Shown piece by piece: positions 1 through 64,000 of a DNA stretch of 64,000 nt. The position numbers and the translations under genes are program-made. The stretch covers positions 1 through 64,000 of the forward strand of contig JAGCUU010000016.1 of the NCBI GenBank assembly GCA_017962665.1, in the 5' to 3' direction. The first letter of the stretch is position 1. The number at the start of each line of letters is the position of its first letter. The DNA is from Bacteroidales bacterium. GTDB taxonomy: Bacteria > Bacteroidota > Bacteroidia > Bacteroidales > P3. The notes beneath the pieces were generated by a model, which was not told where the DNA came from, ran no database searches, and was given only the letters and a program-made list of their open reading frames with translations.

Positions 1-572
1 GCGCGGAGACGCTGGATAATATATTCAAGCTTCTTGTGGCTGACCATCAGGGCGTCGGCGCCGCTGAGCAATACGTCGCGCACCTGTGGGGTCTTTTCAA
101 TGTAGGCAAGGCATTTCTCTATGCGCTCGCTGGGACTCTCGTCGTCTTTCTGGCCGGCAAAACGACGGCGGGTGCAGTGGCGGCAGTACATGGAGCACAT
201 GTCGGTGATGAGGAACAGCACGCGGTCTGGGTAGCGGTGGGTAAGGCCAGGAGCAGGGGAGTCTTCATCTTCATGCAGCGGATCGTTGAGGTCGGCGGGG
301 GCGATATTGCACTCGGGACCGGCGGGGATGGCCTGACGGCGGATGGGGTCGTACGGGTCGTTGGGGTCGATAAGACTCAAGTAGTAGGGCGTGATGGCCA
401 TACGGAACTTGGCCAGAGCCTTCTTGATACCTTCGGCCTCTTCAGGGTCGAAAGTGAAATACTTGCTCAGTTCCTCATAGGTCTCAATGCGGTTCTTCAC
501 CTGCCATTTCCAGTCGTTCCATTCAGCATCGCTGACATTCGGGAACAATTCTTTTCTGCGATTTACTTTCAT
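1..572 (-). CDS. kamA: Lysine 2,3-aminomutase, N-terminal part (runs off the left edge)
   Basis: My translation of the reverse strand from the ATG at 570-572 gives about 190 residues, open to the window edge. It begins MKVNRRKELFPNVSDAEW and carries the radical SAM cluster motif CSMYCRHC near residue 130, followed by TRRRFAGQ and LLSGGDALM, all typical of KamA. The family is a PLP- and SAM-dependent enzyme converting L-lysine to L-beta-lysine, the first step of lysine fermentation. About half of the usual ~400+ residues is visible, so the PLP-binding C-terminal part cannot be checked. It follows hddC in the same direction but has its own promoter box. A related aminomutase (glutamate or arginine type) is possible but less likely. 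Confidence 0.9.
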   Translation of the reverse strand, partial: MKVNRRKELFPNVSDAEWNDWKWQVKNRIETYEELSKYFTFDPEEAEGIKKALAKFRMAITPYYLSLIDPNDPYDPIRRQAIPAGPECNIAPADLNDPLHEDEDSPAPGLTHRYPDRVLFLITDMCSMYCRHCTRRRFAGQKDDESPSERIEKCLAYIEKTPQVRDVLLSGADALMVSHKKLEYIIQRLR

Positions 573-644
573 ATTGTTGTAATTGATTGTTATTCTTTAT
601 GATAATTGTTGTGTAGTATGTCTTAGTATCTCATTTGGACGATG

Positions 645-652
645 CAAAGTTA
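645..652 (-). promoter_or_regulatory. Promoter -7 box for kamA
   Basis: Read on the minus strand this is TAACTTTG, an exact match to the Bacteroidota -7 consensus TAnnTTTG. It lies about 72 bp upstream of the kamA ATG in the 95 bp gap after hddC. I see no good -33 TTTG at the expected distance. Confidence 0.55.
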
Positions 653-667
653 CGCAAAAAAAGCGAA

Positions 668-1369
668 TCATGCGTATTGTTCCGTCAGTTTATGATAGTC
701 TTCAGGAATGCCGATGTCGAGGAAGAAGGCGTCGGAAGTGTATGCATAGAAAGGCTCAATTGTGTATCTGGATTGAAGTATCTCTTTTTCAAAAGAAAAT
801 CTTTCGCCCAGTACATGCTCTTCAAGCAGGCTGCGGTGCATCATGTATATGCCGCCGTTGATAGTACCTGAAATAGGAGTGGAGCATTCTTTTTTTTCTG
901 TAAATCCTGTTATGATGCCATCATTGTCAGTTGTTACTGAACCGTATCTCGAAATGTCGTCTACCTGCCGCAATACTACAGAAAGACGTGAAATATTACT
1001 GTGTGATTTGTGAAACAACTTCAATTTTTCGTAGTCTATACGGAAAAGAGTGTCTCCGTTAAGCACAGTAACACTATCTTCCTTGCAGTGCTCAATGGCA
1101 TTGCGCATTCCTCCTCCCGTACCGAGTGCAGTCTCCTCCACGGCATAAGACAACCGTACTCCTTTGTATTTGTCTCCAAAATGCTCTTTGATTTTTTCGT
1201 GCATGTAGCCGGTCGAAAGGACGATATGGTCGAAGCCGTAGGGTATTATGCAGTCGAGCAGGAGTTCCAGGAATGGTCTGTTACCTACGGGAGCCATTGG
1301 TTTGGGCACATCGCTGACTACACTGCGAAGACGTGTTCCAAAACCACCGGCAAGAATTATAGCTTCCAT
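668..1369 (-). CDS. hddC: D-glycero-alpha-D-manno-heptose 1-phosphate guanylyltransferase-like nucleotidyltransferase
   Basis: 233 residues with the sugar-nucleotidyltransferase signature ILAGGFGTRLRSVVSDVPKP at residues 5-24 and the metal-binding NGDTL near residue 105. The family makes GDP- or NDP-sugars from sugar 1-phosphates. The assignment to heptose rests on the neighbours: gmhA 22 bp upstream and hddA before that, which provide the earlier steps of GDP-D-glycero-alpha-D-manno-heptose synthesis. It is the last gene of the operon starting at 4163. A mannose-1-phosphate or glucose-1-phosphate specificity cannot be excluded from sequence alone. Confidence 0.85.
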   Translation of the reverse strand: MEAIILAGGFGTRLRSVVSDVPKPMAPVGNRPFLELLLDCIIPYGFDHIVLSTGYMHEKIKEHFGDKYKGVRLSYAVEETALGTGGGMRNAIEHCKEDSVTVLNGDTLFRIDYEKLKLFHKSHSNISRLSVVLRQVDDISRYGSVTTDNDGIITGFTEKKECSTPISGTINGGIYMMHRSLLEEHVLGERFSFEKEILQSRYTIEPFYAYTSDAFFLDIGIPEDYHKLTEQYA

Positions 1370-1391
1370 TTGGGGAATGGTTTAATGGCGA

Positions 1392-1979
1392 TTATTTATC
1401 AGACCTTGGGAAGATGGCAGACTCGACGAGCTCACAGATGATATGTCCAATCATGATGTGGCTCTCCTGGATGCGGGGGGTGTCGGTAGACGGTACGTTG
1501 AGCAGGATGTCGGAGTCTTTCTTCATCTTGCCGCCGGTGGCGCCGGTAAAGGAAATGATACTGACCCCGTTCTCTTTGCATATTTCGTAGGCGTTGAGAA
1601 TATTTTGCGAGTTGCCGGATGTGCTGATTCCTATAAGCACATCGCCTTTTTTTCCTGTGCCACGAAGCAGGCGTGAGAAAATATGTTCATAACCGTAGTC
1701 GTTGCCCACGGCGGTGAGGTAAGAGGTGTTGCAGTGCAATGCTTCGGCAGGGAGTGGTGGACGGTCGTAATAGAAACGTCCGCTAAGCTCTGCCGCAAGG
1801 TGTTGTGCATCGGCGGCGCTGCCACCATTTCCGCAGAAAAGGATTTTGTTTCCGTTGTGTAAAGCGGCAATGATAAGATCGGCTGCTTGCTGAATTTTTG
1901 CAAGAAAGTCTGGATTGTCAAGTATTTCCTGTTTGGCGGCAATGCTCTGTGTTATGGATTCTTTTATTCGGGGAGACAT
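1392..1979 (-). CDS. gmhA: Phosphoheptose isomerase (sedoheptulose 7-phosphate isomerase)
   Basis: 195 residues, the usual length for GmhA. It has the SIS-domain core FCGNGGSAADAQHLAAEL around residues 48-65, GISTSGNSQNIL near residue 116, and the C-terminal zinc-site helix with ESHIMIGHIICE. The enzyme converts sedoheptulose 7-phosphate to D-glycero-D-manno-heptose 7-phosphate in the cytoplasm. It sits 18 bp after hddA and 22 bp before hddC, so the three consecutive pathway enzymes are co-transcribed. The ATG at 1979 gives the family's normal N-terminus. Confidence 0.92.
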   Translation of the reverse strand: MSPRIKESITQSIAAKQEILDNPDFLAKIQQAADLIIAALHNGNKILFCGNGGSAADAQHLAAELSGRFYYDRPPLPAEALHCNTSYLTAVGNDYGYEHIFSRLLRGTGKKGDVLIGISTSGNSQNILNAYEICKENGVSIISFTGATGGKMKKDSDILLNVPSTDTPRIQESHIMIGHIICELVESAIFPRSDK

Positions 1980-1997
1980 GATATTATGATTGTTTGA

Positions 1998-3023
1998 TTA
2001 GTTGTCTGTTTTCCAAGTTTTGAGACCTTCGGTGGTAAATTCATAGCGGTGTACCATGCCGCCGAACTGCTGCAGGGCGTCGGCAACGCTGTGGCGTGTC
2101 AGTCCTGGACAGTAGAAGAACATGAATCCTCCACCTCCTGCTCCGCTGATCTTACCGCCGCTGGCACCGGCGTTGCGTGCGGCGTCGTATATTGCGTCAA
2201 TGCGAGGGTTGCTGATACTTTTTGCCATTTGCTTTTTGTTCTGCCATCCAAAATCAAGGATATCTCCAATTCTGTCAATGTCACCTTTCAGAAGCACCTC
2301 TTTCATCTGCACAGCCTGCTCTTTTAGTTTGTGCATGGACTCAATACTGTTCGATTTTTTCGCTTTGACGTTCTGTTGCTGCTCTTTGATTATGTCTGCA
2401 CTGACATGGCTGGTGTCGGTATAGTAGAGTAGGAGATTGTGGCACAGTTCATCCTGATAACGTTGCCGTACACGTAATGGGTTGACAATGACGTTGTCAC
2501 CGATAAACTCCATAAAGTTGAAGCCTCCAAAAGTTGCAGCGTATTGGTCTTGCTTGCCGCCTGCAAGACCGAGGTCGATACGTTCGATCTCGTATGCCAG
2601 ACGAGCAATGTCGTATTCTCCAAGAGGTAGTTTCAGCCACTCTACGTATGCGCCAAGGATGCTTACCACCAGGGTGGATGAAGTACCCATTCCACTACCT
2701 GCAGGAACATCGACGAAGGAGGCTATGCGCAACGAGAGCGGTCGGTGGGTGAATTGGCGAACAATTCGGTTGTATACACCTTTATGGAGTATGAAGTATC
2801 CGTCGGTATCAACTTCTGTGGCATTTGTGTATTCCTCGCGCAGATGTTTGTCTGGCGCGATAAAAACCACTTTGCCGTCGTCGGTGGGTTCGATAGTGGT
2901 ATATGCGAACATATCAACGGTGGCATTTAAAATAGCTCCGCCGTAAATGTCGGAATATGGCGATACGTCTGTTCCGCCTCCTGCAAGGCCGAGACGTAGT
3001 GGTGCTTTGCTTCGAATAATCAT
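1998..3023 (-). CDS. hddA: D-glycero-alpha-D-manno-heptose 7-phosphate kinase, GHMP family
   Basis: 341 residues. The N-terminus has SKAPLRLGLAGGGTDVSPYS, the typical start of HddA-like GHMP kinases. The ATP-binding motif PAGSGMGTSSTLVVS is near residues 107-121 and the C-terminal motif KISGAGGGGFMFF near residues 289-301. The reaction would be phosphorylation of heptose 7-phosphate to the 1,7-bisphosphate. The next step needs a GmhB-type phosphatase, which is not in this window. It lies 18 bp downstream of the glycosyltransferase gene and 18 bp upstream of gmhA. Confidence 0.9.
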   Translation of the reverse strand: MIIRSKAPLRLGLAGGGTDVSPYSDIYGGAILNATVDMFAYTTIEPTDDGKVVFIAPDKHLREEYTNATEVDTDGYFILHKGVYNRIVRQFTHRPLSLRIASFVDVPAGSGMGTSSTLVVSILGAYVEWLKLPLGEYDIARLAYEIERIDLGLAGGKQDQYAATFGGFNFMEFIGDNVIVNPLRVRQRYQDELCHNLLLYYTDTSHVSADIIKEQQQNVKAKKSNSIESMHKLKEQAVQMKEVLLKGDIDRIGDILDFGWQNKKQMAKSISNPRIDAIYDAARNAGASGGKISGAGGGGFMFFYCPGLTRHSVADALQQFGGMVHRYEFTTEGLKTWKTDN

Positions 3024-3041
3024 GTTGTCAAGTTCTGTGTA

Positions 3042-4163
3042 TTAAAAAAAACTGTCAATGGCTTTGACCATGTTCTGCCAGCTGTATTTTTTCTTTTCTT
3101 CAGCCACTGCTACTGTAAAGGGTGTTTCACGTTGTTCGTCATAAAAGCGTATAATAGCATCGGCGATTTGTCTTTCATCGGGTTGAACCACATAGCCTAT
3201 TTTCCCGTCGGGAACTATTTCGGCGAGACCTCCGACATCGGTTACGAGCATGGGCTTCTCGAAATGGAAGGCTATCTGTGTCACTCCACTCTGAGTGGCA
3301 CTTTTGTAAGGTTGTGCAACAATGTCGCAGGCTCGGAAATAACGATTTACCTGGCTGTCAGGAATAAAGTCGGTGCATAATACTACCCGATCGTGTAATT
3401 TGAGCTGTTCGATTATCTGTAAATATGGCTTTGAGTCACCGTAAAACTCGCCGGCCACGATGAGTTTTATGTTGCGCTCTTTAAGACGAGGGTCAGCCAG
3501 TGCATTGAGAAGGAGATCGAGACCTTTGTATGCCCTGATAAAACCAAAAAAGAGCAGATATCGACCATTAGGGTCTATGCCAATAAGTTTCCGTGCCTCT
3601 TCTTTGTCAATGAGGTCACCGTAATGGTCGTAAAGAGGATGAGGACAGAAGGTTCGTGGTTTGGTTTTGTTGAATAACCCCAGATCCTCCAAAACCGATC
3701 GCGACATGGCTACGAAAGCATCTGTGGATTTTACGAAGTAGCGGGAAAAAATACGGTCGCCGGGACGATGCTCATGAGGAATGACATTGTCGAGAATGGA
3801 TACAATACGAGTATGACGGTTACGGCGAACGCGACGTTCTATTGTTCCGAGACATGGTGCCATGAACGGAAGCCAGTATTTTGTGATGAGTATATCAGGT
3901 TTTTTTTTCGCTATCTCGCGCCCGACGCGAAACCAGTTGAATGGATTTATGGAGTTTATGCGTCGGTGTATCAGAAGCTTTTGTGGCGCCGGTTCATCGC
4001 TGAATTGTGTTTTGCCAGGGAAAAGGAAGGATGGATACTGTAGCGTGAAAGTATATATTTCCACCTCGTCGCCGCGTTGCAGGTATTCGTATGCAAGCCT
4101 CTCATTGAAAGCACTCAGACCTCCCCTGTAGGGATATGCGGTTCCTACTATTATGATTTTCAT
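3042..4163 (-). CDS. Glycosyltransferase, GT4 family
   Basis: The start is the ATG at 4161-4163, giving 373 residues that begin MKIIIVGTAYPYRGGLSAF. The frame is open further upstream to 4331, but that extension crosses the promoter box at 4199-4206 and looks non-coding. The C-terminal half has the GT-B signature: LLFFGFIRAYKGLDLLLNAL, then VAQPYKSATQSGVTQIAF and PMLVTDVGGLAEIV. The first gene of the heptose operon, it probably transfers a sugar, possibly the heptose, to a surface glycan or glycoprotein. The donor and acceptor are not known. Confidence 0.85.
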   Translation of the reverse strand: MKIIIVGTAYPYRGGLSAFNERLAYEYLQRGDEVEIYTFTLQYPSFLFPGKTQFSDEPAPQKLLIHRRINSINPFNWFRVGREIAKKKPDILITKYWLPFMAPCLGTIERRVRRNRHTRIVSILDNVIPHEHRPGDRIFSRYFVKSTDAFVAMSRSVLEDLGLFNKTKPRTFCPHPLYDHYGDLIDKEEARKLIGIDPNGRYLLFFGFIRAYKGLDLLLNALADPRLKERNIKLIVAGEFYGDSKPYLQIIEQLKLHDRVVLCTDFIPDSQVNRYFRACDIVAQPYKSATQSGVTQIAFHFEKPMLVTDVGGLAEIVPDGKIGYVVQPDERQIADAIIRFYDEQRETPFTVAVAEEKKKYSWQNMVKAIDSFF

Positions 4164-4198
4164 GATATAATCCTGTTCGTGGCTAAAGTTTAGAATTG

Positions 4199-4206
4199 CA
4201 AATTTA
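4199..4206 (-). promoter_or_regulatory. Promoter -7 box for the heptose operon
   Basis: Minus-strand TAAATTTG matches TAnnTTTG and is followed by GCAATTC. It lies 36 bp upstream of the glycosyltransferase ATG in the divergent intergenic region. No clear -33 element is visible. Confidence 0.6.
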
Positions 4207-4238
4207 CATAAAAAAAGTGAAATATATAATAAAAAAGC

Positions 4239-4246
4239 TATTTTTG
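4239..4246 (+). promoter_or_regulatory. Promoter -7 box for the HtrA-like gene
   Basis: TATTTTTG matches TAnnTTTG, 33 bp upstream of the ATG at 4280. Together with the minus-strand box at 4199-4206 it makes a compact divergent promoter region of about 115 bp. The surroundings are very A/T-rich, so a chance match is possible. Confidence 0.4.
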
Positions 4247-4279
4247 TGTTTTTTGATGAAAATTGAGATGATACTGAAT

Positions 4280-5422
4280 ATGAAAAAGCTTTTTTTGCTC
4301 GGCATGTTGCCGGCTCTTTTGCTGCTGCCATTGGGGTGTACTGCCCAGAATGACAAAACGATTGAAAAACAGGATTTGAAAAATGCCAAAGAGAGAACTG
4401 CGATGCCTGTCCTTGTCACTCAAACCGATTTTACTGAAGTGGCAGCGCGTACCATAGATGCAGTGGTTCATATCAAGACCGAGATGACAAAGCTGACGCC
4501 TCTGTATCAGACTTTTTTCGGAATGATAATTGACCGCGGTGTCCGACGCCAGACATACAACGCCTATGGCTCTGGTGTTATTATTTCATCGGATGGCTAT
4601 ATTGTTACCAACAACCATGTTGTTCAGGATGCCGAACGAGTTACCGTTACCTTGAATAACAAGCGTGAACTTCCGGCTCGTGTTGTGGGAACCGATCCTG
4701 CCACCGATTTGGCGGTGATAAAGATCGAGGCCACTGATTTGCAGTCGATTCCTTTCGGCAACTCCGATTCTGCCCGAATCGGTGAGCCGGTGCTTGCCAT
4801 TGGAAACCCTTTTAATCTCACCTCAACGGTAACTGCCGGCATTATTTCTGCCAAGGCTCGCTATATGAATATTATCCAGAACCCTGGTGTGGAAAGCACT
4901 ATAGAATCGTTTATTCAAACCGACGCGGCTGTGAACAGCGGGAATTCCGGTGGCGCCTTGGTGAACGGACGAGCCGAACTTATTGGCATCAACACTGCAA
5001 TCGCCAGCGGTGACGGGTACTATACAGGTTATTCGTTCGCCATTCCGTCGAATATCGCTCAAAAAGTCACCAACGATCTTCGTATGTATGGGGCTGTCCA
5101 GCGTGGCTATCTTGGTGTGAATGTTATGGAGGTGACAGCCGAGATTGCATCCCATATGGGACTTTCAGAACCTCATGGAATTCTCATCGCACGAGTCATA
5201 CCTAATTGCGCTGCTGCCAAAGCGGGTATGAAAGACGGGGATATACTGCTGAATGTCAATGGTGTAGAGGTGAATTCATACGCATCAATGATGGAGGAAG
5301 TCGCCCTTTTCAATCCTGGTGACAAAGTGACTGTTGTCTTTATTCGTGGAGGAAAAATGCAGACGGCGGAGCTGACTTTGCTTAACTCTAAAGGCAATAC
5401 ACAGATAATCACTAATCGTTGA
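4280..5422 (+). CDS. HtrA/Deg-type serine protease, lipoprotein, single PDZ domain
   Basis: Starting at the ATG at 4280 gives 380 residues with a lipoprotein signal peptide (hydrophobic core, then LPLGC, Cys20). In-frame ATGs further upstream (4256, 4268) would spoil this. The trypsin-like triad is His113 (NNHVV), Asp143 (TDLAVIKI) and Ser223 (GNSGGA). One PDZ domain covers about residues 283-375. Family members degrade misfolded envelope proteins. Classical DegP/HtrA has two PDZ domains and ~480 residues, so this is a DegS-like layout, but anchored by lipid rather than by a membrane helix. The MATE gene follows after 29 bp. Confidence 0.93.
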   Translation: MKKLFLLGMLPALLLLPLGCTAQNDKTIEKQDLKNAKERTAMPVLVTQTDFTEVAARTIDAVVHIKTEMTKLTPLYQTFFGMIIDRGVRRQTYNAYGSGVIISSDGYIVTNNHVVQDAERVTVTLNNKRELPARVVGTDPATDLAVIKIEATDLQSIPFGNSDSARIGEPVLAIGNPFNLTSTVTAGIISAKARYMNIIQNPGVESTIESFIQTDAAVNSGNSGGALVNGRAELIGINTAIASGDGYYTGYSFAIPSNIAQKVTNDLRMYGAVQRGYLGVNVMEVTAEIASHMGLSEPHGILIARVIPNCAAAKAGMKDGDILLNVNGVEVNSYASMMEEVALFNPGDKVTVVFIRGGKMQTAELTLLNSKGNTQIITNR

Positions 5423-5451
5423 TATAGGGTTCTTCCAACATCAATTATCTC

Positions 5452-6798
5452 TTGTCGCTCGATACCAAATATAGGGAAATGACTGAGACTCCAGTACCGC
5501 GTCTGGTACTGCGTCTTGCTGTACCGTCAATGGTAAGCATGGTCGTAACGGCTTTGTACAATGTTGTCGATGCGGCCTTTATAGGGCATCTATCCACCGA
5601 GGCCACAGCAGGTATCGGTATCTCATTTGCTTATATGGCCTTCATTCAGGCTGTGGGTTTCTTTTTTGGACATGGCTCAGGAAATCATATCTCGCGAGCC
5701 TTAGGTGCTCGCAACTACAGCGATGCCGGCATTATGGCATCGGTAGGCTTCTTTACACCGTTGTTTTTGGGGGCATTGGCCGCATTGGTTGGATTGCCTC
5801 TGTTGCCTCAGCTGGTGCGTATTCTTGGAGCTCCTTCCGACGTGGTGCCTTATGCCTGTGACTATCTGCGATATATACTTGTCGCTTCACCGTTTATGAT
5901 GTCGGCGTTAACACTTAACAACCAGTTGAGACTTCAAGGTAACGCAAAGTTTGGTATGGTCGGCATTGTCAGCGGAGCGGTGCTCAATATCGCGTTGGAT
6001 CCTCTGTTGATTTTTGGAATGGGTTTGGATGTGACGGGTGCTTCGCTTGCTACGGCTATAAGCCAGTTTTTCGCTTGGCTGTTGTTGTTATGGGGAACGA
6101 CGCGAGGTGAGTCTGTACATATCCTTTTGAAGAATTTCAAGCCTTCCTGGATATGCTATAAAGAGATTTTCGCAGGTGGGCTTCCTTCGTTGTTCAGGCA
6201 AGTGTTCAATTGTGCCTCTGCAATTATGCTTAACTATGCGGCTGCAAGATATGCACCTGAAGGGCAGGAGGCTTCGTCTGTGGCGGCATTTGCCGTTGTG
6301 TCTCGAACTACCATGTTTGCCTTCTCGCTTATTCTTGGCTTTACCCAGGGATTCCAGCCCGTGTGTGGTTTCAACTATGGTGCACATAAATATAACCGTG
6401 TCAAGCAGTCATATCTTTTCGCCCTCTCGGTTTCAGCATTAATGTTGGCTGTATTGTCATTGCTTGGCTTTATTTTTGCACCAAATATTATTGCAATATT
6501 CCGTAGTGAGGACCCGATGTTGATTGACATCGGATCAAGGGCGTTGCGGTGGCAGTGTGTCGTCTTTCCGTTATGCACGCTAAGTACCGCGACCAATATG
6601 CTTTTTCAGAATATCAGGATGACCATTCCGGCAACATTGTTGGCTATCGGTCGTCAAGGATTGTTCTTTATCCCTTCAATATTGTTGTTGCCGTTGGCTT
6701 TCGGATTGCATGGTGTAGAGATGGCACAGGCTGTCGCCGATGTATGTACATTTATACTTTCGGTTCCTTTTGCAATCTGGATAATAAGAAAGTTGTAA
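5452..6798 (+). CDS. MATE-family multidrug or metabolite exporter
   Basis: 448 residues, normal for MATE transporters, with about 12 hydrophobic segments. The N-terminal RLAVPSMVSMVVTALYNVVD and FIGHLSTEATAGIGIS are characteristic. The first codon is taken as TTG at 5452 because related proteins usually carry a few residues (here DTKYRE) before METPV-like sequence. The alternative is the ATG at 5479, ten codons in. These inner-membrane antiporters export drugs or metabolites using Na+ or H+; the substrate cannot be predicted. It is convergent with aguA, separated by 21 bp. Confidence 0.92.
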   Translation: MSLDTKYREMTETPVPRLVLRLAVPSMVSMVVTALYNVVDAAFIGHLSTEATAGIGISFAYMAFIQAVGFFFGHGSGNHISRALGARNYSDAGIMASVGFFTPLFLGALAALVGLPLLPQLVRILGAPSDVVPYACDYLRYILVASPFMMSALTLNNQLRLQGNAKFGMVGIVSGAVLNIALDPLLIFGMGLDVTGASLATAISQFFAWLLLLWGTTRGESVHILLKNFKPSWICYKEIFAGGLPSLFRQVFNCASAIMLNYAAARYAPEGQEASSVAAFAVVSRTTMFAFSLILGFTQGFQPVCGFNYGAHKYNRVKQSYLFALSVSALMLAVLSLLGFIFAPNIIAIFRSEDPMLIDIGSRALRWQCVVFPLCTLSTATNMLFQNIRMTIPATLLAIGRQGLFFIPSILLLPLAFGLHGVEMAQAVADVCTFILSVPFAIWIIRKL

Positions 6799-6819
6799 TC
6801 GTCGGTTGACTATTCTTCG

Positions 6820-7860
6820 CTAAACCATCTGCTGGCTGAGGCAGTGGAATGAACCAAGCCCCCAAATGATATCTGTGGAGTCGATGCCGACTATTTCGCG
6901 CGATGGAAAGCACTCTTCCAATATGTATGCGGCTCGGGTGTCGTTGTCGCATTTGTATGTAGGAAATATCACCAATCCATTACAGATATAGAAGTTGGCG
7001 TATGAGGCTGGAAGCCTCTGACCATCCCATTCGACCAGTGACGGCATTGGCAGTTCTACAATGGTGGGCTGTTTCCCGTTTGCAAGGCGGCAACTGCTCA
7101 GAGTCTTCAAGTTGTCCTGTAGTGGTTTGTAGTTCTCATCATTCTTGTCTTCCTCAATTGCGGTAACTATTATGTCGTCGTCTACAAATCGGCTAAGGTC
7201 GTCTACATGGCCGTCAGTGTCGTCGCCGGCAATGCCATCGCCAAGCCAGATGATATTGTCAACGCCGTAGTATGCTCTCAGATGCTCCTCTATTTGTGTC
7301 TGTGACAATGTAGGATTGCGGTTGGGATTGAGAAGGCATGATGTGGTCGTGAGCAGGTCGCCTTTCCCGTTGACATCAATAGAGCCACCTTCCATTACAA
7401 TGTGAGGCTCAAACATCGTCATTCCTAACAGGTCGGCTATGCGTGCAGGAATCTGATTGTCGAGGTCGTATGGGTATTTCCCTCCCCAGGCATTGTGGTT
7501 CCAATTGACCAGCGCCTTCATGCCATGGTTTTTATGGTTTGAAAGAAAAGCAGGTCCATGGTCACGGCACCAAGCATCATTTGTTGGGAAACGGTGGAAT
7601 TCGATATTGACCATAAAGGCTCCAATCTCTTTTAGTGCTTGCCGTACGGTGTTTTCCATGGCTTCGTCCTGTACGTTTATATGTACGGTTTCCACCTCTG
7701 TCAGTGTTTTGATAAATAGATTGTAGGAGGGGAAGATGGTGTTTATCTTTCCTGGCCAGGAGTCTTCGTTGTGAGGATAGCTAAGCCATGTGGCTTCGTG
7801 TTTTTCCCATTCTGCCGGCATATAGAATCCGCGTTCTTTCGGGGTAGGAGATATTATCAT
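6820..7860 (-). CDS. aguA: Agmatine deiminase
   Basis: 346 residues of the peptidylarginine deiminase-like family. It has PAEWEKHEATWLSYPHN at the N-terminus, NDAWCRDHGPAF near residue 93, MEGGSIDVNG near residue 157, the conserved GDDTDGHVDD, and the catalytic Cys340 in GSFHCLSQQ. It converts agmatine to N-carbamoylputrescine and ammonia. aguB, the next enzyme of the route to putrescine, lies immediately upstream in the same direction, which supports agmatine over peptidyl-arginine as substrate. No arginine decarboxylase is in the window. Confidence 0.93.
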   Translation of the reverse strand: MIISPTPKERGFYMPAEWEKHEATWLSYPHNEDSWPGKINTIFPSYNLFIKTLTEVETVHINVQDEAMENTVRQALKEIGAFMVNIEFHRFPTNDAWCRDHGPAFLSNHKNHGMKALVNWNHNAWGGKYPYDLDNQIPARIADLLGMTMFEPHIVMEGGSIDVNGKGDLLTTTSCLLNPNRNPTLSQTQIEEHLRAYYGVDNIIWLGDGIAGDDTDGHVDDLSRFVDDDIIVTAIEEDKNDENYKPLQDNLKTLSSCRLANGKQPTIVELPMPSLVEWDGQRLPASYANFYICNGLVIFPTYKCDNDTRAAYILEECFPSREIVGIDSTDIIWGLGSFHCLSQQMV

Positions 7861-7870
7861 ATTATTGATA

Positions 7871-7925
7871 AAGTTTATAGTTTAAAGTTTAAAGACCTCA
7901 TGCATCACACATCATACATCACATG
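7871..7925. repeat. Degenerate intergenic repeat between aguA and aguB
   Basis: The 66 bp gap holds iterated AGTTTA/AAGTTTAAAG units followed by CATCACACATCATACATCA-type units. The same two kinds of unit, in the opposite orientation, appear at 20171-20296. This looks like a low-complexity dispersed element rather than a protein-binding site. Confidence 0.45.
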
Positions 7926-7926
7926 T

Positions 7927-8793
7927 CTAATCTATATATCTGTTGAGTATTGGCTGATAGCTGTCGATACGTCGGTCACGCAGGTATGGCCAGTGTCGAC
8001 GGTAACGGTCGCTGTCCTTCAGGTCTATCTCTTCTACATGAATGCATTCTTCAAGGTGGGGCGCTTGCCAAAGCACACGTCCAAAGGCATTAGTCACAAA
8101 TGAGCCACCCCAGAATTGCATATCCCCTTCACGTCCGGTACGGTTGACACTGACAACGGGGACGCCATTGGCAACGGAATGGCTGCGCTGGATAGTCTGC
8201 CATGCTTGGTATTGCTCGTCGTTAGTCGCTTCGTCCTGATCTACGGCCCAGCCTATGGCGGTGGGGTAGAACAGGATTTCGGCGCCCATCAAGGCTGTAA
8301 TACGTGATGCTTCGGGATACCATTGATCCCAGCATATCAAAACGCCTATACGAGCATAGCGTGTGTGAAACACTTTATATCCCAAGTCGCCAGGGGTGAA
8401 ATAGAATTTCTCAAAGTATCCAGGGTCATCGGGTATGTGCATCTTTCGGTATTTCCCAAGATAAGAACCGTCGGCATCAATTACTGCGGTGGTATTGTGA
8501 TACAGTCCTTCTGCGCGTTTTTCGAACATGGAGCAGATGATGACAACGCCGAGCTCTTTTGCCAAATCCATGAAATGTTGGGTTGTCGGACCGTTAGGAA
8601 TACTTTCGGCATAACGGAAGTTGTGGTAGTCTTCAACATCGCAGAAATAGAGCGAAGCGAACAATTCCTGTAGACAGATGATTTGTGCGCCTTCGGAAGC
8701 GAGTTGACGTACTTTTTCTGTGTAGCGTGCAATGTTCTGTTCTTTGTCTTGTCCGCACGACATCTGTGCAAGACCAATTTTAACTTTACTCAT
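7927..8793 (-). CDS. aguB: N-carbamoylputrescine amidase
   Basis: 288 residues of the carbon-nitrogen hydrolase (nitrilase) family. The Glu-Lys-Cys triad is visible: Glu43 (CLQELFASLYF), Lys117 (KYRKMHIPDD) and Cys154 (VLICWDQWYPEASR). The phrases around the triad are those of AguB rather than of other amidases. It hydrolyses N-carbamoylputrescine to putrescine, CO2 and ammonia in the cytoplasm. It precedes aguA by 66 bp on the same strand and is probably co-transcribed with it. Confidence 0.93.
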   Translation of the reverse strand: MSKVKIGLAQMSCGQDKEQNIARYTEKVRQLASEGAQIICLQELFASLYFCDVEDYHNFRYAESIPNGPTTQHFMDLAKELGVVIICSMFEKRAEGLYHNTTAVIDADGSYLGKYRKMHIPDDPGYFEKFYFTPGDLGYKVFHTRYARIGVLICWDQWYPEASRITALMGAEILFYPTAIGWAVDQDEATNDEQYQAWQTIQRSHSVANGVPVVSVNRTGREGDMQFWGGSFVTNAFGRVLWQAPHLEECIHVEEIDLKDSDRYRRHWPYLRDRRIDSYQPILNRYID

Positions 8794-8828
8794 CTATTAT
8801 TGTATTGGATGTTTTGTCAATTAATCAA

Positions 8829-9590
8829 TTAATCAAAAAAACGTTCATTGTACTTGTTTATTCGAATAGGCTGGTGAAAAACGAGTCTAAATCCTACTAA
8901 CGGGTTTGGCAGGGAGTGCTCTGCATAGTCCTTGATGTTTTCATCCAGCGTTTTGGGCTCGTCATCTATGTTGCCGCCCAATACTATTGTTTTTCCATCC
9001 GAAACAACCATTTCGGCGACATTGCCGGTCATGTCATATATTCCAAGTTCATTGGCAATAAGCAGACCTCCACTTTTGGGAATTTTACTGCCATTGCGTC
9101 TTGTCCATGCCACATAATCAGGATGATTGCTGCCGGAATATGTGTAACCCTCGGAGAATAGTCCGCCGGAATAGGCGAACAACCATTCTTCTCTGGTGGG
9201 TAGTCTCCATTCCTGTTTGACCGAGATGTTGATCTGGTGGCAGAAAGCGTCGACCTCGGCACGGCTGACACATGTTATGGGTAGGCTGTCGCCAACCATT
9301 GCCAAGTTGGTGAGGGCGTCTGGAAGGGAATGCATATACCATTCCCAATAATTCTGAGTGATTTCTGTGCAAGTAATCCAAAAACCGTCTATGACGTATT
9401 TTATGTTGTATTTGTCGGTTGAATCAATTTCAATAGTGTCTCCTGTGCAGACCCAGACAGTATGATAAAAACAATCACGTGATTCTATTCCGCTAGTAAA
9501 CTCCCTGAGAATCGGATTTACAGTGTTTTGGGCGAGCAACTCGGTTGTTGCCCCAAACATCAGTATGCAGATCAGAAGCCGTTTTTTCAT
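8829..9590 (-). CDS. Formylglycine-generating-enzyme (SUMF1)-like secreted protein
   Basis: 253 residues with a signal peptide ending LLAQ. The body has the FGE-sulfatase fold markers: FWITCTEITQNYWEWYM near residue 71, EWRLPTREEWLFAYSGG near residue 127, YDMTGNVAEMV near residue 185 and the terminal GFRLVF. Members either modify sulfatases or act as non-catalytic structural proteins, such as GldJ/GldK. I see no sulfatase nearby and cannot confirm the paired active-site cysteines, so catalysis is doubtful. It lies 26 bp downstream of sppA and could share its transcript. Confidence 0.8.
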   Translation of the reverse strand: MKKRLLICILMFGATTELLAQNTVNPILREFTSGIESRDCFYHTVWVCTGDTIEIDSTDKYNIKYVIDGFWITCTEITQNYWEWYMHSLPDALTNLAMVGDSLPITCVSRAEVDAFCHQINISVKQEWRLPTREEWLFAYSGGLFSEGYTYSGSNHPDYVAWTRRNGSKIPKSGGLLIANELGIYDMTGNVAEMVVSDGKTIVLGGNIDDEPKTLDENIKDYAEHSLPNPLVGFRLVFHQPIRINKYNERFFD

Positions 9591-9616
9591 TTTTAATCAA
9601 ATAGTCTGAATTACAC

Positions 9617-11437
9617 TTATTCGGTTAAAATAAGGAATTCTACGCGTGCTTGCAGTCCTCGGGTGTCGAGAATCCTGTTGAGTGTATTGATTATTTCATT
9701 GCCGCCTACCCATACACCGTCTGAAACGGTATTGCCAAACATGGGACTTGCCGGCTCTTTTGCAGTGTTTGCCTCAGAGATTGTGCCTGATGATTTCTTG
9801 TTGCGGTTTAGGAGTTGTGTTATCATGTCGTCGTTTTCAGGATAGTCCACGACTTTGTATTTGCTTAAGCCGGCACTGTCTGCAGCTATGCTGATTGCGT
9901 CGTCGAGACCGCCGAGAGCATCAACGAGGCCCAGCCGCATGGCGTCACGTCCGGTCCACACCCGTCCACGGGCTATACTATCCACATACTCAGGGTTGAG
10001 TTTTCGTCCTGTCGCGACGCGATTAACGAAAACGGTGTAGAAATCCTCGACGTTTTGCTGCATTAATTCAAGTGCACGGGGAGACAATGGCCGCAGAATG
10101 CTGAGTGCTGTGGAGTTTGCATTGGTGTTTACAGTGTCAGTGGTTATGCCGAGGTAACGTTTCAATGTACCGCCGACTTCAGGAATGGCTGCAAAAACGC
10201 CAATGCTTCCAGTCAGTGTGGTTGGCTCTGCTATGATATAGTTTGCATTGCAAGAGATTTCATAACCTGCCGAAGCAGCCACATCTCCCATTGAGACAAT
10301 GACTGGTTTCCTCTGTTTGGCTCTAATTACGGCATTGGTCATTATCTCCGATGCAGTCACCTGCCCTCCTGGAGAGTTGACACGCAGTACGATAGCCTTG
10401 ATATTGTCATCTTTTGCGGCATTGTCAAGGGCTTTGGTGATTTTGTCTGAATAAACGGAGTTGTTATATCCTGAACCGCTTACAACCTCTCCTTCGGCGT
10501 AAATGACGGCTATGACGTCTTTTGCAGAGCTGTTGTTTTTGACGGTTTTAGAATATTCATCCAGCGAGATGATGTTTTTACCCTCGTATACATCGCGGAT
10601 TGTCGTTTTGATATCGTTTTCAAAACATAGGCGGTCAATGAGTCTCTGGCGGACGGCATCTTCAGGAAGAACAGCATCAAGATTGTCGGCAAAACGGCCA
10701 AGCAAGTCAATCTCTATATCACGTGCTTCGGCAATTTGTTCCAATGCATAGTCCCATATACTCATGATATATTCCTTTACCTGTTTGCGGTTTGCATCGC
10801 TAAAATGGTCCATTGTATAGGTCTCTCCGGCGCTCTTGAAACTGTTGCTTTTGGGACGTATGAGAGTCATCTTTGCCGCCAACTTGTCAAGCATCTCTTT
10901 GTAAAACAATGCTTCGGCGCCGATGCCACGGAATTCCACCATGCCTGACGGGTTAAGGTATACGCTGTCTGCCACAGAAGCAAGGAAGTATCCCTGCTGG
11001 CTGTAGTTGTCGGCATAAGCCAATATCGGTTTGCCGCTGCTGCAGAATTTGGAGAGGGCTTGGCGTAGTTCCTCGCTTTTGCCCCATGACAGAGGGTAGC
11101 TGCTACCCATATACAGATAAATGCCTTTGATTTTATTGTCATCGGTTGCGGCGGCAATGCTTCGCAGCATGTCGTTGAATCCTACCGTAGAACCGTCATT
11201 CATAAGGCTCTCGAGTTCGCCTTGGGTGCGTTCTGTTACCGCAGAGGTGAGGTTGATTTTCAAGAATGAATCGTTTGCGACGGACTTGGCGTTGTCAGAG
11301 GCGAGTACTCCAATGAAACCAATGAACGTAAGTAATTTAAATAATCCAATCAAGATGAAGACAATAAGCGTGCCAATGATTGAGGCAAGCAAAATCTTTC
11401 CAAAGGTTAGTTTTTTTGTTTCTGCCATTTCTGCCAT
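9617..11437 (-). CDS. sppA: Signal peptide peptidase SppA, 67 kDa type
   Basis: The ATG at 11437 gives 606 residues. One N-terminal membrane segment (residues ~10-40) precedes tandem ClpP/crotonase-like S49 domains. The catalytic Lys is in PKSNSFKSAGE in the first domain and the catalytic Ser is in VSMGDVAASAGYEIS in the second. INSPGGQVTASE, also typical, lies just before it. The family digests cleaved signal peptides in the inner membrane. An earlier in-frame ATG at 11461 adds only eight residues. The protein is full length. Confidence 0.93.
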   Translation of the reverse strand: MAEMAETKKLTFGKILLASIIGTLIVFILIGLFKLLTFIGFIGVLASDNAKSVANDSFLKINLTSAVTERTQGELESLMNDGSTVGFNDMLRSIAAATDDNKIKGIYLYMGSSYPLSWGKSEELRQALSKFCSSGKPILAYADNYSQQGYFLASVADSVYLNPSGMVEFRGIGAEALFYKEMLDKLAAKMTLIRPKSNSFKSAGETYTMDHFSDANRKQVKEYIMSIWDYALEQIAEARDIEIDLLGRFADNLDAVLPEDAVRQRLIDRLCFENDIKTTIRDVYEGKNIISLDEYSKTVKNNSSAKDVIAVIYAEGEVVSGSGYNNSVYSDKITKALDNAAKDDNIKAIVLRVNSPGGQVTASEIMTNAVIRAKQRKPVIVSMGDVAASAGYEISCNANYIIAEPTTLTGSIGVFAAIPEVGGTLKRYLGITTDTVNTNANSTALSILRPLSPRALELMQQNVEDFYTVFVNRVATGRKLNPEYVDSIARGRVWTGRDAMRLGLVDALGGLDDAISIAADSAGLSKYKVVDYPENDDMITQLLNRNKKSSGTISEANTAKEPASPMFGNTVSDGVWVGGNEIINTLNRILDTRGLQARVEFLILTE

Positions 11438-11639
11438 AGTTGTTACTTTTATAAGTGTCAATTATAAATAACGAACGTGTTGGATATTTATTTTTGATTT
11501 GGATAAAATAATATATTTTTTTTTGCGTTTACAAAGCTGTCAAGAATCGATAAAAAACAAAGTAAAACAATATCGCTTGGTTAATTGTCAACAAGCAAGT
11601 GATAATCTTTAACCGTAAACTATTATCTTAACTATACTT

Positions 11640-13370
11640 ATGAAAAAGGCTCTCATTGTTTCTTTAGTCGTTCTCTTTCCATTTTGTTTTTCCTATGCAC
11701 AGGATGATACTGCGCATTTCCGCCGCATAGAACAGGTTAATGGTTATATAGAGAAGTTCTATGTGGAACAGCCGGATTACAAGAAAATTACAGAGAAAGC
11801 AGTTTCGACTATGCTTGCAGAACTTGACCCTCACAGCATGTATATAGCAGCAAAGGACGTGCAGCGTACAAACGAAGGTCTGCAAGCCAATTTTGAAGGA
11901 GTCGGTATATCGTTTCAAATTGTCGATGACACCATTTCTGTGACTGATGTAATCGTGGGAGGTCCTTCGGAACATGTAGGTCTGTTGATTGGCGACAAAC
12001 TGCTTATGGTCGACGACACCGTGGCTACATTCAAAGGGGTGAACAATAACTTTGTTTTTCGCCATCTGAGAGGTAAGAAAGGCACGGAAGTCCGTTTGAA
12101 GGTGAAGCGTAATGGCCTTGATACTCCATTGGAGTTTAAAATTATAAGGGACAAGGTGCCGATCTACTCAATTGACACATATTTCATGCTCGATAATGAA
12201 GTCGGTTATATCAGGCTTGCCCGCTTTGCTCGCACATCTCATCAAGAACTCCGTACGGCAATAAGCAGTCTGAAAAAATCAGGGATGAAACGACTTATCT
12301 TCGACCTTCGAGGAAACGGTGGGGGTTATCTGGATATTGCCGTTGCTGTCGCAAATGAATTTCTTGATGCTCACAGACTTGTCGTCTATACAATGGGAGA
12401 AAAGTCGCCACGCCAAAACTTCGTCTCCCGTCGAGGCGGAAGTTACACATCGGGGCCTCTTGTGATTCTGATTGACGAGTATTCCGCTTCGGCTTCGGAA
12501 ATTGTCTCCGGTGCGGTACAGGATTGGGATCGTGGTATTCTTGTTGGAAGACGTTCGTTTGGTAAAGGTTTGGTCCAGCGTATGTTTGAAATATATGACG
12601 GTGCGCAGATACGTCTGACTACCGCCCGTTACTACACACCTTCCGGACGTTGCATCCAGAAACCATACGACCAGGGTACCGATGTGTACAATCAGGATTT
12701 GCAACGCCGTTATGAGAGGAACGAACTTGTCAATGCAGACTCGATTAACTATCCTGATTCGTTGAAATACAAAACCTCCCAAGGGCGTGTTGTCTATGGC
12801 GGCGGTGGTATAATGCCGGATTTGTTTGTGCCAATGGACACGCTGCGTCTTTCCGACTATTTCCTCTCGTTGCGTTCCGCAGGTGTGTTCAATACATTTG
12901 CCTTAAGTTGGGCTGATGCCCACCGTCATGACACGTTATACAAGGACTTTAACTCCTTTGTGCTGAATTATGACTCTTTGGCTGTGGCGAAGGCTTTTGC
13001 TGATTTCGCTGCAACAAAGAATGTGTCGAGCAGCGATGTGAAAGGTGAGTGGGTGGCCTCGTGGATGAACGACCAGGCACGTAAGTCTGTCACGGATTCT
13101 ACAAATTCAATCCATGCAAGCGATTATGAAAGTTATTTGTCTCAACTGCTTTCCAACCCCGGTTTTCTTGAGAGTCTGCATGCCAAAGCCAAGTCTGAAG
13201 ACATGCGCCGTGAGAGGATTAACAAGCATAGCGATGTTTATATGGGTTATCTCATCAAAGCTTTGATTGCCCGTAATCTTTTCGGTATTGAATACTATTA
13301 CCGTGTGATGCGTGACAATGACGAGGCTCTCCAAAAAGCAATCAAGGCTGTGAAACAGATTGACAAATAG
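11640..13370 (+). CDS. C-terminal processing protease, S41 family (Tsp/CtpA-like)
   Basis: 576 residues with a signal peptide ending SYAQ. A PDZ domain spans about residues 80-170 (GVGISFQIVDD). The S41 catalytic core follows, with the dyad Ser284 in YSASASEIVSGA and Lys309 in SFGKGLVQ, spaced 25 residues as in E. coli Tsp. A C-terminal helical extension reaches the end. It should act in the periplasm on the C-termini of envelope proteins. The 202 bp gap to the divergent sppA is A/T-rich; I see no confident promoter or gene in it. Confidence 0.93.
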   Translation: MKKALIVSLVVLFPFCFSYAQDDTAHFRRIEQVNGYIEKFYVEQPDYKKITEKAVSTMLAELDPHSMYIAAKDVQRTNEGLQANFEGVGISFQIVDDTISVTDVIVGGPSEHVGLLIGDKLLMVDDTVATFKGVNNNFVFRHLRGKKGTEVRLKVKRNGLDTPLEFKIIRDKVPIYSIDTYFMLDNEVGYIRLARFARTSHQELRTAISSLKKSGMKRLIFDLRGNGGGYLDIAVAVANEFLDAHRLVVYTMGEKSPRQNFVSRRGGSYTSGPLVILIDEYSASASEIVSGAVQDWDRGILVGRRSFGKGLVQRMFEIYDGAQIRLTTARYYTPSGRCIQKPYDQGTDVYNQDLQRRYERNELVNADSINYPDSLKYKTSQGRVVYGGGGIMPDLFVPMDTLRLSDYFLSLRSAGVFNTFALSWADAHRHDTLYKDFNSFVLNYDSLAVAKAFADFAATKNVSSSDVKGEWVASWMNDQARKSVTDSTNSIHASDYESYLSQLLSNPGFLESLHAKAKSEDMRRERINKHSDVYMGYLIKALIARNLFGIEYYYRVMRDNDEALQKAIKAVKQIDK

Positions 13371-13387
13371 GCTTTTGGTTATACCGG

Positions 13388-13412
13388 TATTGCCCTATTA
13401 TATAGGTAGTAG
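13388..13412 (+). repeat. Short element also found at 24624-24647
   Basis: The sequence has the form TATTGC-nn-TATTATAT-nn-GTAGTAG and sits just after the S41 protease stop. A near copy lies just after the YgiQ gene stop, and both precede a membrane-protein gene. It could be a shared regulatory or repeat element, or chance. Confidence 0.25.
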
Positions 13413-13429
13413 ATGAAGTAAAGAACAAG

Positions 13430-13942
13430 GTGGTAAAACAGAGACTTAATATTCCGGTTGTTATGTTGGTCACGTTGATGTGTGGTGTGGCTATTGTTTT
13501 CTTTTTTGCCAAGCAAGACAATCCGGTCGTACAGGATCCGCTTGATACAGTCGAACCTATTGTGGTTCAGGATACGGACGATATGGAATACTACAATCAG
13601 ACAGCCGACTGGTATTTGTCGATACTGCCTGAGGACAAGGTTGTTGTCGCACGTCTCATTGACAGTGTAAACCACTATATCATCTATTTCGAGAAGACGG
13701 AACACCCTTCGTGTTATTGTTACGACTTGGAATCAATGACCACATCGGTTATTTTCGGTGGCGAGAGTGGTTTCTACATCGGTACCAAATTGCTGATTAT
13801 AGGTCGTATTCTTGATTGGATTCGTGAAGGGGACATGGTTACCTTCGTGGCCGAGAACAGGGCTCCCGAATCGACATTTTCGGAATCCATTGTCGTTTTC
13901 TCGTTGAACATATATACCCATTTGTTGTTGACAAGTGAGTGA
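13430..13942 (+). CDS. Hypothetical membrane-anchored protein
   Basis: 170 residues, not recognised. The start codon appears to be GTG at 13430, because no ATG precedes the single hydrophobic segment (residues ~8-26, PVVMLVTLMCGVAIVFFF). A short acidic linker follows, then a globular part with HYIIYFEKTEHPSCYCYDL and a β-rich end. It probably faces the periplasm. It lies 59 bp after the S41 protease and may be co-transcribed with it. Coding is supported by an uninterrupted frame and a sensible membrane topology, but no function can be proposed. Confidence 0.7.
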   Translation: MVKQRLNIPVVMLVTLMCGVAIVFFFAKQDNPVVQDPLDTVEPIVVQDTDDMEYYNQTADWYLSILPEDKVVVARLIDSVNHYIIYFEKTEHPSCYCYDLESMTTSVIFGGESGFYIGTKLLIIGRILDWIREGDMVTFVAENRAPESTFSESIVVFSLNIYTHLLLTSE

Positions 13943-13981
13943 ATTCGCTCTTTTTTCGTTCCGTTATTTCTGAAAAAAATG

Positions 13982-13989
13982 TATATTTG
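13982..13989 (+). promoter_or_regulatory. Promoter -7 box for arcA
   Basis: TATATTTG, a full match to TAnnTTTG, followed by C. It is 50-80 bp upstream of the candidate arcA starts. A -33 TTTG is not evident. Confidence 0.55.
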
Positions 13990-14066
13990 CATTTTAGTTT
14001 TTCTGTTTTGCTAATTGTATTTTTTTGACATTTAGCAAAATGGGCTGTTTGGCTATAAATTCTTGT

Positions 14067-15323
14067 ATGAGATTATCAAAAAATAAACCAAAATTTAAAG
14101 TACATGTAACATCCGAAGTGGGACGCCTAAATGCCGTTTTGCTTCATAAGCCAGGTGTTGAGATAGAGCGAATGACACCTGCAAACGCATCGGAAGCGCT
14201 GTATAGTGATATTTTGAACAAAAGGATTGTAGATAGTGAATACGGCAATTTCTGTGGTTTTTTCGAGAAAGTATCCAGCGTATACTATGTCAATGAAGTC
14301 CTTGAGGCCCTGCTTGAAGATGACGATTTGTGCAACTCTCTCGTCACCCAGAGCTGTTTGGCAGAAGGTGCAGGATACCTCGTCGACGAATTGATGCAAA
14401 AGAGTATAAAAGATATTGTCAAAGCTCTTATCGAAGGTTTTGAATATCGTAAAGGGATAGACCCGGACTGCTATGAAAGCCGTCGCTATGTGCTCCGTCC
14501 TCTCTATAATCTTTTTTTCACTCGCGACGCATCCTCTTCTGTTTACGACAGAGTCCTTATCAACTCAATGTCTTTTGATGTCCGTAAACGAGAGAATCTT
14601 ATTTTCAAGGCGATTTTTAAACATTACTTTGGATGCGAACTTTTGAATGCTCAGGAATGGGACAAGAATGCTCATACCGAGGGTGGTGACGTCCAGATTG
14701 GTGGCCCTGATTTCCTTTGTATCGGCGAGGGTATTCGCACGGATGCCAAGGGTATTAAATATTTGGCCAACACATTTATAGACAGACCGAAGTTCAATAT
14801 TATAGTCCAGGAACTTCCTCATCATCCGGATTCGTTTATCCATCTTGATATGGTTTACACTTTTCTGGACAAAAACCAGTGTATGATGTACGAGCCGATG
14901 CTGCGCAAGTCTGCAGAATTTGCAGGCAAGGCAACAACATGGATAGAGGTGTCCAATGGTAATATCAAATATCACTCCTGCAAGAACATGATATCCGCAC
15001 TTAAGAATGTTGGCGTGGAAATGGAACCGGTATTCTGCGGCGGTGACGACTTGTGGATGCAGCAACGTGAACAATGGCACAGCGGTGCAAATTTTTTCTG
15101 CTTTGCTCCTGGTAAAGTTATTGGTTACAGGCGCAATAGCCACACAATCGACGCAATGGACAAGGCTGGTTTCAGTGTGCTCAATGCTGAGGATATTGTG
15201 GCAGGACGTGTCAATGTTGACGATTACAACCGTTGCGTTGTGACATTTGCCGCCAGCGAGTTGCCTCGTGCAGGAGGCGGAGCCCGCTGCATGACAATGC
15301 CGATAAATAGAGATGATGAATAA
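14067..15323 (+). CDS. arcA: Arginine deiminase
   Basis: 418 residues from the ATG at 14067. An ATG at 14040 (nine residues longer) and a TTG at 14025 are alternatives. Family motifs are complete: VGRLNAVLLHKPGVE near the start, LFFTRDASS, HTEGGDVQIG, FIHLDMVYTF, and the catalytic Cys408 in GGGARCMTMP. It converts L-arginine to citrulline and ammonia. No ornithine carbamoyltransferase or carbamate kinase is adjacent, so an ATP-yielding arginine deiminase pathway cannot be confirmed from this window. The DUF2723 gene follows after 17 bp. Confidence 0.93.
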   Translation: MRLSKNKPKFKVHVTSEVGRLNAVLLHKPGVEIERMTPANASEALYSDILNKRIVDSEYGNFCGFFEKVSSVYYVNEVLEALLEDDDLCNSLVTQSCLAEGAGYLVDELMQKSIKDIVKALIEGFEYRKGIDPDCYESRRYVLRPLYNLFFTRDASSSVYDRVLINSMSFDVRKRENLIFKAIFKHYFGCELLNAQEWDKNAHTEGGDVQIGGPDFLCIGEGIRTDAKGIKYLANTFIDRPKFNIIVQELPHHPDSFIHLDMVYTFLDKNQCMMYEPMLRKSAEFAGKATTWIEVSNGNIKYHSCKNMISALKNVGVEMEPVFCGGDDLWMQQREQWHSGANFFCFAPGKVIGYRRNSHTIDAMDKAGFSVLNAEDIVAGRVNVDDYNRCVVTFAASELPRAGGGARCMTMPINRDDE

Positions 15324-15340
15324 CAAAATGATTTAACAAT

Positions 15341-18300
15341 ATGGATAAAACTCTCAAACAGTATCATTTGATGAATAACATCATAGGCTGGCTAATCGGT
15401 ATTATTGCCTGTGCTGTTTACATCATGACCGCCGAAGCTACCGCGTCGTGGTGGGACTGCGGCGAGTACATCGCCACGGCTTACAAAGTTCAGGTGGGAC
15501 ATCCCCCTGGAGCACCTACATTCCAGATTTTGGGACGTCTGTTCTCGCTTTTCACCGATCCATACCATGCTGCATTTGCAGTCAATGCTATGTCGGCAGT
15601 GGCCAGTGGGTTGGGTATAATGTTCCTTTATTGGACCATTACCCTGCTTGGCAAGAAATTGCTTAAACCGGAAGATATAGCCCTGAACAACACCAAGGTT
15701 TGGGCAGTTTTCGCATCTGGAGTTGTCGGCGCTTTGGCCTATACTTTTACCGATACATATTGGTTCTCAGCTGTTGAAGGAGAGGTGTATGCCATGTCGT
15801 CGTTCTTTACTGCCGTTGTATTTTGGGCAATTCTAAAATGGGACGAGCAGGCCGACGACAATCATTCCATGCGCTGGCTGATTCTAATATCTTTCTTGGT
15901 AGGCATGGCAATAGGTGTCCATTTGCTCAACTTGCTAACTATTCCCGCTATCGTATATGTGGTTTATTTCAAGAAGTATCAGAAAACCAGTCTGCTTGGT
16001 TTCCTCGTGAGTGGCGCCATATCACTTGTGGTGCTGGCTGTCGTGCTATGGGGAGTCATACCGGGAATCGTGAACCTGTCCTGTGATTTTGATGTTTTCT
16101 TTGTGAACAAACTGCACATGGGATTTAACTCCGGTACGGTGGTTTTCTTCCTCCTTGTCGCTGCATTTATAGGATGGGGTGTATGGAATAACTCATATTT
16201 CAAACGTCCTGGGAAAGCGGTTAATGTTGTTTTCCTGGTCGTGATGTTCGTGCTGCTCTTTGTTGCAAAAGTTGGTGCAGGTACATTCTCGTTTGGATAT
16301 TTCGTTGTTCTTCTGCTCCTTGGTGCTGCCTCATGGTATATTGTCAAAGGTAAACAACGTCAAATTACCAATACGGCATTGATGAGTCTGCTGATGCTGG
16401 TGTTAGGATATTCGACTTTCTTTATTCTTGTTATTCGTGCCAACACGAATACTCCTCTGAATGAGAATGCTCCTAAGGATGCTGTAGCTATGCGTGCTTA
16501 TCTTGGCCGCGAGCAGTATGGACAGACTCCGTTCATCTATGGTGCTTACTATACCGCAGGCAATCCAAACAATTCCGAGAAAGACTACGCCAAATATGTT
16601 CGTACTACTGATGAGGAAGGCCGCGACTATTACAAGGTGGCTGCATACGCACAGAAATATATTTACAACGAGAACCATATCGGTCTTTTCCCACGAATGT
16701 GGAGCAACGACAATAACCGCCAACATCCGCTATACTACCGCTACTGGGCTGGCGAGCCGATGCCTGGTGACAAACCTTCTTTCGCCCAAAATCTGAAGTT
16801 TTTTAACGACTACCAGTTGGGCTGGATGTACTGGCGCTATTTTATGTGGAATTTCGCTGGCCGTCAAAATGATATTCAAGGACATCATTTCGATGACAAT
16901 GTCGGCATGCAGAATTCCCATTATCCGACAGTGAACTATACCGAAGGAAACTGGATTTCAGGAATTAATTTTGTTGACGAGGCTCGTCTGGGTCCGCAGG
17001 AGAATCTTCCTGATTATCTGGCAAACAACAAAGCCCGCAACCGCTATTATATGCTGCCTCTGTTGCTTGGTATGTTAGGTTTGATCTATCATTGCATCAA
17101 GAACCGCAAGGATGCTTTTGTCACATTCCTTATGTTCTTTATGACTGGTCTTGCCATTGCGGTTTATCTAAACATGCCACCGCGTCAACCTCGTGAAAGG
17201 GACTATGCTTTTGTCGGTTCGTTCTATTTCTTCTCGGTATGGATAGGACTGGGTGTTTACGCCCTTTACGACTGGTTATCAACCAAGTTCGAGAGCAAGG
17301 AACGCAATTATTTTCTTGTGTCGTCTATTGTGTGTATAGCGTTGGGTCTATTGCTTGGCAGAGGTTGGTTTATCTTGGCAATGGTAGGCGCAATAGGAGT
17401 TATAGTCAGTTTGGTTAAACTGCCCAAAATGGTGGCGTTGCCTCTTGCCTTTGTGCTTTCCATGAGTATTCCTGTTCTACTTTGCGCAGAGAACTGGGAT
17501 GACCACGACCGTTCACAGAAAACCGCTGCCCGTGATTTTGCTAAAAACTATTTGGGTCTGGCCGACAAGAATTCAGTGGTTATTACTTTCGGCGACAACG
17601 ATACATTCCCCTTATGGTATATCCAGGAGGTTGAAGGTTGGCGTACCGATGTAAGAATACTAAACTATACGCTGTCAGGCATGCACTGGTATGTTGATCA
17701 GCTCTACAATAAATTGTATGAGTCCGATGCCTTGCCGTTTACGCTACCAAGAGATATGTATGGGCTTGGTCATGAGGTATATGTATGTAATCCCGACGGT
17801 CCTCGTATGGAGGTTACTGACGCTCTTAACATGGTGGTTAAGAACCGTAAGCGCTTTGTGCGTATGGAACGCTCGGATAGCGTAATATATCTGCCAACGA
17901 ATAAATTCAAAATCACTCTTGACAAGCCGAAACTTGTGGCTAACGGTATAGTGAATCAGGCTTTGGCCGACTCAATGCCGGATGTCATCACCTTTGATGT
18001 CAATATGCGTCGCGGTTATTTGATGCGTAATGAGATGATGATGCTTGACTTCCTTGGTACCAACCGTTTTGAACGTGTGGTAAACATCATGAATCCCAGC
18101 TATATTGCCGAAGTGTTCCCCGTAATTGACAATTATAGTCTGGATGACGGTATGCTTACAATGCTTGTCCCGTATCCCGTTCGTGGCGGTAACTACATTT
18201 ATTCTGCCCGAAGCAAGGATTATTTCCTCAATGGTATCAGACAGGAAGATGGAAGTTATAAAGCCCTCGAATGGGGTAATCTGAACAAGGATATTTATGT

Positions 18301-18832
18301 TGATCCTGTCAGCAAAAATATGGGCGATGTTCAACGTCAGACTTTTGTGATGCTATCAGACCAGTTGCTCTCTGCTGGCGACACGGCGTCTGCTATCAAA
18401 GCTCTTGAATTGCGAGAAGAATTTTTCCCGACAAAGAATTTCCCCAACGATCGTTTCGCAATCATGATGGTGTACGCTTACAGCCATGTCGGAGATCAAG
18501 TGAAAGCATATAGTATGCTATGCGATGTCTTTGAGTATTACTATCAGCAGTTTGTCTACGTGAACCAGTTTACTGGCAATAAGGCTATGGGTGTTGAAAA
18601 GATGAAGGCCGATGCTTGCTATTTCATTTATCAAGTGGCAATGCTCCGTCATCACAATATGATGCGCAATCCTTTCAATAACCGTCCTGAAATATGCCTT
18701 ACTGAAGAGGGTGAGAATGCTTTCAAGGCGTCAGATCCTAAAAATGCAGAACGCCTGAAATCCTTTGATGCTTTTCTCGAAAGCAGCCAGTACCAGAATG
18801 TTGTGCTACCACTTATGAGCAATATTCGCTAA
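15341..18832 (+). CDS. Large DUF2723 membrane protein (GT117-type glycosyltransferase candidate)
   Basis: 1163 residues. The N-terminus has TAEATASWWDCGEYIATAYK and VGHPPGAPTFQILGR, the DUF2723 signature. Acidic residues in the first periplasmic loop resemble protein O-mannosyltransferases. About a dozen membrane helices fill residues ~15-720, including MPPRQPRERDYAFVGSFYFF near residue 610, and a soluble part of ~420 residues follows. Such proteins are predicted to transfer sugars from lipid donors to secreted proteins in Bacteroidota. The substrate is unknown. It is co-directional with arcA and is closed by the hairpin terminator at 18850. Confidence 0.88.
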   Translation: MDKTLKQYHLMNNIIGWLIGIIACAVYIMTAEATASWWDCGEYIATAYKVQVGHPPGAPTFQILGRLFSLFTDPYHAAFAVNAMSAVASGLGIMFLYWTITLLGKKLLKPEDIALNNTKVWAVFASGVVGALAYTFTDTYWFSAVEGEVYAMSSFFTAVVFWAILKWDEQADDNHSMRWLILISFLVGMAIGVHLLNLLTIPAIVYVVYFKKYQKTSLLGFLVSGAISLVVLAVVLWGVIPGIVNLSCDFDVFFVNKLHMGFNSGTVVFFLLVAAFIGWGVWNNSYFKRPGKAVNVVFLVVMFVLLFVAKVGAGTFSFGYFVVLLLLGAASWYIVKGKQRQITNTALMSLLMLVLGYSTFFILVIRANTNTPLNENAPKDAVAMRAYLGREQYGQTPFIYGAYYTAGNPNNSEKDYAKYVRTTDEEGRDYYKVAAYAQKYIYNENHIGLFPRMWSNDNNRQHPLYYRYWAGEPMPGDKPSFAQNLKFFNDYQLGWMYWRYFMWNFAGRQNDIQGHHFDDNVGMQNSHYPTVNYTEGNWISGINFVDEARLGPQENLPDYLANNKARNRYYMLPLLLGMLGLIYHCIKNRKDAFVTFLMFFMTGLAIAVYLNMPPRQPRERDYAFVGSFYFFSVWIGLGVYALYDWLSTKFESKERNYFLVSSIVCIALGLLLGRGWFILAMVGAIGVIVSLVKLPKMVALPLAFVLSMSIPVLLCAENWDDHDRSQKTAARDFAKNYLGLADKNSVVITFGDNDTFPLWYIQEVEGWRTDVRILNYTLSGMHWYVDQLYNKLYESDALPFTLPRDMYGLGHEVYVCNPDGPRMEVTDALNMVVKNRKRFVRMERSDSVIYLPTNKFKITLDKPKLVANGIVNQALADSMPDVITFDVNMRRGYLMRNEMMMLDFLGTNRFERVVNIMNPSYIAEVFPVIDNYSLDDGMLTMLVPYPVRGGNYIYSARSKDYFLNGIRQEDGSYKALEWGNLNKDIYVDPVSKNMGDVQRQTFVMLSDQLLSAGDTASAIKALELREEFFPTKNFPNDRFAIMMVYAYSHVGDQVKAYSMLCDVFEYYYQQFVYVNQFTGNKAMGVEKMKADACYFIYQVAMLRHHNMMRNPFNNRPEICLTEEGENAFKASDPKNAERLKSFDAFLESSQYQNVVLPLMSNIR

Positions 18833-18849
18833 ATTGATAGAATTGTGTT

Positions 18850-18892
18850 AAAGTGAAGCTACCGGTGAGGTGGCTTCACTTTAATTTTATTT
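18850..18892 (+). terminator. Intrinsic terminator after the DUF2723 gene
   Basis: A 14 bp stem (AAAGTGAAGCTACC against GGTGGCTTCACTTT, one G-U pair) closes a 5-base loop GGTGA and is followed by AATTTTATTT. It begins 18 bp after the stop codon. Confidence 0.85.
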
Positions 18893-18916
18893 AGAGGGTA
18901 ACTAAAAAAAAGCCAA

Positions 18917-19807
18917 ATGTTCTTTTTCGGCAGAAGGAAAAAAAATCATAATTCGTCACCAGAAAGCTATGTTACCGACCCTGTGTTAATAAAGCTAAAG
19001 GAAGATTTTCGCGTTAAAGTCAAGTGTTCCAAATGTGGTTCTCGCTACCTGCATACAGATGTGGAAAAGATAATGGATCCCGTGATAGAAAAAAAAGTTA
19101 TAAAAATACCGATTGATATTGATTATGACTGGAGGGAGGAGGATAATGGTCAGAAAACATTTGTAACTAAAAGGGTAATTAAAGAAAAGATTGAAGAATA
19201 TCTTGAAAATGTAATAATCCATAACCAGCAGTTTGACACTGAATGTCGGCATTGCGGCAATGTGGATCATTGGGCTATCTTTGAATTTACAAACGGGCAT
19301 GGAAGTGTAGGCTGTCACAAAAAGACTGTGTATATAAAACAGAACAACAAGGTATTGCCGTCAATGTCAGAATGCGAGACATTTGATCTTTTCAAGACTC
19401 CGTCAGACAGGGTGGATTTAAGGCTTTACACTAATTTGGCTACTCTTTCGGTCGTCAAGTCTAAGAAAAAGAGGGTGGTGGAGGTTGAATTCAGAGGTCT
19501 TCCGTTGATAAAGACTGTCAATGAGGCATACGAGACACTCTATAGGGCTCACTTTAAATATGGAATAAAAAACCTAATAGCCGAAAGATCAAACGTAGGA
19601 GGGGTTTTGTATGGTTCCGTAAGTCAGTTTGGAGAGCTTTGCAAACGTTTTGCTGATTATGGTGGCAGAATTGCTTTTTTCGGCAATTTTGATGATTGCG
19701 GAGAAGACTTTAAAAAATATATGGATGACTGTAACGCCAACGGTACTGTCCTATTTGTTTCCAATAGAGATAAAGCTATTGAACTAATGGCAGTGGAGGT
19801 TAAGTAA
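18917..19807 (+). CDS. Unknown protein with split CxxC pairs and a DUF4180/STAS-like C-terminus
   Basis: 296 residues, not assigned to a family with confidence. The N-terminal half has two CxxC pairs, Cys37/Cys40 (KCSKCG) and Cys110/Cys113 (ECRHCG), separated by a charged insert of about 70 residues, which suggests a split zinc ribbon. Residues ~190-296 look like a separate α/β domain with a LFVSNRDKAIEL end. By eye this resembles DUF4180 or STAS-like domains, which is a guess. It follows the terminator at 18850 and precedes the 82-residue gene by 9 bp, so the two probably form an operon. Confidence 0.75.
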   Translation: MFFFGRRKKNHNSSPESYVTDPVLIKLKEDFRVKVKCSKCGSRYLHTDVEKIMDPVIEKKVIKIPIDIDYDWREEDNGQKTFVTKRVIKEKIEEYLENVIIHNQQFDTECRHCGNVDHWAIFEFTNGHGSVGCHKKTVYIKQNNKVLPSMSECETFDLFKTPSDRVDLRLYTNLATLSVVKSKKKRVVEVEFRGLPLIKTVNEAYETLYRAHFKYGIKNLIAERSNVGGVLYGSVSQFGELCKRFADYGGRIAFFGNFDDCGEDFKKYMDDCNANGTVLFVSNRDKAIELMAVEVK

Positions 19808-19816
19808 AGTATAGTT

Positions 19817-20065
19817 ATGAAGAAGAAAAAAAACGGTAAAAAGACAAAGAAGGTTATTGTTACTTTGTCGGAACGTGACTTTGAAAAACTAACGGCATAC
19901 GCCCGTACAGTTAAGGCTTCGCGCCCTGTGGCGGCCAAACGAATGTTGAAAGCCCAACTTGCCTCTGTTGCTATTGAGAAGAAACAGAGGCAGACAAAAA
20001 ACCAGTTGGGCCTGTTCGATTCTATGCAGATTGACATTTTCAATGGTACTTCAAAAACAGAGTAA
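19817..20065 (+). CDS. Small basic protein, possible ribbon-helix-helix
   Basis: 82 residues. A lysine-rich start is followed by KVIVTLSERDFEKLTAYAR, a pattern of one strand and a helix like ribbon-helix-helix DNA-binding proteins, then a second basic helix and a short tail containing NQLGLFDSMQIDIF. The downstream tail reads like a conserved peptide motif. It sits 9 bp after the preceding unknown gene. It could be a regulator or an accessory protein of it; nothing more can be shown. Confidence 0.65.
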   Translation: MKKKKNGKKTKKVIVTLSERDFEKLTAYARTVKASRPVAAKRMLKAQLASVAIEKKQRQTKNQLGLFDSMQIDIFNGTSKTE

Positions 20066-20170
20066 TTTTTTGGCAATAAGAATTAGTGGAAAAGACTTAT
20101 TGACCGGTAAATACCTGTTTTGTTTTTAGGAACGATTAAAGAATAAGTTGGCTCATCAAACTCGCCAGAT

Positions 20171-20296
20171 ATGATGTTTGATGTGGGATGTATGATTGTT
20201 GATTTGTAAATGTGCAATGGTGTAAAGGTCTAATAGTGTAATTGTTGATGTAAGATGTATTATGTCGTTAAACTTTAACCGTAAATCTTTACTTAA
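20171..20296. repeat. Degenerate repeat-rich intergenic stretch
   Basis: The 381 bp gap 20066-20446 has no ORF of note. Its middle holds repeated GATGTxxGATGTATxAT units and GTTAAACTTTAACC/GTAAATCTTTAC units, similar in kind and order to the element at 7871-7925 read on the other strand. The rest is A/T-rich sequence leading to the atpB promoter. Confidence 0.45.
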
Positions 20297-20373
20297 AACG
20301 ATCTTTCCAGATTTTTGAGAACATCCTTTTCTTGTTGTAAATGTGATTTATTCACTGTGTTTTTGAACATTAT

Positions 20374-20404
20374 TTTGGGGAAATAAAAAAAATGTGTAAC
20401 TTTG
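20374..20404 (+). promoter_or_regulatory. Promoter of atpB-pgk
   Basis: A -33 TTTG (20374-20377) and a -7 TAACTTTG (20397-20404) are separated by 19 bp, the expected Bacteroidota spacing. The atpB ATG is 42 bp downstream. This is the best-formed promoter in the window. Confidence 0.8.
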
Positions 20405-20446
20405 CTACTTTGATAAAAATAACTATAAGATATAAATGCTTTTATA

Positions 20447-21604
20447 ATGAGTAGGTTGAAGATATTGCCCTTACTTGTTACCCTGTTTGCTTTTGTTATG
20501 ATGGGGTGTTCTTCGGCGGAAAAAGAAGAGGTCGATCCAGGCTCGATAATTGTCGGACACGTTACCGATTCACATTCCTGGCATCTTTTTGACTATAAAA
20601 CGAAAAACGGAGAGGTTCATCCTGTCGCTATTAACTTGCCTGTCATCTTTCTTGACGAAGGTCACTTGGAGGTCTTCTCGTCCAAACAATTCCATCATGG
20701 GCACTCTGTGTATCAAGGAAGGAATCATACATACGCTCTTGTCGGAGGTGGCCTGGCAAAGGAAGAGGTTGTGTGCGTTAAAGAGGCTGCTGTTGAAGAG
20801 GCTCCCTTAGAAGATGATATTGTCGAGGTTGGAGACGAAATGTATATCCTGGCAAAGGACAATGACGGCAAAGTAATAAAGCCGATAGACATTTCCATTA
20901 CTAAAACTGCGGCGGCAATAATAATCGCAGTGACTCTTCTGATAATTATAATCCTTGCATCTGCAAAAAAATACAAGGTCCGTGCAGGGAAAGCTCCGCA
21001 TGGTATGCAGTCTTTGATTGAAATATTGGTGTTGCATGTGCGTGATGATATTGTTGGACCTATATTAGGTCGCAACACAGAGCGTTTCTTGCCATATTTG
21101 CTTACCCTATTCTTCTTTATCTTCTTTTGTAATATTTTAGGACTGATTCCTTTCTTTCCTGCAGGTGCAAACATTACAGGAAATATCGCCGTCACGGCTA
21201 TACTTGCTTTGATTACGTTCTTTATCACTAATTTAAACGGTAACAAACACTACTGGAAAGATATATTTAACACACCAGGAGTTCCTGCATGGCTTAAGAT
21301 ATTCCCTCTTATGCCTGTTGTCGAGCTTGTGGGTGTCTTCACAAAACCTATAGTGCTTATGATTCGTCTTTTTGCCAATATGACGGCCGGACATATTGTT
21401 ATACTTGGATTTGTGGTGATAATATTTATTTTGTCCAACTCGCTTGGCATGGCTGTCGGTGGTGCTGTATCGGCGGTGTCGGTCATCTTCGCAGTGTTCA
21501 TCAGTCTGCTGGAGTGTCTGGTCGCCTATATCCAGGCATTTGTTTTTACAATGCTTTCTGCACTGTATATCAGTATGGCAGTCGAAAATCCAGAGGAAGC
21601 GTAA
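20447..21604 (+). CDS. atpB: ATP synthase F0 subunit a
   Basis: 385 residues. A lipoprotein-like signal (ending MMGC, Cys21) leads a ~140-residue periplasmic extension with SHSWHLFDYK, usual in Bacteroidota AtpB. The membrane part has LIPFFPAGANITGNIAVT and the essential Arg in IRLFANMTAGHIVILG. Subunit a forms the proton half-channels against the c-ring. Unusually, no atpE, atpF or atpH follows: pgk begins 30 bp later. It has its own strong promoter. Confidence 0.93.
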   Translation: MSRLKILPLLVTLFAFVMMGCSSAEKEEVDPGSIIVGHVTDSHSWHLFDYKTKNGEVHPVAINLPVIFLDEGHLEVFSSKQFHHGHSVYQGRNHTYALVGGGLAKEEVVCVKEAAVEEAPLEDDIVEVGDEMYILAKDNDGKVIKPIDISITKTAAAIIIAVTLLIIIILASAKKYKVRAGKAPHGMQSLIEILVLHVRDDIVGPILGRNTERFLPYLLTLFFFIFFCNILGLIPFFPAGANITGNIAVTAILALITFFITNLNGNKHYWKDIFNTPGVPAWLKIFPLMPVVELVGVFTKPIVLMIRLFANMTAGHIVILGFVVIIFILSNSLGMAVGGAVSAVSVIFAVFISLLECLVAYIQAFVFTMLSALYISMAVENPEEA

Positions 21605-21634
21605 TTATTAGAAAATCTTTAAACCCAAAATACG

Positions 21635-22828
21635 ATGAAATCAATTAAAGATGTCAATTTCAAAGGACGCAAGGTCCTGCTCCGTGTGGACTTCAATGTT
21701 CCAGTAGACGAGAATAAGAACATTACCGACGACACCCGTATGCGTGAATCGATGCCAACCATCAACAAACTGCTTGCCGATGGTGCAGCCGTCATTATTA
21801 TGGCCCATTTCGGACGTCCTAAAAAAGGTGGCTTCGAAGCTGAGTTTACACTTGAACCAGTGGCAAAACATCTCGAGGAACTTACAGGCCGTAGCGTGAA
21901 GTTTACCCAAGCTCTTCTCGGTAGCGGCGAGCCTGAGGCCATGGCTGCCTCTCTTAAAGACGGTGAGGTTATGCTGCTGGAAAATATCCGTTTCTATCCT
22001 GGTGAGACCAAGGGTGACGAGGCTTTGGCAGAAAAGCTTTCAAAGTTAGGAGATTGCTACATCAATGACGCCTTCGGTGCAGCTCACCGTGAGCATAGCT
22101 CTACAGCTGTTATAGCAAAATTTTTCCCCAATGACAAATATTTCGGATTCCTGATGGAGAACGAAGTTCGCAACCTGGAGAAACTGATGCAGAATCCTCC
22201 TCGTCCGTTTACCGCTATCATTGGTGGCAGCAAGGTGAGTAGCAAGATTGGTATCCTTGAAAATCTGCTCGACAAGGTCGACAATATGATTATCATTGGT
22301 GGTATGCGTTACACTTTCACCAAGTCCTTGGGCGGCAAAATCGGTAACAGCATTTGCGAGGATGACAAGCTTGACCTGGCTCGTGAACTGATGCGTCGCA
22401 TGGATGAAAAGGGCGTGAAGTACTATCTGCCCGTTGACAGCGTTATTGGCGACAAATTCGGCAATGATGCCAATACTCAGATTGTACCCAGCGGTGAAGT
22501 ACCTGACGGATGGGAGAGTATGGACTGCGGTCCGGAGAGTTGCAAGGCTATCCGCGACATCATTATGGCTTCTAAGACTATCCTCTGGAACGGTCCTGCC
22601 GGTGTCTTTGAACTCGACACTTTCGCCAAAGGTACGCGCGACATTGCACAGAGTGTTGCTGACGCTTGCAAGCAGGGTTGCTTCGCTGCTGTAGGCGGTG
22701 GTGACTCGGTTGCCGCTGTAAAGCAGATGAAACTCGCCGACCAGATGAGTTATGTCTCCACAGGTGGCGGTGCAATGCTTGAATACCTCGAGGGCAAAGA
22801 ACTCCCTGGAATCAAAGCAATAAGGTAA
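21635..22828 (+). CDS. pgk: Phosphoglycerate kinase
   Basis: 397 residues, full length. The N-terminus has VLLRVDFNVPVDENKNITDD, residues ~58-65 ILMAHFGRP-like (MAHFGRPKKGG), and the C-terminal nucleotide motif AVGGGDSVAAVKQM with STGGGAMLEYLEGK. It catalyses 1,3-bisphosphoglycerate + ADP to 3-phosphoglycerate + ATP. It is 30 bp after atpB and 4 bp before the YgiQ gene, so three functionally unrelated housekeeping genes appear to share a transcript. Confidence 0.96.
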   Translation: MKSIKDVNFKGRKVLLRVDFNVPVDENKNITDDTRMRESMPTINKLLADGAAVIIMAHFGRPKKGGFEAEFTLEPVAKHLEELTGRSVKFTQALLGSGEPEAMAASLKDGEVMLLENIRFYPGETKGDEALAEKLSKLGDCYINDAFGAAHREHSSTAVIAKFFPNDKYFGFLMENEVRNLEKLMQNPPRPFTAIIGGSKVSSKIGILENLLDKVDNMIIIGGMRYTFTKSLGGKIGNSICEDDKLDLARELMRRMDEKGVKYYLPVDSVIGDKFGNDANTQIVPSGEVPDGWESMDCGPESCKAIRDIIMASKTILWNGPAGVFELDTFAKGTRDIAQSVADACKQGCFAAVGGGDSVAAVKQMKLADQMSYVSTGGGAMLEYLEGKELPGIKAIR

Positions 22829-22832
22829 ATAA

Positions 22833-24611
22833 ATGCCACACTTTTTGCCAATAACGCTGGACGAAGTCAAGCGGCTTGGCTGGGATATGGTCGATATAGT
22901 ACTCGTGACCGGCGATGCCTATATCGACCATCCTGCTTTTGGCACAGCCGTAATCGGCCGTACACTCGAGGCGGCAGGTTACAGGGTGGCCGTTATCCCG
23001 CAACCAAACTGGCGTGACGACTTGCGCGATTTCCGCAAGTTCGGTAGGCCGCGTCTATTCTTCGGCGTAACGGCAGGAGCTATGGACAGCATGGTGAACC
23101 ATTACACCGCAGCACGACGGTTACGCCATGACGATGCATATACTCCTGGAGGCCAGTCTGGTTTTCGCCCGGACCGCGCCACCTATGTCTATTCCCGAAT
23201 ACTGAAACAGCTGTATACTGATGTTCCTGTTATCATCGCTGGAATTGAAGCATCAATGCGCCGTTTTGCACATTATGATTATTGGGATGACCGCCTGTTT
23301 CCAAGCATCCTTGCTGATACCCCGGCAGATCTGTTGAATTACGGTATGGGAGAACGTACAACATTGAAAATAGCCAAGATGCTTGATGAGGGTAGACCGA
23401 TAAGCGATCTTTATTGTCTGCCTCAGGTTGCATATTGTTCAGATAAACCTCTCCGTGGCGATGATGTCATTGAATTGCATTCCTTTGAGGAATGTTTAAA
23501 AAGTAAACGTTGTGAGGCGGAAAACTACCATATTATTGAACGCGAAAGCAACAAGATGGTTTGTTCTATTCTTGAACAAAGGCATGGCAACAGATATGTG
23601 GTAGTCAATCCTCCGGAACTTCCTATGACTGAAGAGGAGATTGATGCTTCATTTGATCTTCCGTATTTGCGAAAGCCACATCCAAAATATAAAAAACGAG
23701 GTACTATACCTGCTTTCGAAATGATACGTAATTCGATTAATATCCATCGGGGTTGTTTCGGCGGATGTTCGTTTTGCACTATCTCAGCCCACCAAGGTAA
23801 GCAGATTGCCAGTCGAAGCGAAAAATCAATAATGGCTGAGATTAAATTACTTACCGAACAGGAGGATTTCCATGGAGTTATAAGTGACTTGGGCGGTCCT
23901 TCGGCAAATATGTACGGGATGGAGGGCAAAGACAAGAATCTTTGCAGAAAGTGCAGTCGCTATAGCTGTATACAGCCTTCTGTGTGCAACAATTTGAATA
24001 GCGATCATGGCCCGTTGATAGAGCTTTTGCGTAAGGTACGAACCACAGCGGGGGTGAAGCATGTCTATATAGGCAGCGGAATACGATGCGACCTGTTTAA
24101 TGACGATAATTTTGGATGGGATTATTTCCGCGAGGTGGTGAAACATCATGTCAGCGGACGTCTGAAGGTTGCACCGGAGCATACAAGTGATTCTGTTTTG
24201 AAATTGATGCGCAAACCCAAATTTGAAGTATTCTTGAAAACCAAAAAGGAGTTTGATGCAATATGCCGTCAATCGGGATTACGCTACCAACTGATACCTT
24301 ATTTTATCAGTTCGCATCCGGGTTGCAGACTGCAGGATATGGCCGATTTGGCGGTAAAGATGAAAAATCTGGGTTACAGATTGGAACAAATTCAGGATTT
24401 TACTCCAACTCCGATGACTCTCTCAACGGAGATGTACTATACTGGTATCAATCCGGAAACCATGCAGCCTGTATATGTGGCACGACATCCTGACGAGAAA
24501 AGAGAACAAAACCAGTTGTTCTTTTTCTATAAAAAAGACCTCCAGCCAAAGATTCGTCTGTCGTTACGCAAGGCTAATTTAGAGAAGTATTCGAAAATGC
24601 TGTTTGGATAA
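22833..24611 (+). CDS. YgiQ-family radical SAM protein
   Basis: 592 residues. The N-terminal ~280 residues form the UPF0313 N-terminal domain (LPITLDEVKRLGWDMVDIVL). The radical SAM motif CFGGCSFCTISAHQGK is near residue 307. A third cysteine-rich stretch (CRKCSRYSCIQPSVC) follows in the typical position, and the C-terminus has QIQDFTPTPMTLSTEMYYTG. The family is widespread but its reaction is unknown. It starts 4 bp after pgk. Confidence 0.92.
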   Translation: MPHFLPITLDEVKRLGWDMVDIVLVTGDAYIDHPAFGTAVIGRTLEAAGYRVAVIPQPNWRDDLRDFRKFGRPRLFFGVTAGAMDSMVNHYTAARRLRHDDAYTPGGQSGFRPDRATYVYSRILKQLYTDVPVIIAGIEASMRRFAHYDYWDDRLFPSILADTPADLLNYGMGERTTLKIAKMLDEGRPISDLYCLPQVAYCSDKPLRGDDVIELHSFEECLKSKRCEAENYHIIERESNKMVCSILEQRHGNRYVVVNPPELPMTEEEIDASFDLPYLRKPHPKYKKRGTIPAFEMIRNSINIHRGCFGGCSFCTISAHQGKQIASRSEKSIMAEIKLLTEQEDFHGVISDLGGPSANMYGMEGKDKNLCRKCSRYSCIQPSVCNNLNSDHGPLIELLRKVRTTAGVKHVYIGSGIRCDLFNDDNFGWDYFREVVKHHVSGRLKVAPEHTSDSVLKLMRKPKFEVFLKTKKEFDAICRQSGLRYQLIPYFISSHPGCRLQDMADLAVKMKNLGYRLEQIQDFTPTPMTLSTEMYYTGINPETMQPVYVARHPDEKREQNQLFFFYKKDLQPKIRLSLRKANLEKYSKMLFG

Positions 24612-24623
24612 TAAAAGTCAGGA

Positions 24624-24647
24624 TATTGCGTTATTATATGTTAGTAG
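24624..24647 (+). repeat. Short element matching 13388-13412
   Basis: TATTGC-nn-TATTATAT-nn-TAGTAG, just after the YgiQ stop and 18 bp before the MgtC-family start. See the copy at 13388. Confidence 0.25.
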
Positions 24648-24665
24648 TAATAAAAAAATAAAGAT

Positions 24666-25112
24666 ATGAGTTTATCCGTTTTTACTTCGAGACTTGTGAT
24701 TGCGCTTGTATGTGGAATACTTATCGGGTTGGAACGCCAGTTGCGACAACGCAGTGCAGGCCTTACTACCAACGCGCTGGTCGCGGTAGGTGCTTGTATT
24801 TTTATTCTTATATCCGAAACAGTGATTAGTAACGCTGTTTTGTCTGGCGGAATGGTGAATAATGACAATTTGCGTGTGTTGTCGCAGATTGTTACTGGAA
24901 TAGGTTTTCTGGGTGCCGGTGTGATATTGCGTGACGGTTTTACAATTCATGGCCTGAATTCTGCAGCTACTCTGTGGTGCTCGGCGGCTGTGGGCTCTAT
25001 GTGCGGCTATGGTTTTTGGCGCGAGGCAATGATTGCCGTAGCAGTCATATTATTTATCAATTGGGTACTGAAAACGGTTGAACTCTATATTGAAAAAAAA
25101 GAGGGGAAATAG
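24666..25112 (+). CDS. MgtC/SapB-family membrane protein
   Basis: 148 residues with four to five membrane helices. It has the family start RLVIALVCGILIGLERQLRQ, then RSAGLTTNALVAVGA and GIGFLGAGVILRDG, then a last helix IAVAVILFINWVLKTVELY. In pathogens the longer MgtC modulates F-type ATP synthase and Mg2+ homeostasis. This one lacks the C-terminal soluble domain, as short SapB-type members do. Its position near atpB may be coincidental. It precedes the CHU_C protein by 7 bp. Confidence 0.88.
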   Translation: MSLSVFTSRLVIALVCGILIGLERQLRQRSAGLTTNALVAVGACIFILISETVISNAVLSGGMVNNDNLRVLSQIVTGIGFLGAGVILRDGFTIHGLNSAATLWCSAAVGSMCGYGFWREAMIAVAVILFINWVLKTVELYIEKKEGK

Positions 25113-25119
25113 CTGATTG

Positions 25120-28100
25120 ATGTTTAAGAGGCTTTTCATAGTTGTGCTACTGTCTGTGCAGCTTGCTGTAAGTGCACAGACAATACTCATGCCGGTTAAC
25201 GGGCATGGTGACACGACTATGAGCTATGTCGAACTTTATGACGACGGGGGGGGCTCGTCGCCACACTCCCAGTCATGCAATGCTACTTATACCTTCCATA
25301 CTGTTAGTCCGCAAGGAAGGTATATTATTCAGGTGAACAGCTCTCTGACACACCCTTCCGGTAATGCCTCCTTGCAGGTTTTCAATGGAACGTCGGCAAC
25401 AGGAACCCCGATTTTTACTTCTCCGTTTGTCAGTTATGGAACATATCACAGCAATACAAATGCTGTAACAGTTAAATTTTTGTCCGATGATAATTACCCT
25501 ACAGATGGCTTCGAGATAATACTCTGTGAATATGATAATGCCGTACCTGTAAACCTGACGACGGATTTTATTGACAGTAACACTATTTATATTACCTGGA
25601 CAGAACAGGATACATCGACGATATGGATTTTTGACTATGCTATCGTTGATACAACTATCAATCCGAATTTCTTTTTTGCTGACAGTAGTAACTTTACCAC
25701 AATACTGCTCGATACTTCCTATATGGAGTTTTATAATGTTCCTGTCGGGTCTTATTTGGTATATAGAATCTACACCATCAGCAATGGTCCTTGCACACGT
25801 GTTGTCGCAGGCACAGGTAATGGTTTTTCCCAACCGCCAGAATGTCCCTGCGTCAAGCCTCTTAATATAGATATAACTTCCTTGGACGATAGTATACGTG
25901 TCTCATGGACCAGCGACACCATATCACATGGTTGGCATATTATCGTTATGGGATATGGCATTGATACAATTCTTCCTCCAGATGTGATGGTTTTTACCTT
26001 TGCCTACGATTATCCTTGTTCGGGTGCGGTGCTTTTTATTGGCGACAGTTGTTTGTCACTTTGCAATACGGTGTTCATTGACCTTCCATTAGGCGGATGC
26101 CATGAGACGGTTGGTGGTTTTAGACGTGTCAGCACCACAGGAAGCACTATTACTTTGGCATGGAACGATGCCCAGGACACGGCGGCTCGCTACCTGCTTT
26201 ATATGCGTAGGGTGGGGGAACCTGTTAGCAGCGAAATACTGCTCGATACTCTGAATTATGGAACAACGTCCTATACGGTCACATCTCTTCAACCGCATAC
26301 TGCATACATCTTTTCAATACATGTGATTTGCGCCAGTGGTGTACTTGCATGTTTCCGTAGCCAGATAACAGTCTCCACCACGCTGGACAATTGCATAGAT
26401 TTTATTAATCTTTTCGATAGTGATAATATCCATTTGACATGTGGAAGCTATTCGAATCCGAGCTTGAATGTGGTCAGCAGTTCCGGTCGCCATGTTGTGG
26501 TTCTGGACACCGGCCAATATGACCCCAATACTGGTAACGCTCTGAGATGTATACCAGAGGGAGAAGGGGCTTCTTTCCGCCTCGGTGACGACAATATTGG
26601 CGCTCAAGGTGAAACAGTGACATATGACTATGTTGTGGACAGTCTCGACAAGGATATGCTTGTCCTAAAGTATGCTGTTGTTTTGCAAAATCCTAACCAT
26701 ACCAGCGCAAACCAACCTCATTTTTCTATGGAAATCCTCGACGCTGCCGGACAGATAATAGACACACATTGTTGCTATGCCGATTTCTTCGCTGCCGGTG
26801 ATATGGGATGGAACAGCGTAGATGGAACTGATATTATTTGGAAAGACTGGACAACTGTGGGTGTGGATATTACTCCTTATCATGGACAAAATATCAAGAT
26901 TCGTTTTACTACGACCGACTGTGCGGAGGGAGGCCATTTTGGCTATGCATATTTTACCATACATTGTGACAGCAAACGTATTGCATTGGTAAATCTTTGT
27001 GAAACAACCGACTCTGTCAGACTTCGTGCTCCGGAAGGTTTTGAATACCGCTGGACACATGGCAGTGACACTACTGTCATCTCTACCTTGAATGAAATTG
27101 TTGTTCCTGCCGACACAACGGAATACTTTTGCCATGCTTCATTTATCGGGAAACCCGATTGTAGCTTTATGGTTCATTCGTTTGCTGTCCTGCCTGTACC
27201 CCGCGCATCTATGCAGTATGCCATTGATACATGTGGACTGATGATCCATCTTTACAACAGGAGCTTTGTGGATATAGACTCTGACTATCTGCAATATGTA
27301 AGGCAGACTATCGACAGTGTGGTATGGGTCATTGACGGCATTACCTTGGATGTCGGAAATGTCGACACGGTATCAATCCCTATTACAGGGAACGGTACTG
27401 TTTCAGCAGGACTCTTTTGTATGCTCAGTGGGTCAGATTGCTTGGACAGTACAGCTATGGTCTTTGATGTGAATTTCTATCATGAGGAGTATATCTTAGG
27501 AGATACCGTTTCATGCTATGGCGACACGGTGACTCTAATAGCGCGACTAAGACCCTATGACGGTTTCAGCTTTTTGTGGGACGACGATTCGTATGATACA
27601 ATCCGCAGGGCCATGGTGACATCGGACACCATATTCAAATTAATGTACAAGTATTATTCGTGCCGTGATACTATTTCTTTCCCGATAGCGGTTTATCAAG
27701 GTTACGATGATACCGTGGTAGTGGAATCCTGTGGCCCGGGAGATACTTTAGGCTTCCATTTTTCCAGGACAGGTGTGTTCTCCTGGATGCATCAGGACCG
27801 TCATGGATGTGACTCTCTGACGACACTGGATGTGACGGTCTTTCCGACATACGCCGACACTGTAAGTGTTGTTACTTGCGATGAATCCTATAGTGATTCC
27901 GAATTTGATGTGGACAGTACGGGTTTCTATATTCACGCTTATACCTCGCAGCATGGCTGCGACAGCATAATGAATCTCGCTTTTCTGCGACATACGCTTT
28001 TTGAGGACAGCATAAAAGCGGAGATACTATATGGCGACATATACGACCGTTACGGGTTTTATGAAACCGAGACGGGTGAATATACAAAACTGTATGTAGA

Positions 28101-28428
28101 CCGCTATGGGTGTGACAGTGTCTATTGGTTAGACTTGCATGTCGTAAAACTGGGATTTCCCAATGCCGTGTCGCCCAACGGTGATGGCATTAATGATTTC
28201 TTTGGAATCGCCGGACTTGTAGATGCTTCTATTTTTGATCAGTCGGCTCTTTGGATATATGATCGTTGGGGCCGTAAAATATTCCATAAAGAGGATATAA
28301 AAAACGAGCGGGATTTCTGGAATCCAGATAAAACCCACTCGCCAGATGGAACTTACTACTTCATTTTCCGTGCCCGTGTCGGAGTGCGTACCTTGGAACA
28401 CAAGGGCGTTGTCGAAGTAGTACGATAG
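25120..28428 (+). CDS. Large secreted multidomain protein with T9SS C-terminal domain (CHU_C)
   Basis: 1102 residues from the ATG at 25120; a TTG just before it is not needed. A signal peptide ends VSAQ. Domains by eye: CUB-like (residues ~20-135), fibronectin type III-like (~340-425), a jelly-roll/MAM-like region (~430-625), three ~51-residue repeats marked by HGCDS/YGCDS at residues 896, 946 and 997, and a gliding-motility-type C-terminal domain from ~1010 (FPNAVSPNGDGINDFF, WIYDRWGRKIF, PDGTYYFIFRAR). It should be exported by Sec and then T9SS, and be cell-surface attached. The ligand is unknown. Confidence 0.9.
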   Translation: MFKRLFIVVLLSVQLAVSAQTILMPVNGHGDTTMSYVELYDDGGGSSPHSQSCNATYTFHTVSPQGRYIIQVNSSLTHPSGNASLQVFNGTSATGTPIFTSPFVSYGTYHSNTNAVTVKFLSDDNYPTDGFEIILCEYDNAVPVNLTTDFIDSNTIYITWTEQDTSTIWIFDYAIVDTTINPNFFFADSSNFTTILLDTSYMEFYNVPVGSYLVYRIYTISNGPCTRVVAGTGNGFSQPPECPCVKPLNIDITSLDDSIRVSWTSDTISHGWHIIVMGYGIDTILPPDVMVFTFAYDYPCSGAVLFIGDSCLSLCNTVFIDLPLGGCHETVGGFRRVSTTGSTITLAWNDAQDTAARYLLYMRRVGEPVSSEILLDTLNYGTTSYTVTSLQPHTAYIFSIHVICASGVLACFRSQITVSTTLDNCIDFINLFDSDNIHLTCGSYSNPSLNVVSSSGRHVVVLDTGQYDPNTGNALRCIPEGEGASFRLGDDNIGAQGETVTYDYVVDSLDKDMLVLKYAVVLQNPNHTSANQPHFSMEILDAAGQIIDTHCCYADFFAAGDMGWNSVDGTDIIWKDWTTVGVDITPYHGQNIKIRFTTTDCAEGGHFGYAYFTIHCDSKRIALVNLCETTDSVRLRAPEGFEYRWTHGSDTTVISTLNEIVVPADTTEYFCHASFIGKPDCSFMVHSFAVLPVPRASMQYAIDTCGLMIHLYNRSFVDIDSDYLQYVRQTIDSVVWVIDGITLDVGNVDTVSIPITGNGTVSAGLFCMLSGSDCLDSTAMVFDVNFYHEEYILGDTVSCYGDTVTLIARLRPYDGFSFLWDDDSYDTIRRAMVTSDTIFKLMYKYYSCRDTISFPIAVYQGYDDTVVVESCGPGDTLGFHFSRTGVFSWMHQDRHGCDSLTTLDVTVFPTYADTVSVVTCDESYSDSEFDVDSTGFYIHAYTSQHGCDSIMNLAFLRHTLFEDSIKAEILYGDIYDRYGFYETETGEYTKLYVDRYGCDSVYWLDLHVVKLGFPNAVSPNGDGINDFFGIAGLVDASIFDQSALWIYDRWGRKIFHKEDIKNERDFWNPDKTHSPDGTYYFIFRARVGVRTLEHKGVVEVVR

Positions 28429-28432
28429 CTTA

Positions 28433-29932
28433 TTATACGTTCAGTTCTTTTTGAAGGAACTCGACACTGGCATGGATGTGTTTGAACATCACCTCGTCGA
28501 TGTCGACAAAATTGACTTTTTTACGGAAGTCGGCAACCATCTTTTCGATGAAAGGACTACTCTTGAGACCTTCCTGATGGCGGAAATCAAGAGCTTGTGC
28601 TGCATTGAAAAGTTCGATGGCAAGCACACGCTCAACGTTTTCCATTACCCTGTAGCACTTGGTGGCAGCGTTGCCTCCCATGCTGACCAGGTCTTCCTGA
28701 TTCTGGCTGCTGGGGATGCTGTCGACGCTGCAGGGAGTGCATAACTGTTTTGTCTGGCTGACGATAGCTGCAGCGGTGTACTGCGGAATCATAAAGCCGC
28801 TGTTGAGACCAGGCTTTGCCACGAGGAAACTTGGTAGACCACGCTTGGCGTCAATAAGCTGATAGGTGCGGCGTTCGCTGATAGCACCGATTTCTGCGAC
28901 GGCGATGGCCAAGAAATCAAGTACCACGGCAAGGGGCTCGCCGTGGAAATGACCGCCGCTGATAACCATATCTTCGTCGGGAAGAACGATGGGGTTGTCG
29001 GTGGTGGAGTTGATTTCTGTCTCGACGACGCTGGCAACGTATGCTATGGTATCCTTTGCGGCGCCATGTACTTGTGGTGCACAACGGAAACTATATGGGT
29101 CTTGTACATGCTCTTTGTGACGGCGAATAATCTCACTGCCTTCGGTGTAGCGGCGTACAGCCTCGGCGGTCTGCAACTGTCCTTTGTGCGGACGTACCAT
29201 ATGAAGGCTCTCATAAAATGGCTCAATACGTCCGTCGAAAGCATCAAGGCTGAGAGAGAGAATCATGTCGGCTTGGGCGCTTAGACGTTGGGCTTTAAGA
29301 AGGCTCCATACTGCATAGCTGCTCATGAATTGAGTTCCGTTGAGAAGAGCCAGACCTTCCTTGCTTTGTAATTCGATAGGCTGCCAGCCTTTGGCGGCAA
29401 ATACTTCGCTGGCTTGACAACGGCGTCCTTTCCAGTATACTTCACCCATGCCAAGAATGGAGGGCAACATGAGGTTGGCTAAAGGACAGAGATCTCCACT
29501 GGCACCCAGGCTGCCTTGCTGGTAAACCACAGGCAGTATGTCGTCGTTGAAGCAGTCGATGAGACGTTGCACAGTCTGAAGCTGGGCTCCGCTGTATCCG
29601 AAGCAGAAGTTTTGTGCTTTGAGAAGGAGCATCAGTCTCACAACTTCCTGTGGTACTTCGTCACCTACACCGCATGCGTGGCTCATGACAAGATTCTTTT
29701 GCAGCTGGCTGAGTTGTTCCTTGCTGATGCTGATGTTGCAAAGGCTTCCAAATCCTGTAGTTACACCGTAGATAGGTTCTTTTTGTGTCTCCATCTTACG
29801 GTTTAGGTAGTCGCGGCATTTCTGGATGCGGCGTGTAGCCTCGTCACTTAAGGCAAGGGTCATGTGGTTTTCAATAATCTCCTTGACGCGTTGCAGGGTC
29901 AGAGGCGTTTCGGGTGTGATATGATGAACCAT
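28433..29932 (-). CDS. hutH: Histidine ammonia-lyase
   Basis: 499 residues, normal length. The MIO cofactor triad Ala144-Ser145-Gly146 lies in GSLGASGDLCPLANL. The N-terminus has YGVTTGFGSLCN and the C-terminal half SRTYQLIDAKRG-like ERRTYQLIDAK and SSQNQEDLVSMG. It deaminates L-histidine to urocanate. No hutU, hutI or hutG is adjacent, so the rest of the pathway must lie elsewhere if present. It is convergent with the CHU_C gene (4 bp gap). Confidence 0.95.
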   Translation of the reverse strand: MVHHITPETPLTLQRVKEIIENHMTLALSDEATRRIQKCRDYLNRKMETQKEPIYGVTTGFGSLCNISISKEQLSQLQKNLVMSHACGVGDEVPQEVVRLMLLLKAQNFCFGYSGAQLQTVQRLIDCFNDDILPVVYQQGSLGASGDLCPLANLMLPSILGMGEVYWKGRRCQASEVFAAKGWQPIELQSKEGLALLNGTQFMSSYAVWSLLKAQRLSAQADMILSLSLDAFDGRIEPFYESLHMVRPHKGQLQTAEAVRRYTEGSEIIRRHKEHVQDPYSFRCAPQVHGAAKDTIAYVASVVETEINSTTDNPIVLPDEDMVISGGHFHGEPLAVVLDFLAIAVAEIGAISERRTYQLIDAKRGLPSFLVAKPGLNSGFMIPQYTAAAIVSQTKQLCTPCSVDSIPSSQNQEDLVSMGGNAATKCYRVMENVERVLAIELFNAAQALDFRHQEGLKSSPFIEKMVADFRKKVNFVDIDEVMFKHIHASVEFLQKELNV

Positions 29933-29976
29933 TTTTTCTTATTTGTTGTTTAAAATCTTGAAACTGGGAAAAAACT

Positions 29977-30801
29977 TTACTTTAGATTGGATGTTGCTTT
30001 TTCAGCAATATCGTCATCGACAAGAATGCGTCCGCAATGCTCGCAAACAATAACTTTCTTGTGCATCTTGATTTCGGTCTGACGCTGGGGAGGAATCTTG
30101 CTAAAGCATCCGCCACATGCGTCGCGGTCTATACTTACTACGGCAAGACCGTTGCGTGCAGCATTTCTGATACGCTTGTATGCGGTAAGGTAGCGAGGCT
30201 CGATATATTGCTCTTGTTCCTCGGATTTGGCACGCAGGCGGGTCTCGTCTTTCTCGGTCTCTTTAATGATGTCGTCAAGCTCCTCTTTCTTTAGTTCTAA
30301 CTCTTTGCGTCGGTTTTCGAGTAACAGTTCGGCAGCGGAGATATGTTGCTGAACCTCTTTGATATGAGCTGATGCCTCTTTGAGGTGGCGATCACAGAGC
30401 TGTATCTGTAAATCCTTGTATTCTATCTCTTTGTTGATGGCTTCAAATTCACGGTTGTTGCGTACATTATCCTGCTGTTTCTGATACTTCTTGATCATCT
30501 CATTGTGTTCGGCAATCTCATTCTTTTCAGCAGTAATCTTCTGGTTGGTTTCAGTAATGTCATTGTTGAAATTTTGTATGCGGGTCTCAAGACCGGCAAT
30601 TTCATCTTCGAGGTCTTGGATTGCCTGCGGAAGCTCTCCGCGGATAATCTGGATTTTGTCAATTTCAGAGTCTACGGTCTGTAGCGTGTAAAGTGCAATC
30701 AGACGTTTTTCAACGGCTATGTCGACATCCATCTGGCGGGTGGTCTCGTTGGTCTGATTCTCTTGTGTGTTCTCTTTTTTTGTTGTGACTTTCTTTGCCA
30801 T
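29977..30801 (-). CDS. C4-type zinc-ribbon coiled-coil protein
   Basis: 274 residues. Residues ~30-200 are a long heptad-rich coiled coil (ALYTLQTVDSEIDKIQ and on). A C-terminal zinc ribbon has ACGGC and CEHCG pairs with KIPPQ between, the zf-RING_7 pattern of the CT398/CdsZ-like family. Members may bind nucleic acid or act as scaffolds; the role is not settled. It lies downstream of nif3 with a 75 bp gap. This pairing is common in Bacteroidota. Confidence 0.88.
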   Translation of the reverse strand: MAKKVTTKKENTQENQTNETTRQMDVDIAVEKRLIALYTLQTVDSEIDKIQIIRGELPQAIQDLEDEIAGLETRIQNFNNDITETNQKITAEKNEIAEHNEMIKKYQKQQDNVRNNREFEAINKEIEYKDLQIQLCDRHLKEASAHIKEVQQHISAAELLLENRRKELELKKEELDDIIKETEKDETRLRAKSEEQEQYIEPRYLTAYKRIRNAARNGLAVVSIDRDACGGCFSKIPPQRQTEIKMHKKVIVCEHCGRILVDDDIAEKATSNLK

Positions 30802-30876
30802 GGTTTATATTTATTACTATATGTTTTCGAATGTATGAATTATAATGATGATTGTTTGCTATTTATTGTAATATAA

Positions 30877-31674
30877 TTATATATAATTAATATATCCGCA
30901 ATCTTGCTCGGAAATTTGGCATGCAAAGTTACTAAATTTTTCTGAAATCAAGTGATAAAATAATTCTTTTGCAAATTGTTCACTCTCATAGTGTCCTATG
31001 TCGGCAAGGACAATACTGTCTTCCGCCGACTGGAAGTCGTGGTATTTCAAGTCTCCTGTCAGAAAAATGTCGGCGCCGCATGCTATTGCATCATCGATAA
31101 GAAAGCTGCCGGAGCCTCCGCAAATGGCTATTTTGATGATTTCTTTTTTTGCATTTGGGTGATAATTGGCGGAAACTCGAATTACGGGTAACTTTAGCTT
31201 TTCTTTTACAAAACATAAAAACTTATCCATTGGAAGAGGGTGTGGGAGCTGACCAAACATACCTGCACCGACAGAGTCGAGACTCTCGTTCATGGGTCTC
31301 AATATGTGGCATTTTTCCAATCCAAGTCTTTGGGATAGTATACCATTGACACCCCATTCAAGGTTATCCAGATTGGTGTGCGCAGCATAAACAGTTATGC
31401 AGTGTTTCAGGAGTTGCATGACCATGCGTCCTGTTTCGTCGGCTGATGTTATGCGTTTGATTCCTTTGAAAATTAATGGGTGATGGCTTATGATAAAATT
31501 ACACCCTTTCACAATCGCTTCGTCGATGACCTTCGGGGTTATATCGGTGGTGGTTAGGACGCCTTGCAGCTCCTGCTTTGTGTCTCCCAATATAAGTCCT
31601 GCGTTATCGTAACTTTCTTGGTATTCAGGATAAAGTTTTTTGTCTAAAAAATCAACGAGATCTTGGATTATCAT
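30877..31674 (-). CDS. Nif3-like dinuclear metal-centre protein, short form
   Basis: The ATG at 31674 gives 265 residues beginning MIIQDLVDFLDKKLYP. Metal ligands are present: HH in IISHHPLIF, His in YAAHTNLDN, and His/Glu in DIGHYESEQ. Nif3-family proteins form toroidal hexamers with paired metals and have no agreed function. Many Bacteroidota members are ~365 residues with a PII-like insertion; here the insertion is missing, so it resembles E. coli YbgI. Confidence 0.9.
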   Translation of the reverse strand: MIIQDLVDFLDKKLYPEYQESYDNAGLILGDTKQELQGVLTTTDITPKVIDEAIVKGCNFIISHHPLIFKGIKRITSADETGRMVMQLLKHCITVYAAHTNLDNLEWGVNGILSQRLGLEKCHILRPMNESLDSVGAGMFGQLPHPLPMDKFLCFVKEKLKLPVIRVSANYHPNAKKEIIKIAICGGSGSFLIDDAIACGADIFLTGDLKYHDFQSAEDSIVLADIGHYESEQFAKELFYHLISEKFSNFACQISEQDCGYINYI

Positions 31675-31723
31675 AATGCAACTTCGATTACTTGTTTCAT
31701 ATTGAATGAGAAAAAACAAAATG

Positions 31724-31731
31724 CAAAAATA
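31724..31731 (-). promoter_or_regulatory. Candidate -7 box for nif3
   Basis: Minus-strand TATTTTTG matches TAnnTTTG and ends 49 bp upstream of the nif3 ATG. The region is A/T-rich and no -33 box is evident. Confidence 0.35.
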
Positions 31732-31782
31732 CGCTTTTTCTTATTATTTTTGTGAATAAAGTACTATTATAGTTTTTTTTGC

Positions 31783-31790
31783 TATCTTTG
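31783..31790 (+). promoter_or_regulatory. Candidate -7 box for the DUF748 gene
   Basis: TATCTTTG followed by C, 25 bp upstream of the ATG at 31816. It matches TAnnTTTG fully. The -33 element is not clear. Confidence 0.55.
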
Positions 31791-31815
31791 CCATTTGGTA
31801 TTATTCTTTTGCAAA

Positions 31816-34071
31816 ATGAAGAAGTGGTTAAAAATCATATTGATAGTTCTATCAATAATTATTGTACTGCTTGCTGTTGTATCGGCTTTGGTGTCACCTG
31901 TCGCCAAAAGTTATGTTAATAAGCATGGTAAAGAACTTGTGGGTCGAGAACTGCATGTCGACAAACTTAGGGTAAACGCACTCGTTGGGCGTGTGAGAAT
32001 CTATGATCTCAAATTGTATGAGGAGGATGACAAAACGGTTTTCTTCTCGTTCGATACTCTTGATGTCTCTGTCAAGTTGAGGAAACTGCTATTTCATGAG
32101 TTATGTGTTCGGCATATTACATTGGCTGAGCCCAAAGTGCGTATTGTACAGGACGGGGATCAATTCAATTTCAATAGCATTATTGATCATTTTGCATCTG
32201 ATTCAACAGCGGAGACTGATACTACAAAGAGTGACTGGAAACTGGGATTCTACAAGATACGCCTTAGCGAAGGTGAGGTGCTCTATGCCGATAAAAAACT
32301 CAAGAATGAATGGAATCTGAAGAATCTTAACCTTAAAATACCAGGAGTATATTTCGATGGTTCGGAAAATACTGATGCAGGACTTGCTCTTCAGCTTGCT
32401 GATGGCGGTGTGTTGCGTACAGAGGCATCCATGAATATGGATAATAATGATTTTTCGGTCAAGGTGGAACTTGAAAAAATAGCCATATCCAACGTGCGTG
32501 CGTACCTTGCGGATATTATGAACGTTGGCCGTATGGATGGCGAATTGAATGCCAATATCAAGGTCAAGGGCAATCTTGGAGATATTATGAAAATGATTAT
32601 CAGTGGCGATTTGGCTTTTGCCGGCGTGGATATTCGTGATTCCAAAGATGCTCCCGTCGTAGCACTAGGCAACCTTGCCATGGTTGTAAAGGGCATAAAT
32701 ATTAACGACAATTTATATGATATTGAATCTTTGACTCTCGACGGTCTTGACGTGCAGTATGATATGAAAGAGAATGGAAGTAATTTCGAACGTCTTTTTG
32801 CTATCGAAGATGATTTGGAAGAGACGGTAGATGAGAGCCAAGACAGTGTGACAAAAGTGGAATCGCAGAGTTCGGGTAAAGCAAAACCATTTAACCTTAG
32901 AATTGGAACATTTGCAATCAATGATGCTTCATTTACATATAACGACTATACTCTTCCGGATCCTTTCTCTTTCCCCATTCGAAAACTGAATGTCAGAGCT
33001 GACAATGTCTCTTCTGTCGGCGATAATAATGCCCGCATCACGGCTCAACTGCCCCATGGTGGTATGGCTTTGATTAGATGGCGTGGAAAAATTGATGCAT
33101 GGAAAGAACGTCAGCATCTGATATTGGATATTAAGAATTTACAACTTAAGGATCTGTCACCTTATGCTGTGGCATATCTTGGCTATCCGTTAACCGATGG
33201 AACCTTCTCCTTTACGAGTGATAACAGTATTGTTTACAGTCAGCTGGATGGACGTAATGAATTAGACCTGTTTAACCCTGAGGTTGGCGAGAAACGTAAG
33301 GATGTTGACGCGGAACTCAAGATTCCTTTAAAGGCTGCTCTCTATGTCCTCAAGGATAAGGATGGCAAGGTTCAATTTGATGTACCAGTCTCGGGCAATA
33401 TCGACTCACCGGAGTTTTCCTATATGAAGATTGTTTGGAAGACACTCGGAAATTTGATAGTCAAAGTGGCAACTTCACCGTTCCGTGCTGTTGCAAAGGC
33501 TCTTGGCCAAAGCGGGGAACTCGATTTCATAGAGTACAACCCATTACATACCCATTTCGACTCTGAACAATACAGCATTCTGAACAAGGTGGCTGAGGTG
33601 CTGCGTTACGACACAAGTATTGTTGTTACATTGGAACCTCACCTCTGTGCCAAACTGGCGGCTCCACAACAGAGTCTATATCTTCTCAAGGAGGAATATT
33701 TTATGTCCAAGCATCCGGAGTACGCTAAATCCGATGTCCTGCCTCAGACTCTCTTTTTTGAGAAGGTTAACGCAATATCTTTAAAGGATTCAGGTTTTGT
33801 CGCCTTTGTCCGAAGCAAGGGCGTGAGTTCGAAAAAAACTGGCGAAAAGGATATTCAACGTCTGGCAGAGAAACTCTATCCTCATGATGCGGCAGTGTCA
33901 AGTCTTGAAATAGTGGCAGGCTACCGTAATGAATTTGTGCGTCGTTTCTTTACAGACCAGGGTATTGATAATTCTCGTTTGGTTATTTCTTCGATGGTAA
34001 TTGATGATCTTCGATCGGGATATGTCATCAATTCCGATGTTTCGTCGGGTGATGATAGTATGGAAGATTGA
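31816..34071 (+). CDS. DUF748/AsmA-like envelope protein
   Basis: 751 residues from the ATG at 31816; the longer reading adds seven residues. One N-terminal membrane helix (residues ~4-24) is followed by a long β-rich periplasmic body. [26 protein letters not shown] near the start is typical of AsmA/TamB-type bridge proteins, and NGVVNY-like spacer repeats continue through the body. The C-terminus has an α/β part ([13 protein letters not shown]) often seen in DUF748. Such proteins probably carry lipid between membranes. It overlaps the next gene by 4 bp. Confidence 0.85.
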
Positions 34072-34904
34072 TTTTTGTAACAAAAAACAATAACAAAGTG
34101 GGTATAGGCAAATGGATACTCGGTGGCCTTGGATGGGCTATGTTGGGCCCGATAGGAGGCATTATTGGTTATTTTATCGGAAAGAAACTTGAAACCCCAA
34201 AGTGTGGGACTTTCAATAACACCTATGAGCAACCATTGTCAGGTGGTAGTACTCATCGCCGTTACCATAATACAGGTACGAGTGATGATCTGTCGGCAGC
34301 ACTGCTTGTGCTTATTGCCGCAGTGATGAATGCGGACAGCGTTGTAAAAAAGAGCGAACTGGACTTGGTTAAACGTTTCCTTGTGAGCAACTATGGTGAG
34401 GAAAATGCCAAGGAATTGCTTTTGAAACTTCGTGAATTGCAAAAAAAAGACATTCCTTTGAATGATGTCTGCACGCAAATCAAATATAACACCGACTATA
34501 CGACGCGATACCACATGCTGGACTTTTTGTTCAGTATTGCTGCTGCCGACGGTCAGGTGGTCTCTTCAGAAATCAACACCCTTCATTCTATTGGCAGTTA
34601 CCTCGGAATAAATTCACGTGACTATTTTTCCATAATGTACAGACACATGGGAGGATATGACGGTAGTTCCGATGGCGGCTATGACGGTAACAGCACTTAT
34701 AATAAAGACCCGTATAAGGTTCTCGGCCTTGAAACGACGGCTACAGACGACGAGGTCAAGAAAGCTTATCGCCGTCTGGCTATGAAATATCACCCTGACA
34801 AGGTTGAGGGTATGGGTGATGATGTGAAACACAATGCAGAAGCCCAGTTCCGCGAAATCAATGAGGCCTATGAGAAAATCAAGGCCGAAAGGGGAATAAA
34901 ATAG
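34068..34904 (+). CDS. TerB-like plus DnaJ-domain protein (DjlA-like)
   Basis: 278 residues from a TTG at 34068 that overlaps the previous stop; a GTG at 34098 is the alternative. A glycine-rich hydrophobic stretch ([26 protein letters not shown]) forms a likely membrane segment. A TerB-like helical domain covers ~residues 75-200 with [15 protein letters not shown]-terminal J domain holds the HPD motif in [10 protein letters not shown], so it should recruit a DnaK. The architecture is that of DjlA co-chaperones. The overlap suggests coupled translation with the DUF748 protein. Confidence 0.88.
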
Positions 34905-34962
34905 GGATTCTTTTGCCTTGATGATTGGGAAAAGAAGAGGAAAAGGATGACAGGAAAAAGTT

Positions 34963-36489
34963 CTATTGGTTTCCTGACGTTCCTATATTTGTGAAAATCG
35001 TAATAGTATTGTATTTGTTCCAGTCCTGCATCAGTTGGCGGAAGGCTTTGTATTGGTTTGGTAAAACAATGCCGTTCAAAACGTCGATGTTTAGTTCGCG
35101 CACCACATCAATGGCTCCGTTGTCAAGTTGCTTGATGTTTATCTTGATGCTGCCTACACCTTTCTTGGTGTAGCTGATGTTTATGGGCTTGCCGACCATT
35201 GTGCGCTTTGGAGTGCGGGGCAGGAGGATGGTGTAGTGGTATTTCTCGTTGCAGTTGCGTACCTTGATCGGAGCTTCGCGTGAGCTGGTAAGCTTGGATG
35301 GGTCAATGTTGATACTGCCGCGCTCGGTAGGGAGTGTCATCTGCGAATAACCTCCGCCCGTTGGATTACCTTGCCAGGGAATGGTCTCGTTTTTCTCTAT
35401 TGTACGCTGTTCGTCGATGGCGGTGCCGTCAAGGCGTGGCGGACGTTTGTCAGTGGTGGACAGGATGTAATCCATATCATTCCCGTTCTCTTTGATTGAT
35501 ACAATGATATGATCGTCTGTTTTGTGGGCTTTGAATCCGGCTTCGTGCATCAATGCAAGCATCAGGCGTTTCTTGTCGGCAGGTGTGCCGCAAGCACTGA
35601 GAAAAGTCTCTGTGGCGGTTGAAACATTATAGTTTACCAGAGACATGGGAAAGTCGGTGGTGCGGATATAGTCAATCACATAGTCGCGTATATTGATGGC
35701 ATAGGTCAATGGATTTTTGTCATACAATTCGCCCACCAAGTAAACAGCCTCTGGAATTTTCTCGAATTCATCATAGTATGTTCCGTTAGTGCCATAGGTG
35801 AGGTGGACAAAGGGGTAGAGCGTTTTCGCGTCAGGCAGATAGCTGTCGTTATAGTTTTGTGGCAGGTTTTTGGCGATGCAGTGGAATGTGTTGGCATCAC
35901 TCAGAACATTGATTTTACCATTGCTCAAACCGTTTGTATGTGTGATGGAATATACGTCTGGATTGTTGTTCGGAACATTGATAATAACCTCATATTTCTT
36001 CACAGGGCAGTCTTCATTCAGTATTATTGTTTCGTCCAGATAGGTCCCCTTGCGGTGGATGGTGTAGTCGAGCACAATGATGCAGTCATACTCCAGTGCG
36101 GTATGAATTACAGCGCGTTCACGTATGCCATTGTAGCGGCCGCAATCTTGGCATTGGCTCGGCAGCTGGTCTATGAAGGCGTTGGCAGGAGTCTGCACAC
36201 GGCTGCCGTCCTTGCGGATAGTGTAGCTCTCGTTGATGGTCAGCTTGTCGATCGAAGGATTGTAGAGAATGAAGGTCTCGCCTTTGTCGGCGTAGGCTGT
36301 GATGGCGCGGTTGCGCAGCAGCTTGATTTCCTTGCGGAAGCCAATATCCATGGTACCGTCGCTATTTATCTTATAGGTGCGACGAATCAGGTTGTACTCG
36401 GCATCCTGTGCTATTGCTGAATTGATAGTTGATAGTTGATAATTGAAAATTATTGCGGCAGCGAGTAATATTTTATATACTTTTTTCAT
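34963..36489 (-). CDS. DUF3857 protein with degenerate transglutaminase domain
   Basis: 508 residues with a signal peptide ending AIAQ. It is a shorter relative of its upstream neighbour: a DUF3857 domain fills residues ~30-250, and a transglutaminase-like region follows (TETFLSACGTPADKKRLMLAL, then DDHIIVSI and a Tyr/Asp strand). Where the neighbour has the active-site GVCKDK, this one has GTPADK, so the catalytic Cys appears lost. The signal peptide contains a tandem heptamer repeat (36424-36451). The gene ends the three-gene run from 39674. Confidence 0.85.
   Translation of the reverse strand: MKKVYKILLAAAIIFNYQLSTINSAIAQDAEYNLIRRTYKINSDGTMDIGFRKEIKLLRNRAITAYADKGETFILYNPSIDKLTINESYTIRKDGSRVQTPANAFIDQLPSQCQDCGRYNGIRERAVIHTALEYDCIIVLDYTIHRKGTYLDETIILNEDCPVKKYEVIINVPNNNPDVYSITHTNGLSNGKINVLSDANTFHCIAKNLPQNYNDSYLPDAKTLYPFVHLTYGTNGTYYDEFEKIPEAVYLVGELYDKNPLTYAINIRDYVIDYIRTTDFPMSLVNYNVSTATETFLSACGTPADKKRLMLALMHEAGFKAHKTDDHIIVSIKENGNDMDYILSTTDKRPPRLDGTAIDEQRTIEKNETIPWQGNPTGGGYSQMTLPTERGSINIDPSKLTSSREAPIKVRNCNEKYHYTILLPRTPKRTMVGKPINISYTKKGVGSIKINIKQLDNGAIDVVRELNIDVLNGIVLPNQYKAFRQLMQDWNKYNTITIFTNIGTSGNQ
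36424..36451. repeat. Tandem heptamer inside a signal-peptide coding region
   Basis: Four degenerate copies of GATAGTT/GATAATT/GAAAATT lie end to end within codons ~13-22 of the 34963-36489 gene. They encode the polar NYQLSTINS stretch between the hydrophobic core and the AIAQ cleavage site. Confidence 0.6.
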
Positions 36490-36513
36490 TGTTATCCAAA
36501 ATGTTAAGTGTTA

Positions 36514-38469
36514 TTATTTGTGGAGAACTACCGGAGTTCCTGCGACACATTTCTGATTGGCGACAGCTTGACGAAAAGCAGGCCAATCGGAAGCCTCATA
36601 GACACGTTTGTTGAACATTGCGCTCTCGCCAAAGTGGAGTTTGTCACCATGGAGTTCGAAACCGCAACCATAGTTGACTGCGGGTGAAACCACGCCTGCG
36701 ATTTTGGCTGCATAGTCCATGCTGCTGTATTTTCCGGGAAGTGTGATGGTTTCGCTTATCTCAACCAATCGAGAGCAACGGTCTGCGAAAGGTTGGGTGC
36801 GATCAGTTTGAGTTGTGTCAAAATAGAGGTGTCCCATTGCACGGCTGAAGAGGTTGCGGGCGGTCAATGGGATGAATACAATGTTGTTACCGTCAACTAT
36901 GGCATAGTTGGGAATACTATATTTGTATGTAATGCTTACAGGATGTTCCAGATAACTGTCCTCGTCGGTGTAGGTTACTTTTTTAATGACGGCGTTGGGT
37001 GCAACGCGCAGCAGTTCCATTTCAAGGTTGCGCTGCCACTCGCTCTGGCGGGCCTTGAATACACCGCGCACGGCAGCGTCGCTCTGACCTTCGGCGGTGA
37101 TGGTGAAGGTGCCTTCAAGGGTGCCGTTCTTCTTTATTTTCGACTCACCGCTGATGCGTACATAATGCTTTTCGGCAGGTGAAACGGGTGTTTCCATCAA
37201 GTCGGCGCCGTTGGGCAGGCCCATCAGGTAGCCTTGTTGCTGTTCGGCGCTGCTCCACAGCTCGCGTACGCCAGGAACCCATGTCGGGTCGAGCAGCTCG
37301 TACTGTCCGTTGCGGTGCTGCACCACGCAAACGCTGTGGTTGAACTGGTCGGCGGGGATGCGGTCTATGCGTTCGTGTGCCATTGTCATTGCAGCATAGC
37401 TCTTGAAACCTGCGGCACGCAGCATTGCTACCAGCATTCCCGCCTTGTCCTTACACACACCACAGCGGTCGGTGAAGTTCATCTGTGCATTGTGTAGCGT
37501 GTATCCCTCGCCTTCGCCCATTGAGATTCCGCAGTAGCGGATATTGTCGGCCACCCAGTGCGTAAGTATGCTGATGCTGTCCATTTCGCTTTTGGCCGGT
37601 GCAAGCAACTCGCGTACCTTGGCGATAACCTCGGGGGTGCTGTTGAAGCTGCCGTAGTCCTCGTTCACGCCGTAGAACCACATTGACTTTGACTCCCAGT
37701 TAGGTGCGGTACTTAACAGCAGTTTGCACTGCATGTCGTTGTCTGCCAGTGACGAGGGCTCGTGTTTCAGAGGCATGATGTCGTGACGGCGGAAAGTGTA
37801 GACTGTGCGGTTGCCTTGTTGCAAAGAGTCTATGGTCACGCCGGAAAAATCATTATAGAAACTGAAACGCAGGTTTTTGGACGACAGAACATTTACGGAA
37901 TACACCTTGTCAACAATGGGTTGGTCGCTCCAGAATGGAACGATGTCGTAGAAATGGCCTCTCATCGGTGGAATATAGCGGCTTTCGTCGTCTCCATTCA
38001 AAAGCGCGTAGGTGAAACCTTTGCGGAAAGTCCATATCTCCACTTCGTCGCGTGGGTCGAGATGGCCTATCTCGGCCATCTTTTGGGAGGCGCCCCAATA
38101 GATGAGACGTGCCGGTGCGATGTAGTCGTATACCGTTCCTTTGCCTTTGTCGACGATGGTGTCGGTTTTTCCACTGTAGTAACGGTGTACAAGTATTTTT
38201 TCTATTTCGACAAATGCCGACAGAGGATCATAATCCATTTTGACAGTGTTGAAGTCGCGGCATCCAGTGTAGTCGAGCATCTCGACACGGCGATGGTAGG
38301 CAACACGGCTTAATCCCGACTCCTCCATAAACACGGTTGTCGAGTCGAACAATGTTAGTGTATGGTAGCCTTTATATTTTGTCGGCTCGGGAACGTTGTC
38401 GCTTTTCTGAGCCTGAAGCATTGTCAGGCTGGCGATCAAAGATAGTAGTAGCAGTGTCTTTTTTATCAT
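36514..38469 (-). CDS. DUF3857 and transglutaminase-like secreted protein
   Basis: 651 residues with a signal peptide ending LQAQ. The DUF3857 domain (residues ~40-230) is followed by a transglutaminase-like domain with Cys339 (CGVCKDKAGML), His in FNHSVCVVQH and Asp in YELLDPTW, so the cysteine-protease-like triad is intact. A β-rich DUF3858-like C-terminus completes it. Its start overlaps the DUF4105 gene's stop by 4 bp, and its degenerate paralogue follows after 24 bp. It should be periplasmic or surface-exposed; the substrate is unknown. Confidence 0.88.
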   Translation of the reverse strand: MIKKTLLLLSLIASLTMLQAQKSDNVPEPTKYKGYHTLTLFDSTTVFMEESGLSRVAYHRRVEMLDYTGCRDFNTVKMDYDPLSAFVEIEKILVHRYYSGKTDTIVDKGKGTVYDYIAPARLIYWGASQKMAEIGHLDPRDEVEIWTFRKGFTYALLNGDDESRYIPPMRGHFYDIVPFWSDQPIVDKVYSVNVLSSKNLRFSFYNDFSGVTIDSLQQGNRTVYTFRRHDIMPLKHEPSSLADNDMQCKLLLSTAPNWESKSMWFYGVNEDYGSFNSTPEVIAKVRELLAPAKSEMDSISILTHWVADNIRYCGISMGEGEGYTLHNAQMNFTDRCGVCKDKAGMLVAMLRAAGFKSYAAMTMAHERIDRIPADQFNHSVCVVQHRNGQYELLDPTWVPGVRELWSSAEQQQGYLMGLPNGADLMETPVSPAEKHYVRISGESKIKKNGTLEGTFTITAEGQSDAAVRGVFKARQSEWQRNLEMELLRVAPNAVIKKVTYTDEDSYLEHPVSITYKYSIPNYAIVDGNNIVFIPLTARNLFSRAMGHLYFDTTQTDRTQPFADRCSRLVEISETITLPGKYSSMDYAAKIAGVVSPAVNYGCGFELHGDKLHFGESAMFNKRVYEASDWPAFRQAVANQKCVAGTPVVLHK

Positions 38470-39674
38470 TTTTTTCTTTGTTTATGTTTCCAGGCAGAGT
38501 TTTCGCTTGCAGTGAATAGACGTACTGAGAGTCTTGTCAACAAAATCAGCACAATCGGTAATGTCGCACTGTTGAAGTGCTGGGGCCATAATGGCCAGCA
38601 GACAATAAAAATCAGTAGCAATGCTATTAGAATCATACTGTCCGAACGAGTGGGTTTACGTAACCTGAATAATGGCCAAAAAAACAATGGATTGGCCCAA
38701 ATAAGGTTGAGATTCCATTTGGTACACCAATGGTCGCTGCCAAACCACATGAATAGCAGTGTCGCTGAAATGACTGCAGCAAGACCAAAAATGATGCCGT
38801 CAAGCCAGTAAAGTTTCCATTGCCGTTTCCGCGCATATAGGCTAAGGGCGGCAATGAATATGCAAATCAGCCAAAAACAGAGGGTGGGGGAGATGCTGTT
38901 TTTCTGTGGTTTTCTTGTGTCTCGGAGCAATTGTATGGCAGGTTCGCTGATTTTTTCATAATCAGAGAACTCCGTAGAGTCATAAATGGCCATCATCTCC
39001 ATAGGTACAAACATACATTGTTTTGCCGTTAGGGGTCTGTCACAGCGTGCTCCGAGTAGGAGGTCTGTTCCAAACCTCCACCATAACAGGGTTTTCTCTG
39101 TGTATTTGTGCAGGAGGCTGCGGTATGTGGTAGTGTTGGCAGGGGAAAAATCTTCCATTTTGCGACAAGAGAGAGCAGATGCAATCATATCGTCTACACG
39201 TGTGGCGCAGTTGTTGCGGAAGATGTCGTACATGTAATATTTGTTTTCTGGTTTTGCATTGATGCAAAGAGCCTCAAACAGGTCGTTGGTCTCTTCTGGA
39301 CTGAGGTTTATTCTCTGCTGGAAAACCATGCGTCCATAGTAATTGTATTCGCTTAAGAAATTGTCCGTTTCCCGAACGTCAAGGAAATAGGGCAACCTTC
39401 CTTGGGCAAATTTCAAGTAGAAAAAGGGCTCGTTAAAACTGAATGTGCCATAGTTGAAAACAACATCAATCCCTTTCACGCTGTCGCAAACGCGTAATGC
39501 GGTATGTCCGAAAGATTCATAAAACTCGTCTCCGGGGCCGCAAGTTATTAGGCAGACAAATGCGGAGTCGCTAAGTTTGTATGTTGAGCTGTCGGAATGA
39601 ACAATGGGATTCGTCGCCATTATCACATGGCAATGTAATAACAATAATAACAGAAAAATAAAGAGTCTTTTCAT
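38466..39674 (-). CDS. DUF4105 (Lnb N-terminal periplasmic domain-like) membrane protein
   Basis: 402 residues with a signal peptide. Residues ~35-210 carry the DUF4105 signature CLITCGPGDEFYESFGHTALRV and RNNCATRVDDM, with conserved His and Cys like NlpC/P60-related enzymes. About four membrane helices make up the C-terminal third. It overlaps the DUF3857 gene by 4 bp (ATGA), indicating coupled translation. It heads the operon 39674-34963. The function is unknown, possibly lipoprotein or peptide processing in the envelope. Confidence 0.87.
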   Translation of the reverse strand: MKRLFIFLLLLLLHCHVIMATNPIVHSDSSTYKLSDSAFVCLITCGPGDEFYESFGHTALRVCDSVKGIDVVFNYGTFSFNEPFFYLKFAQGRLPYFLDVRETDNFLSEYNYYGRMVFQQRINLSPEETNDLFEALCINAKPENKYYMYDIFRNNCATRVDDMIASALSCRKMEDFSPANTTTYRSLLHKYTEKTLLWWRFGTDLLLGARCDRPLTAKQCMFVPMEMMAIYDSTEFSDYEKISEPAIQLLRDTRKPQKNSISPTLCFWLICIFIAALSLYARKRQWKLYWLDGIIFGLAAVISATLLFMWFGSDHWCTKWNLNLIWANPLFFWPLFRLRKPTRSDSMILIALLLIFIVCWPLWPQHFNSATLPIVLILLTRLSVRLFTASENSAWKHKQRKK

Positions 39675-39702
39675 TGTCGTGAAGTGGACTTTTTTCCGAC
39701 TG

Positions 39703-39732
39703 CAAATTTACACAAAAATCCCCTAAATCAAA
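39703..39732 (-). promoter_or_regulatory. Promoter for the DUF4105-DUF3857 operon
   Basis: On the minus strand a -33 TTTG (39732-39729) and -7 TAAATTTG (39710-39703) are separated by 18 bp. The start codon is 28 bp downstream. Confidence 0.65.
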
Positions 39733-39761
39733 TAACCAGCCGTTCTTAATTTTTTTTTGTG

Positions 39762-39769
39762 TATATTTG
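39762..39769 (+). promoter_or_regulatory. Promoter -7 box for apt
   Basis: TATATTTG followed by C, 45 bp upstream of the apt ATG. It is divergent from the promoter at 39703-39732. A -33 box is not obvious. Confidence 0.55.
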
Positions 39770-39814
39770 CAATGTTCAAATATTTGGTAAGTATAATAAA
39801 AAAATATTGATAAT

Positions 39815-40390
39815 ATGAACTATATAGACATTATTAACCATTATCCGGACTTTCCGAAACCTGGTATTGATTTTATTGATATTATTCCATTCCTTTCAAA
39901 CAAGGAGGCCTTTGGACAACTTATAGCCGATATTGATGCCAATATTCACTGTCCCAATGTGATTACCGTTGAGGCACGCGGTTTCCTTTTTGCCGCCCCA
40001 CTTCTGACTCAATCACAGAAAGTCCAAAATATCATCCCTATACGCAAAAAGGGCAAACTGCCTTTCTCCAAGGGTGATTTGCGGGAGGTTCAAATAATGA
40101 AGGAGTATGGTCCAGACTGTGTCTATTATCGTCTTTCGGATATCGCCGCCGGCAAACCGGAGGGAGATACATTCTACCTCACTTTCTTCGATGACATTTT
40201 GGCTACAGGCGGTACCGCTGCAGGAATAGCTGAATCACTTAACCGAGAAAAAGTGGTTGTCGACGGAAAGGAGTATAATGTTAAAGTGCGTGAATTTATA
40301 TTCCTCGTCGAATTTCCGGATCTTTATGATCATGCCAGTCTTGAAGCCATAGCTCCAATAAAGTCATTTGTCAAGATTGAAGGCGAATGA
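39815..40390 (+). CDS. apt: Adenine phosphoribosyltransferase
   Basis: 191 residues. NHYPDFPKPGIDFIDIIPFL at the N-terminus and the PRPP-binding FFDDILATGGTAAGIAES near residues 128-145 identify it. It salvages adenine to AMP with PRPP. The length is slightly above the common ~170-180 because of an insertion near residues 95-125. It appears to be a single-gene unit with its own promoter box, followed by a hairpin. Confidence 0.93.
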   Translation: MNYIDIINHYPDFPKPGIDFIDIIPFLSNKEAFGQLIADIDANIHCPNVITVEARGFLFAAPLLTQSQKVQNIIPIRKKGKLPFSKGDLREVQIMKEYGPDCVYYRLSDIAAGKPEGDTFYLTFFDDILATGGTAAGIAESLNREKVVVDGKEYNVKVREFIFLVEFPDLYDHASLEAIAPIKSFVKIEGE

Positions 40391-40399
40391 TTTCCTTAA

Positions 40400-40419
40400 T
40401 TAACAACGCCTGTTGTTAA
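40400..40419. other. Short perfect inverted repeat between apt and korA
   Basis: TTAACAAC-GCCT-GTTGTTAA, 9 bp after the apt stop. It has no T-run on the plus strand, so it is a weak terminator at best. It could be an operator for korA, whose -7 box is 40 bp further on. Confidence 0.4.
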
Positions 40420-40458
40420 AAATATAGATTGATACTATGAAAATTGCTTTTTTTCTTG

Positions 40459-40466
40459 TATCTTTG
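40459..40466 (+). promoter_or_regulatory. Promoter -7 box for korAB
   Basis: TATCTTTG followed by C, 42 bp upstream of the korA ATG. It matches TAnnTTTG. Confidence 0.6.
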
Positions 40467-40508
40467 CAAAAAATTAACGAAAAAATAATTAACAAAAAAT
40501 AGAAAAAA

Positions 40509-42344
40509 ATGTCTAAAGATCAGATTGTTAATAAGGATGACCTTGTCATCCGGTTTGCTGGTGACTCGGGCGACGGTATGCAGCTCTCTGGTACGCTGTT
40601 TTCCGATGCTAGTGCCTTGACAGGCAACGATATTGCCACATTCCCAGACTATCCCGCCGAAATTCGTGCACCGCATAATACTGTAGCCGGTGTCAGTGGC
40701 TATCAGGTTCACGTAGGTTCGCACATCTACAGCTCTGGCGACAAATGCGATATCCTTGTCGCTATGAATCCAGCCTCATTCAAATCTCAGTTGAAATGGG
40801 CAAAGAAAGGTGCTACTGTTATCGTGGATATGGATACCTTTACTGATGAGGCTATAGAAAAGGCTGGCTATAAAGAAAATCCGTTCAACGACGAACTCGA
40901 ACGCGCATACACTATAGTTCGTGCCCCCATAACCTCTTTCACAGCCAGGATAGGTGCAGAGCAGGGTGTCGACAAGAAAACTACTGAGAAATGCCGCAAC
41001 ATGTTTGCACTCGGTATGATATTCTTCTTGACTCATAAGACTCTTGACAAGACTTTCGCATATCTGGAACGTAAATTCGCAAAGAAACCGGACGTCGTCA
41101 AACTTAACAAGGCTGTTCTTACTGAAGGCTATGAATATGCCGACAAACTTGAGCTTATCCATTCCAAGATTGTCGAGGTGGCTCATGCCGATATGCCTAA
41201 AGGCCGTTATCGTAACATAACCGGTAACGTTGCTACTGCATGGGGTCTTCTTGCCGCCAGCGAACGCAGCGGACGTCGCCTCTTCCTTGGTAGCTATCCT
41301 ATCACTCCAGCTACCGATGTTATGGTGGAATTGGCTAAACATAAATCACTTGGTGCCCGTGTTTTCCAGGCAGAAGACGAAATAGCCGGTATCTGCTCTG
41401 CTATCGGAGCTTCTTATGCCGGTGCATTAGCTTGCACCTCAACATCAGGTCCTGGTTTGTCGCTCAAGAGCGAAGCACTGGGTCTTGCTGTGATGGTTGA
41501 ACTTCCTCTTGTTGTCGTGGATGTACAGCGCGGAGGCCCGTCAACAGGTCTTCCTACAAAAACAGAACAGAGTGACCTTGCACAGGCTCTCTATGGCCGT
41601 AACGGAGAGGCCCCACTTATCGTTGTCGCGGCAAGCAGCAGCGCCAACTGCTTCTACTGGGCTTATACAGCAGCCAAACTTGCCCTCGAACACATGACCC
41701 CGGTTATTCTTCTCACCGATGGCTATCTTGGCAACGGCTCGCAACTATTCCGTATTCCGAAGGTCTCCGACCTGCCTGAAATCACTCCTCGCCTGGCAAA
41801 GCCTAACGATCCGAACTATCGTCCGTTCCGCCGTGATCCCGAAACTTTCGCACGCGAATGGGCTCTTCCTGGAATGGAAGGTCTTCGCCACCGCGTCGGC
41901 GGTCTCGAAAAATGCCCCGACGGTCCTTTGAGCACTGATCCTGAAAACCACGCCTTGATGGTATATAATCGTCAGGAAAAGGTTAATCGCGTAGCCAATT
42001 ATATTCCTGACCAAGAGGTTACAGGCAATCCTGACGCTGACCTTCTTGTTGTCGGTTGGGGTGGAACATCAGGCGCTCTTACCCTCGCTGTTGAGGAAAT
42101 GAACAAAGAAGGCAAAAAGGTTGCTTATACTCACTTCAACTATATTTGCCCTCTGCCAAAAAACACTGGAGATATCCTGCGTAAATATAAAAAGATTGTT
42201 GTCTGCGAGCTCAATAACGGTCAGTTTGCCGGCTATCTGCGCACCCAGTTCCCAGAATGCCCGATGACCCAGTATAATAAGATTATGGGTCTCCCGTTTG
42301 AAGTTGGTGAACTCAAAGCAGAATTTAATCGTTTAATTGGATAA
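40509..42344 (+). CDS. korA: 2-oxoacid:ferredoxin oxidoreductase, fused gamma-alpha subunit
   Basis: 611 residues. The N-terminal gamma domain (residues ~10-190, VIRFAGDSGDGMQLSGTLFS) is fused to the alpha subunit (TAWGLLAASERSGRRLFLGSYPITPATDVM, then VQRGGPSTGLPTKTEQSDL). The C-terminal domain has VVGWGGTSGALTLAVEEM. With KorB it oxidatively decarboxylates a 2-oxoacid, most likely 2-oxoglutarate, to the acyl-CoA with ferredoxin as acceptor. korB follows after 57 bp. Confidence 0.93.
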   Translation: MSKDQIVNKDDLVIRFAGDSGDGMQLSGTLFSDASALTGNDIATFPDYPAEIRAPHNTVAGVSGYQVHVGSHIYSSGDKCDILVAMNPASFKSQLKWAKKGATVIVDMDTFTDEAIEKAGYKENPFNDELERAYTIVRAPITSFTARIGAEQGVDKKTTEKCRNMFALGMIFFLTHKTLDKTFAYLERKFAKKPDVVKLNKAVLTEGYEYADKLELIHSKIVEVAHADMPKGRYRNITGNVATAWGLLAASERSGRRLFLGSYPITPATDVMVELAKHKSLGARVFQAEDEIAGICSAIGASYAGALACTSTSGPGLSLKSEALGLAVMVELPLVVVDVQRGGPSTGLPTKTEQSDLAQALYGRNGEAPLIVVAASSSANCFYWAYTAAKLALEHMTPVILLTDGYLGNGSQLFRIPKVSDLPEITPRLAKPNDPNYRPFRRDPETFAREWALPGMEGLRHRVGGLEKCPDGPLSTDPENHALMVYNRQEKVNRVANYIPDQEVTGNPDADLLVVGWGGTSGALTLAVEEMNKEGKKVAYTHFNYICPLPKNTGDILRKYKKIVVCELNNGQFAGYLRTQFPECPMTQYNKIMGLPFEVGELKAEFNRLIG

Positions 42345-42401
42345 TTTCTGGTTAGACAAGTTAATCCAGTTGTTTTAGAAAAATCAAAAAAATAAATAAT
42401 C

Positions 42402-43433
42402 ATGAGTGAAAGACATTTTGTTCCGAAATCGGACGTTGAATATACGAAGGCTGATTTTACCAGTGACCAGATGGTGAAATGGTGCCCTGGCTGCGGTGAC
42501 CACGCTATTCTCTCCTCGCTCCTTAACACATTCCCCAAGACACATACCAAGAAAGAGAACATCTGTATGGTGTCTGGTATCGGCTGCTCGTCACGTATTC
42601 CTTATTATGTGGATACTTATGGTTTCCATAGCATCCATGGTCGTGCCTGCGCTATAGCTACTGGTGTAAAACTCGCCAACCCTGCTCTTAGTGTCTGGGT
42701 TAATATGGGTGACGGTGACTCAATGGCTATTGGCGGTAATCATCTTATCCACGCCATTCGTCGTAACCAGGATTTGAATATAACCATCTTCAATAACGAG
42801 ATATACGGTCTTACCAAAGGACAGTACAGTCCAACCACCAAGTTTGGCCAGGTGACCAAAACATCTCCTTATGGAACCATTGACTACCCGTTCAATCCTG
42901 GTGAACTGGTGATGGGGGCTCAAGGCACTTTCTTTGCCCGTACGCTTGACTGCGTTCCGCAGCTGACCACCGATGTCATGACTCGTGCCGCTCAGCATGA
43001 TGGTGCCTCTGTTGTTGAAGTTCTCCAGAATTGCATGATTTTTAACGATAAAACCCATGCCGCTATCACAGACCGTGCTGTCCGCGATGATCGTACCATT
43101 GTGCTTGAACATGGTAAGCCTATGCTCTATGGCAAGGACAAAAACAAAGGTCTGCGTTTTAACGGTCGTGAACTTGAAAGCGTCGTTATTGGAGAAAACG
43201 GTATTACTATAGATGACATCATGGTTCATGATGAGACAATCGAGGATACCGGTATTCACATGATGCTTGCCCACATGGGTGGCGACCTTCCTGTTGCCCT
43301 CGGTGTCATCCGTAATGTCAAGAAGACTTCCTACACCCAACTGTATGAAGACCAGATGGACGAGCAGATGGCCAACGGCAAATACAAATGTGTCGACGAC
43401 CTGCTAAATAGCGGTGACACTTGGGAAGTATAA
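42402..43433 (+). CDS. korB: 2-oxoacid:ferredoxin oxidoreductase, beta subunit
   Basis: 343 residues. Cysteines for the Fe-S cluster are in WCPGCGDH and GIGCSSR. The thiamine diphosphate motif GDGDSMAIGGNHLIHAIRRN near residue 106 leads to FNNEIYGLTKGQYSPTT. Substrate choice (2-oxoglutarate over other oxoacids) is inferred from family resemblance. It completes the two-subunit enzyme with korA and is followed by a strong terminator. Confidence 0.93.
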   Translation: MSERHFVPKSDVEYTKADFTSDQMVKWCPGCGDHAILSSLLNTFPKTHTKKENICMVSGIGCSSRIPYYVDTYGFHSIHGRACAIATGVKLANPALSVWVNMGDGDSMAIGGNHLIHAIRRNQDLNITIFNNEIYGLTKGQYSPTTKFGQVTKTSPYGTIDYPFNPGELVMGAQGTFFARTLDCVPQLTTDVMTRAAQHDGASVVEVLQNCMIFNDKTHAAITDRAVRDDRTIVLEHGKPMLYGKDKNKGLRFNGRELESVVIGENGITIDDIMVHDETIEDTGIHMMLAHMGGDLPVALGVIRNVKKTSYTQLYEDQMDEQMANGKYKCVDDLLNSGDTWEV

Positions 43434-43461
43434 TATTAATTATACTCGGAATCAATTGCAT

Positions 43462-43497
43462 AAAAACCTAAGAGGAGACCCCTCTTAGGTTTTTTTG
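43462..43497 (+). terminator. Intrinsic terminator after korAB
   Basis: Stem AAAAACCTAAGAGG against CCTCTTAGGTTTTT with a 5-base loop AGACC, followed by further T residues. It begins 28 bp after the korB stop. Confidence 0.93.
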
Positions 43498-43538
43498 AAA
43501 AAATGTACAAAGATATCATTTTAGGACTGGGTAATGTT

Positions 43539-44087
43539 ATGAAAAAGCTTCCGCAGGTTTTGATTTTGTTGTTTCTTGTCGCTGCATGCCATCAAAAGCA
43601 TAAGGAGGTAAATGATGAACCTGACACCATTGCTACGGAAACAGATGAGGTAGTCGACACTACCCGTATCGAACCACAAGATGAGGAACCCTCGTCGACT
43701 GTGCAGGCAGATGATCAGTTTGACATCGAAGAAACCATGAACTTACGTAAACTGGCACGCAAGCAACGTGCTATATATAGTCCTGCAATGTTGGTCGGAG
43801 AATGGCTAAACGGAACACTATATGAGTTATACAATTCAGATGGTAGCGGTCTTTGTTGGGATTCATCCGATGACGTTGGACGCGACGAGGCTCAGAAATT
43901 TAGTTGGTCATTGGACAGTAACATGCTCACTGTGATTCATCACATGGAAATGGGAGGCATTGTGCCACGCAGATATGTGGTGACTTTCGTAGACGAAAAA
44001 AATCTTGTCTATCGAGACGTATACGGACGTAACTATATCAGAGAACGCCAGTCGTCAGGTGTTGCTACCGATGTAGTATATCCTTAA
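43539..44087 (+). CDS. Hypothetical lipoprotein
   Basis: 182 residues from the ATG at 43539, which places the signal MKKLPQVLILLFLVAACHQ at the start (lipobox VAAC). An upstream ATG at 43503 would bury it. An acidic, Thr-rich linker (residues ~25-65) is followed by a small β-rich domain with PAMLVGEWLNGTLYELYNSDG, a lipocalin-like opening phrase. No function can be proposed. It follows the korAB terminator. Confidence 0.75.
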   Translation: MKKLPQVLILLFLVAACHQKHKEVNDEPDTIATETDEVVDTTRIEPQDEEPSSTVQADDQFDIEETMNLRKLARKQRAIYSPAMLVGEWLNGTLYELYNSDGSGLCWDSSDDVGRDEAQKFSWSLDSNMLTVIHHMEMGGIVPRRYVVTFVDEKNLVYRDVYGRNYIRERQSSGVATDVVYP

Positions 44088-44132
44088 CGCACTTCTGATT
44101 ATTTTTCTTTGAATCGTTAGATTGTCTTAAAA

Positions 44133-44432
44133 ATGTTTGATGTTAAAATAACAGCAATACGCAAGGCAAATTATACGGATTTGCAGGCTTTGTACGAAAA
44201 CGAGATAGAGCACACCTGTGATATATACGAAGGGAATTCATGGATATCTGTCAATGCAGAAAAGCCGGAAGGCCTATGTGACAGCGCCTGGGAAACTCTA
44301 AAACCTTTTGTATGTGAACTTGCGTCGGGAGGAGGCAACTTCTTCGACGGTTGGATGAAAAACCCGTACAGTGCTTTCCTTAGCTGCAACGACGGATTCC
44401 GTCCTGTCAGTTTTTTGATAGAGAGGGTTTAA
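44133..44432 (+). CDS. TIGR04076-family small protein
   Basis: 99 residues. FDVKITAIRKANYTDL at the start and the ending NDGFRPVSFLIERV match my recollection of the TIGR04076 family of small, often Cys-containing proteins of unknown role. Cys49, Cys60 and Cys89 could bind metal. It is convergent with the large glucan synthase gene, with 15 bp between stops. Confidence 0.75.
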   Translation: MFDVKITAIRKANYTDLQALYENEIEHTCDIYEGNSWISVNAEKPEGLCDSAWETLKPFVCELASGGGNFFDGWMKNPYSAFLSCNDGFRPVSFLIERV

Positions 44433-44447
44433 GCGCTGTAATTGTTC

Positions 44448-47400
44448 CTAATTGATTAAAACCACATGCTCCTGACCGTCGTCGATTAAATCGATTGTAT
44501 ACGGTGTCGTCGGTTGTTTTGGTCGCTCGTATTTAATAATGTATGTGCTGTTACCATATCGATAACGGATGCTGAACGTGTTCCACTCAGTCGGAATATG
44601 AGGATCTATGCGGAGTTTGTCTCCATCCTTGTATAGTCCGAGGATGTTTTCAATGCCGGTTTTATATGCCCATGATGCGGAACCGGTATACCATGTCCAA
44701 CCTCCTCGACCTGGATGTTGTGAATTGCTGTATATGTCTGCAGCCATGCAATATGGCTCAACCTTGTATTTCAGCACATCAGCAAGGGTGCGAGTACGAT
44801 GTATGGGGTTGATGAGTGAATAAAGGAAATAGGCCATGTCGTTACGACCCTCTTTCAGTTGGGCCATAATGTACCACATGGCTCCATGCGTGTATTGCCC
44901 GCCATTTTCGCGAACTCCAGCAGGATAGTTGGCTATGTAGCCTGGATTAACTGTATTTTCATCGCGAATGCTTCTGAAGGGAGGCGTAAGAAGTTGAATA
45001 ATCTCGTGCTCTCTGTTGACAAGCCTATTGTCTGTCTCACGCATGATGCTCAGTTTTTGCTTTGGTGTGGCAACATCGGTAAGAATGCTCCATGCTTGTG
45101 ATATTAGGTCGATTTGGCATTCGGTGGCCATACGGCTACCCATTGCCTGGCCATTATCGTAGAAGGCGCGGAGGAACCAAGCGCCGTCCCATGCGTTTTT
45201 CTGCAATGCCTGAATGAGTCGGGCACGGAAACTGGACAATTCTTCACAGTAGGATAGGTCAGGAGACGGGAATTGTGATGTTGACAGCTGTGACATAAGC
45301 ATCGTCAGCTCTTCCATTTTTGGCAGCAGGTCTGCAAGGAAGAATGCGACCCAGACACTTTCGCCCTTGCCTTCGACACCTACACGGCTCATTCCGTCGT
45401 TCCAATCTCCACAGCCCATCAGAGGAAGACCATGAGCTCCAATGCGGCTCATGGAACGTCCGATAGAACGTTTTAGGTGTTCATATAGTGAAGCATATTG
45501 GAAGTTTGCGCCTTGCTCTATGTCTTCTTTTTCAGGAAGGGCATAATTCATGCCGCGTTCTGCTTCGCCGGGTGATAATTGATCTCCTTGACAGAATGGT
45601 ATCTGTTCGGCAAGAATAGAGGTGTCTCCGGTGACTTTTACATATTGGTGTGTGACAAATACAAGCCATAGATAGTCGTCGCTGAATGTTGTCCTTGCTC
45701 CCAGATGCATGCTGGAATGCCACCAATGTAAAACGTCGCCTTCTGCGAACTGGTGTGCCGCATGGTCAAGGATTTGTCTTCTTGCATAGCCCGGATCGCT
45801 GTAAAGGATACTCATGACATCTTGTAGCTGGTCACGGAATCCTGTCGCTCCACCTACCTGATAGAATCCTGCACGTGCATAAAGTCTGGATGCATAGACT
45901 TGGTAGAGATACCAGCGATTGAGCATGTGATTAAACGTGTTGTCGGGAGTCTCGACCTGTATATGGCTCAGCTTTTCATCCCAGTATTCCACAACGCGTT
46001 CGTATTCCGCATATATATCTTTGATGGTGGCATTCTTGAGTCCTTTTGAACTTGTCTCGCGGTCGGACACTGCTATAGTGAAGGCTATCTCTTTTTCTTT
46101 TCCGGCAGGGATTTCGATATCAAGTCCAAGACGTTTGCGGTTGGGGTATTGCAGTGCTATGTCGGTAAGAGGTTCTGTGGCAGTAAGACGAACGACCTTG
46201 TTGCGGTATATAGGATGGTATACGTTGCGGATGTATATGCTATTTGTAACTTCGTCCCACTCTGAATACAGGTAACGTGCCGTATGTTCCTCTGTCATTC
46301 CAAGAACCAGTTTGTAAACCATGTCAAGATGTAATGCCAGTTTCTCTTCACCCTTGTTGGCTACGCGAATCTGATAGTATTTTTCCATGCTGTCAAGTGC
46401 GACAAAGAGGCGGACATCGATATGCATATTGTCATAGTCTGCATCAAAAGCAGACCATCCTTGTCCGTGACGGGCAGTGGCTGGAACGAACTGCTGACCG
46501 TCAATAAGCAGCATCTCACTGGCATTGTCACGTACAATATCGTTGCTCCATCCGGTCAACTTGAATTGTTGTGCATTGCATGCAAAAGTGAATCCTGCCA
46601 TAGTGGAACTAACAATGCATCCGAAGACTCCTTGTCCATTGGCGCCGTCATTGGCAATGACATTTACCCATGGCATGGGTGTATTTGTATTAGTGACTAC
46701 ATAGTCACGTCCTCCGTTGTCAAAGCCTCCATACTGATTGTAGTATTCAAGGTGACTCCATACACGGAACTCTTTCTTTGGACGTAAGACAGGGTATTCT
46801 ACTTTGTCTTGGTAATGCTGGTTGGCGGCTTCAAGACTGGCAAGTTGCTGCTCCAAACGTAAACCATCTTTGGTATTGAATGAGAGACGTGCTACGGTGT
46901 GTAGCAGTGTGCGTTCCTCTTCGTTTATATCGTTACCGTCAAGAATATAAACGTGACCGGCGTCACTGTGTGTTACCCAAAGATGTTCAGTGTCGGCCAT
47001 TCCTCTAATATAATGTGTCAGCCCTTCACTTTCCCTTCCTGGAGCATCGTTAATAAACACCAGATCAAGTCTAAGACCATGTATTTTGTAGTACTCGAAT
47101 GCACGTAGCAACTCTTTTGCAAAACCGGAATGCTCCATGCTGTCAACCTCCATAAGCAATATAGCGAGATCTCCACTGATGCCGAAACGCCATAGCCCGC
47201 TTTGTGACAATGTATTGCGAGATAATATCTCGCCGCGCTTATCACCCAAGGTGGCGGTCTGTGCCATATATTTGGAAATATTGTTATAGAGCCGCATCTG
47301 CGATCCTTTCAACAGGGACATTCCGTTGCGCATATTGTTGAATACAGAGGCTGTCTTGAATGCATGTTCAATATCCAGGCCGTCTTGATATTGCTCCGTA

Positions 47401-50400
47401 ATCTGCAATAGCTGCTCTTTTGATTTTGCAAATCCTGTGATAATATAAGCTTCTACACTTTTCCCAGCCACTATATGCAGACGTCTGCGCATGCTCATAA
47501 TAGGGTCAAGCGTCGTGCCAACGGTGCCGGTAAGTGTACGACGGCTTTCGATAATATCGGCATGGCGAAGGCTGCCGCCTCGGCCTAAGAATTTAATGCG
47601 GGAGGTCTCATATTCTACAAGTTCAGGATTCTCGTATTCGTCGTTTTTTTCAGAAATCCATAGCTTATGTAATAGATAGTTCCGTGTACCAGAAGAGATG
47701 GGACGACTGAAAATAAGCGACTGGTGCGTCTCGTCATATTCTGACAAGACTTTCATGCTGGAAAAGACGCGGTGGTTTTCATCTTCTGCAGCAGTGGAAA
47801 GCACTACCTCTCCATAACTGGTTATCTCAAGGTCTATGTCTGTGGCGTTGTTATTGGTAAATGTGAAACGCCTTATTTCGGCGCTACGCTGTTTCAGCAC
47901 TGTTACCTCGCATTTTGTTTCTATGCCGTTGTCAACACGTATGTATTGGAGTTTGTCGCTTGCAAAACTCACATGGTAACTTTCGGGCATAATGTCGAGG
48001 GGAGAGTAAGTGGCACTCCATATCTTGTCACTTCTTAAATCACGGATATATAGGTATGTACCATAGTGGTCGGAGCTAATCTTACGGTAACGGTTTATTA
48101 GGATGTCGCGATAGCGTGAGAAACCGCTACCTCGGTCATTCATCAATACTGTATACTGTCCATTGCTTACAACTCCGATTTCGGGAACGTTGGCTATTCC
48201 GTCAAAATCACGTGCGTCGCTTTCAGTCTGAACTTTTGAGTACTGATAGCGCTTGTATTGTGTGACCTTAAGGTCGATGTATGGCTTGACTTGGGCTTTC
48301 TCTTTAAGCAATGTTTCCATGGAACGCATTGCCGGCTCATGCATAAAGTAATGTTGCAGGCAATGGTCGGCGAGATAGTTTGTCAGTGCGGCGAGAATCA
48401 TGCCTTGGTGGTGTGCATAGTGAGCCTTGACCGGTATATGGTCCTCCTCGTCGTATGATTCAAAGAATCCGAATGCTGTTGGCTCTCCGTCTGGTTTAGC
48501 CTGTGTGTCGTACATATCCAACCCTTTAAAACGGTTGATATTGTCATAGACAGCACGGTCGTCAATCGCTATGGTCATCAACGAGCTGTATGGCGAAATT
48601 ACTATACGGTCAGGTGTAGTGTTCTGGAACTTAAGGTAGGGGACACCAAAGGCGTGGTATTTATAGTTCTGAGCATCGTCGAGTTCGTTGTATGCCGTTT
48701 CGGAGATACCCCACGGAAGATTGTTGGATGATTTGTTGTTGTTAATGAATGCTCGTTGGGCTCGTATGGCGAAACTATAGGTTTCGTCCATAAGGGTGTG
48801 TTTGAATGTGGGAAGAAAAATGAGCGGCATGAAATACTCAAAAAGAGTGCCGTACCACGATGCAACGCCTTTGTATCCTTTGTATTGCACTAATGTTTTG
48901 TCCAAGCAGAACCAATGCTTGTATGGAGCGTCACCTTGTGCAATGGTAAGAAATGATGTAAGACGTGCCTCACTTGCGAAATTGTTGTAATGGTAGGGCA
49001 GGAGGGTGCGTCCAACGCTGTCGTACCCTATACTGAATACGTCCAACTCGGGGTTATAAAGCTTTGAGAAATCAGTCTGCACTATCAAATTTTGTATCTT
49101 TTCTTTTGTGCTTTGGATGATTTCGATAACACCGGAGTTGTCATTGGAATTCTTAGCCAATTTGTCCAGGTATCCCTTTGCCACATATAGGCATGCCACG
49201 AAATTTCCGCTATCACATGTGGAGATAAAATAGTTGGGCAGTGATTTTAAATTAGTGATATGATACCAATTGAAGAGGTGGCCGTTCCATTTGTCCAGTT
49301 TTTCTACGGTATCTATGATATGGCTTATCTTGTCAACGGCTTCGCGGTGTTCTATGAATCCCAATTCGGCGGCACTTATCACAGCTGTAATTGAATAGCC
49401 AATATTTGTCGGCGAAGTTTTGTAGTCGGCTCGGCTTTCTCTGTTTAGTTGGTAGTTGTCAGGTATGAGCCAGTTATTCTCTTCTGTCAACAATGTGTCG
49501 AAGAATCTCCAGGTATCTCTGGCAAGTTGTCGAACTTCTTCGGTCTCTTTTTCGTTGAGTGTATTCTTGTCTTGTGGGAATTTTTTTCCAAGCCAGTACA
49601 TCAGGACAGGTGCGCCGCACCATGTCACTACGCAGAACAGCATGGCGATGAAGTCCGCCATATTGCCGTAACTGCTTAAATGGAGGAATATCAACAGCGC
49701 CGATGCTACATAGTTGAACCAGAATTTGCCTATATAATCACCCAGTGTGCCTTTGGTGCTCTTGGCGGCCTCGTCACTGGTAATCCAGGCCAGCAGGTCA
49801 TGGTGTGAGAACCACATGCGATAGCAGGCTCTCACCGCTGCGTCGGTGTACATCCATGCCTCCTTGGGCAAGAGTGCGAACTGTACGATGGAGCGGTAGA
49901 TGATCACCTTGAAGCCGCGCATCAGTGTGGCGTAATAGTGGTACCGTTTGCCAACGGATGGCATCTTGGTTATTTGCCCTATAATGAAGAATACAATCGG
50001 ACTGGCTACAGCCACCAGTGCCACTATGAGGAACCACACGGGGTGCATCCATGTAAGGCCGCTGAATCCTACAAGCAGCATTACCATCAGTGCCAGACTC
50101 AGCATCGAACGACGCAGGTTGTCGAATATCTTCCAGCGACCGATGGTGTTAACCTGATTCTTTACCTTTTCGCCTTTCTCGTTGCGTACCTTGTTTTTCA
50201 GCCAACCGATAATTTGCCAGTCACCGCGAGTCCATCTGTGATGGCGTTTTGCGTCATCGATATAGTTCGACGGATTGTCGTCGAACAATTCCAGATCGTT
50301 GATAAGTCCGCAGCGTATATGGCATCCTTCTATAAGGTCGTGGCTCAGGATAAGGTTTTCTGGGAATGTGCCTTTCAAAACTTGCTGGAAGACACGCAAG

Positions 50401-52202
50401 TCGTAAATACCTTTACCGCAGAATGAACCTTCGTTGAAAATATCTTGATATAATTCAAAACTTGCTGTTGTATAGACATCCAGGCCTCCCAAGCCGGCAA
50501 AAAGCTGGGCATAGCGACTCTTGTTGGTTACCTCAACGTCGACATTTACGCGTGGCTGCATAATTCCGTATCCGGCATCCACACGTCTCCCGTCTTTGCT
50601 TAATTTGGCACGGTTCAGTGGATGTGCCATGGCACCTATGAGTTTTTGAGCGGAATAAAGTACAAGTTCGGTGTCGGTGTCAAGTGTGATTATAAACTGT
50701 ATGGGACTGGTCTGTCCCTCTTCGGTCTCAAGCCATTTGCTTATTGTCTCACAGCGGAACCGTTTGCTTTTTTCATCTTCTGAAGTTTGACCAAGCACAA
50801 GGTCGTTGAAATGGAGAATGGCGCCGCGTTTGCGTTCATGGCCAAGCCAGGTCTGTTCACCTTCGCTCCATGCTCGACGGCGGTATACGAAATTAAATAT
50901 ATGAGCACCGTATTTTTCGTTCAACTCCTTGACTTTCGCCAATCCGGCTTCTACTACCTCTTCGTCCCATGGTGCATCAGCATCCTTGTATGATGCGGCG
51001 TCACCAATAAGTGTGTAATAGAGATTTTGTGGACGACTCTCAAGACGTTGAAAGGTGTTGCTCTTTTCGTCGATAGAAGCTCTATTGATATTTGATAGGT
51101 AATATATCTCAAGTTGCTCAAGCAATTCAATGGTCTTGGCCTTGTTCTTCAAGATAGTAGGCATTATGACCATTGTGGCATATTCTTTGGGTATAAGTCC
51201 GTCTTTGAATTTAATCTTGAATGTCCCCATGGGTTTGTGCAACTTCCCGAGAAGCCAGTTGAACAGGTCGATGACAATCTGGCTCATAGGAACAATCAGT
51301 AGTATAAATAAAATGATGTTGAAAATAATTGATTGGAATACAAGGCCGTTAACAGCACAAAAAACAAAACATGCAGACAATAACAATGTTGATATTGTTA
51401 CGATGAAGATGTATAGGTGTGCCCTTGTATTCCATTTTTTGGGAGGGAATAGTTGCCAGCCGACATGCTCGCCTTTTTCGTCTGCTCTCTGGACTATTTC
51501 TTTAACCAGATCATGCTCTTTTACTTTGCGTTTCTTGCATAGACGGACAATCTTGGCACGGTAGTCGTCTTTTGTTTTGTCATACATCTGGTCGTACATG
51601 TCGGCCTTCTCTGCTTTGAGCATCTTCTCTGAGAAACTGACTGAGTCAAGGATTTCAGCCATTGGCAGTTTCGTCATCTTCTTAAGAGAATTGAAGATGT
51701 TCATCATCATGAGATTGTCGCGAGCAGCCTCGTCAAGATGAGTAATGTCGGCTTGATTTTTAGCCGTGACGGAATAGTGGTATGCTCCCGACGCTTTCAT
51801 CTGCTTGCAAAGGTCAGCAAGCTCTTTGATTAGTATATGTTTAATCAGTGGCAGTAATGCACATACTTCAGGGTATGACAGATAGTCTTTCTGATTTACT
51901 TGAATTTGGCAGAGATATCTGAAGAACAGGTTCTTGTCAATAAGATGGTGACTTCGTCTAAGATAATTTAGAAGCAGTTGCTCGAGTGTATTTAGGCGCT
52001 TGGAATTGATGTTTCGGAACTCCTTGCTTTGCAAATCTATTTTGAGTACCTTTTCCTGCTCGCTTATCATATAATAGTTGTCAAGCACCCACTCGTTGGT
52101 GCTGCCTACAAGACGCTGACTTCTGGTCTCTTCAACCAAAAGCATGTAGTAGTCAGTTATTGTTTTTATGTTTCGCTTAAAAGACTTGTATGTGCTGCTC
52201 AA
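44448..52202 (-). CDS. Cyclic beta-1,2-glucan synthase-like enzyme (NdvB/Cgs type)
   Basis: 2584 residues, close to the ~2800 of NdvB. An N-terminal soluble part (~1-260) is followed by membrane helices (~262-325), a GT84-like glycosyltransferase domain with DTDTE near residue 508, and HHRWTRGDWQI near residue 655. More membrane helices lie at ~685-760 and ~845-890. A large glucoamylase/GH-like region and a C-terminal GH94 phosphorylase-like domain complete it, with SDDYLWLVFVTHQYV and GCGDWNDGMSRVG (near residue 2264). In proteobacteria such enzymes make periplasmic cyclic glucans. It lies 44 bp after the unknown operon and may be its last gene. Confidence 0.88.
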   Translation of the reverse strand: MSSTYKSFKRNIKTITDYYMLLVEETRSQRLVGSTNEWVLDNYYMISEQEKVLKIDLQSKEFRNINSKRLNTLEQLLLNYLRRSHHLIDKNLFFRYLCQIQVNQKDYLSYPEVCALLPLIKHILIKELADLCKQMKASGAYHYSVTAKNQADITHLDEAARDNLMMMNIFNSLKKMTKLPMAEILDSVSFSEKMLKAEKADMYDQMYDKTKDDYRAKIVRLCKKRKVKEHDLVKEIVQRADEKGEHVGWQLFPPKKWNTRAHLYIFIVTISTLLLSACFVFCAVNGLVFQSIIFNIILFILLIVPMSQIVIDLFNWLLGKLHKPMGTFKIKFKDGLIPKEYATMVIMPTILKNKAKTIELLEQLEIYYLSNINRASIDEKSNTFQRLESRPQNLYYTLIGDAASYKDADAPWDEEVVEAGLAKVKELNEKYGAHIFNFVYRRRAWSEGEQTWLGHERKRGAILHFNDLVLGQTSEDEKSKRFRCETISKWLETEEGQTSPIQFIITLDTDTELVLYSAQKLIGAMAHPLNRAKLSKDGRRVDAGYGIMQPRVNVDVEVTNKSRYAQLFAGLGGLDVYTTASFELYQDIFNEGSFCGKGIYDLRVFQQVLKGTFPENLILSHDLIEGCHIRCGLINDLELFDDNPSNYIDDAKRHHRWTRGDWQIIGWLKNKVRNEKGEKVKNQVNTIGRWKIFDNLRRSMLSLALMVMLLVGFSGLTWMHPVWFLIVALVAVASPIVFFIIGQITKMPSVGKRYHYYATLMRGFKVIIYRSIVQFALLPKEAWMYTDAAVRACYRMWFSHHDLLAWITSDEAAKSTKGTLGDYIGKFWFNYVASALLIFLHLSSYGNMADFIAMLFCVVTWCGAPVLMYWLGKKFPQDKNTLNEKETEEVRQLARDTWRFFDTLLTEENNWLIPDNYQLNRESRADYKTSPTNIGYSITAVISAAELGFIEHREAVDKISHIIDTVEKLDKWNGHLFNWYHITNLKSLPNYFISTCDSGNFVACLYVAKGYLDKLAKNSNDNSGVIEIIQSTKEKIQNLIVQTDFSKLYNPELDVFSIGYDSVGRTLLPYHYNNFASEARLTSFLTIAQGDAPYKHWFCLDKTLVQYKGYKGVASWYGTLFEYFMPLIFLPTFKHTLMDETYSFAIRAQRAFINNNKSSNNLPWGISETAYNELDDAQNYKYHAFGVPYLKFQNTTPDRIVISPYSSLMTIAIDDRAVYDNINRFKGLDMYDTQAKPDGEPTAFGFFESYDEEDHIPVKAHYAHHQGMILAALTNYLADHCLQHYFMHEPAMRSMETLLKEKAQVKPYIDLKVTQYKRYQYSKVQTESDARDFDGIANVPEIGVVSNGQYTVLMNDRGSGFSRYRDILINRYRKISSDHYGTYLYIRDLRSDKIWSATYSPLDIMPESYHVSFASDKLQYIRVDNGIETKCEVTVLKQRSAEIRRFTFTNNNATDIDLEITSYGEVVLSTAAEDENHRVFSSMKVLSEYDETHQSLIFSRPISSGTRNYLLHKLWISEKNDEYENPELVEYETSRIKFLGRGGSLRHADIIESRRTLTGTVGTTLDPIMSMRRRLHIVAGKSVEAYIITGFAKSKEQLLQITEQYQDGLDIEHAFKTASVFNNMRNGMSLLKGSQMRLYNNISKYMAQTATLGDKRGEILSRNTLSQSGLWRFGISGDLAILLMEVDSMEHSGFAKELLRAFEYYKIHGLRLDLVFINDAPGRESEGLTHYIRGMADTEHLWVTHSDAGHVYILDGNDINEEERTLLHTVARLSFNTKDGLRLEQQLASLEAANQHYQDKVEYPVLRPKKEFRVWSHLEYYNQYGGFDNGGRDYVVTNTNTPMPWVNVIANDGANGQGVFGCIVSSTMAGFTFACNAQQFKLTGWSNDIVRDNASEMLLIDGQQFVPATARHGQGWSAFDADYDNMHIDVRLFVALDSMEKYYQIRVANKGEEKLALHLDMVYKLVLGMTEEHTARYLYSEWDEVTNSIYIRNVYHPIYRNKVVRLTATEPLTDIALQYPNRKRLGLDIEIPAGKEKEIAFTIAVSDRETSSKGLKNATIKDIYAEYERVVEYWDEKLSHIQVETPDNTFNHMLNRWYLYQVYASRLYARAGFYQVGGATGFRDQLQDVMSILYSDPGYARRQILDHAAHQFAEGDVLHWWHSSMHLGARTTFSDDYLWLVFVTHQYVKVTGDTSILAEQIPFCQGDQLSPGEAERGMNYALPEKEDIEQGANFQYASLYEHLKRSIGRSMSRIGAHGLPLMGCGDWNDGMSRVGVEGKGESVWVAFFLADLLPKMEELTMLMSQLSTSQFPSPDLSYCEELSSFRARLIQALQKNAWDGAWFLRAFYDNGQAMGSRMATECQIDLISQAWSILTDVATPKQKLSIMRETDNRLVNREHEIIQLLTPPFRSIRDENTVNPGYIANYPAGVRENGGQYTHGAMWYIMAQLKEGRNDMAYFLYSLINPIHRTRTLADVLKYKVEPYCMAADIYSNSQHPGRGGWTWYTGSASWAYKTGIENILGLYKDGDKLRIDPHIPTEWNTFSIRYRYGNSTYIIKYERPKQPTTPYTIDLIDDGQEHVVLIN

Positions 52203-52246
52203 TTTGGTAAGGAGTTAAAAAGTTAGTGTTTTGATGTTGTGTTTTG

Positions 52247-53764
52247 CTATCTGGTATAATAGAATGATTGGTAACTAGATTTTGTGAGATGATTTCCCCT
52301 GTTGCAAATGCCAACGTAATATTTCAGATCGGTACGTCCACTTCGTGTGATATGTAGTTCGTCGTAGGGCATGAAGATTGAAACTGTACGGCTGGCGCTA
52401 CTGCTATATGGTGTATAATGCGTGGATGCGGAGACCTGGCCGTCAGTAGTATGGTAACTGTTGTTACGGTCTTCGAGCCTTGTTCCATTCTCGTAATAGA
52501 ACCATGCAACGATTTCAAGATTTTGTCCACTAAGGTTATAGGCATTAAATGTGACATTGATACGCATTCCTTTATAGCCATTTTGGTACACGTTATGATC
52601 AGTGCTCACGTTAGTGATGCTGGCTGATGCCTGCACTGCAGACTGGGTAAGGTTGATGCGTACCTCTTTGTTTCCTGCAGTAACAGAGATATAGTATCCT
52701 GTACGGGAACTGGAGGAATTGTTGTCACTTGCATGTATTGTAAATGAACTGCTGTTTTTACTTTCGAGCGAGCAGAAATATGGTATGCTGTTTATTTTAT
52801 ATCCATCCGGATGGTCTGTGCTCACATAGAAAGTGTAGTTTCGTCCGCTACTTTCCATCGTGTATGAAAAGTTGTAGCTGTAGTCGTTCACCGTCAGTGA
52901 ACATTTTTCGTTGTAGGCATATCTCATATAGTCTTCTGCATCACTGCGCATGCTGCCAAGACTGCGGGGATGATTGCTGCCGTAGATTGCTGTGCCGGAG
53001 TATTCGTCACAGGCTGTTTTGAATTTGTCAAGATTGTCTTCGGTGGTGTAGAGCGAATAGTTTCTCCAATTTCGGATATAGGAGAAAAGATTGTCGATGT
53101 AATTATAGTGGGCGTCTCCGAGATTGTCTGGATAGTTTTTCAACCTGTAGTACAAATCGCTGTTTCCAATATAGATATCGTTACGGAACTCATCAGCTCT
53201 GTTTATTCTTTCACGTGAGTTGCTGAGACTTTCAAAATTTGTATAATTTAGCAGGTTTGTTGCGGAATTATAGTCACTACAGATAGACTCCAATTCGTTA
53301 AGGTCGGAATTGAGATCGACGTAATTGCCGACGACAGTATTATTATAGGATAGATTTTTTTTAGACCGGAGATAACTGATATGATTTGTTATTTCATCTC
53401 TTTCCGATACTCCCCAGTGACCATTTGTAGAGCTTGAAAGCCGTTCTTTTGTTGTTGCGGTGTAAATCGGGATATATGTCTGAAGAAGGTTCTCTTGCTC
53501 TTTATCGTGTGTCTTCTCGCCAATCAGTTTGTTCTGTTGCCACAGCATGACTTCATTGTCGGCAATACGAAACAACCAGTTTAGTTCAGACGGTGAGAGA
53601 TCGTTGTCGATGGCGTCTATGTCTTCGTCAAGAGCTGCTATGTATTGGTTGTCAGGTTCTGGAGCCATGGGGGGCTTGGTGATTAGCCTGAAGAGGTATA
53701 GGGTCATACCAGCCAAGAAAACAATGGCGGAGATAAGGATAATTATTTTGGCTGAAAGTTTCAT
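52247..53764 (-). CDS. Membrane-anchored protein with BACON-like domain
   Basis: 505 residues. One membrane helix at the N-terminus (residues ~7-25) is followed by a helical region of ~250 residues rich in Asn, Tyr and Ser. A BACON-like β-domain lies at ~290-378 (TFYVSTDHPDGYKI … VTAGNKEVRINLTQSA). A C-terminal β-domain from ~380 includes RINVTFNAYNLSGQNLEIV and SIFMPYDELHI. The latter domain reminds me of one on Bacteroidales serine proteases, which I cannot verify here. It starts 6 bp after the preceding gene's stop and should face the periplasm. Confidence 0.8.
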   Translation of the reverse strand: MKLSAKIIILISAIVFLAGMTLYLFRLITKPPMAPEPDNQYIAALDEDIDAIDNDLSPSELNWLFRIADNEVMLWQQNKLIGEKTHDKEQENLLQTYIPIYTATTKERLSSSTNGHWGVSERDEITNHISYLRSKKNLSYNNTVVGNYVDLNSDLNELESICSDYNSATNLLNYTNFESLSNSRERINRADEFRNDIYIGNSDLYYRLKNYPDNLGDAHYNYIDNLFSYIRNWRNYSLYTTEDNLDKFKTACDEYSGTAIYGSNHPRSLGSMRSDAEDYMRYAYNEKCSLTVNDYSYNFSYTMESSGRNYTFYVSTDHPDGYKINSIPYFCSLESKNSSSFTIHASDNNSSSSRTGYYISVTAGNKEVRINLTQSAVQASASITNVSTDHNVYQNGYKGMRINVTFNAYNLSGQNLEIVAWFYYENGTRLEDRNNSYHTTDGQVSASTHYTPYSSSASRTVSIFMPYDELHITRSGRTDLKYYVGICNRGNHLTKSSYQSFYYTR

Positions 53765-53770
53765 CTAATA

Positions 53771-55273
53771 TTAACTTCTTTGGTTTTCAGAATTATTATC
53801 ATTTTGTTTGATCTGATTGTCCCCTTGGGTATTTTTATCAGAGTTAGTTCCGCTCGCTTCTTTGGTAGTGTCGATTTCTATTGTATCTTTATTGTCGATG
53901 GTTGTACTGCTGTTCTGAATAGTCATTGCAGAATCGTTTGTAGTTGCTGCACCTTCCCCATCGTTTTGACTGTTTTTGTTAAAAACCAACATCACCAATA
54001 TACCCAGGACTATACCTACAATTGCCGATGCAATGATAGGAATAAGTATCTTGGAATTCTTGTAGTCTACGTATGGAACAAGTCTATCGGTACATTGTTT
54101 GTCAACCCTGTATCCGGCAATTGGTGAAACCCTTTGTTCGCCCTTGTTCGCTTCGACAGAGAGCAAAAAGTCAATGTTCTTGTTTTTTTCGAGTATGTTT
54201 TTAACTTTGAAAGTTCTCTTCTCTACTTGGTTGTTGAGCTCGATATGGATAATCTTTTTCCCGAAGATGTTTAAGGCCTTTCTATATACTTCAAAGTTTT
54301 CACTCTGAATTTCTACGGTAATATTTTTCGCTTGGCTCTCATTAATTTCTACCGAACTGCTGACTTTTTCGTTCCCCAAACGTAACAGGAATCCCTCTAC
54401 AGGTTTCCCGTTTTTGTCTGTAACAGCGAACATCTCTTTGCTGATGGTTATCTTCCAATCAAGTTTATCGGCTTTTATAGTGTTGTCGTTTTCCTTAACG
54501 GTGTAGATCATGTCCAAAGGACTGAAACTTTTGCGTTCAAAGTGGAATTTTATGCTATCAGCCTCATGGTGAAGATATTTTTTCCCCTGTTCAATCTCTT
54601 TTTTGTCGGTTGTGACGTCGTATGCTGTTATATCTTTTGGGAAATTGCTGTCAAGTTGTACGAATGTCACTTTCAGCAGATTCTCTTTTACTTCATCCAA
54701 TTTGCAGCGCTCGTTTTTTTTGCTTTTTGGGATTAGGAATACTCCTTTGTATTTGGAATGTGTGGGCTGAAGAAGGTATTCGCTTGTGAGAAGTTTGGCC
54801 TGCTGCCCTTCTTCTACATAGCGCACGGCATACCTCTCTCCGGTGGAAATTGAAGGGATTACAGTTTTGTCGTCATAGCTGCAACTCTTTAAACCATTGG
54901 CAATTTTTTCAAAAGGCGTAATATCGTCATTATCGCTGTTCGTATATTTGTTTATGTTATCCTGTAGCTCGGCGCTGAGTGCAGGAATGTCATCCTTAAA
55001 TGATGCAACTATTGCTTTGGGGATAAAAATCCATGCTGCGAAATAGTCATTGGTGCGTCCGCCTGACAGTGTGAGTCCTGAAATAACATATACTCCCTCT
55101 TCGCTATGTGATATTAATAGGAAAGGAGCATCGGATTCGATTCCGGCCATACCTATTGCAACGTTGCGGATATCAACAACTCCTTTTATCCACGATGCAT
55201 TGGGCTGCGATTCAAATAATCTTTTTTCTCCATTAAATACTTCTTGTATACAAAGTCCGAGTTTTGCTTCCAT
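53771..55273 (-). CDS. Unknown single-span membrane protein
   Basis: The ATG at 55271-55273 gives 500 residues beginning MEAKLGLCIQEVFNGEKRLF. The open frame continues upstream to 55516, but that part overlaps the GTPase gene and looks out of frame. Residues 1-400 look cytoplasmic: an N-terminal α/β domain and repeated β-strand sections. A single membrane helix at ~409-431 (PIIASAIVGIVLGILVMLVF) is followed by a 69-residue Asn/Asp/Thr-rich tail. If the N-terminus is inside, the tail is periplasmic. It is 53 bp after the GTPase gene and is not a family I recognise. Confidence 0.8.
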   Translation of the reverse strand: MEAKLGLCIQEVFNGEKRLFESQPNASWIKGVVDIRNVAIGMAGIESDAPFLLISHSEEGVYVISGLTLSGGRTNDYFAAWIFIPKAIVASFKDDIPALSAELQDNINKYTNSDNDDITPFEKIANGLKSCSYDDKTVIPSISTGERYAVRYVEEGQQAKLLTSEYLLQPTHSKYKGVFLIPKSKKNERCKLDEVKENLLKVTFVQLDSNFPKDITAYDVTTDKKEIEQGKKYLHHEADSIKFHFERKSFSPLDMIYTVKENDNTIKADKLDWKITISKEMFAVTDKNGKPVEGFLLRLGNEKVSSSVEINESQAKNITVEIQSENFEVYRKALNIFGKKIIHIELNNQVEKRTFKVKNILEKNKNIDFLLSVEANKGEQRVSPIAGYRVDKQCTDRLVPYVDYKNSKILIPIIASAIVGIVLGILVMLVFNKNSQNDGEGAATTNDSAMTIQNSSTTIDNKDTIEIDTTKEASGTNSDKNTQGDNQIKQNDNNSENQRS

Positions 55274-55326
55274 GATATATTGTAAATAATTGATTTTTTT
55301 GTGATTGGATTTTTGGGTTTGATGTA

Positions 55327-56475
55327 TTATTGTCTTAAAATTCTGACAATACGGCCAAGCTTGTTGCGCTCTACATAGGCGGAGCGTTCTACAATGTAGT
55401 CGAGTATCTCGCGAGCCGATGTTGCATTGAAACGGCACATGCGTCGCAACACGATATCGCCTATTGTGAATGGCACAAATTGAAGTTGACCACCATTGAT
55501 GCTGTTGTCCTTGCACATCTTTCGTAATGACGAATAGAAAGATCTGTAGTTTTGTGACATATAGTTGTAATAATGGTCGTCCTCATCTTGTCTGTTGTCG
55601 AAATTTCCAGCTTTGTCGGCCTTGGTAAGGACAATATATATTGCATCGGAGTATTCTCTGAAAACTCCGAGTTGGTTAAGATATTCGGCTGCACACTTGA
55701 GATACTCGTCTTGGCGTAGACCGTCTATCTTTTTATCTTGTGCACCATATTCAATGACAAAAAAATGAAGTTTCCTGTTCTCGCTGGCATGCTCTACCAG
55801 AAGATTGTTGAGAGTGTCGAAAGCAGTCTGTTCGTCATCGTTCAAAACATTGTTTTTGAATTTTTTGTATAGGCACTTGAACAGCTCTCCTGAAAGGTCG
55901 ATAAGAGACAATGGATGTTCTTTTTCATCACGTATAAGTGAAAACCGCATTTCATAGGTATTCATGATAGCTGTACCAGCTGGCAGGTATCCATATGCAC
56001 CGTCATGATGAAAAATCTCAGCAAGGTGCGACATGTAGGAACCTCCTTGGCATTGTTGCTGCATCATAGTGTCATCTCCGTTGTTGGCGATGCTTAACAG
56101 TGCTCCCAATGCGCATGATTTACCTGCGGCAGGCATTCCCCAGAAATAGACTTCAGTAGAACCGGGGGCAATGCTTTGTATAGGAACAAATTCGCTTGCG
56201 TCGGCTGGGTCGGTGGGTTCCTCTTCCAAAAGAAGGTCCACGAAATTGAAGTCAATATTGCAATCGTTGAAATCGTCTTTTGAAAGAATTTTTTTATTAA
56301 GTAGATAGCGAGCTGTGTCGGGGTCGATTATGTTTGGGTTTCGCAATAAAAGAGCCATCAAGATATCGCGATTCAAATCGCCGTATTCCAGTTTTCTTTC
56401 TATCTCGGCTTTGAGCCTGCGTGTCCTTAGCAGACTGCTTTCAAGCTGATTTAGTGTTTTTTCATCAATAGCCAT
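55327..56475 (-). CDS. P-loop GTPase-like protein
   Basis: 382 residues. The Walker A motif GMPAAGKS is at 113-120, a Walker B-like LIDLSGE at 191-197 and a guanine-specificity motif LTKADK at 283-288. That set points to a TRAFAC/Ras-like GTPase rather than an ATPase. An N-terminal helical segment of ~100 residues precedes the domain. No membrane segment is seen, so it is likely a cytoplasmic switch for the neighbouring membrane proteins. A comparison with SrfC-like GTPases is only a guess. Confidence 0.82.
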   Translation of the reverse strand: MAIDEKTLNQLESSLLRTRRLKAEIERKLEYGDLNRDILMALLLRNPNIIDPDTARYLLNKKILSKDDFNDCNIDFNFVDLLLEEEPTDPADASEFVPIQSIAPGSTEVYFWGMPAAGKSCALGALLSIANNGDDTMMQQQCQGGSYMSHLAEIFHHDGAYGYLPAGTAIMNTYEMRFSLIRDEKEHPLSLIDLSGELFKCLYKKFKNNVLNDDEQTAFDTLNNLLVEHASENRKLHFFVIEYGAQDKKIDGLRQDEYLKCAAEYLNQLGVFREYSDAIYIVLTKADKAGNFDNRQDEDDHYYNYMSQNYRSFYSSLRKMCKDNSINGGQLQFVPFTIGDIVLRRMCRFNATSAREILDYIVERSAYVERNKLGRIVRILRQ

Positions 56476-56502
56476 ATTACTATGTCCTTTGTCGTTGTTG
56501 TG

Positions 56503-57567
56503 TTATTCTTCTTCTTCATCGATGTCAAGAGTCATTGCCCTGTGACCAGTTTGAACACTGTTTCCTGTGTTGAGATTTTGAGCGCGGTGTACAGATGCGA
56601 TATGTCTGTTGTCGTCGTTTAGTGTGTTTGCATGCCGTTCTACAGCTATTCGTTCATTGGTATCAAGTTGTTGTGTCCTTCGTTGTTGACTGGTTTTTAT
56701 CTTTCTTTTTCCCCAGATTGTCACCATGCTGCGGGGACTGCGTTTCTGAATGAGCCAGGGCAGGAAAAGTAGTAGGAATGTTAGACCTGAAACCCAAGCC
56801 ATAGGTTGAGGAAACCCTGTTGTTGAGTATATTGATATTGTCTCCTTGAGTTTTTCAGTGGCAGCATCAATCTCTGTTTTTTTGACGAAAGGCTGTACAG
56901 ATAGCGATTCTGCATTCATCTTGTGTTGGGACAGCCGAGTCATCATTTCGCTCCAACTCTCCATACTTGAACAGATGTTGTCGATATTGCCTATCAGAAA
57001 AACATTCCAGACACTAAAGTTCTTTTTCGATTTTGTCAACCATTTAGTGGCTTCATCGTACAGATTCTTATACCGTGGTGGAGTCAATTGTAATTCAAGA
57101 CCTTTGCGGAGTACGATGTTTGAAAGGGAATCGCTGTTCTCTTCGGATTCTAATGTTGAAGAGTAAATGCTTTTTCTGTTATTTACATAGTGTTCGTAAT
57201 CGGCAAAAAGCTGCTCGGATGTATTCATCGCGAAATCGAAGCGGCTATGTATTTCATCTTCGTTGATTTTGACAGTCCAAAAGTGTGTAAAGACTACAAA
57301 TGAGGCACAGCATGCGATAATAAATAACACAAGAGTGATGCGCTCGTGTATTATTTTCTTTTCAAAATTGACATTGACAGCCTTGAGCAACTGCAGACGA
57401 AACAGTAGCAACAGTAAAACCACCATGATGGGAAGAGCAATAGCACCACCGATAATGTAGTTGCCTCGGGTATAGTACGTGACACTCATAAATATCACAT
57501 AACCTATAGCCAGAAGTGCAAGGAATGCAATGATGTGTCCAAATGAGAATTTAAGTTTCTCGTGCAT
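56503..57567 (-). CDS. Unknown multi-pass membrane protein
   Basis: 354 residues. Three hydrophobic segments lie near residues 10-30, 38-56 and 77-97, then a ~160-residue α-helical soluble loop, then a fourth helix near 264-282 and a basic and acidic C-terminal tail ending DIDEEEE. The loop between helices 3 and 4 is probably periplasmic. The gene is 12 bp after the small two-helix membrane protein and 27 bp before the GTPase gene. No family recognised. Confidence 0.78.
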   Translation of the reverse strand: MHEKLKFSFGHIIAFLALLAIGYVIFMSVTYYTRGNYIIGGAIALPIMVVLLLLLFRLQLLKAVNVNFEKKIIHERITLVLFIIACCASFVVFTHFWTVKINEDEIHSRFDFAMNTSEQLFADYEHYVNNRKSIYSSTLESEENSDSLSNIVLRKGLELQLTPPRYKNLYDEATKWLTKSKKNFSVWNVFLIGNIDNICSSMESWSEMMTRLSQHKMNAESLSVQPFVKKTEIDAATEKLKETISIYSTTGFPQPMAWVSGLTFLLLFLPWLIQKRSPRSMVTIWGKRKIKTSQQRRTQQLDTNERIAVERHANTLNDDNRHIASVHRAQNLNTGNSVQTGHRAMTLDIDEEEE

Positions 57568-57579
57568 TTAATCTGTCTG

Positions 57580-57756
57580 TTAAAAAAGTGAGACTACAAA
57601 AACAAAGGTTCCAACTACAACCAGGAGGATACCTAAAATTTTGAATACTGTATTAATGATGTCGGAAGCTCCGCCTTTGCCGACAATACCAGGGAACACT
57701 TTCCAAAAAAGAAGTCCAATAATGATGTAAAGGATACCTGTAAAATTAATGTGCAT
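57580..57756 (-). CDS. Small two-helix membrane protein
   Basis: 58 residues beginning MHINFTGILYIIIGLLFWKV and ending VSLF, read directly from the reverse strand between an ATG at 57754-57756 and a TAA at 57580-57582. It has two hydrophobic helices separated by a short loop (PGIVGKGGASDI). It lies between two operon members, with 44 bp upstream and 12 bp downstream, on the same strand. Its small size makes it easy to miss. It may be a subunit or stabiliser of the membrane complex. Confidence 0.65.
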   Translation of the reverse strand: MHINFTGILYIIIGLLFWKVFPGIVGKGGASDIINTVFKILGILLVVVGTFVFVVSLF

Positions 57757-57800
57757 GGTTAGTAAGTTTTAATTGATTGTATGATGTGTTTGATTGTATT

Positions 57801-58505
57801 CTATTTCAAAATATTTCCGTATATGTCAAAGTGAACAGTTTCGTGGTATTTTGCGTTATAAGCTGTTCCGCGACCGCCATTTGCAAGCACATATTTCCGC
57901 AAGGCCATGGGGTCAGAAATGCCATCTTCGTTGATACAAATAATAATGTTTTGTTCTTTCATCCTGATGAATAGTCCATGTTCTGCTTCATAGGCCATGG
58001 CTGTATTAGGAATCGTTCTTTTGGTTTTACTGTTTTTTTCTATAAACCCCCATTCGTTGTTCTCTTTTATCCATAGATATCTGTAAGCTGTACAGCAGTC
58101 CACGTCATCATATTCGGCTTCGAGAACCAGTTTGTGTGAGTTGATGTCGTAAAGGCCGTGATGATGTTCGTCTGCTACAATCTCGAGGGTTTGATGGGCG
58201 CTGTCGTAAATTGGAAGAGATGGAATTGATTGTGGAAGTATTTCTTCGCCGTCAATTGTGCTATAGAGAGTCCAAAGGTCTCCAAGACGGCAATAGGCTA
58301 TTACTCCGTCATCGGAGAGTTTTATTTCGTCGAAAACCGGCATGACAACAATACGATCATTGGTTATAACCCCATATCTGTCGTTCATACAGGCTATGTT
58401 GGCGAAAGATACAGACTCAACTATCTCTGGTTTTTCTTTGAATTTGAGACGCTGTTGTGCATTTTCGTATCGACGGTCATATGTCTTTTTCAGCTCAGGA
58501 TTCAT
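57801..58505 (-). CDS. WG-repeat-like protein
   Basis: 234 residues without signal or membrane segment. Three WG/KWG-type repeats are visible: RYGVITNDRIVVMPVFDEI, HHGLYDINSHKLVLEAEYDD and EWGFIEKNSKTKRTIPN. Such repeats form β-rich scaffolds in Bacteroidota. Its ATG overlaps the previous gene's stop by 4 bp, so translation is probably coupled. It is likely a binding or scaffold subunit. Confidence 0.75.
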   Translation of the reverse strand: MNPELKKTYDRRYENAQQRLKFKEKPEIVESVSFANIACMNDRYGVITNDRIVVMPVFDEIKLSDDGVIAYCRLGDLWTLYSTIDGEEILPQSIPSLPIYDSAHQTLEIVADEHHHGLYDINSHKLVLEAEYDDVDCCTAYRYLWIKENNEWGFIEKNSKTKRTIPNTAMAYEAEHGLFIRMKEQNIIICINEDGISDPMALRKYVLANGGRGTAYNAKYHETVHFDIYGNILK

Positions 58506-59215
58506 TGAGGCGTATTATTGTTAGTTGTCAGTGTGTCGAAAAAAATTCTTGCTGCGAAAGTGCTGGTTCCTGTTTCTGCAAGCAAATCCAACAATTGTTG
58601 TATTTCGTCTTTGCTACTATCATGTTGTATCATGCATGCAGCTTGGTTGTATACTGTGCGGATGTCGGGAGCCACTTTTGTCTTGTGGAAATTGCGAAGG
58701 AGCGAAACATCCAGTTTTTGATGATAAGATGAGGGAGGAAGGAAGAAAAGGTTGACAAGATTAATGTTGCCCACTGTTGGAATATTCAGTGGACCTTTTT
58801 GGAATGTGAAGTTTTCAGGGATATTGATTGATTCACCACATGGGAGAGATTGAATAGTGCTATGTGCGACGAGGAAACAGACAGGAGAAAGTTTTATCAG
58901 TTTGACGTTGCGTGGATCACCATTTGTGGCGTTTTGAAAGACAAGTTTGAGATATTCTCCAGCAAGGATTTCTCTGACGAGGATGGGGTAATCCATGTGT
59001 TGTTCGCTGACGAAATATTCGCCTTTTGCTCCTCTGAAAAAGGAATCCATCTCTTCGTTTGAGGTGTGGGTGAGCGTTTTTATTTCATTCCAACGTTCAC
59101 TTCCAGGTTCACGTAGAGTCATTTCATACCGCGTAGATGTGCCTCGTTCGGTGAGGCACATCCCACGGCATGATTCTTCAAAAAGGAGTTTATATACTTC
59201 CTTATTTACACTCAT
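58502..59215 (-). CDS. Unknown soluble protein
   Basis: 237 residues, not recognised. An N-terminal β-rich half (RYEMTLREPGSERW, EYFVSEQHMDYP) is followed by a helical C-terminal part (KDEIQQLLDLLAETG). No signal peptide is visible. The start overlaps the end of the protease gene by 14 bp and its stop overlaps the WG-repeat gene's start by 4 bp, so it is embedded in the operon. Confidence 0.75.
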   Translation of the reverse strand: MSVNKEVYKLLFEESCRGMCLTERGTSTRYEMTLREPGSERWNEIKTLTHTSNEEMDSFFRGAKGEYFVSEQHMDYPILVREILAGEYLKLVFQNATNGDPRNVKLIKLSPVCFLVAHSTIQSLPCGESINIPENFTFQKGPLNIPTVGNINLVNLFFLPPSSYHQKLDVSLLRNFHKTKVAPDIRTVYNQAACMIQHDSSKDEIQQLLDLLAETGTSTFAARIFFDTLTTNNNTPQ

Positions 59216-60290
59216 AATCCAGTTTTAGTTGGTCGAGCATTTCACGCACCTGAAGGATATTGATTCCGGCATTGATTCCTTCTCCAGCATTGGAACCCAT
59301 ATCATGGACAGCAATGACGATACCGTTGTCAAGAGCTACAGGTCCACCGCTGTTGCCAGGATTGGTGGCAATGTCGTAAACCACAATGTGTGTGTTAGGA
59401 CGTCCGTGAAGGTCGTCGGTTTTATAACTGCCAATAGTTCCTTGGGTATAGTTGGCTGTGTACATGATTCCGCTCTTGTCGCTGGGGTTGCCGAATGTTT
59501 GGATATGGCTTCCTACGGGAGCTTGTACTTTCGAAAGATGGAAGTAGGGGACAGTCTCGCCATCGTTAAGATCGACTTGGAAGATTGTGATGTCTTTATC
59601 CTCAAGAGGTGATGAATAGATGACTCGTTTTATTTTACGTTGATTCTCGGAATTACTGTCGTCAGCGCTCTTTCCGTAGGTGTAAATAACGGCGGAACTT
59701 TCGTAGTGTGGAGGAAGCACATGGTTGTTGGTCAGAGCCAGGCCGTTGCTGCCGATAAAGAATCCTGTACCCATGCCTTCTGGTGTCTGGACAAGGAAAG
59801 TCCTCTGTTTCATGTAAAGTGCAATGTCGGGTATGTTGCCTTCGTGGTTGCATCCCTTGAAAAGCACACGCCAATTCTCAATACTGTCTTTCATGTTCGC
59901 TTCAGTGTAAACAGTGTTGTCTGCACGTGCGCATTGGCGTAGAATCTGACCGTTTAGGCATACGTTTTCCGGTAGAATAAAAACATAGGCCCTGACTTTT
60001 TCTGTCGCTTTTTTGTAGTCCTGTTTTTTTGCCTGCTTGTCGGCGACGAGCAGTACTTTCTGTCCTACAAGGTTAATGCTTTCCATATATGTGCTTGTCG
60101 ACTCATGGTTGGGTGCAATGCCAAGCAACTCTACGCGGAGTCCAGTCGAGAGCTTAATGGTGTTGCCATTTATTATCTCTTTCACTGTACCTTTGGTACC
60201 GGTGATTTTATGAACTCTGCTGCCGCAACCAGAAAGAATTGTTACTGCAATCAAACAAACTGCAAGGATGCTTAAATGTGTTTTTCTCAT
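59202..60290 (-). CDS. Lipoprotein: degenerate SNase-like OB fold fused to trypsin-like protease
   Basis: 362 residues with a lipobox ending LSGC (Cys22). Residues ~34-125 resemble the thermonuclease fold (VKEIINGNTIKLS, VELLGIAP, RAYVFI, QILRQCAR), but the usual Asp and Arg of DGDT and VRLIGID are replaced (NGNT, VELLGIA). The S1 protease domain follows with His190 (NNHVL), Asp233 (DKDITIF) and Ser314 (NPGNSGGP). It should be a membrane-attached periplasmic protease. The combination suggests a regulated protease that senses a ligand through the OB fold. Confidence 0.87.
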   Translation of the reverse strand: MRKTHLSILAVCLIAVTILSGCGSRVHKITGTKGTVKEIINGNTIKLSTGLRVELLGIAPNHESTSTYMESINLVGQKVLLVADKQAKKQDYKKATEKVRAYVFILPENVCLNGQILRQCARADNTVYTEANMKDSIENWRVLFKGCNHEGNIPDIALYMKQRTFLVQTPEGMGTGFFIGSNGLALTNNHVLPPHYESSAVIYTYGKSADDSNSENQRKIKRVIYSSPLEDKDITIFQVDLNDGETVPYFHLSKVQAPVGSHIQTFGNPSDKSGIMYTANYTQGTIGSYKTDDLHGRPNTHIVVYDIATNPGNSGGPVALDNGIVIAVHDMGSNAGEGINAGINILQVREMLDQLKLDYECK

Positions 60291-60314
60291 AATAATTAAA
60301 CTATATTTGATTGT

Positions 60315-60971
60315 TTACATTGCAGTTATTTTTACCTTGCATGGTTTTGTTATTATCCATGCTCTAGAGTTTATTTCGCTGCGTTTAACCATTCCGTAAT
60401 CGACGAAGTCATATCTCGAATTTGCTGTAACTTCGCCTTCGTACTCAACAACCTGAGGAATTAATATATTTTCCCTTGATTCATACACTGCCTGGCTTTC
60501 GGAACCAGGAACTTCTAACTTATAAAAACCTTCACCTTTTTTGAGGTCAATATAAAATTTGAAGTATTGGTTTGGAGCATCGTTGGGACTCAGTCGTATA
60601 AAACCATACTTTTTTGTCTCTTCTTCATCGAAGAATGGCTGATCTCTGAATAAGTTTGGATCACCAGTCGGTTTTTGAGGTGTCGTTGCAGGCTGGTTGC
60701 TGTATATAGGTTGTTGTGTATTTGGTTGTATCTGCTCTACATGTTGAGAAATATCTGGTTTCTGTGTTTCGTTAACATCTACATTATAGCCTTGAGTCAT
60801 TCCATTGCCAGTCGTAGACATGTGTGCTGCCAGATTTTGCAGAGTCTGTGCTATATAGCGTATCTCTCCAGCGCGGTCTGCTCCGCAAGGATTTACTACA
60901 TCAAGGAAATTATAAAATGCAGTTGTCAAGTTATGCAGTGCATCTTGAAATTTTGGGTCTTCTGTATTCAT
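60315..60971 (-). CDS. Unknown protein sharing a C-terminal domain with its neighbour
   Basis: 218 residues without a signal peptide or membrane segment. Residues 1-55 are helical, ~56-105 is a Gln/Pro/Thr-rich linker and ~115-218 is a β-rich domain ending AWIITKPCKVKITAM. This domain aligns by eye with the C-terminus of the gene at 60991, which ends DWIVTEKMTIKLV. It starts 19 bp after that gene and is followed by the protease after 24 bp. Confidence 0.75.
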   Translation of the reverse strand: MNTEDPKFQDALHNLTTAFYNFLDVVNPCGADRAGEIRYIAQTLQNLAAHMSTTGNGMTQGYNVDVNETQKPDISQHVEQIQPNTQQPIYSNQPATTPQKPTGDPNLFRDQPFFDEEETKKYGFIRLSPNDAPNQYFKFYIDLKKGEGFYKLEVPGSESQAVYESRENILIPQVVEYEGEVTANSRYDFVDYGMVKRSEINSRAWIITKPCKVKITAM

Positions 60972-60990
60972 GTACTATAAAAATGTTTGG

Positions 60991-61869
60991 TTACACTAAT
61001 TTTATTGTCATTTTTTCGGTAACAATCCAGTCGGTACCATTTTTTTCCATAGTACCTGGTTTTACCGTGACAATGTCTTTTGCACTTGAATTCGATTCGA
61101 AATCTTTTGTACACATACGCAGGGTTGATACATCGGCAAGTATCTGCTCGATTACTTTTCTGTTGATATCGTATGTAGCTCTGTTACCATTGATTTTCAT
61201 GCAGAACCAACTGATGGGTTCATCTTTTAAGTTGCGTTCGCGCACCATTGCCTTGCCTCCTTGCTCGGTAAGCATGAAGTATTTTACAGTTTCTTTTGGA
61301 GATTGAGAGGTTTGTTGGGTCGATTGGCTTGTTTGTGGGCGTTGTGTTACTTCTGATGAGCGACTGGGCTGTTGATGCGTTTGTTGCTGTCGTGTTTGCT
61401 GTTGTGCTCGCGAATTGTCGTCACGAATCTCATTTACTTTTTTCTCAATGTTTTTCGATGCATCCAGCAACGAATTATTGAACTTGTTTGCAAAATCTTT
61501 CAGTTGTTGTTTCTGTTCTTTTCTTAATTGTTCCTGATCACTCTGCATTTTACGATAGAAGTAGAAACCAGCACCTGCAGCAGCTAACAGAAGAATAAAG
61601 GTGAATCTATTACCGCGACGAGCCTTTTTGATATCCTTTTTGAGATCTTTGATACTCTCTTCAAGTTCTTCAATTTGGTCGCTCGTAATGGTTGTAGTAT
61701 TGTCTGTTTTAACCTCTTTCTTCGCCTTTTGAGTTATCTCTTGTAATTTAGAACTGTCAACGTTAGGGGTATCGTTGGGTTCTGCATAACAGTTACCAGC
61801 GATTCCAATCAGTGCTGCGAGCAGCACTGATTGGATTACTGTATTGAATTTGTGTTTTAAAGTCATCAT
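60991..61869 (-). CDS. Exported or anchored coiled-coil protein
   Basis: 292 residues with a cleavable-type signal (ending NCYA). A coiled coil (~40-80, ITSDQIEELEESIKDLKKDI) precedes a membrane helix near 85-107 (FTFILLLAAAGAGFYFY), then a basic helical region and a Gln/Thr/Ser-rich linker (~150-190). The C-terminal domain (~192-292) is homologous by eye to the one in the next gene. It starts 8 bp after the Hsp70-like gene. If the signal is cleaved, the remaining helix anchors the protein. Confidence 0.78.
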   Translation of the reverse strand: MMTLKHKFNTVIQSVLLAALIGIAGNCYAEPNDTPNVDSSKLQEITQKAKKEVKTDNTTTITSDQIEELEESIKDLKKDIKKARRGNRFTFILLLAAAGAGFYFYRKMQSDQEQLRKEQKQQLKDFANKFNNSLLDASKNIEKKVNEIRDDNSRAQQQTRQQQTHQQPSRSSEVTQRPQTSQSTQQTSQSPKETVKYFMLTEQGGKAMVRERNLKDEPISWFCMKINGNRATYDINRKVIEQILADVSTLRMCTKDFESNSSAKDIVTVKPGTMEKNGTDWIVTEKMTIKLV

Positions 61870-61877
61870 TTTTTGAT

Positions 61878-64000
61878 TTAAATTTCAAAACCATAGTTGA
61901 ATAGCATGTCTTTGAATGCCCAGAAGAACAATGGGTCTTTCTGTTTGCCTTCGGAACTATTTTTACTTGCAATAATATGCCAACTTTTGAAACTGTCATC
62001 AGCCAGTTTCATTATCTTGGCCTTGTCAATTGGCTTATAGTTCCATCCACAGTGTAATGTATCCTTGGTGTCTTTAAAGAAGTTGCTGTTGAAATAATCA
62101 ATGCAGTTTTCAACAAGTTTAAGAACGTCATTTGTCTTGCCACTTACATCGCACTGTTGCAGATTGTCGAATTCTGATTCTCCGTCATAACCCCATACAA
62201 TTCTTTCAGATTGTCTTAGTTGTTCGTTTGGATGATGGAAAACCACACCTCCACGAGCAGTGACAACCTTTGGACGATCAATCATTTTGACATTCAAAGC
62301 AGCTGCTTTATTTGCAGGTATACCCTGGTATTGTAGTACCGATTTGATGATTTCTGCAATTTTGTTGTCTTGCTGACTGATGATTTTGAGATAGAGGCTT
62401 CCCATACCTGTAAAACTCATTTTATCTGGCACACCAAATCCCTCTTTCTTAAGGATGAGTCCAACGAAGTATGACACGGCAACAAGATGAATCAGAGGAA
62501 GCGAAATCAGTTTTGATGTGGAAAGATAATCAGAGAAGTGGTAATCGTTGTCGTATTTGAAGAGGAAACTGATTACGTCGGAAGAATCTTCTGCTGTATC
62601 TTTGAACCTTGTGAACCTGTCTTTGAGTTGTTGCGCAAGAGTTGGTAGATAGTTGTCGCAATAATCCCGAATGAATGCGTTGTTCTTTTTGTTGGCACTC
62701 TGTTCATCCAGACCGTCTCCCCAAAGGTCATCGGCTGCAAAACGTGCAGAGTAGGTATAGCTTTCGTTGTCAGTAGGGTCGAAGTATACAATATCCATCG
62801 TACCACCTCCGATATCAATATTCATGAATTTTTCACGAGGTTTCACCCAACCAAGCTTTCTCAGATAGTACCATGGCACAATACTTTCGTCTGGGTGTAG
62901 TTGGTCGTTTAGTTGTTGGTTGTATTTAGTCTGCTTAAGTTCTCCAACATTTTTGCAACTGCAAGCTTTTACGTTAATTCGAGCATTGTTCCAAGCGTCA
63001 TATAGCGTTCTCTGGCTGTTATCGTCCATCGATTGTGGGAAGGTGAAATAGAAGTTGAAATTAATTCCACAGTCGCTAAAAACAGCTTTGTTTTTAAGTA
63101 ACCACATTACTTCATTGAAGAATGTTTCCCTTAGTTTTATGGATTTGCCGTCGCTTTTCCATTTGATATTCTTCTCGTATTTATTTCCTATCTTTTTAGG
63201 ATCGGTCTCTTCATTTAGGAAATAAAAACCGACATTGGCATCTCCAAAAAGATTACAATCAACGGTATTTGTATCAGCCATCCATCTATTCGCTACACAT
63301 ACTGCTGTTCTGATGGGGAATGACAGTTGTGTGTTGGATATTGTTTTGTTGCCAGTATCCAAAAGTATGTCTTCAGGAACGAACTCGCGTTTCATGTTCG
63401 GCAGATAGGTTATGTAGCTTTTGCTGTCGAATAGGCTTACAACTTGGGCTTCAATTTCACTTGAATATTCGAAATCAGAAGGCTCCTCAACAGTGCTTCC
63501 CTTGTCTATAGCATACGCGATATGTGTGTTTGTCGTTCCGAAGTCGACACAATATACCATATTGTTTGTTCCAAGTCTTTTGTAAAGGAATAATGGTAGT
63601 ACGGCACCTTTTGCACCGTTTGTTTCCACTTCAATAAGATCGAAACTTTCGTTAACAGTATAATACTTTGTACAAATAGATTCGTTGATGCTGCGCTCTT
63701 TTGTCTTTACGTTGATTTCTGAGTTGATATTGTCAAGGTTGTAGAAATGGAGTTCAACATTTCCTTTGCAACCAAGCATTACAGAATATTTGTTGTAAGC
63801 CGCATCGTCGTCAATAAGTTTGTAGAATGGAAATATGGACATGTTGAAGATATTCGATGAGGCGTCGTCCATATATACAATGTCTTTTTCGAAATATGTT
63901 CTCTTTAATTCCACGGTTCCTCTCTTCACAGGGATATTAAGAGTTGCAGTAACCGAGCCATTCTTGTTCTGTGTGATGGAATAGAGCTCTTTGTTGGTTC
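61878..64000 (-). CDS. Hsp70/actin-like ATPase, N-terminus beyond the right edge
   Basis: At least 707 residues are visible; the frame is open to the edge. A GTG at 63929 is a possible start, but the upstream codons (TNKELYSITQNKNGSVTATL) read as coding, so the gene is probably longer. A β-rich region of 150+ residues precedes the nucleotide-binding domain, which has the phosphate-1 motif VDFGTTNTHIAY, the phosphate-2 motif DIGGGTMDIVYF and an adenosine-like GMGSLYL. No DnaK substrate domain follows. The N-terminal extension before an Hsp70-like fold is unusual. Confidence 0.85.
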   Translation of the reverse strand, partial: TNKELYSITQNKNGSVTATLNIPVKRGTVELKRTYFEKDIVYMDDASSNIFNMSIFPFYKLIDDDAAYNKYSVMLGCKGNVELHFYNLDNINSEINVKTKERSINESICTKYYTVNESFDLIEVETNGAKGAVLPLFLYKRLGTNNMVYCVDFGTTNTHIAYAIDKGSTVEEPSDFEYSSEIEAQVVSLFDSKSYITYLPNMKREFVPEDILLDTGNKTISNTQLSFPIRTAVCVANRWMADTNTVDCNLFGDANVGFYFLNEETDPKKIGNKYEKNIKWKSDGKSIKLRETFFNEVMWLLKNKAVFSDCGINFNFYFTFPQSMDDNSQRTLYDAWNNARINVKACSCKNVGELKQTKYNQQLNDQLHPDESIVPWYYLRKLGWVKPREKFMNIDIGGGTMDIVYFDPTDNESYTYSARFAADDLWGDGLDEQSANKKNNAFIRDYCDNYLPTLAQQLKDRFTRFKDTAEDSSDVISFLFKYDNDYHFSDYLSTSKLISLPLIHLVAVSYFVGLILKKEGFGVPDKMSFTGMGSLYLKIISQQDNKIAEIIKSVLQYQGIPANKAAALNVKMIDRPKVVTARGGVVFHHPNEQLRQSERIVWGYDGESEFDNLQQCDVSGKTNDVLKLVENCIDYFNSNFFKDTKDTLHCGWNYKPIDKAKIMKLADDSFKSWHIIASKNSSEGKQKDPLFFWAFKDMLFNYGFEI

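Follow-up and report, generated by a model that had tools for sequence, protein, structure and literature searches.

Which machine do the eleven same-strand genes encode that run from position 52247 to the right edge of the window (the whole 64,000-nucleotide stretch analyzed)? A sequence-only reading had seen in them an operon of several NTPases and numerous membrane proteins, of a composition apparently shared by no textbook system. The description of the operon was correct, and its gene order is conserved elsewhere (in Prevotella lacticifex and at loci found with the ATPase Hsp70B). The claim of novelty was not supported: going by the available text of PMC2875224 and PMC7159879, systems of these kinds were described in 2010 and 2020.

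Extent and layout of the operon

All eleven genes are present, a count that includes the gene cut by the window edge and a 58-residue open reading frame (g12b). Upstream, the contig carries six further genes, which reach position 74509, beyond the window's right edge; the full operon comprises 17 same-strand genes between 52,247 and 74,509 of the contig (minus strand, 22.3 kb). Because of its strand the operon reads leftwards from the right edge, so that the window holds its 3' half (11.8 of 22.3 kb; Table 1); the edge cuts the eleventh gene counted from the 3' end, that of Hsp70B. Beyond it are encoded a tubulin/FtsZ-like protein, a second Hsp70-like ATPase, a vWA-like lipoprotein and TerB. 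The gaps of 53 bp or less reported earlier were confirmed (6–44 bp), whereas two overlaps (4 and 14 bp) were found instead of three. Besides the ATPase, six window proteins carry hydrophobic segments (g08, g10, g12b, g13, g15 and g16), in agreement with the earlier estimate of at least five membrane-anchored proteins. GC content is 41.1% in the operon versus 45.1% and 45.8% on its two flanks.

The operon joins two modules, A (g01–g12) and B (g13–g16); this boundary, like the gene content, the gene order, its conservation and the retained nucleotide-binding motifs, was observed directly. Profile searches, proposed with the original reading as its check, covered 16 operon genes with Pfam (g12b left out) and all 17 proteins with PADLOC. 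They assigned the protease, TerB, Hsp70A and the tubulin-like protein, whereas none of the 17 proteins gave a convincing match to a PADLOC model.

Table 1. Genes of the operon, in reading order (coordinates in the window unless prefixed by the contig label C37)
Gene	Product	Position	Strand	Basis or remark
g01–g06	TerB, Hsp70A, coiled-coil, vWA-like lipoprotein, small TM, tubulin-like	C37:65523-74509	-	outside window
g07	Hsp70B, actin/Hsp70-like ATPase, 1198 aa	complete C37:61878-65474; in window 61878..64000	-	profile and invariant residues
g08	N-terminal hydrophobic segment and coiled-coil-like stretch, 292 aa	60991..61869	-	weak P. lacticifex relative, E 1.4e-8
g09	soluble, 218 aa	60315..60971	-	no Pfam match at E ≤ 1
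g10	lipoprotein, trypsin-like protease, degenerate SNase-like N-terminal region (by eye)	59202..60290	-	
g11	soluble, 237 aa	58502..59215	-	P. lacticifex relative, E 2e-13
g12	234 aa, weak WG-repeat similarity, last gene of module A	57801..58505	-	15.3 bits, below cut-off 25.6
g12b	58 aa, two hydrophobic segments, at A/B junction	57580..57756	-	no PADLOC match
g13	four-TM protein, opens module B	56503..57567	-	relatives in 10/12 loci
g14	P-loop GTPase, putative distant DO-GTPase relative	55327..56475	-	family alignment
g15	505 aa, one C-terminal hydrophobic segment, adjoins GTPase downstream	53771..55288	-	relatives L088 (3e-13), L113 (2e-15)
g16	N-terminal anchor, BACON-like stretch, closes module B	52247..53764	-	22.8 bits, below cut-off 25

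Module A and its relatives

The tubulin-like protein g06 passes the PF13809 cut-off (30.3 versus 27 bits). The GTP-binding FGGTG loop is invariant in all 31 members of its family, 17 of which match Tubulin_2 at E ≤ 0.001, and the family profile gave a weak PDB match to a tubulin/FtsZ chain (E 0.016). The operon's own Hsp70B had no Pfam match at E ≤ 0.01, Hsp70 models included. A profile of 26 members matched the structures of Hsc70 (E 6.3e-5) and MreB (7e-5) around the second phosphate motif, and ten residues are invariant in all 26 (D644, G646, T647, N649, D887, G889, G890, T892, D894 and G1023). Hsp70A passes PF00012 (23.2 versus 20.6), its best stretch covering profile positions 183–350 of 599. 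Comparisons between profiles were weak, with probabilities of 51% for Hsp70B–SrfB, 11% for Hsp70A–SrfB and 5% for Hsp70B–Hsp70A. TerB passes its Pfam cut-off (25.3 versus 24.4); the 16 scanned genes gave no Pfam match to any other Ter family. The vWA-like label of g04 rests on its motif, DNSGSM, and its position, and neither g04 nor its relative in locus L047 matched Pfam. Within the first 160 residues, [DE]xSxSM is present in 28 of 35 clustered vWA-like proteins, with D in 4 of these. The lipoprotein protease named in the sequence-only reading is indeed trypsin-like: g10 scores 64.8 bits with PF13365 against a cut-off of 27.6 and retains the H and S motifs (ALTNNHV and TNPGNSGGPV). PADLOC models matched its peptidase part only (RT-Protease_XI, 2.6e-15), and in one relative the SNase is a free-standing gene (PF00565, E 7.5e-23).

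The operon of P. lacticifex is colinear with g02–g08 and g10–g12; its g12 relative matches at E 6e-26, and the position of g09 is taken by a 217-aa gene with no detected similarity. Hsp70B led to at least 34 named loci, and the counts that follow cover those listed. A tubulin gene is found at all 34, directly upstream of Hsp70B in 33. At 33 loci a vWA-like gene lies no more than two genes upstream, and the remaining locus is cut by its contig. ZorAB is the Zorya motor. In 18 of the 34 relatives listed, Hsp70B is followed by members of two protein clusters, C05 and C06, and the five scanned members of each resemble ZorA and ZorB, respectively. ZorB1 models matched all five C06-type proteins, which are ZorB/OmpA-like (best E 1.6e-13 to 4.5e-9); ZorA models matched five of five weakly, in part through coiled coil (best E 1.3e-6 to 6.4e-3). 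J-domain-like proteins were read by eye in L047. A TerD read by eye at L015:2460-3038 was dropped, a Pfam match being absent.

The GTPase cassette, its junction and its distribution

The Walker A, Walker B and TKAD motifs attributed earlier to the GTPase-like protein g14 are present (GMPAAGKS, DLSGE and TKAD), and G113, G118, K119, G196, E197, T284, K285 and D287 are invariant in all nine family members. By itself g14 matches neither the DO-GTPase1 nor the DO-GTPase2 model. One family member, L095:8850-10190, passes DO-GTPase1 (32.4 versus 27 bits) and stays below the cut-off for DO-GTPase2 (26.3 versus 27). A profile of the eight other rows finds this member at E 3.6e-39, a value to be read with the fact that the rows come from an alignment built together with it. 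We regard g14 as a probable distant relative of the double-GTPase (DO-GTPase) family, linked to it through this one member.

Outside the window, 14 GTPase loci were found, ten in a search of 393 genomes of the order and four as strong matches among the module A genomes. Counts refer to 12 of them, leaving out G389 and also L096, a 3.9-kb contig of G210 on which the cassette did not show up in an ORF comparison; seven of the 11 matching module A genomes have weak GTPase matches only and lie outside these counts. SrfC is beside the GTPase in 11 of the 12 readable loci, SrfB occurs in nine, and an S8 or related gene in 11. Relatives of the cassette sit downstream of SrfC in 11. Relatives of g13 are upstream of the GTPase gene in ten (directly in nine, with one gene between in L113); none was recognized in L095, which has a 359-aa gene in that place, or in L159. 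Relatives of g16 occur in L112 (6e-13) and L113 (3e-19). The link to SrfABC-type loci drawn in the sequence-only reading thus stands for the GTPase cassette; it fails for the window ATPases, which were rejected as SrfB or SrfC. The Pfam models used included PF19993, PF20014, PF07520 and PF10139. SrfB and SrfC (Virul_Fac) were detected neither in the 16 scanned genes nor in the genome, which is 76.6% complete, with positive controls in G062 and G046. PF20014, which is GAP1-M and not GAP1-N2, was found in none of five genomes, our own included; the C. glutamicum control was positive. A candidate assignment of g15 as GAP1 was unsupported, as g15 and four proteins in its place gave no GAP1 match.

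At the junction, gaps of 12 and 44 bp enclose g12b. Just before it, at 57809-57781 on the minus strand, is a promoter-like site with 9 of 12 matches; such sites are at chance level (30 versus 28.2 in shuffles). Ten terminator-like sites were found in 52000-64000, all on the plus strand. The tubulin profile matches 23 of the 393 genomes, our own counted, and one of 36 other same-genus genomes, distantly. The GTPase is matched in 11 of the same 393, and both matches coincide only in G000, G046 and G210. Neighborhoods were read for four of the 23 (G000, G046, G052 and G210), and the combination of A and B was found once. A strong GTPase match was found in four of the 34 module A genomes listed, on other contigs in each case. 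In P. lacticifex, module B accompanies SrfBC on a different contig from the module A block. In G035, the nearest genome by IlvE, RuvX-def (by eye) lies beside the tRNA-Met where our operon starts. The patchy distribution, the lower GC and the G035 arrangement make the operon look accessory in nature. A mobile element was also considered. Hsp70B was found in none of 50,697 phage records; among 72,556 plasmid records it occurred once, on a Prevotella replicon of 1.77 Mb. The tubulin gave three plasmid records. There was one viral contig, and integrase-like genes were found near two loci, themselves the two queries. These results do not show mobility.

Proposed function and comparison with known systems

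Our preferred reading, held with about even confidence, is that two accessory modules are combined in a hybrid operon, which is most likely a conflict (anti-phage or anti-competitor) or envelope-stress machine. Module A would be a form of the FtsZl1 system, with a core made up of the tubulin-like GTP-binding protein and the large actin/Hsp70-like ATPase Hsp70B; the vWA-like lipoprotein and small membrane protein would neighbor this core, and the second Hsp70-like ATPase, TerB and the lipoprotein protease would be additions. Module B would be a switch cassette consisting of the four-TM protein, the double-GTPase-like protein and two anchored proteins, which elsewhere accompanies SrfB/SrfC, a different actin-like ATPase paired with a P-loop protein. 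The anchored proteins g04, g08, g10, g15 and g16 may sense envelope disturbance, and the GTPase/four-TM unit may set the threshold. The tubulin-like and Hsp70-like proteins, assembling beneath the inner membrane at the expense of GTP/ATP, would then commit the response, which the protease would execute or release. The operon's parts are also compatible with membrane remodeling. A broader proposal is possible, if tentative: a widespread Bacteroidota immune or envelope-stress machine in which a fixed tubulin-like and actin/Hsp70-like pair takes swappable energy or switch modules, a Zorya-type ZorAB motor in roughly half the relatives listed and here a SrfBC-derived double-GTPase cassette. One cassette that serves two unrelated actin-like machines would then be a general signaling plug-in.

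It is unlikely, in our judgment, that the operon is a physiological membrane-remodeling or vesicle machine, in which tubulin-like filaments would mold the inner membrane and the vWA-like, GTPase and anchored proteins would act as adaptors. Such a role was proposed in 2010 from the same kinds of parts (PMC2875224) and agrees with the many anchored proteins, whereas the 23/393 patchiness, the lower GC, the cassette shared with SrfBC loci and the protease look accessory. In the available text of that paper, moreover, a reviewer noted that a single complex does not accommodate cytoplasmic together with periplasmic parts, and the authors state that T6-H7 of the FtsZ fold was not confidently identified. 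Quality control of the envelope or of surface proteins seems less likely still. Here the Hsp70-like ATPases and the lipoprotein trypsin would handle damaged or exported proteins, with TerB as a tie to Ter-like stress; the TerB and Hsp70A scores and the J-domain-like proteins of L047 (by eye) are consistent with this, but the best stretch of Hsp70A is confined to part of the model, Hsp70B matches no Hsp70 model, a substrate-binding domain was seen in neither, and no further Ter family was found in the 16 scanned genes.

We also doubt that two unrelated same-strand operons merely abut at 57.57–57.80 kb, each working on its own. The sharp boundary would be expected on that account: P. lacticifex colinearity stops at g12, A and B seldom share a genome, the hybrid was found once, and a promoter-like site precedes g12b, though such sites are as numerous in shuffles. 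The short junction gaps with a small ORF between them, the confinement of terminator-like sites to the plus strand and the failure to find module B's usual partners, SrfB and SrfC, in the 76.6% complete genome argue against it. Three puzzling sets of operons are tied together by the GTPase cassette, which SrfBC loci also have, and by the ZorAB-like genes in relatives.

In the open-access literature we found no test of the role predicted for FtsZl1 operons since 2010, and this combination of parts nowhere beyond PMC2875224 and PMC7159879; the available text of PMC12204202 has no tubulin. A SrfABC-type locus encodes SrfB (PF07520) and SrfC (Virul_Fac, PF10139; cf. PMC6950479). Relatives of module B lie downstream of SrfC in 11 of 12 loci, and the SrfB profile resembles Hsp70B weakly around the phosphate motif; in contrast, our operon and genome have no detected SrfB or SrfC. 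Zorya has a counterpart in the ZorA/ZorB-like genes after Hsp70B in 18 of the 34 relatives listed. In our operon no such gene was detected, and PADLOC gave only coiled-coil-type matches (g03–ZorA3 0.029, g08–ZorA3 0.017). Hsp70 chaperones combine a nucleotide-binding with a substrate-binding domain, and the latter was seen in neither Hsp70A nor Hsp70B. At E ≤ 1, Pfam gave no AAA family (the MoxR AAA+ ATPase of MoxR-vWA ternary systems) in the 16 genes scanned. In 2020, Kaur et al. (PMC7159879) described double-GTPase (DO-GTPase/GAP1) conflict systems with tubulin or HSP70. Our operon similarly encodes a putative distant relative of these GTPases, alongside TM proteins and proteins that resemble tubulin, vWA and HSP70. 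However, GAP1 was not detected, and tubulin and HSP70 share one operon here, whereas in the available account of GAP1-N2 systems, from Firmicutes and Actinobacteria, the two themes are non-overlapping (PMC7159879). Makarova and Koonin (2010) described operons of FtsZ-like, vWA, GTPase and membrane proteins and proposed a vesicle or membrane-remodeling role (PMC2875224). Their FtsZl1 family alignment includes a Bacteroides caccae protein, and several FtsZl1 genomes have an OmpA-family protein; none was among our Pfam (16 genes) or PADLOC (17) matches. The term Hsp70 is absent from the main text of that paper. Our operon differs from FtsZl1 operons in its two actin/Hsp70-like ATPases, TerB and SrfBC-type GTPase cassette; it shares with them an FtsZ-like protein, a P-loop GTPase with TxKD, many membrane proteins and, by motif and position, a vWA-like neighbor. 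From its sequence we read it as a variant of the predicted FtsZl1 and double-GTPase systems, and most likely as a membrane-proximal machine for conflict or stress.

Extent of the operon and identity of its proteins

The sequence-only reading described eleven genes between 52247 and the window edge. All eleven lie on the minus strand, so the operon starts beyond that edge. In the sequence of the contig (C37, 196,863 bp, from an assembly that is 76.6% complete), of which the window forms bases 1–64000, six further genes on the same strand throughout extend the operon to 74509. Intergenic gaps are 64 bp or less, with the sole exception of g03–g04 (150 bp). A gene for a 2584-aa protein (44448–52202, minus strand) follows the last gene, g16, after 44 bp and could be co-transcribed with the operon; by eye, we take its product to resemble cyclic beta-glucan synthases.

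Operon genes located past the window edge
Gene	Product	Position	Strand	Basis
g01	TerB	C37:74060-74509	-	Pfam TerB
g02	Hsp70A	C37:70773-74036	-	Pfam HSP70
g03	coiled-coil protein	C37:69194-70708	-	
g04	lipoprotein with vWA-type DNSGSM motif	C37:67772-69043	-	motif, by eye
g05	small membrane protein	C37:67175-67735	-	
g06	tubulin-like protein	C37:65523-67136	-	Pfam Tubulin_2

Among the 16 genes scanned, Pfam cut-offs were exceeded by TerB (25.3 bits versus 24.4), Hsp70A (23.2 versus 20.6), the tubulin-like protein (30.3 versus 27) and the lipoprotein protease g10 (Trypsin_2, 64.8 versus 27.6; Trypsin, 49.1 versus 20.6), and were reached by none of the remaining proteins; the BACON score of g16 falls below its Pfam cut-off (22.8 bits versus 25). 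The other Hsp70-like protein, Hsp70B (g07), gave no Pfam match at E 0.01. Weak Pfam matches to FtsA were seen in 6 of 26 members of its family, and the profile of these 26 matches the structures of Hsc70 (E 6.3e-5) and MreB (E 7e-5). In each of the two core families (tubulin-like and Hsp70B), the residues for nucleotide binding do not vary. The labels vWA, SNase (within g10), J-domain, RuvX/def and restriction come from motifs or from reading sequences by eye.

Conservation of the two modules

Relatives of module A (g01–g12) were sought in GTDB genomes using Hsp70B as the only query, so the neighboring genes provide independent evidence; a set of loci recovered with a single query does not amount to random sampling. 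At least 34 named loci were recovered, in Hymenobacter, Prevotella, Adhaeribacter, Mucilaginibacter, Christiangramia, Maribacter and others, including one in Fibrimonadaceae. Among the matches listed, the tubulin-like gene occurs in 34 of 34 loci and is next upstream of Hsp70B in 33. A vWA-like gene lies at most two genes upstream in 33 of the 34 listed (the contig of the exception ends there), and small membrane genes that group together occur in 28. Two protein clusters, C05 and C06, are found in 19 and 18 of these 34 loci, respectively (both in 18). Four of the loci have SNase genes and five a trypsin-like cluster, one of the five being the g10-like form of P. lacticifex. Five proteins per cluster were scanned for C05 and C06: those of C06 show similarity to ZorB1 (best E 1.6e-13 to 4.5e-9) and those of C05 a weak similarity to ZorA, partly due to coiled coil (best E 1.3e-6 to 6.4e-3), with one C05 protein scoring 21.8 bits for MotA_ExbB versus a cut-off of 22.9.

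The P. lacticifex locus L059 carries relatives of g02–g08 and g10–g12 in the same order, with a 217-aa gene of no detected similarity in the position of g09; its Hsp70A counterpart is 34% identical across its length. Hsp70A was found in only 3 of 393 genomes of the order, two of them at a tubulin locus and the third (G357) close to apparent type I restriction genes, judged by eye. One Hsp70A relative (L013:14103-20000) is in frame with a long N-terminal part that has a signal-peptide-like start; in P. lacticifex, a separate secreted-looking 439-aa gene (L156:4212-5531) lies directly upstream of Hsp70A.

Matches to the GTPase of module B (g13–g16) occur in 11 of 393 order genomes, its own included. 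The usual order in 12 readable loci is SrfB, SrfC, a peptidase (S8 or related), the four-TM gene, the GTPase and further genes. SrfC is present in 11 of the 12, SrfB in 9, a peptidase or related gene in 11 and a four-TM gene recognizable by sequence in 10. Pfam scores in L089 are 604.9 bits for SrfB and 384.2 bits for SrfC. L091 is without SrfC, its contig beginning at the four-TM gene; in L088 (genome G145), the contig opens with a 359-aa piece of SrfC, which was detected by phmmer (5e-20) and missed by the Pfam genome search. Direct matches to g15 occur in L088 and L113 and to g16 in L112 and L113; in the remaining loci, genes without detected similarity occupy these places. One GTPase family member passes the DO-GTPase1 model, and a profile of eight other members finds it with E 3.6e-39. 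SrfB and SrfC were not found in the present genome, where 76.6% completeness makes absence weak evidence.

Several observations were made beside these loci. In P. lacticifex (L112:14933-19386), the SrfC-like gene adjoining module B is seemingly in two parts that flank a 456-aa ORF on the opposite strand. A zinc-ribbon gene pair lies beside a module A locus (L059:17576-19664) and a module B locus (L088:12283-14404); in its first gene, the PrsW-type protease domain scores 75.0 and 75.4 bits, respectively. A compact double-GTPase-type locus in G056 (L116:7426-10604) comprises a short Hsp70-like gene, recognized by eye, then two P-loop genes, one with a DO-GTPase2 match.

Tubulin and GTPase matches occur together in only 3 of 393 genomes (G000, G046 and G210), and on different contigs in G046, which speaks against a fixed partnership of the modules. 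Strong GTPase matches occur in 4 of the 34 listed module A genomes; in every case, the contig differs in length or number from the one that carries module A.

Flanking sequence and possible acquisition

The operon has a GC content of 41.1% versus 45.1% and 45.8% on its two flanks, and tRNA-Met adjoins its start. A distant tubulin-like gene was found in 1 of 36 other genomes of the genus. Genome G035, whose IlvE is 98% identical, has the same tRNA-Met and ilvE, preceded (by eye) by RuvX and def; tblastn found neither of these in 95 kb of C37. DNA similarity between C37 and G035 begins at 74850, in the stretch that separates the operon from the tRNA. Besides acquisition, a rearrangement may account for this difference. 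A similarity search of the 95 kb with two integrases found no integrase. Tyrosine-integrase-like genes, recognized by eye, lie near two module A loci (L156:7422-8717 and L047:1-1140; mutual match 5e-67). A putative rho gene outside the window consists of two ORFs (C37:77255-78829 and 78842-79342), reflecting an assembly error or a real break.

Possible function

The operon combines two NTPase-rich modules that keep their GTP/ATP motifs with membrane and lipoprotein parts; its parts are patchily spread, and one cassette is common to other operons. We lean toward a role in conflict or stress because of the ZorAB-like genes in relatives, and put its chances at about even. The reading of a fixed tubulin-like/Hsp70B pair with interchangeable modules is more tentative, since the two modules seldom share a genome. 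Under the proposed mechanism, sensing would occur at the envelope, the GTPase unit would set a threshold, NTP would power assembly and proteolysis would be the output. Kaur et al. (2020; PMC7159879) argue such a logic for conflict systems, whose effectors, they say, likely build assemblies like tubulins and HSP70, and Makarova and Koonin (2010; PMC2875224), on FtsZl1 systems, argue for membrane remodeling.
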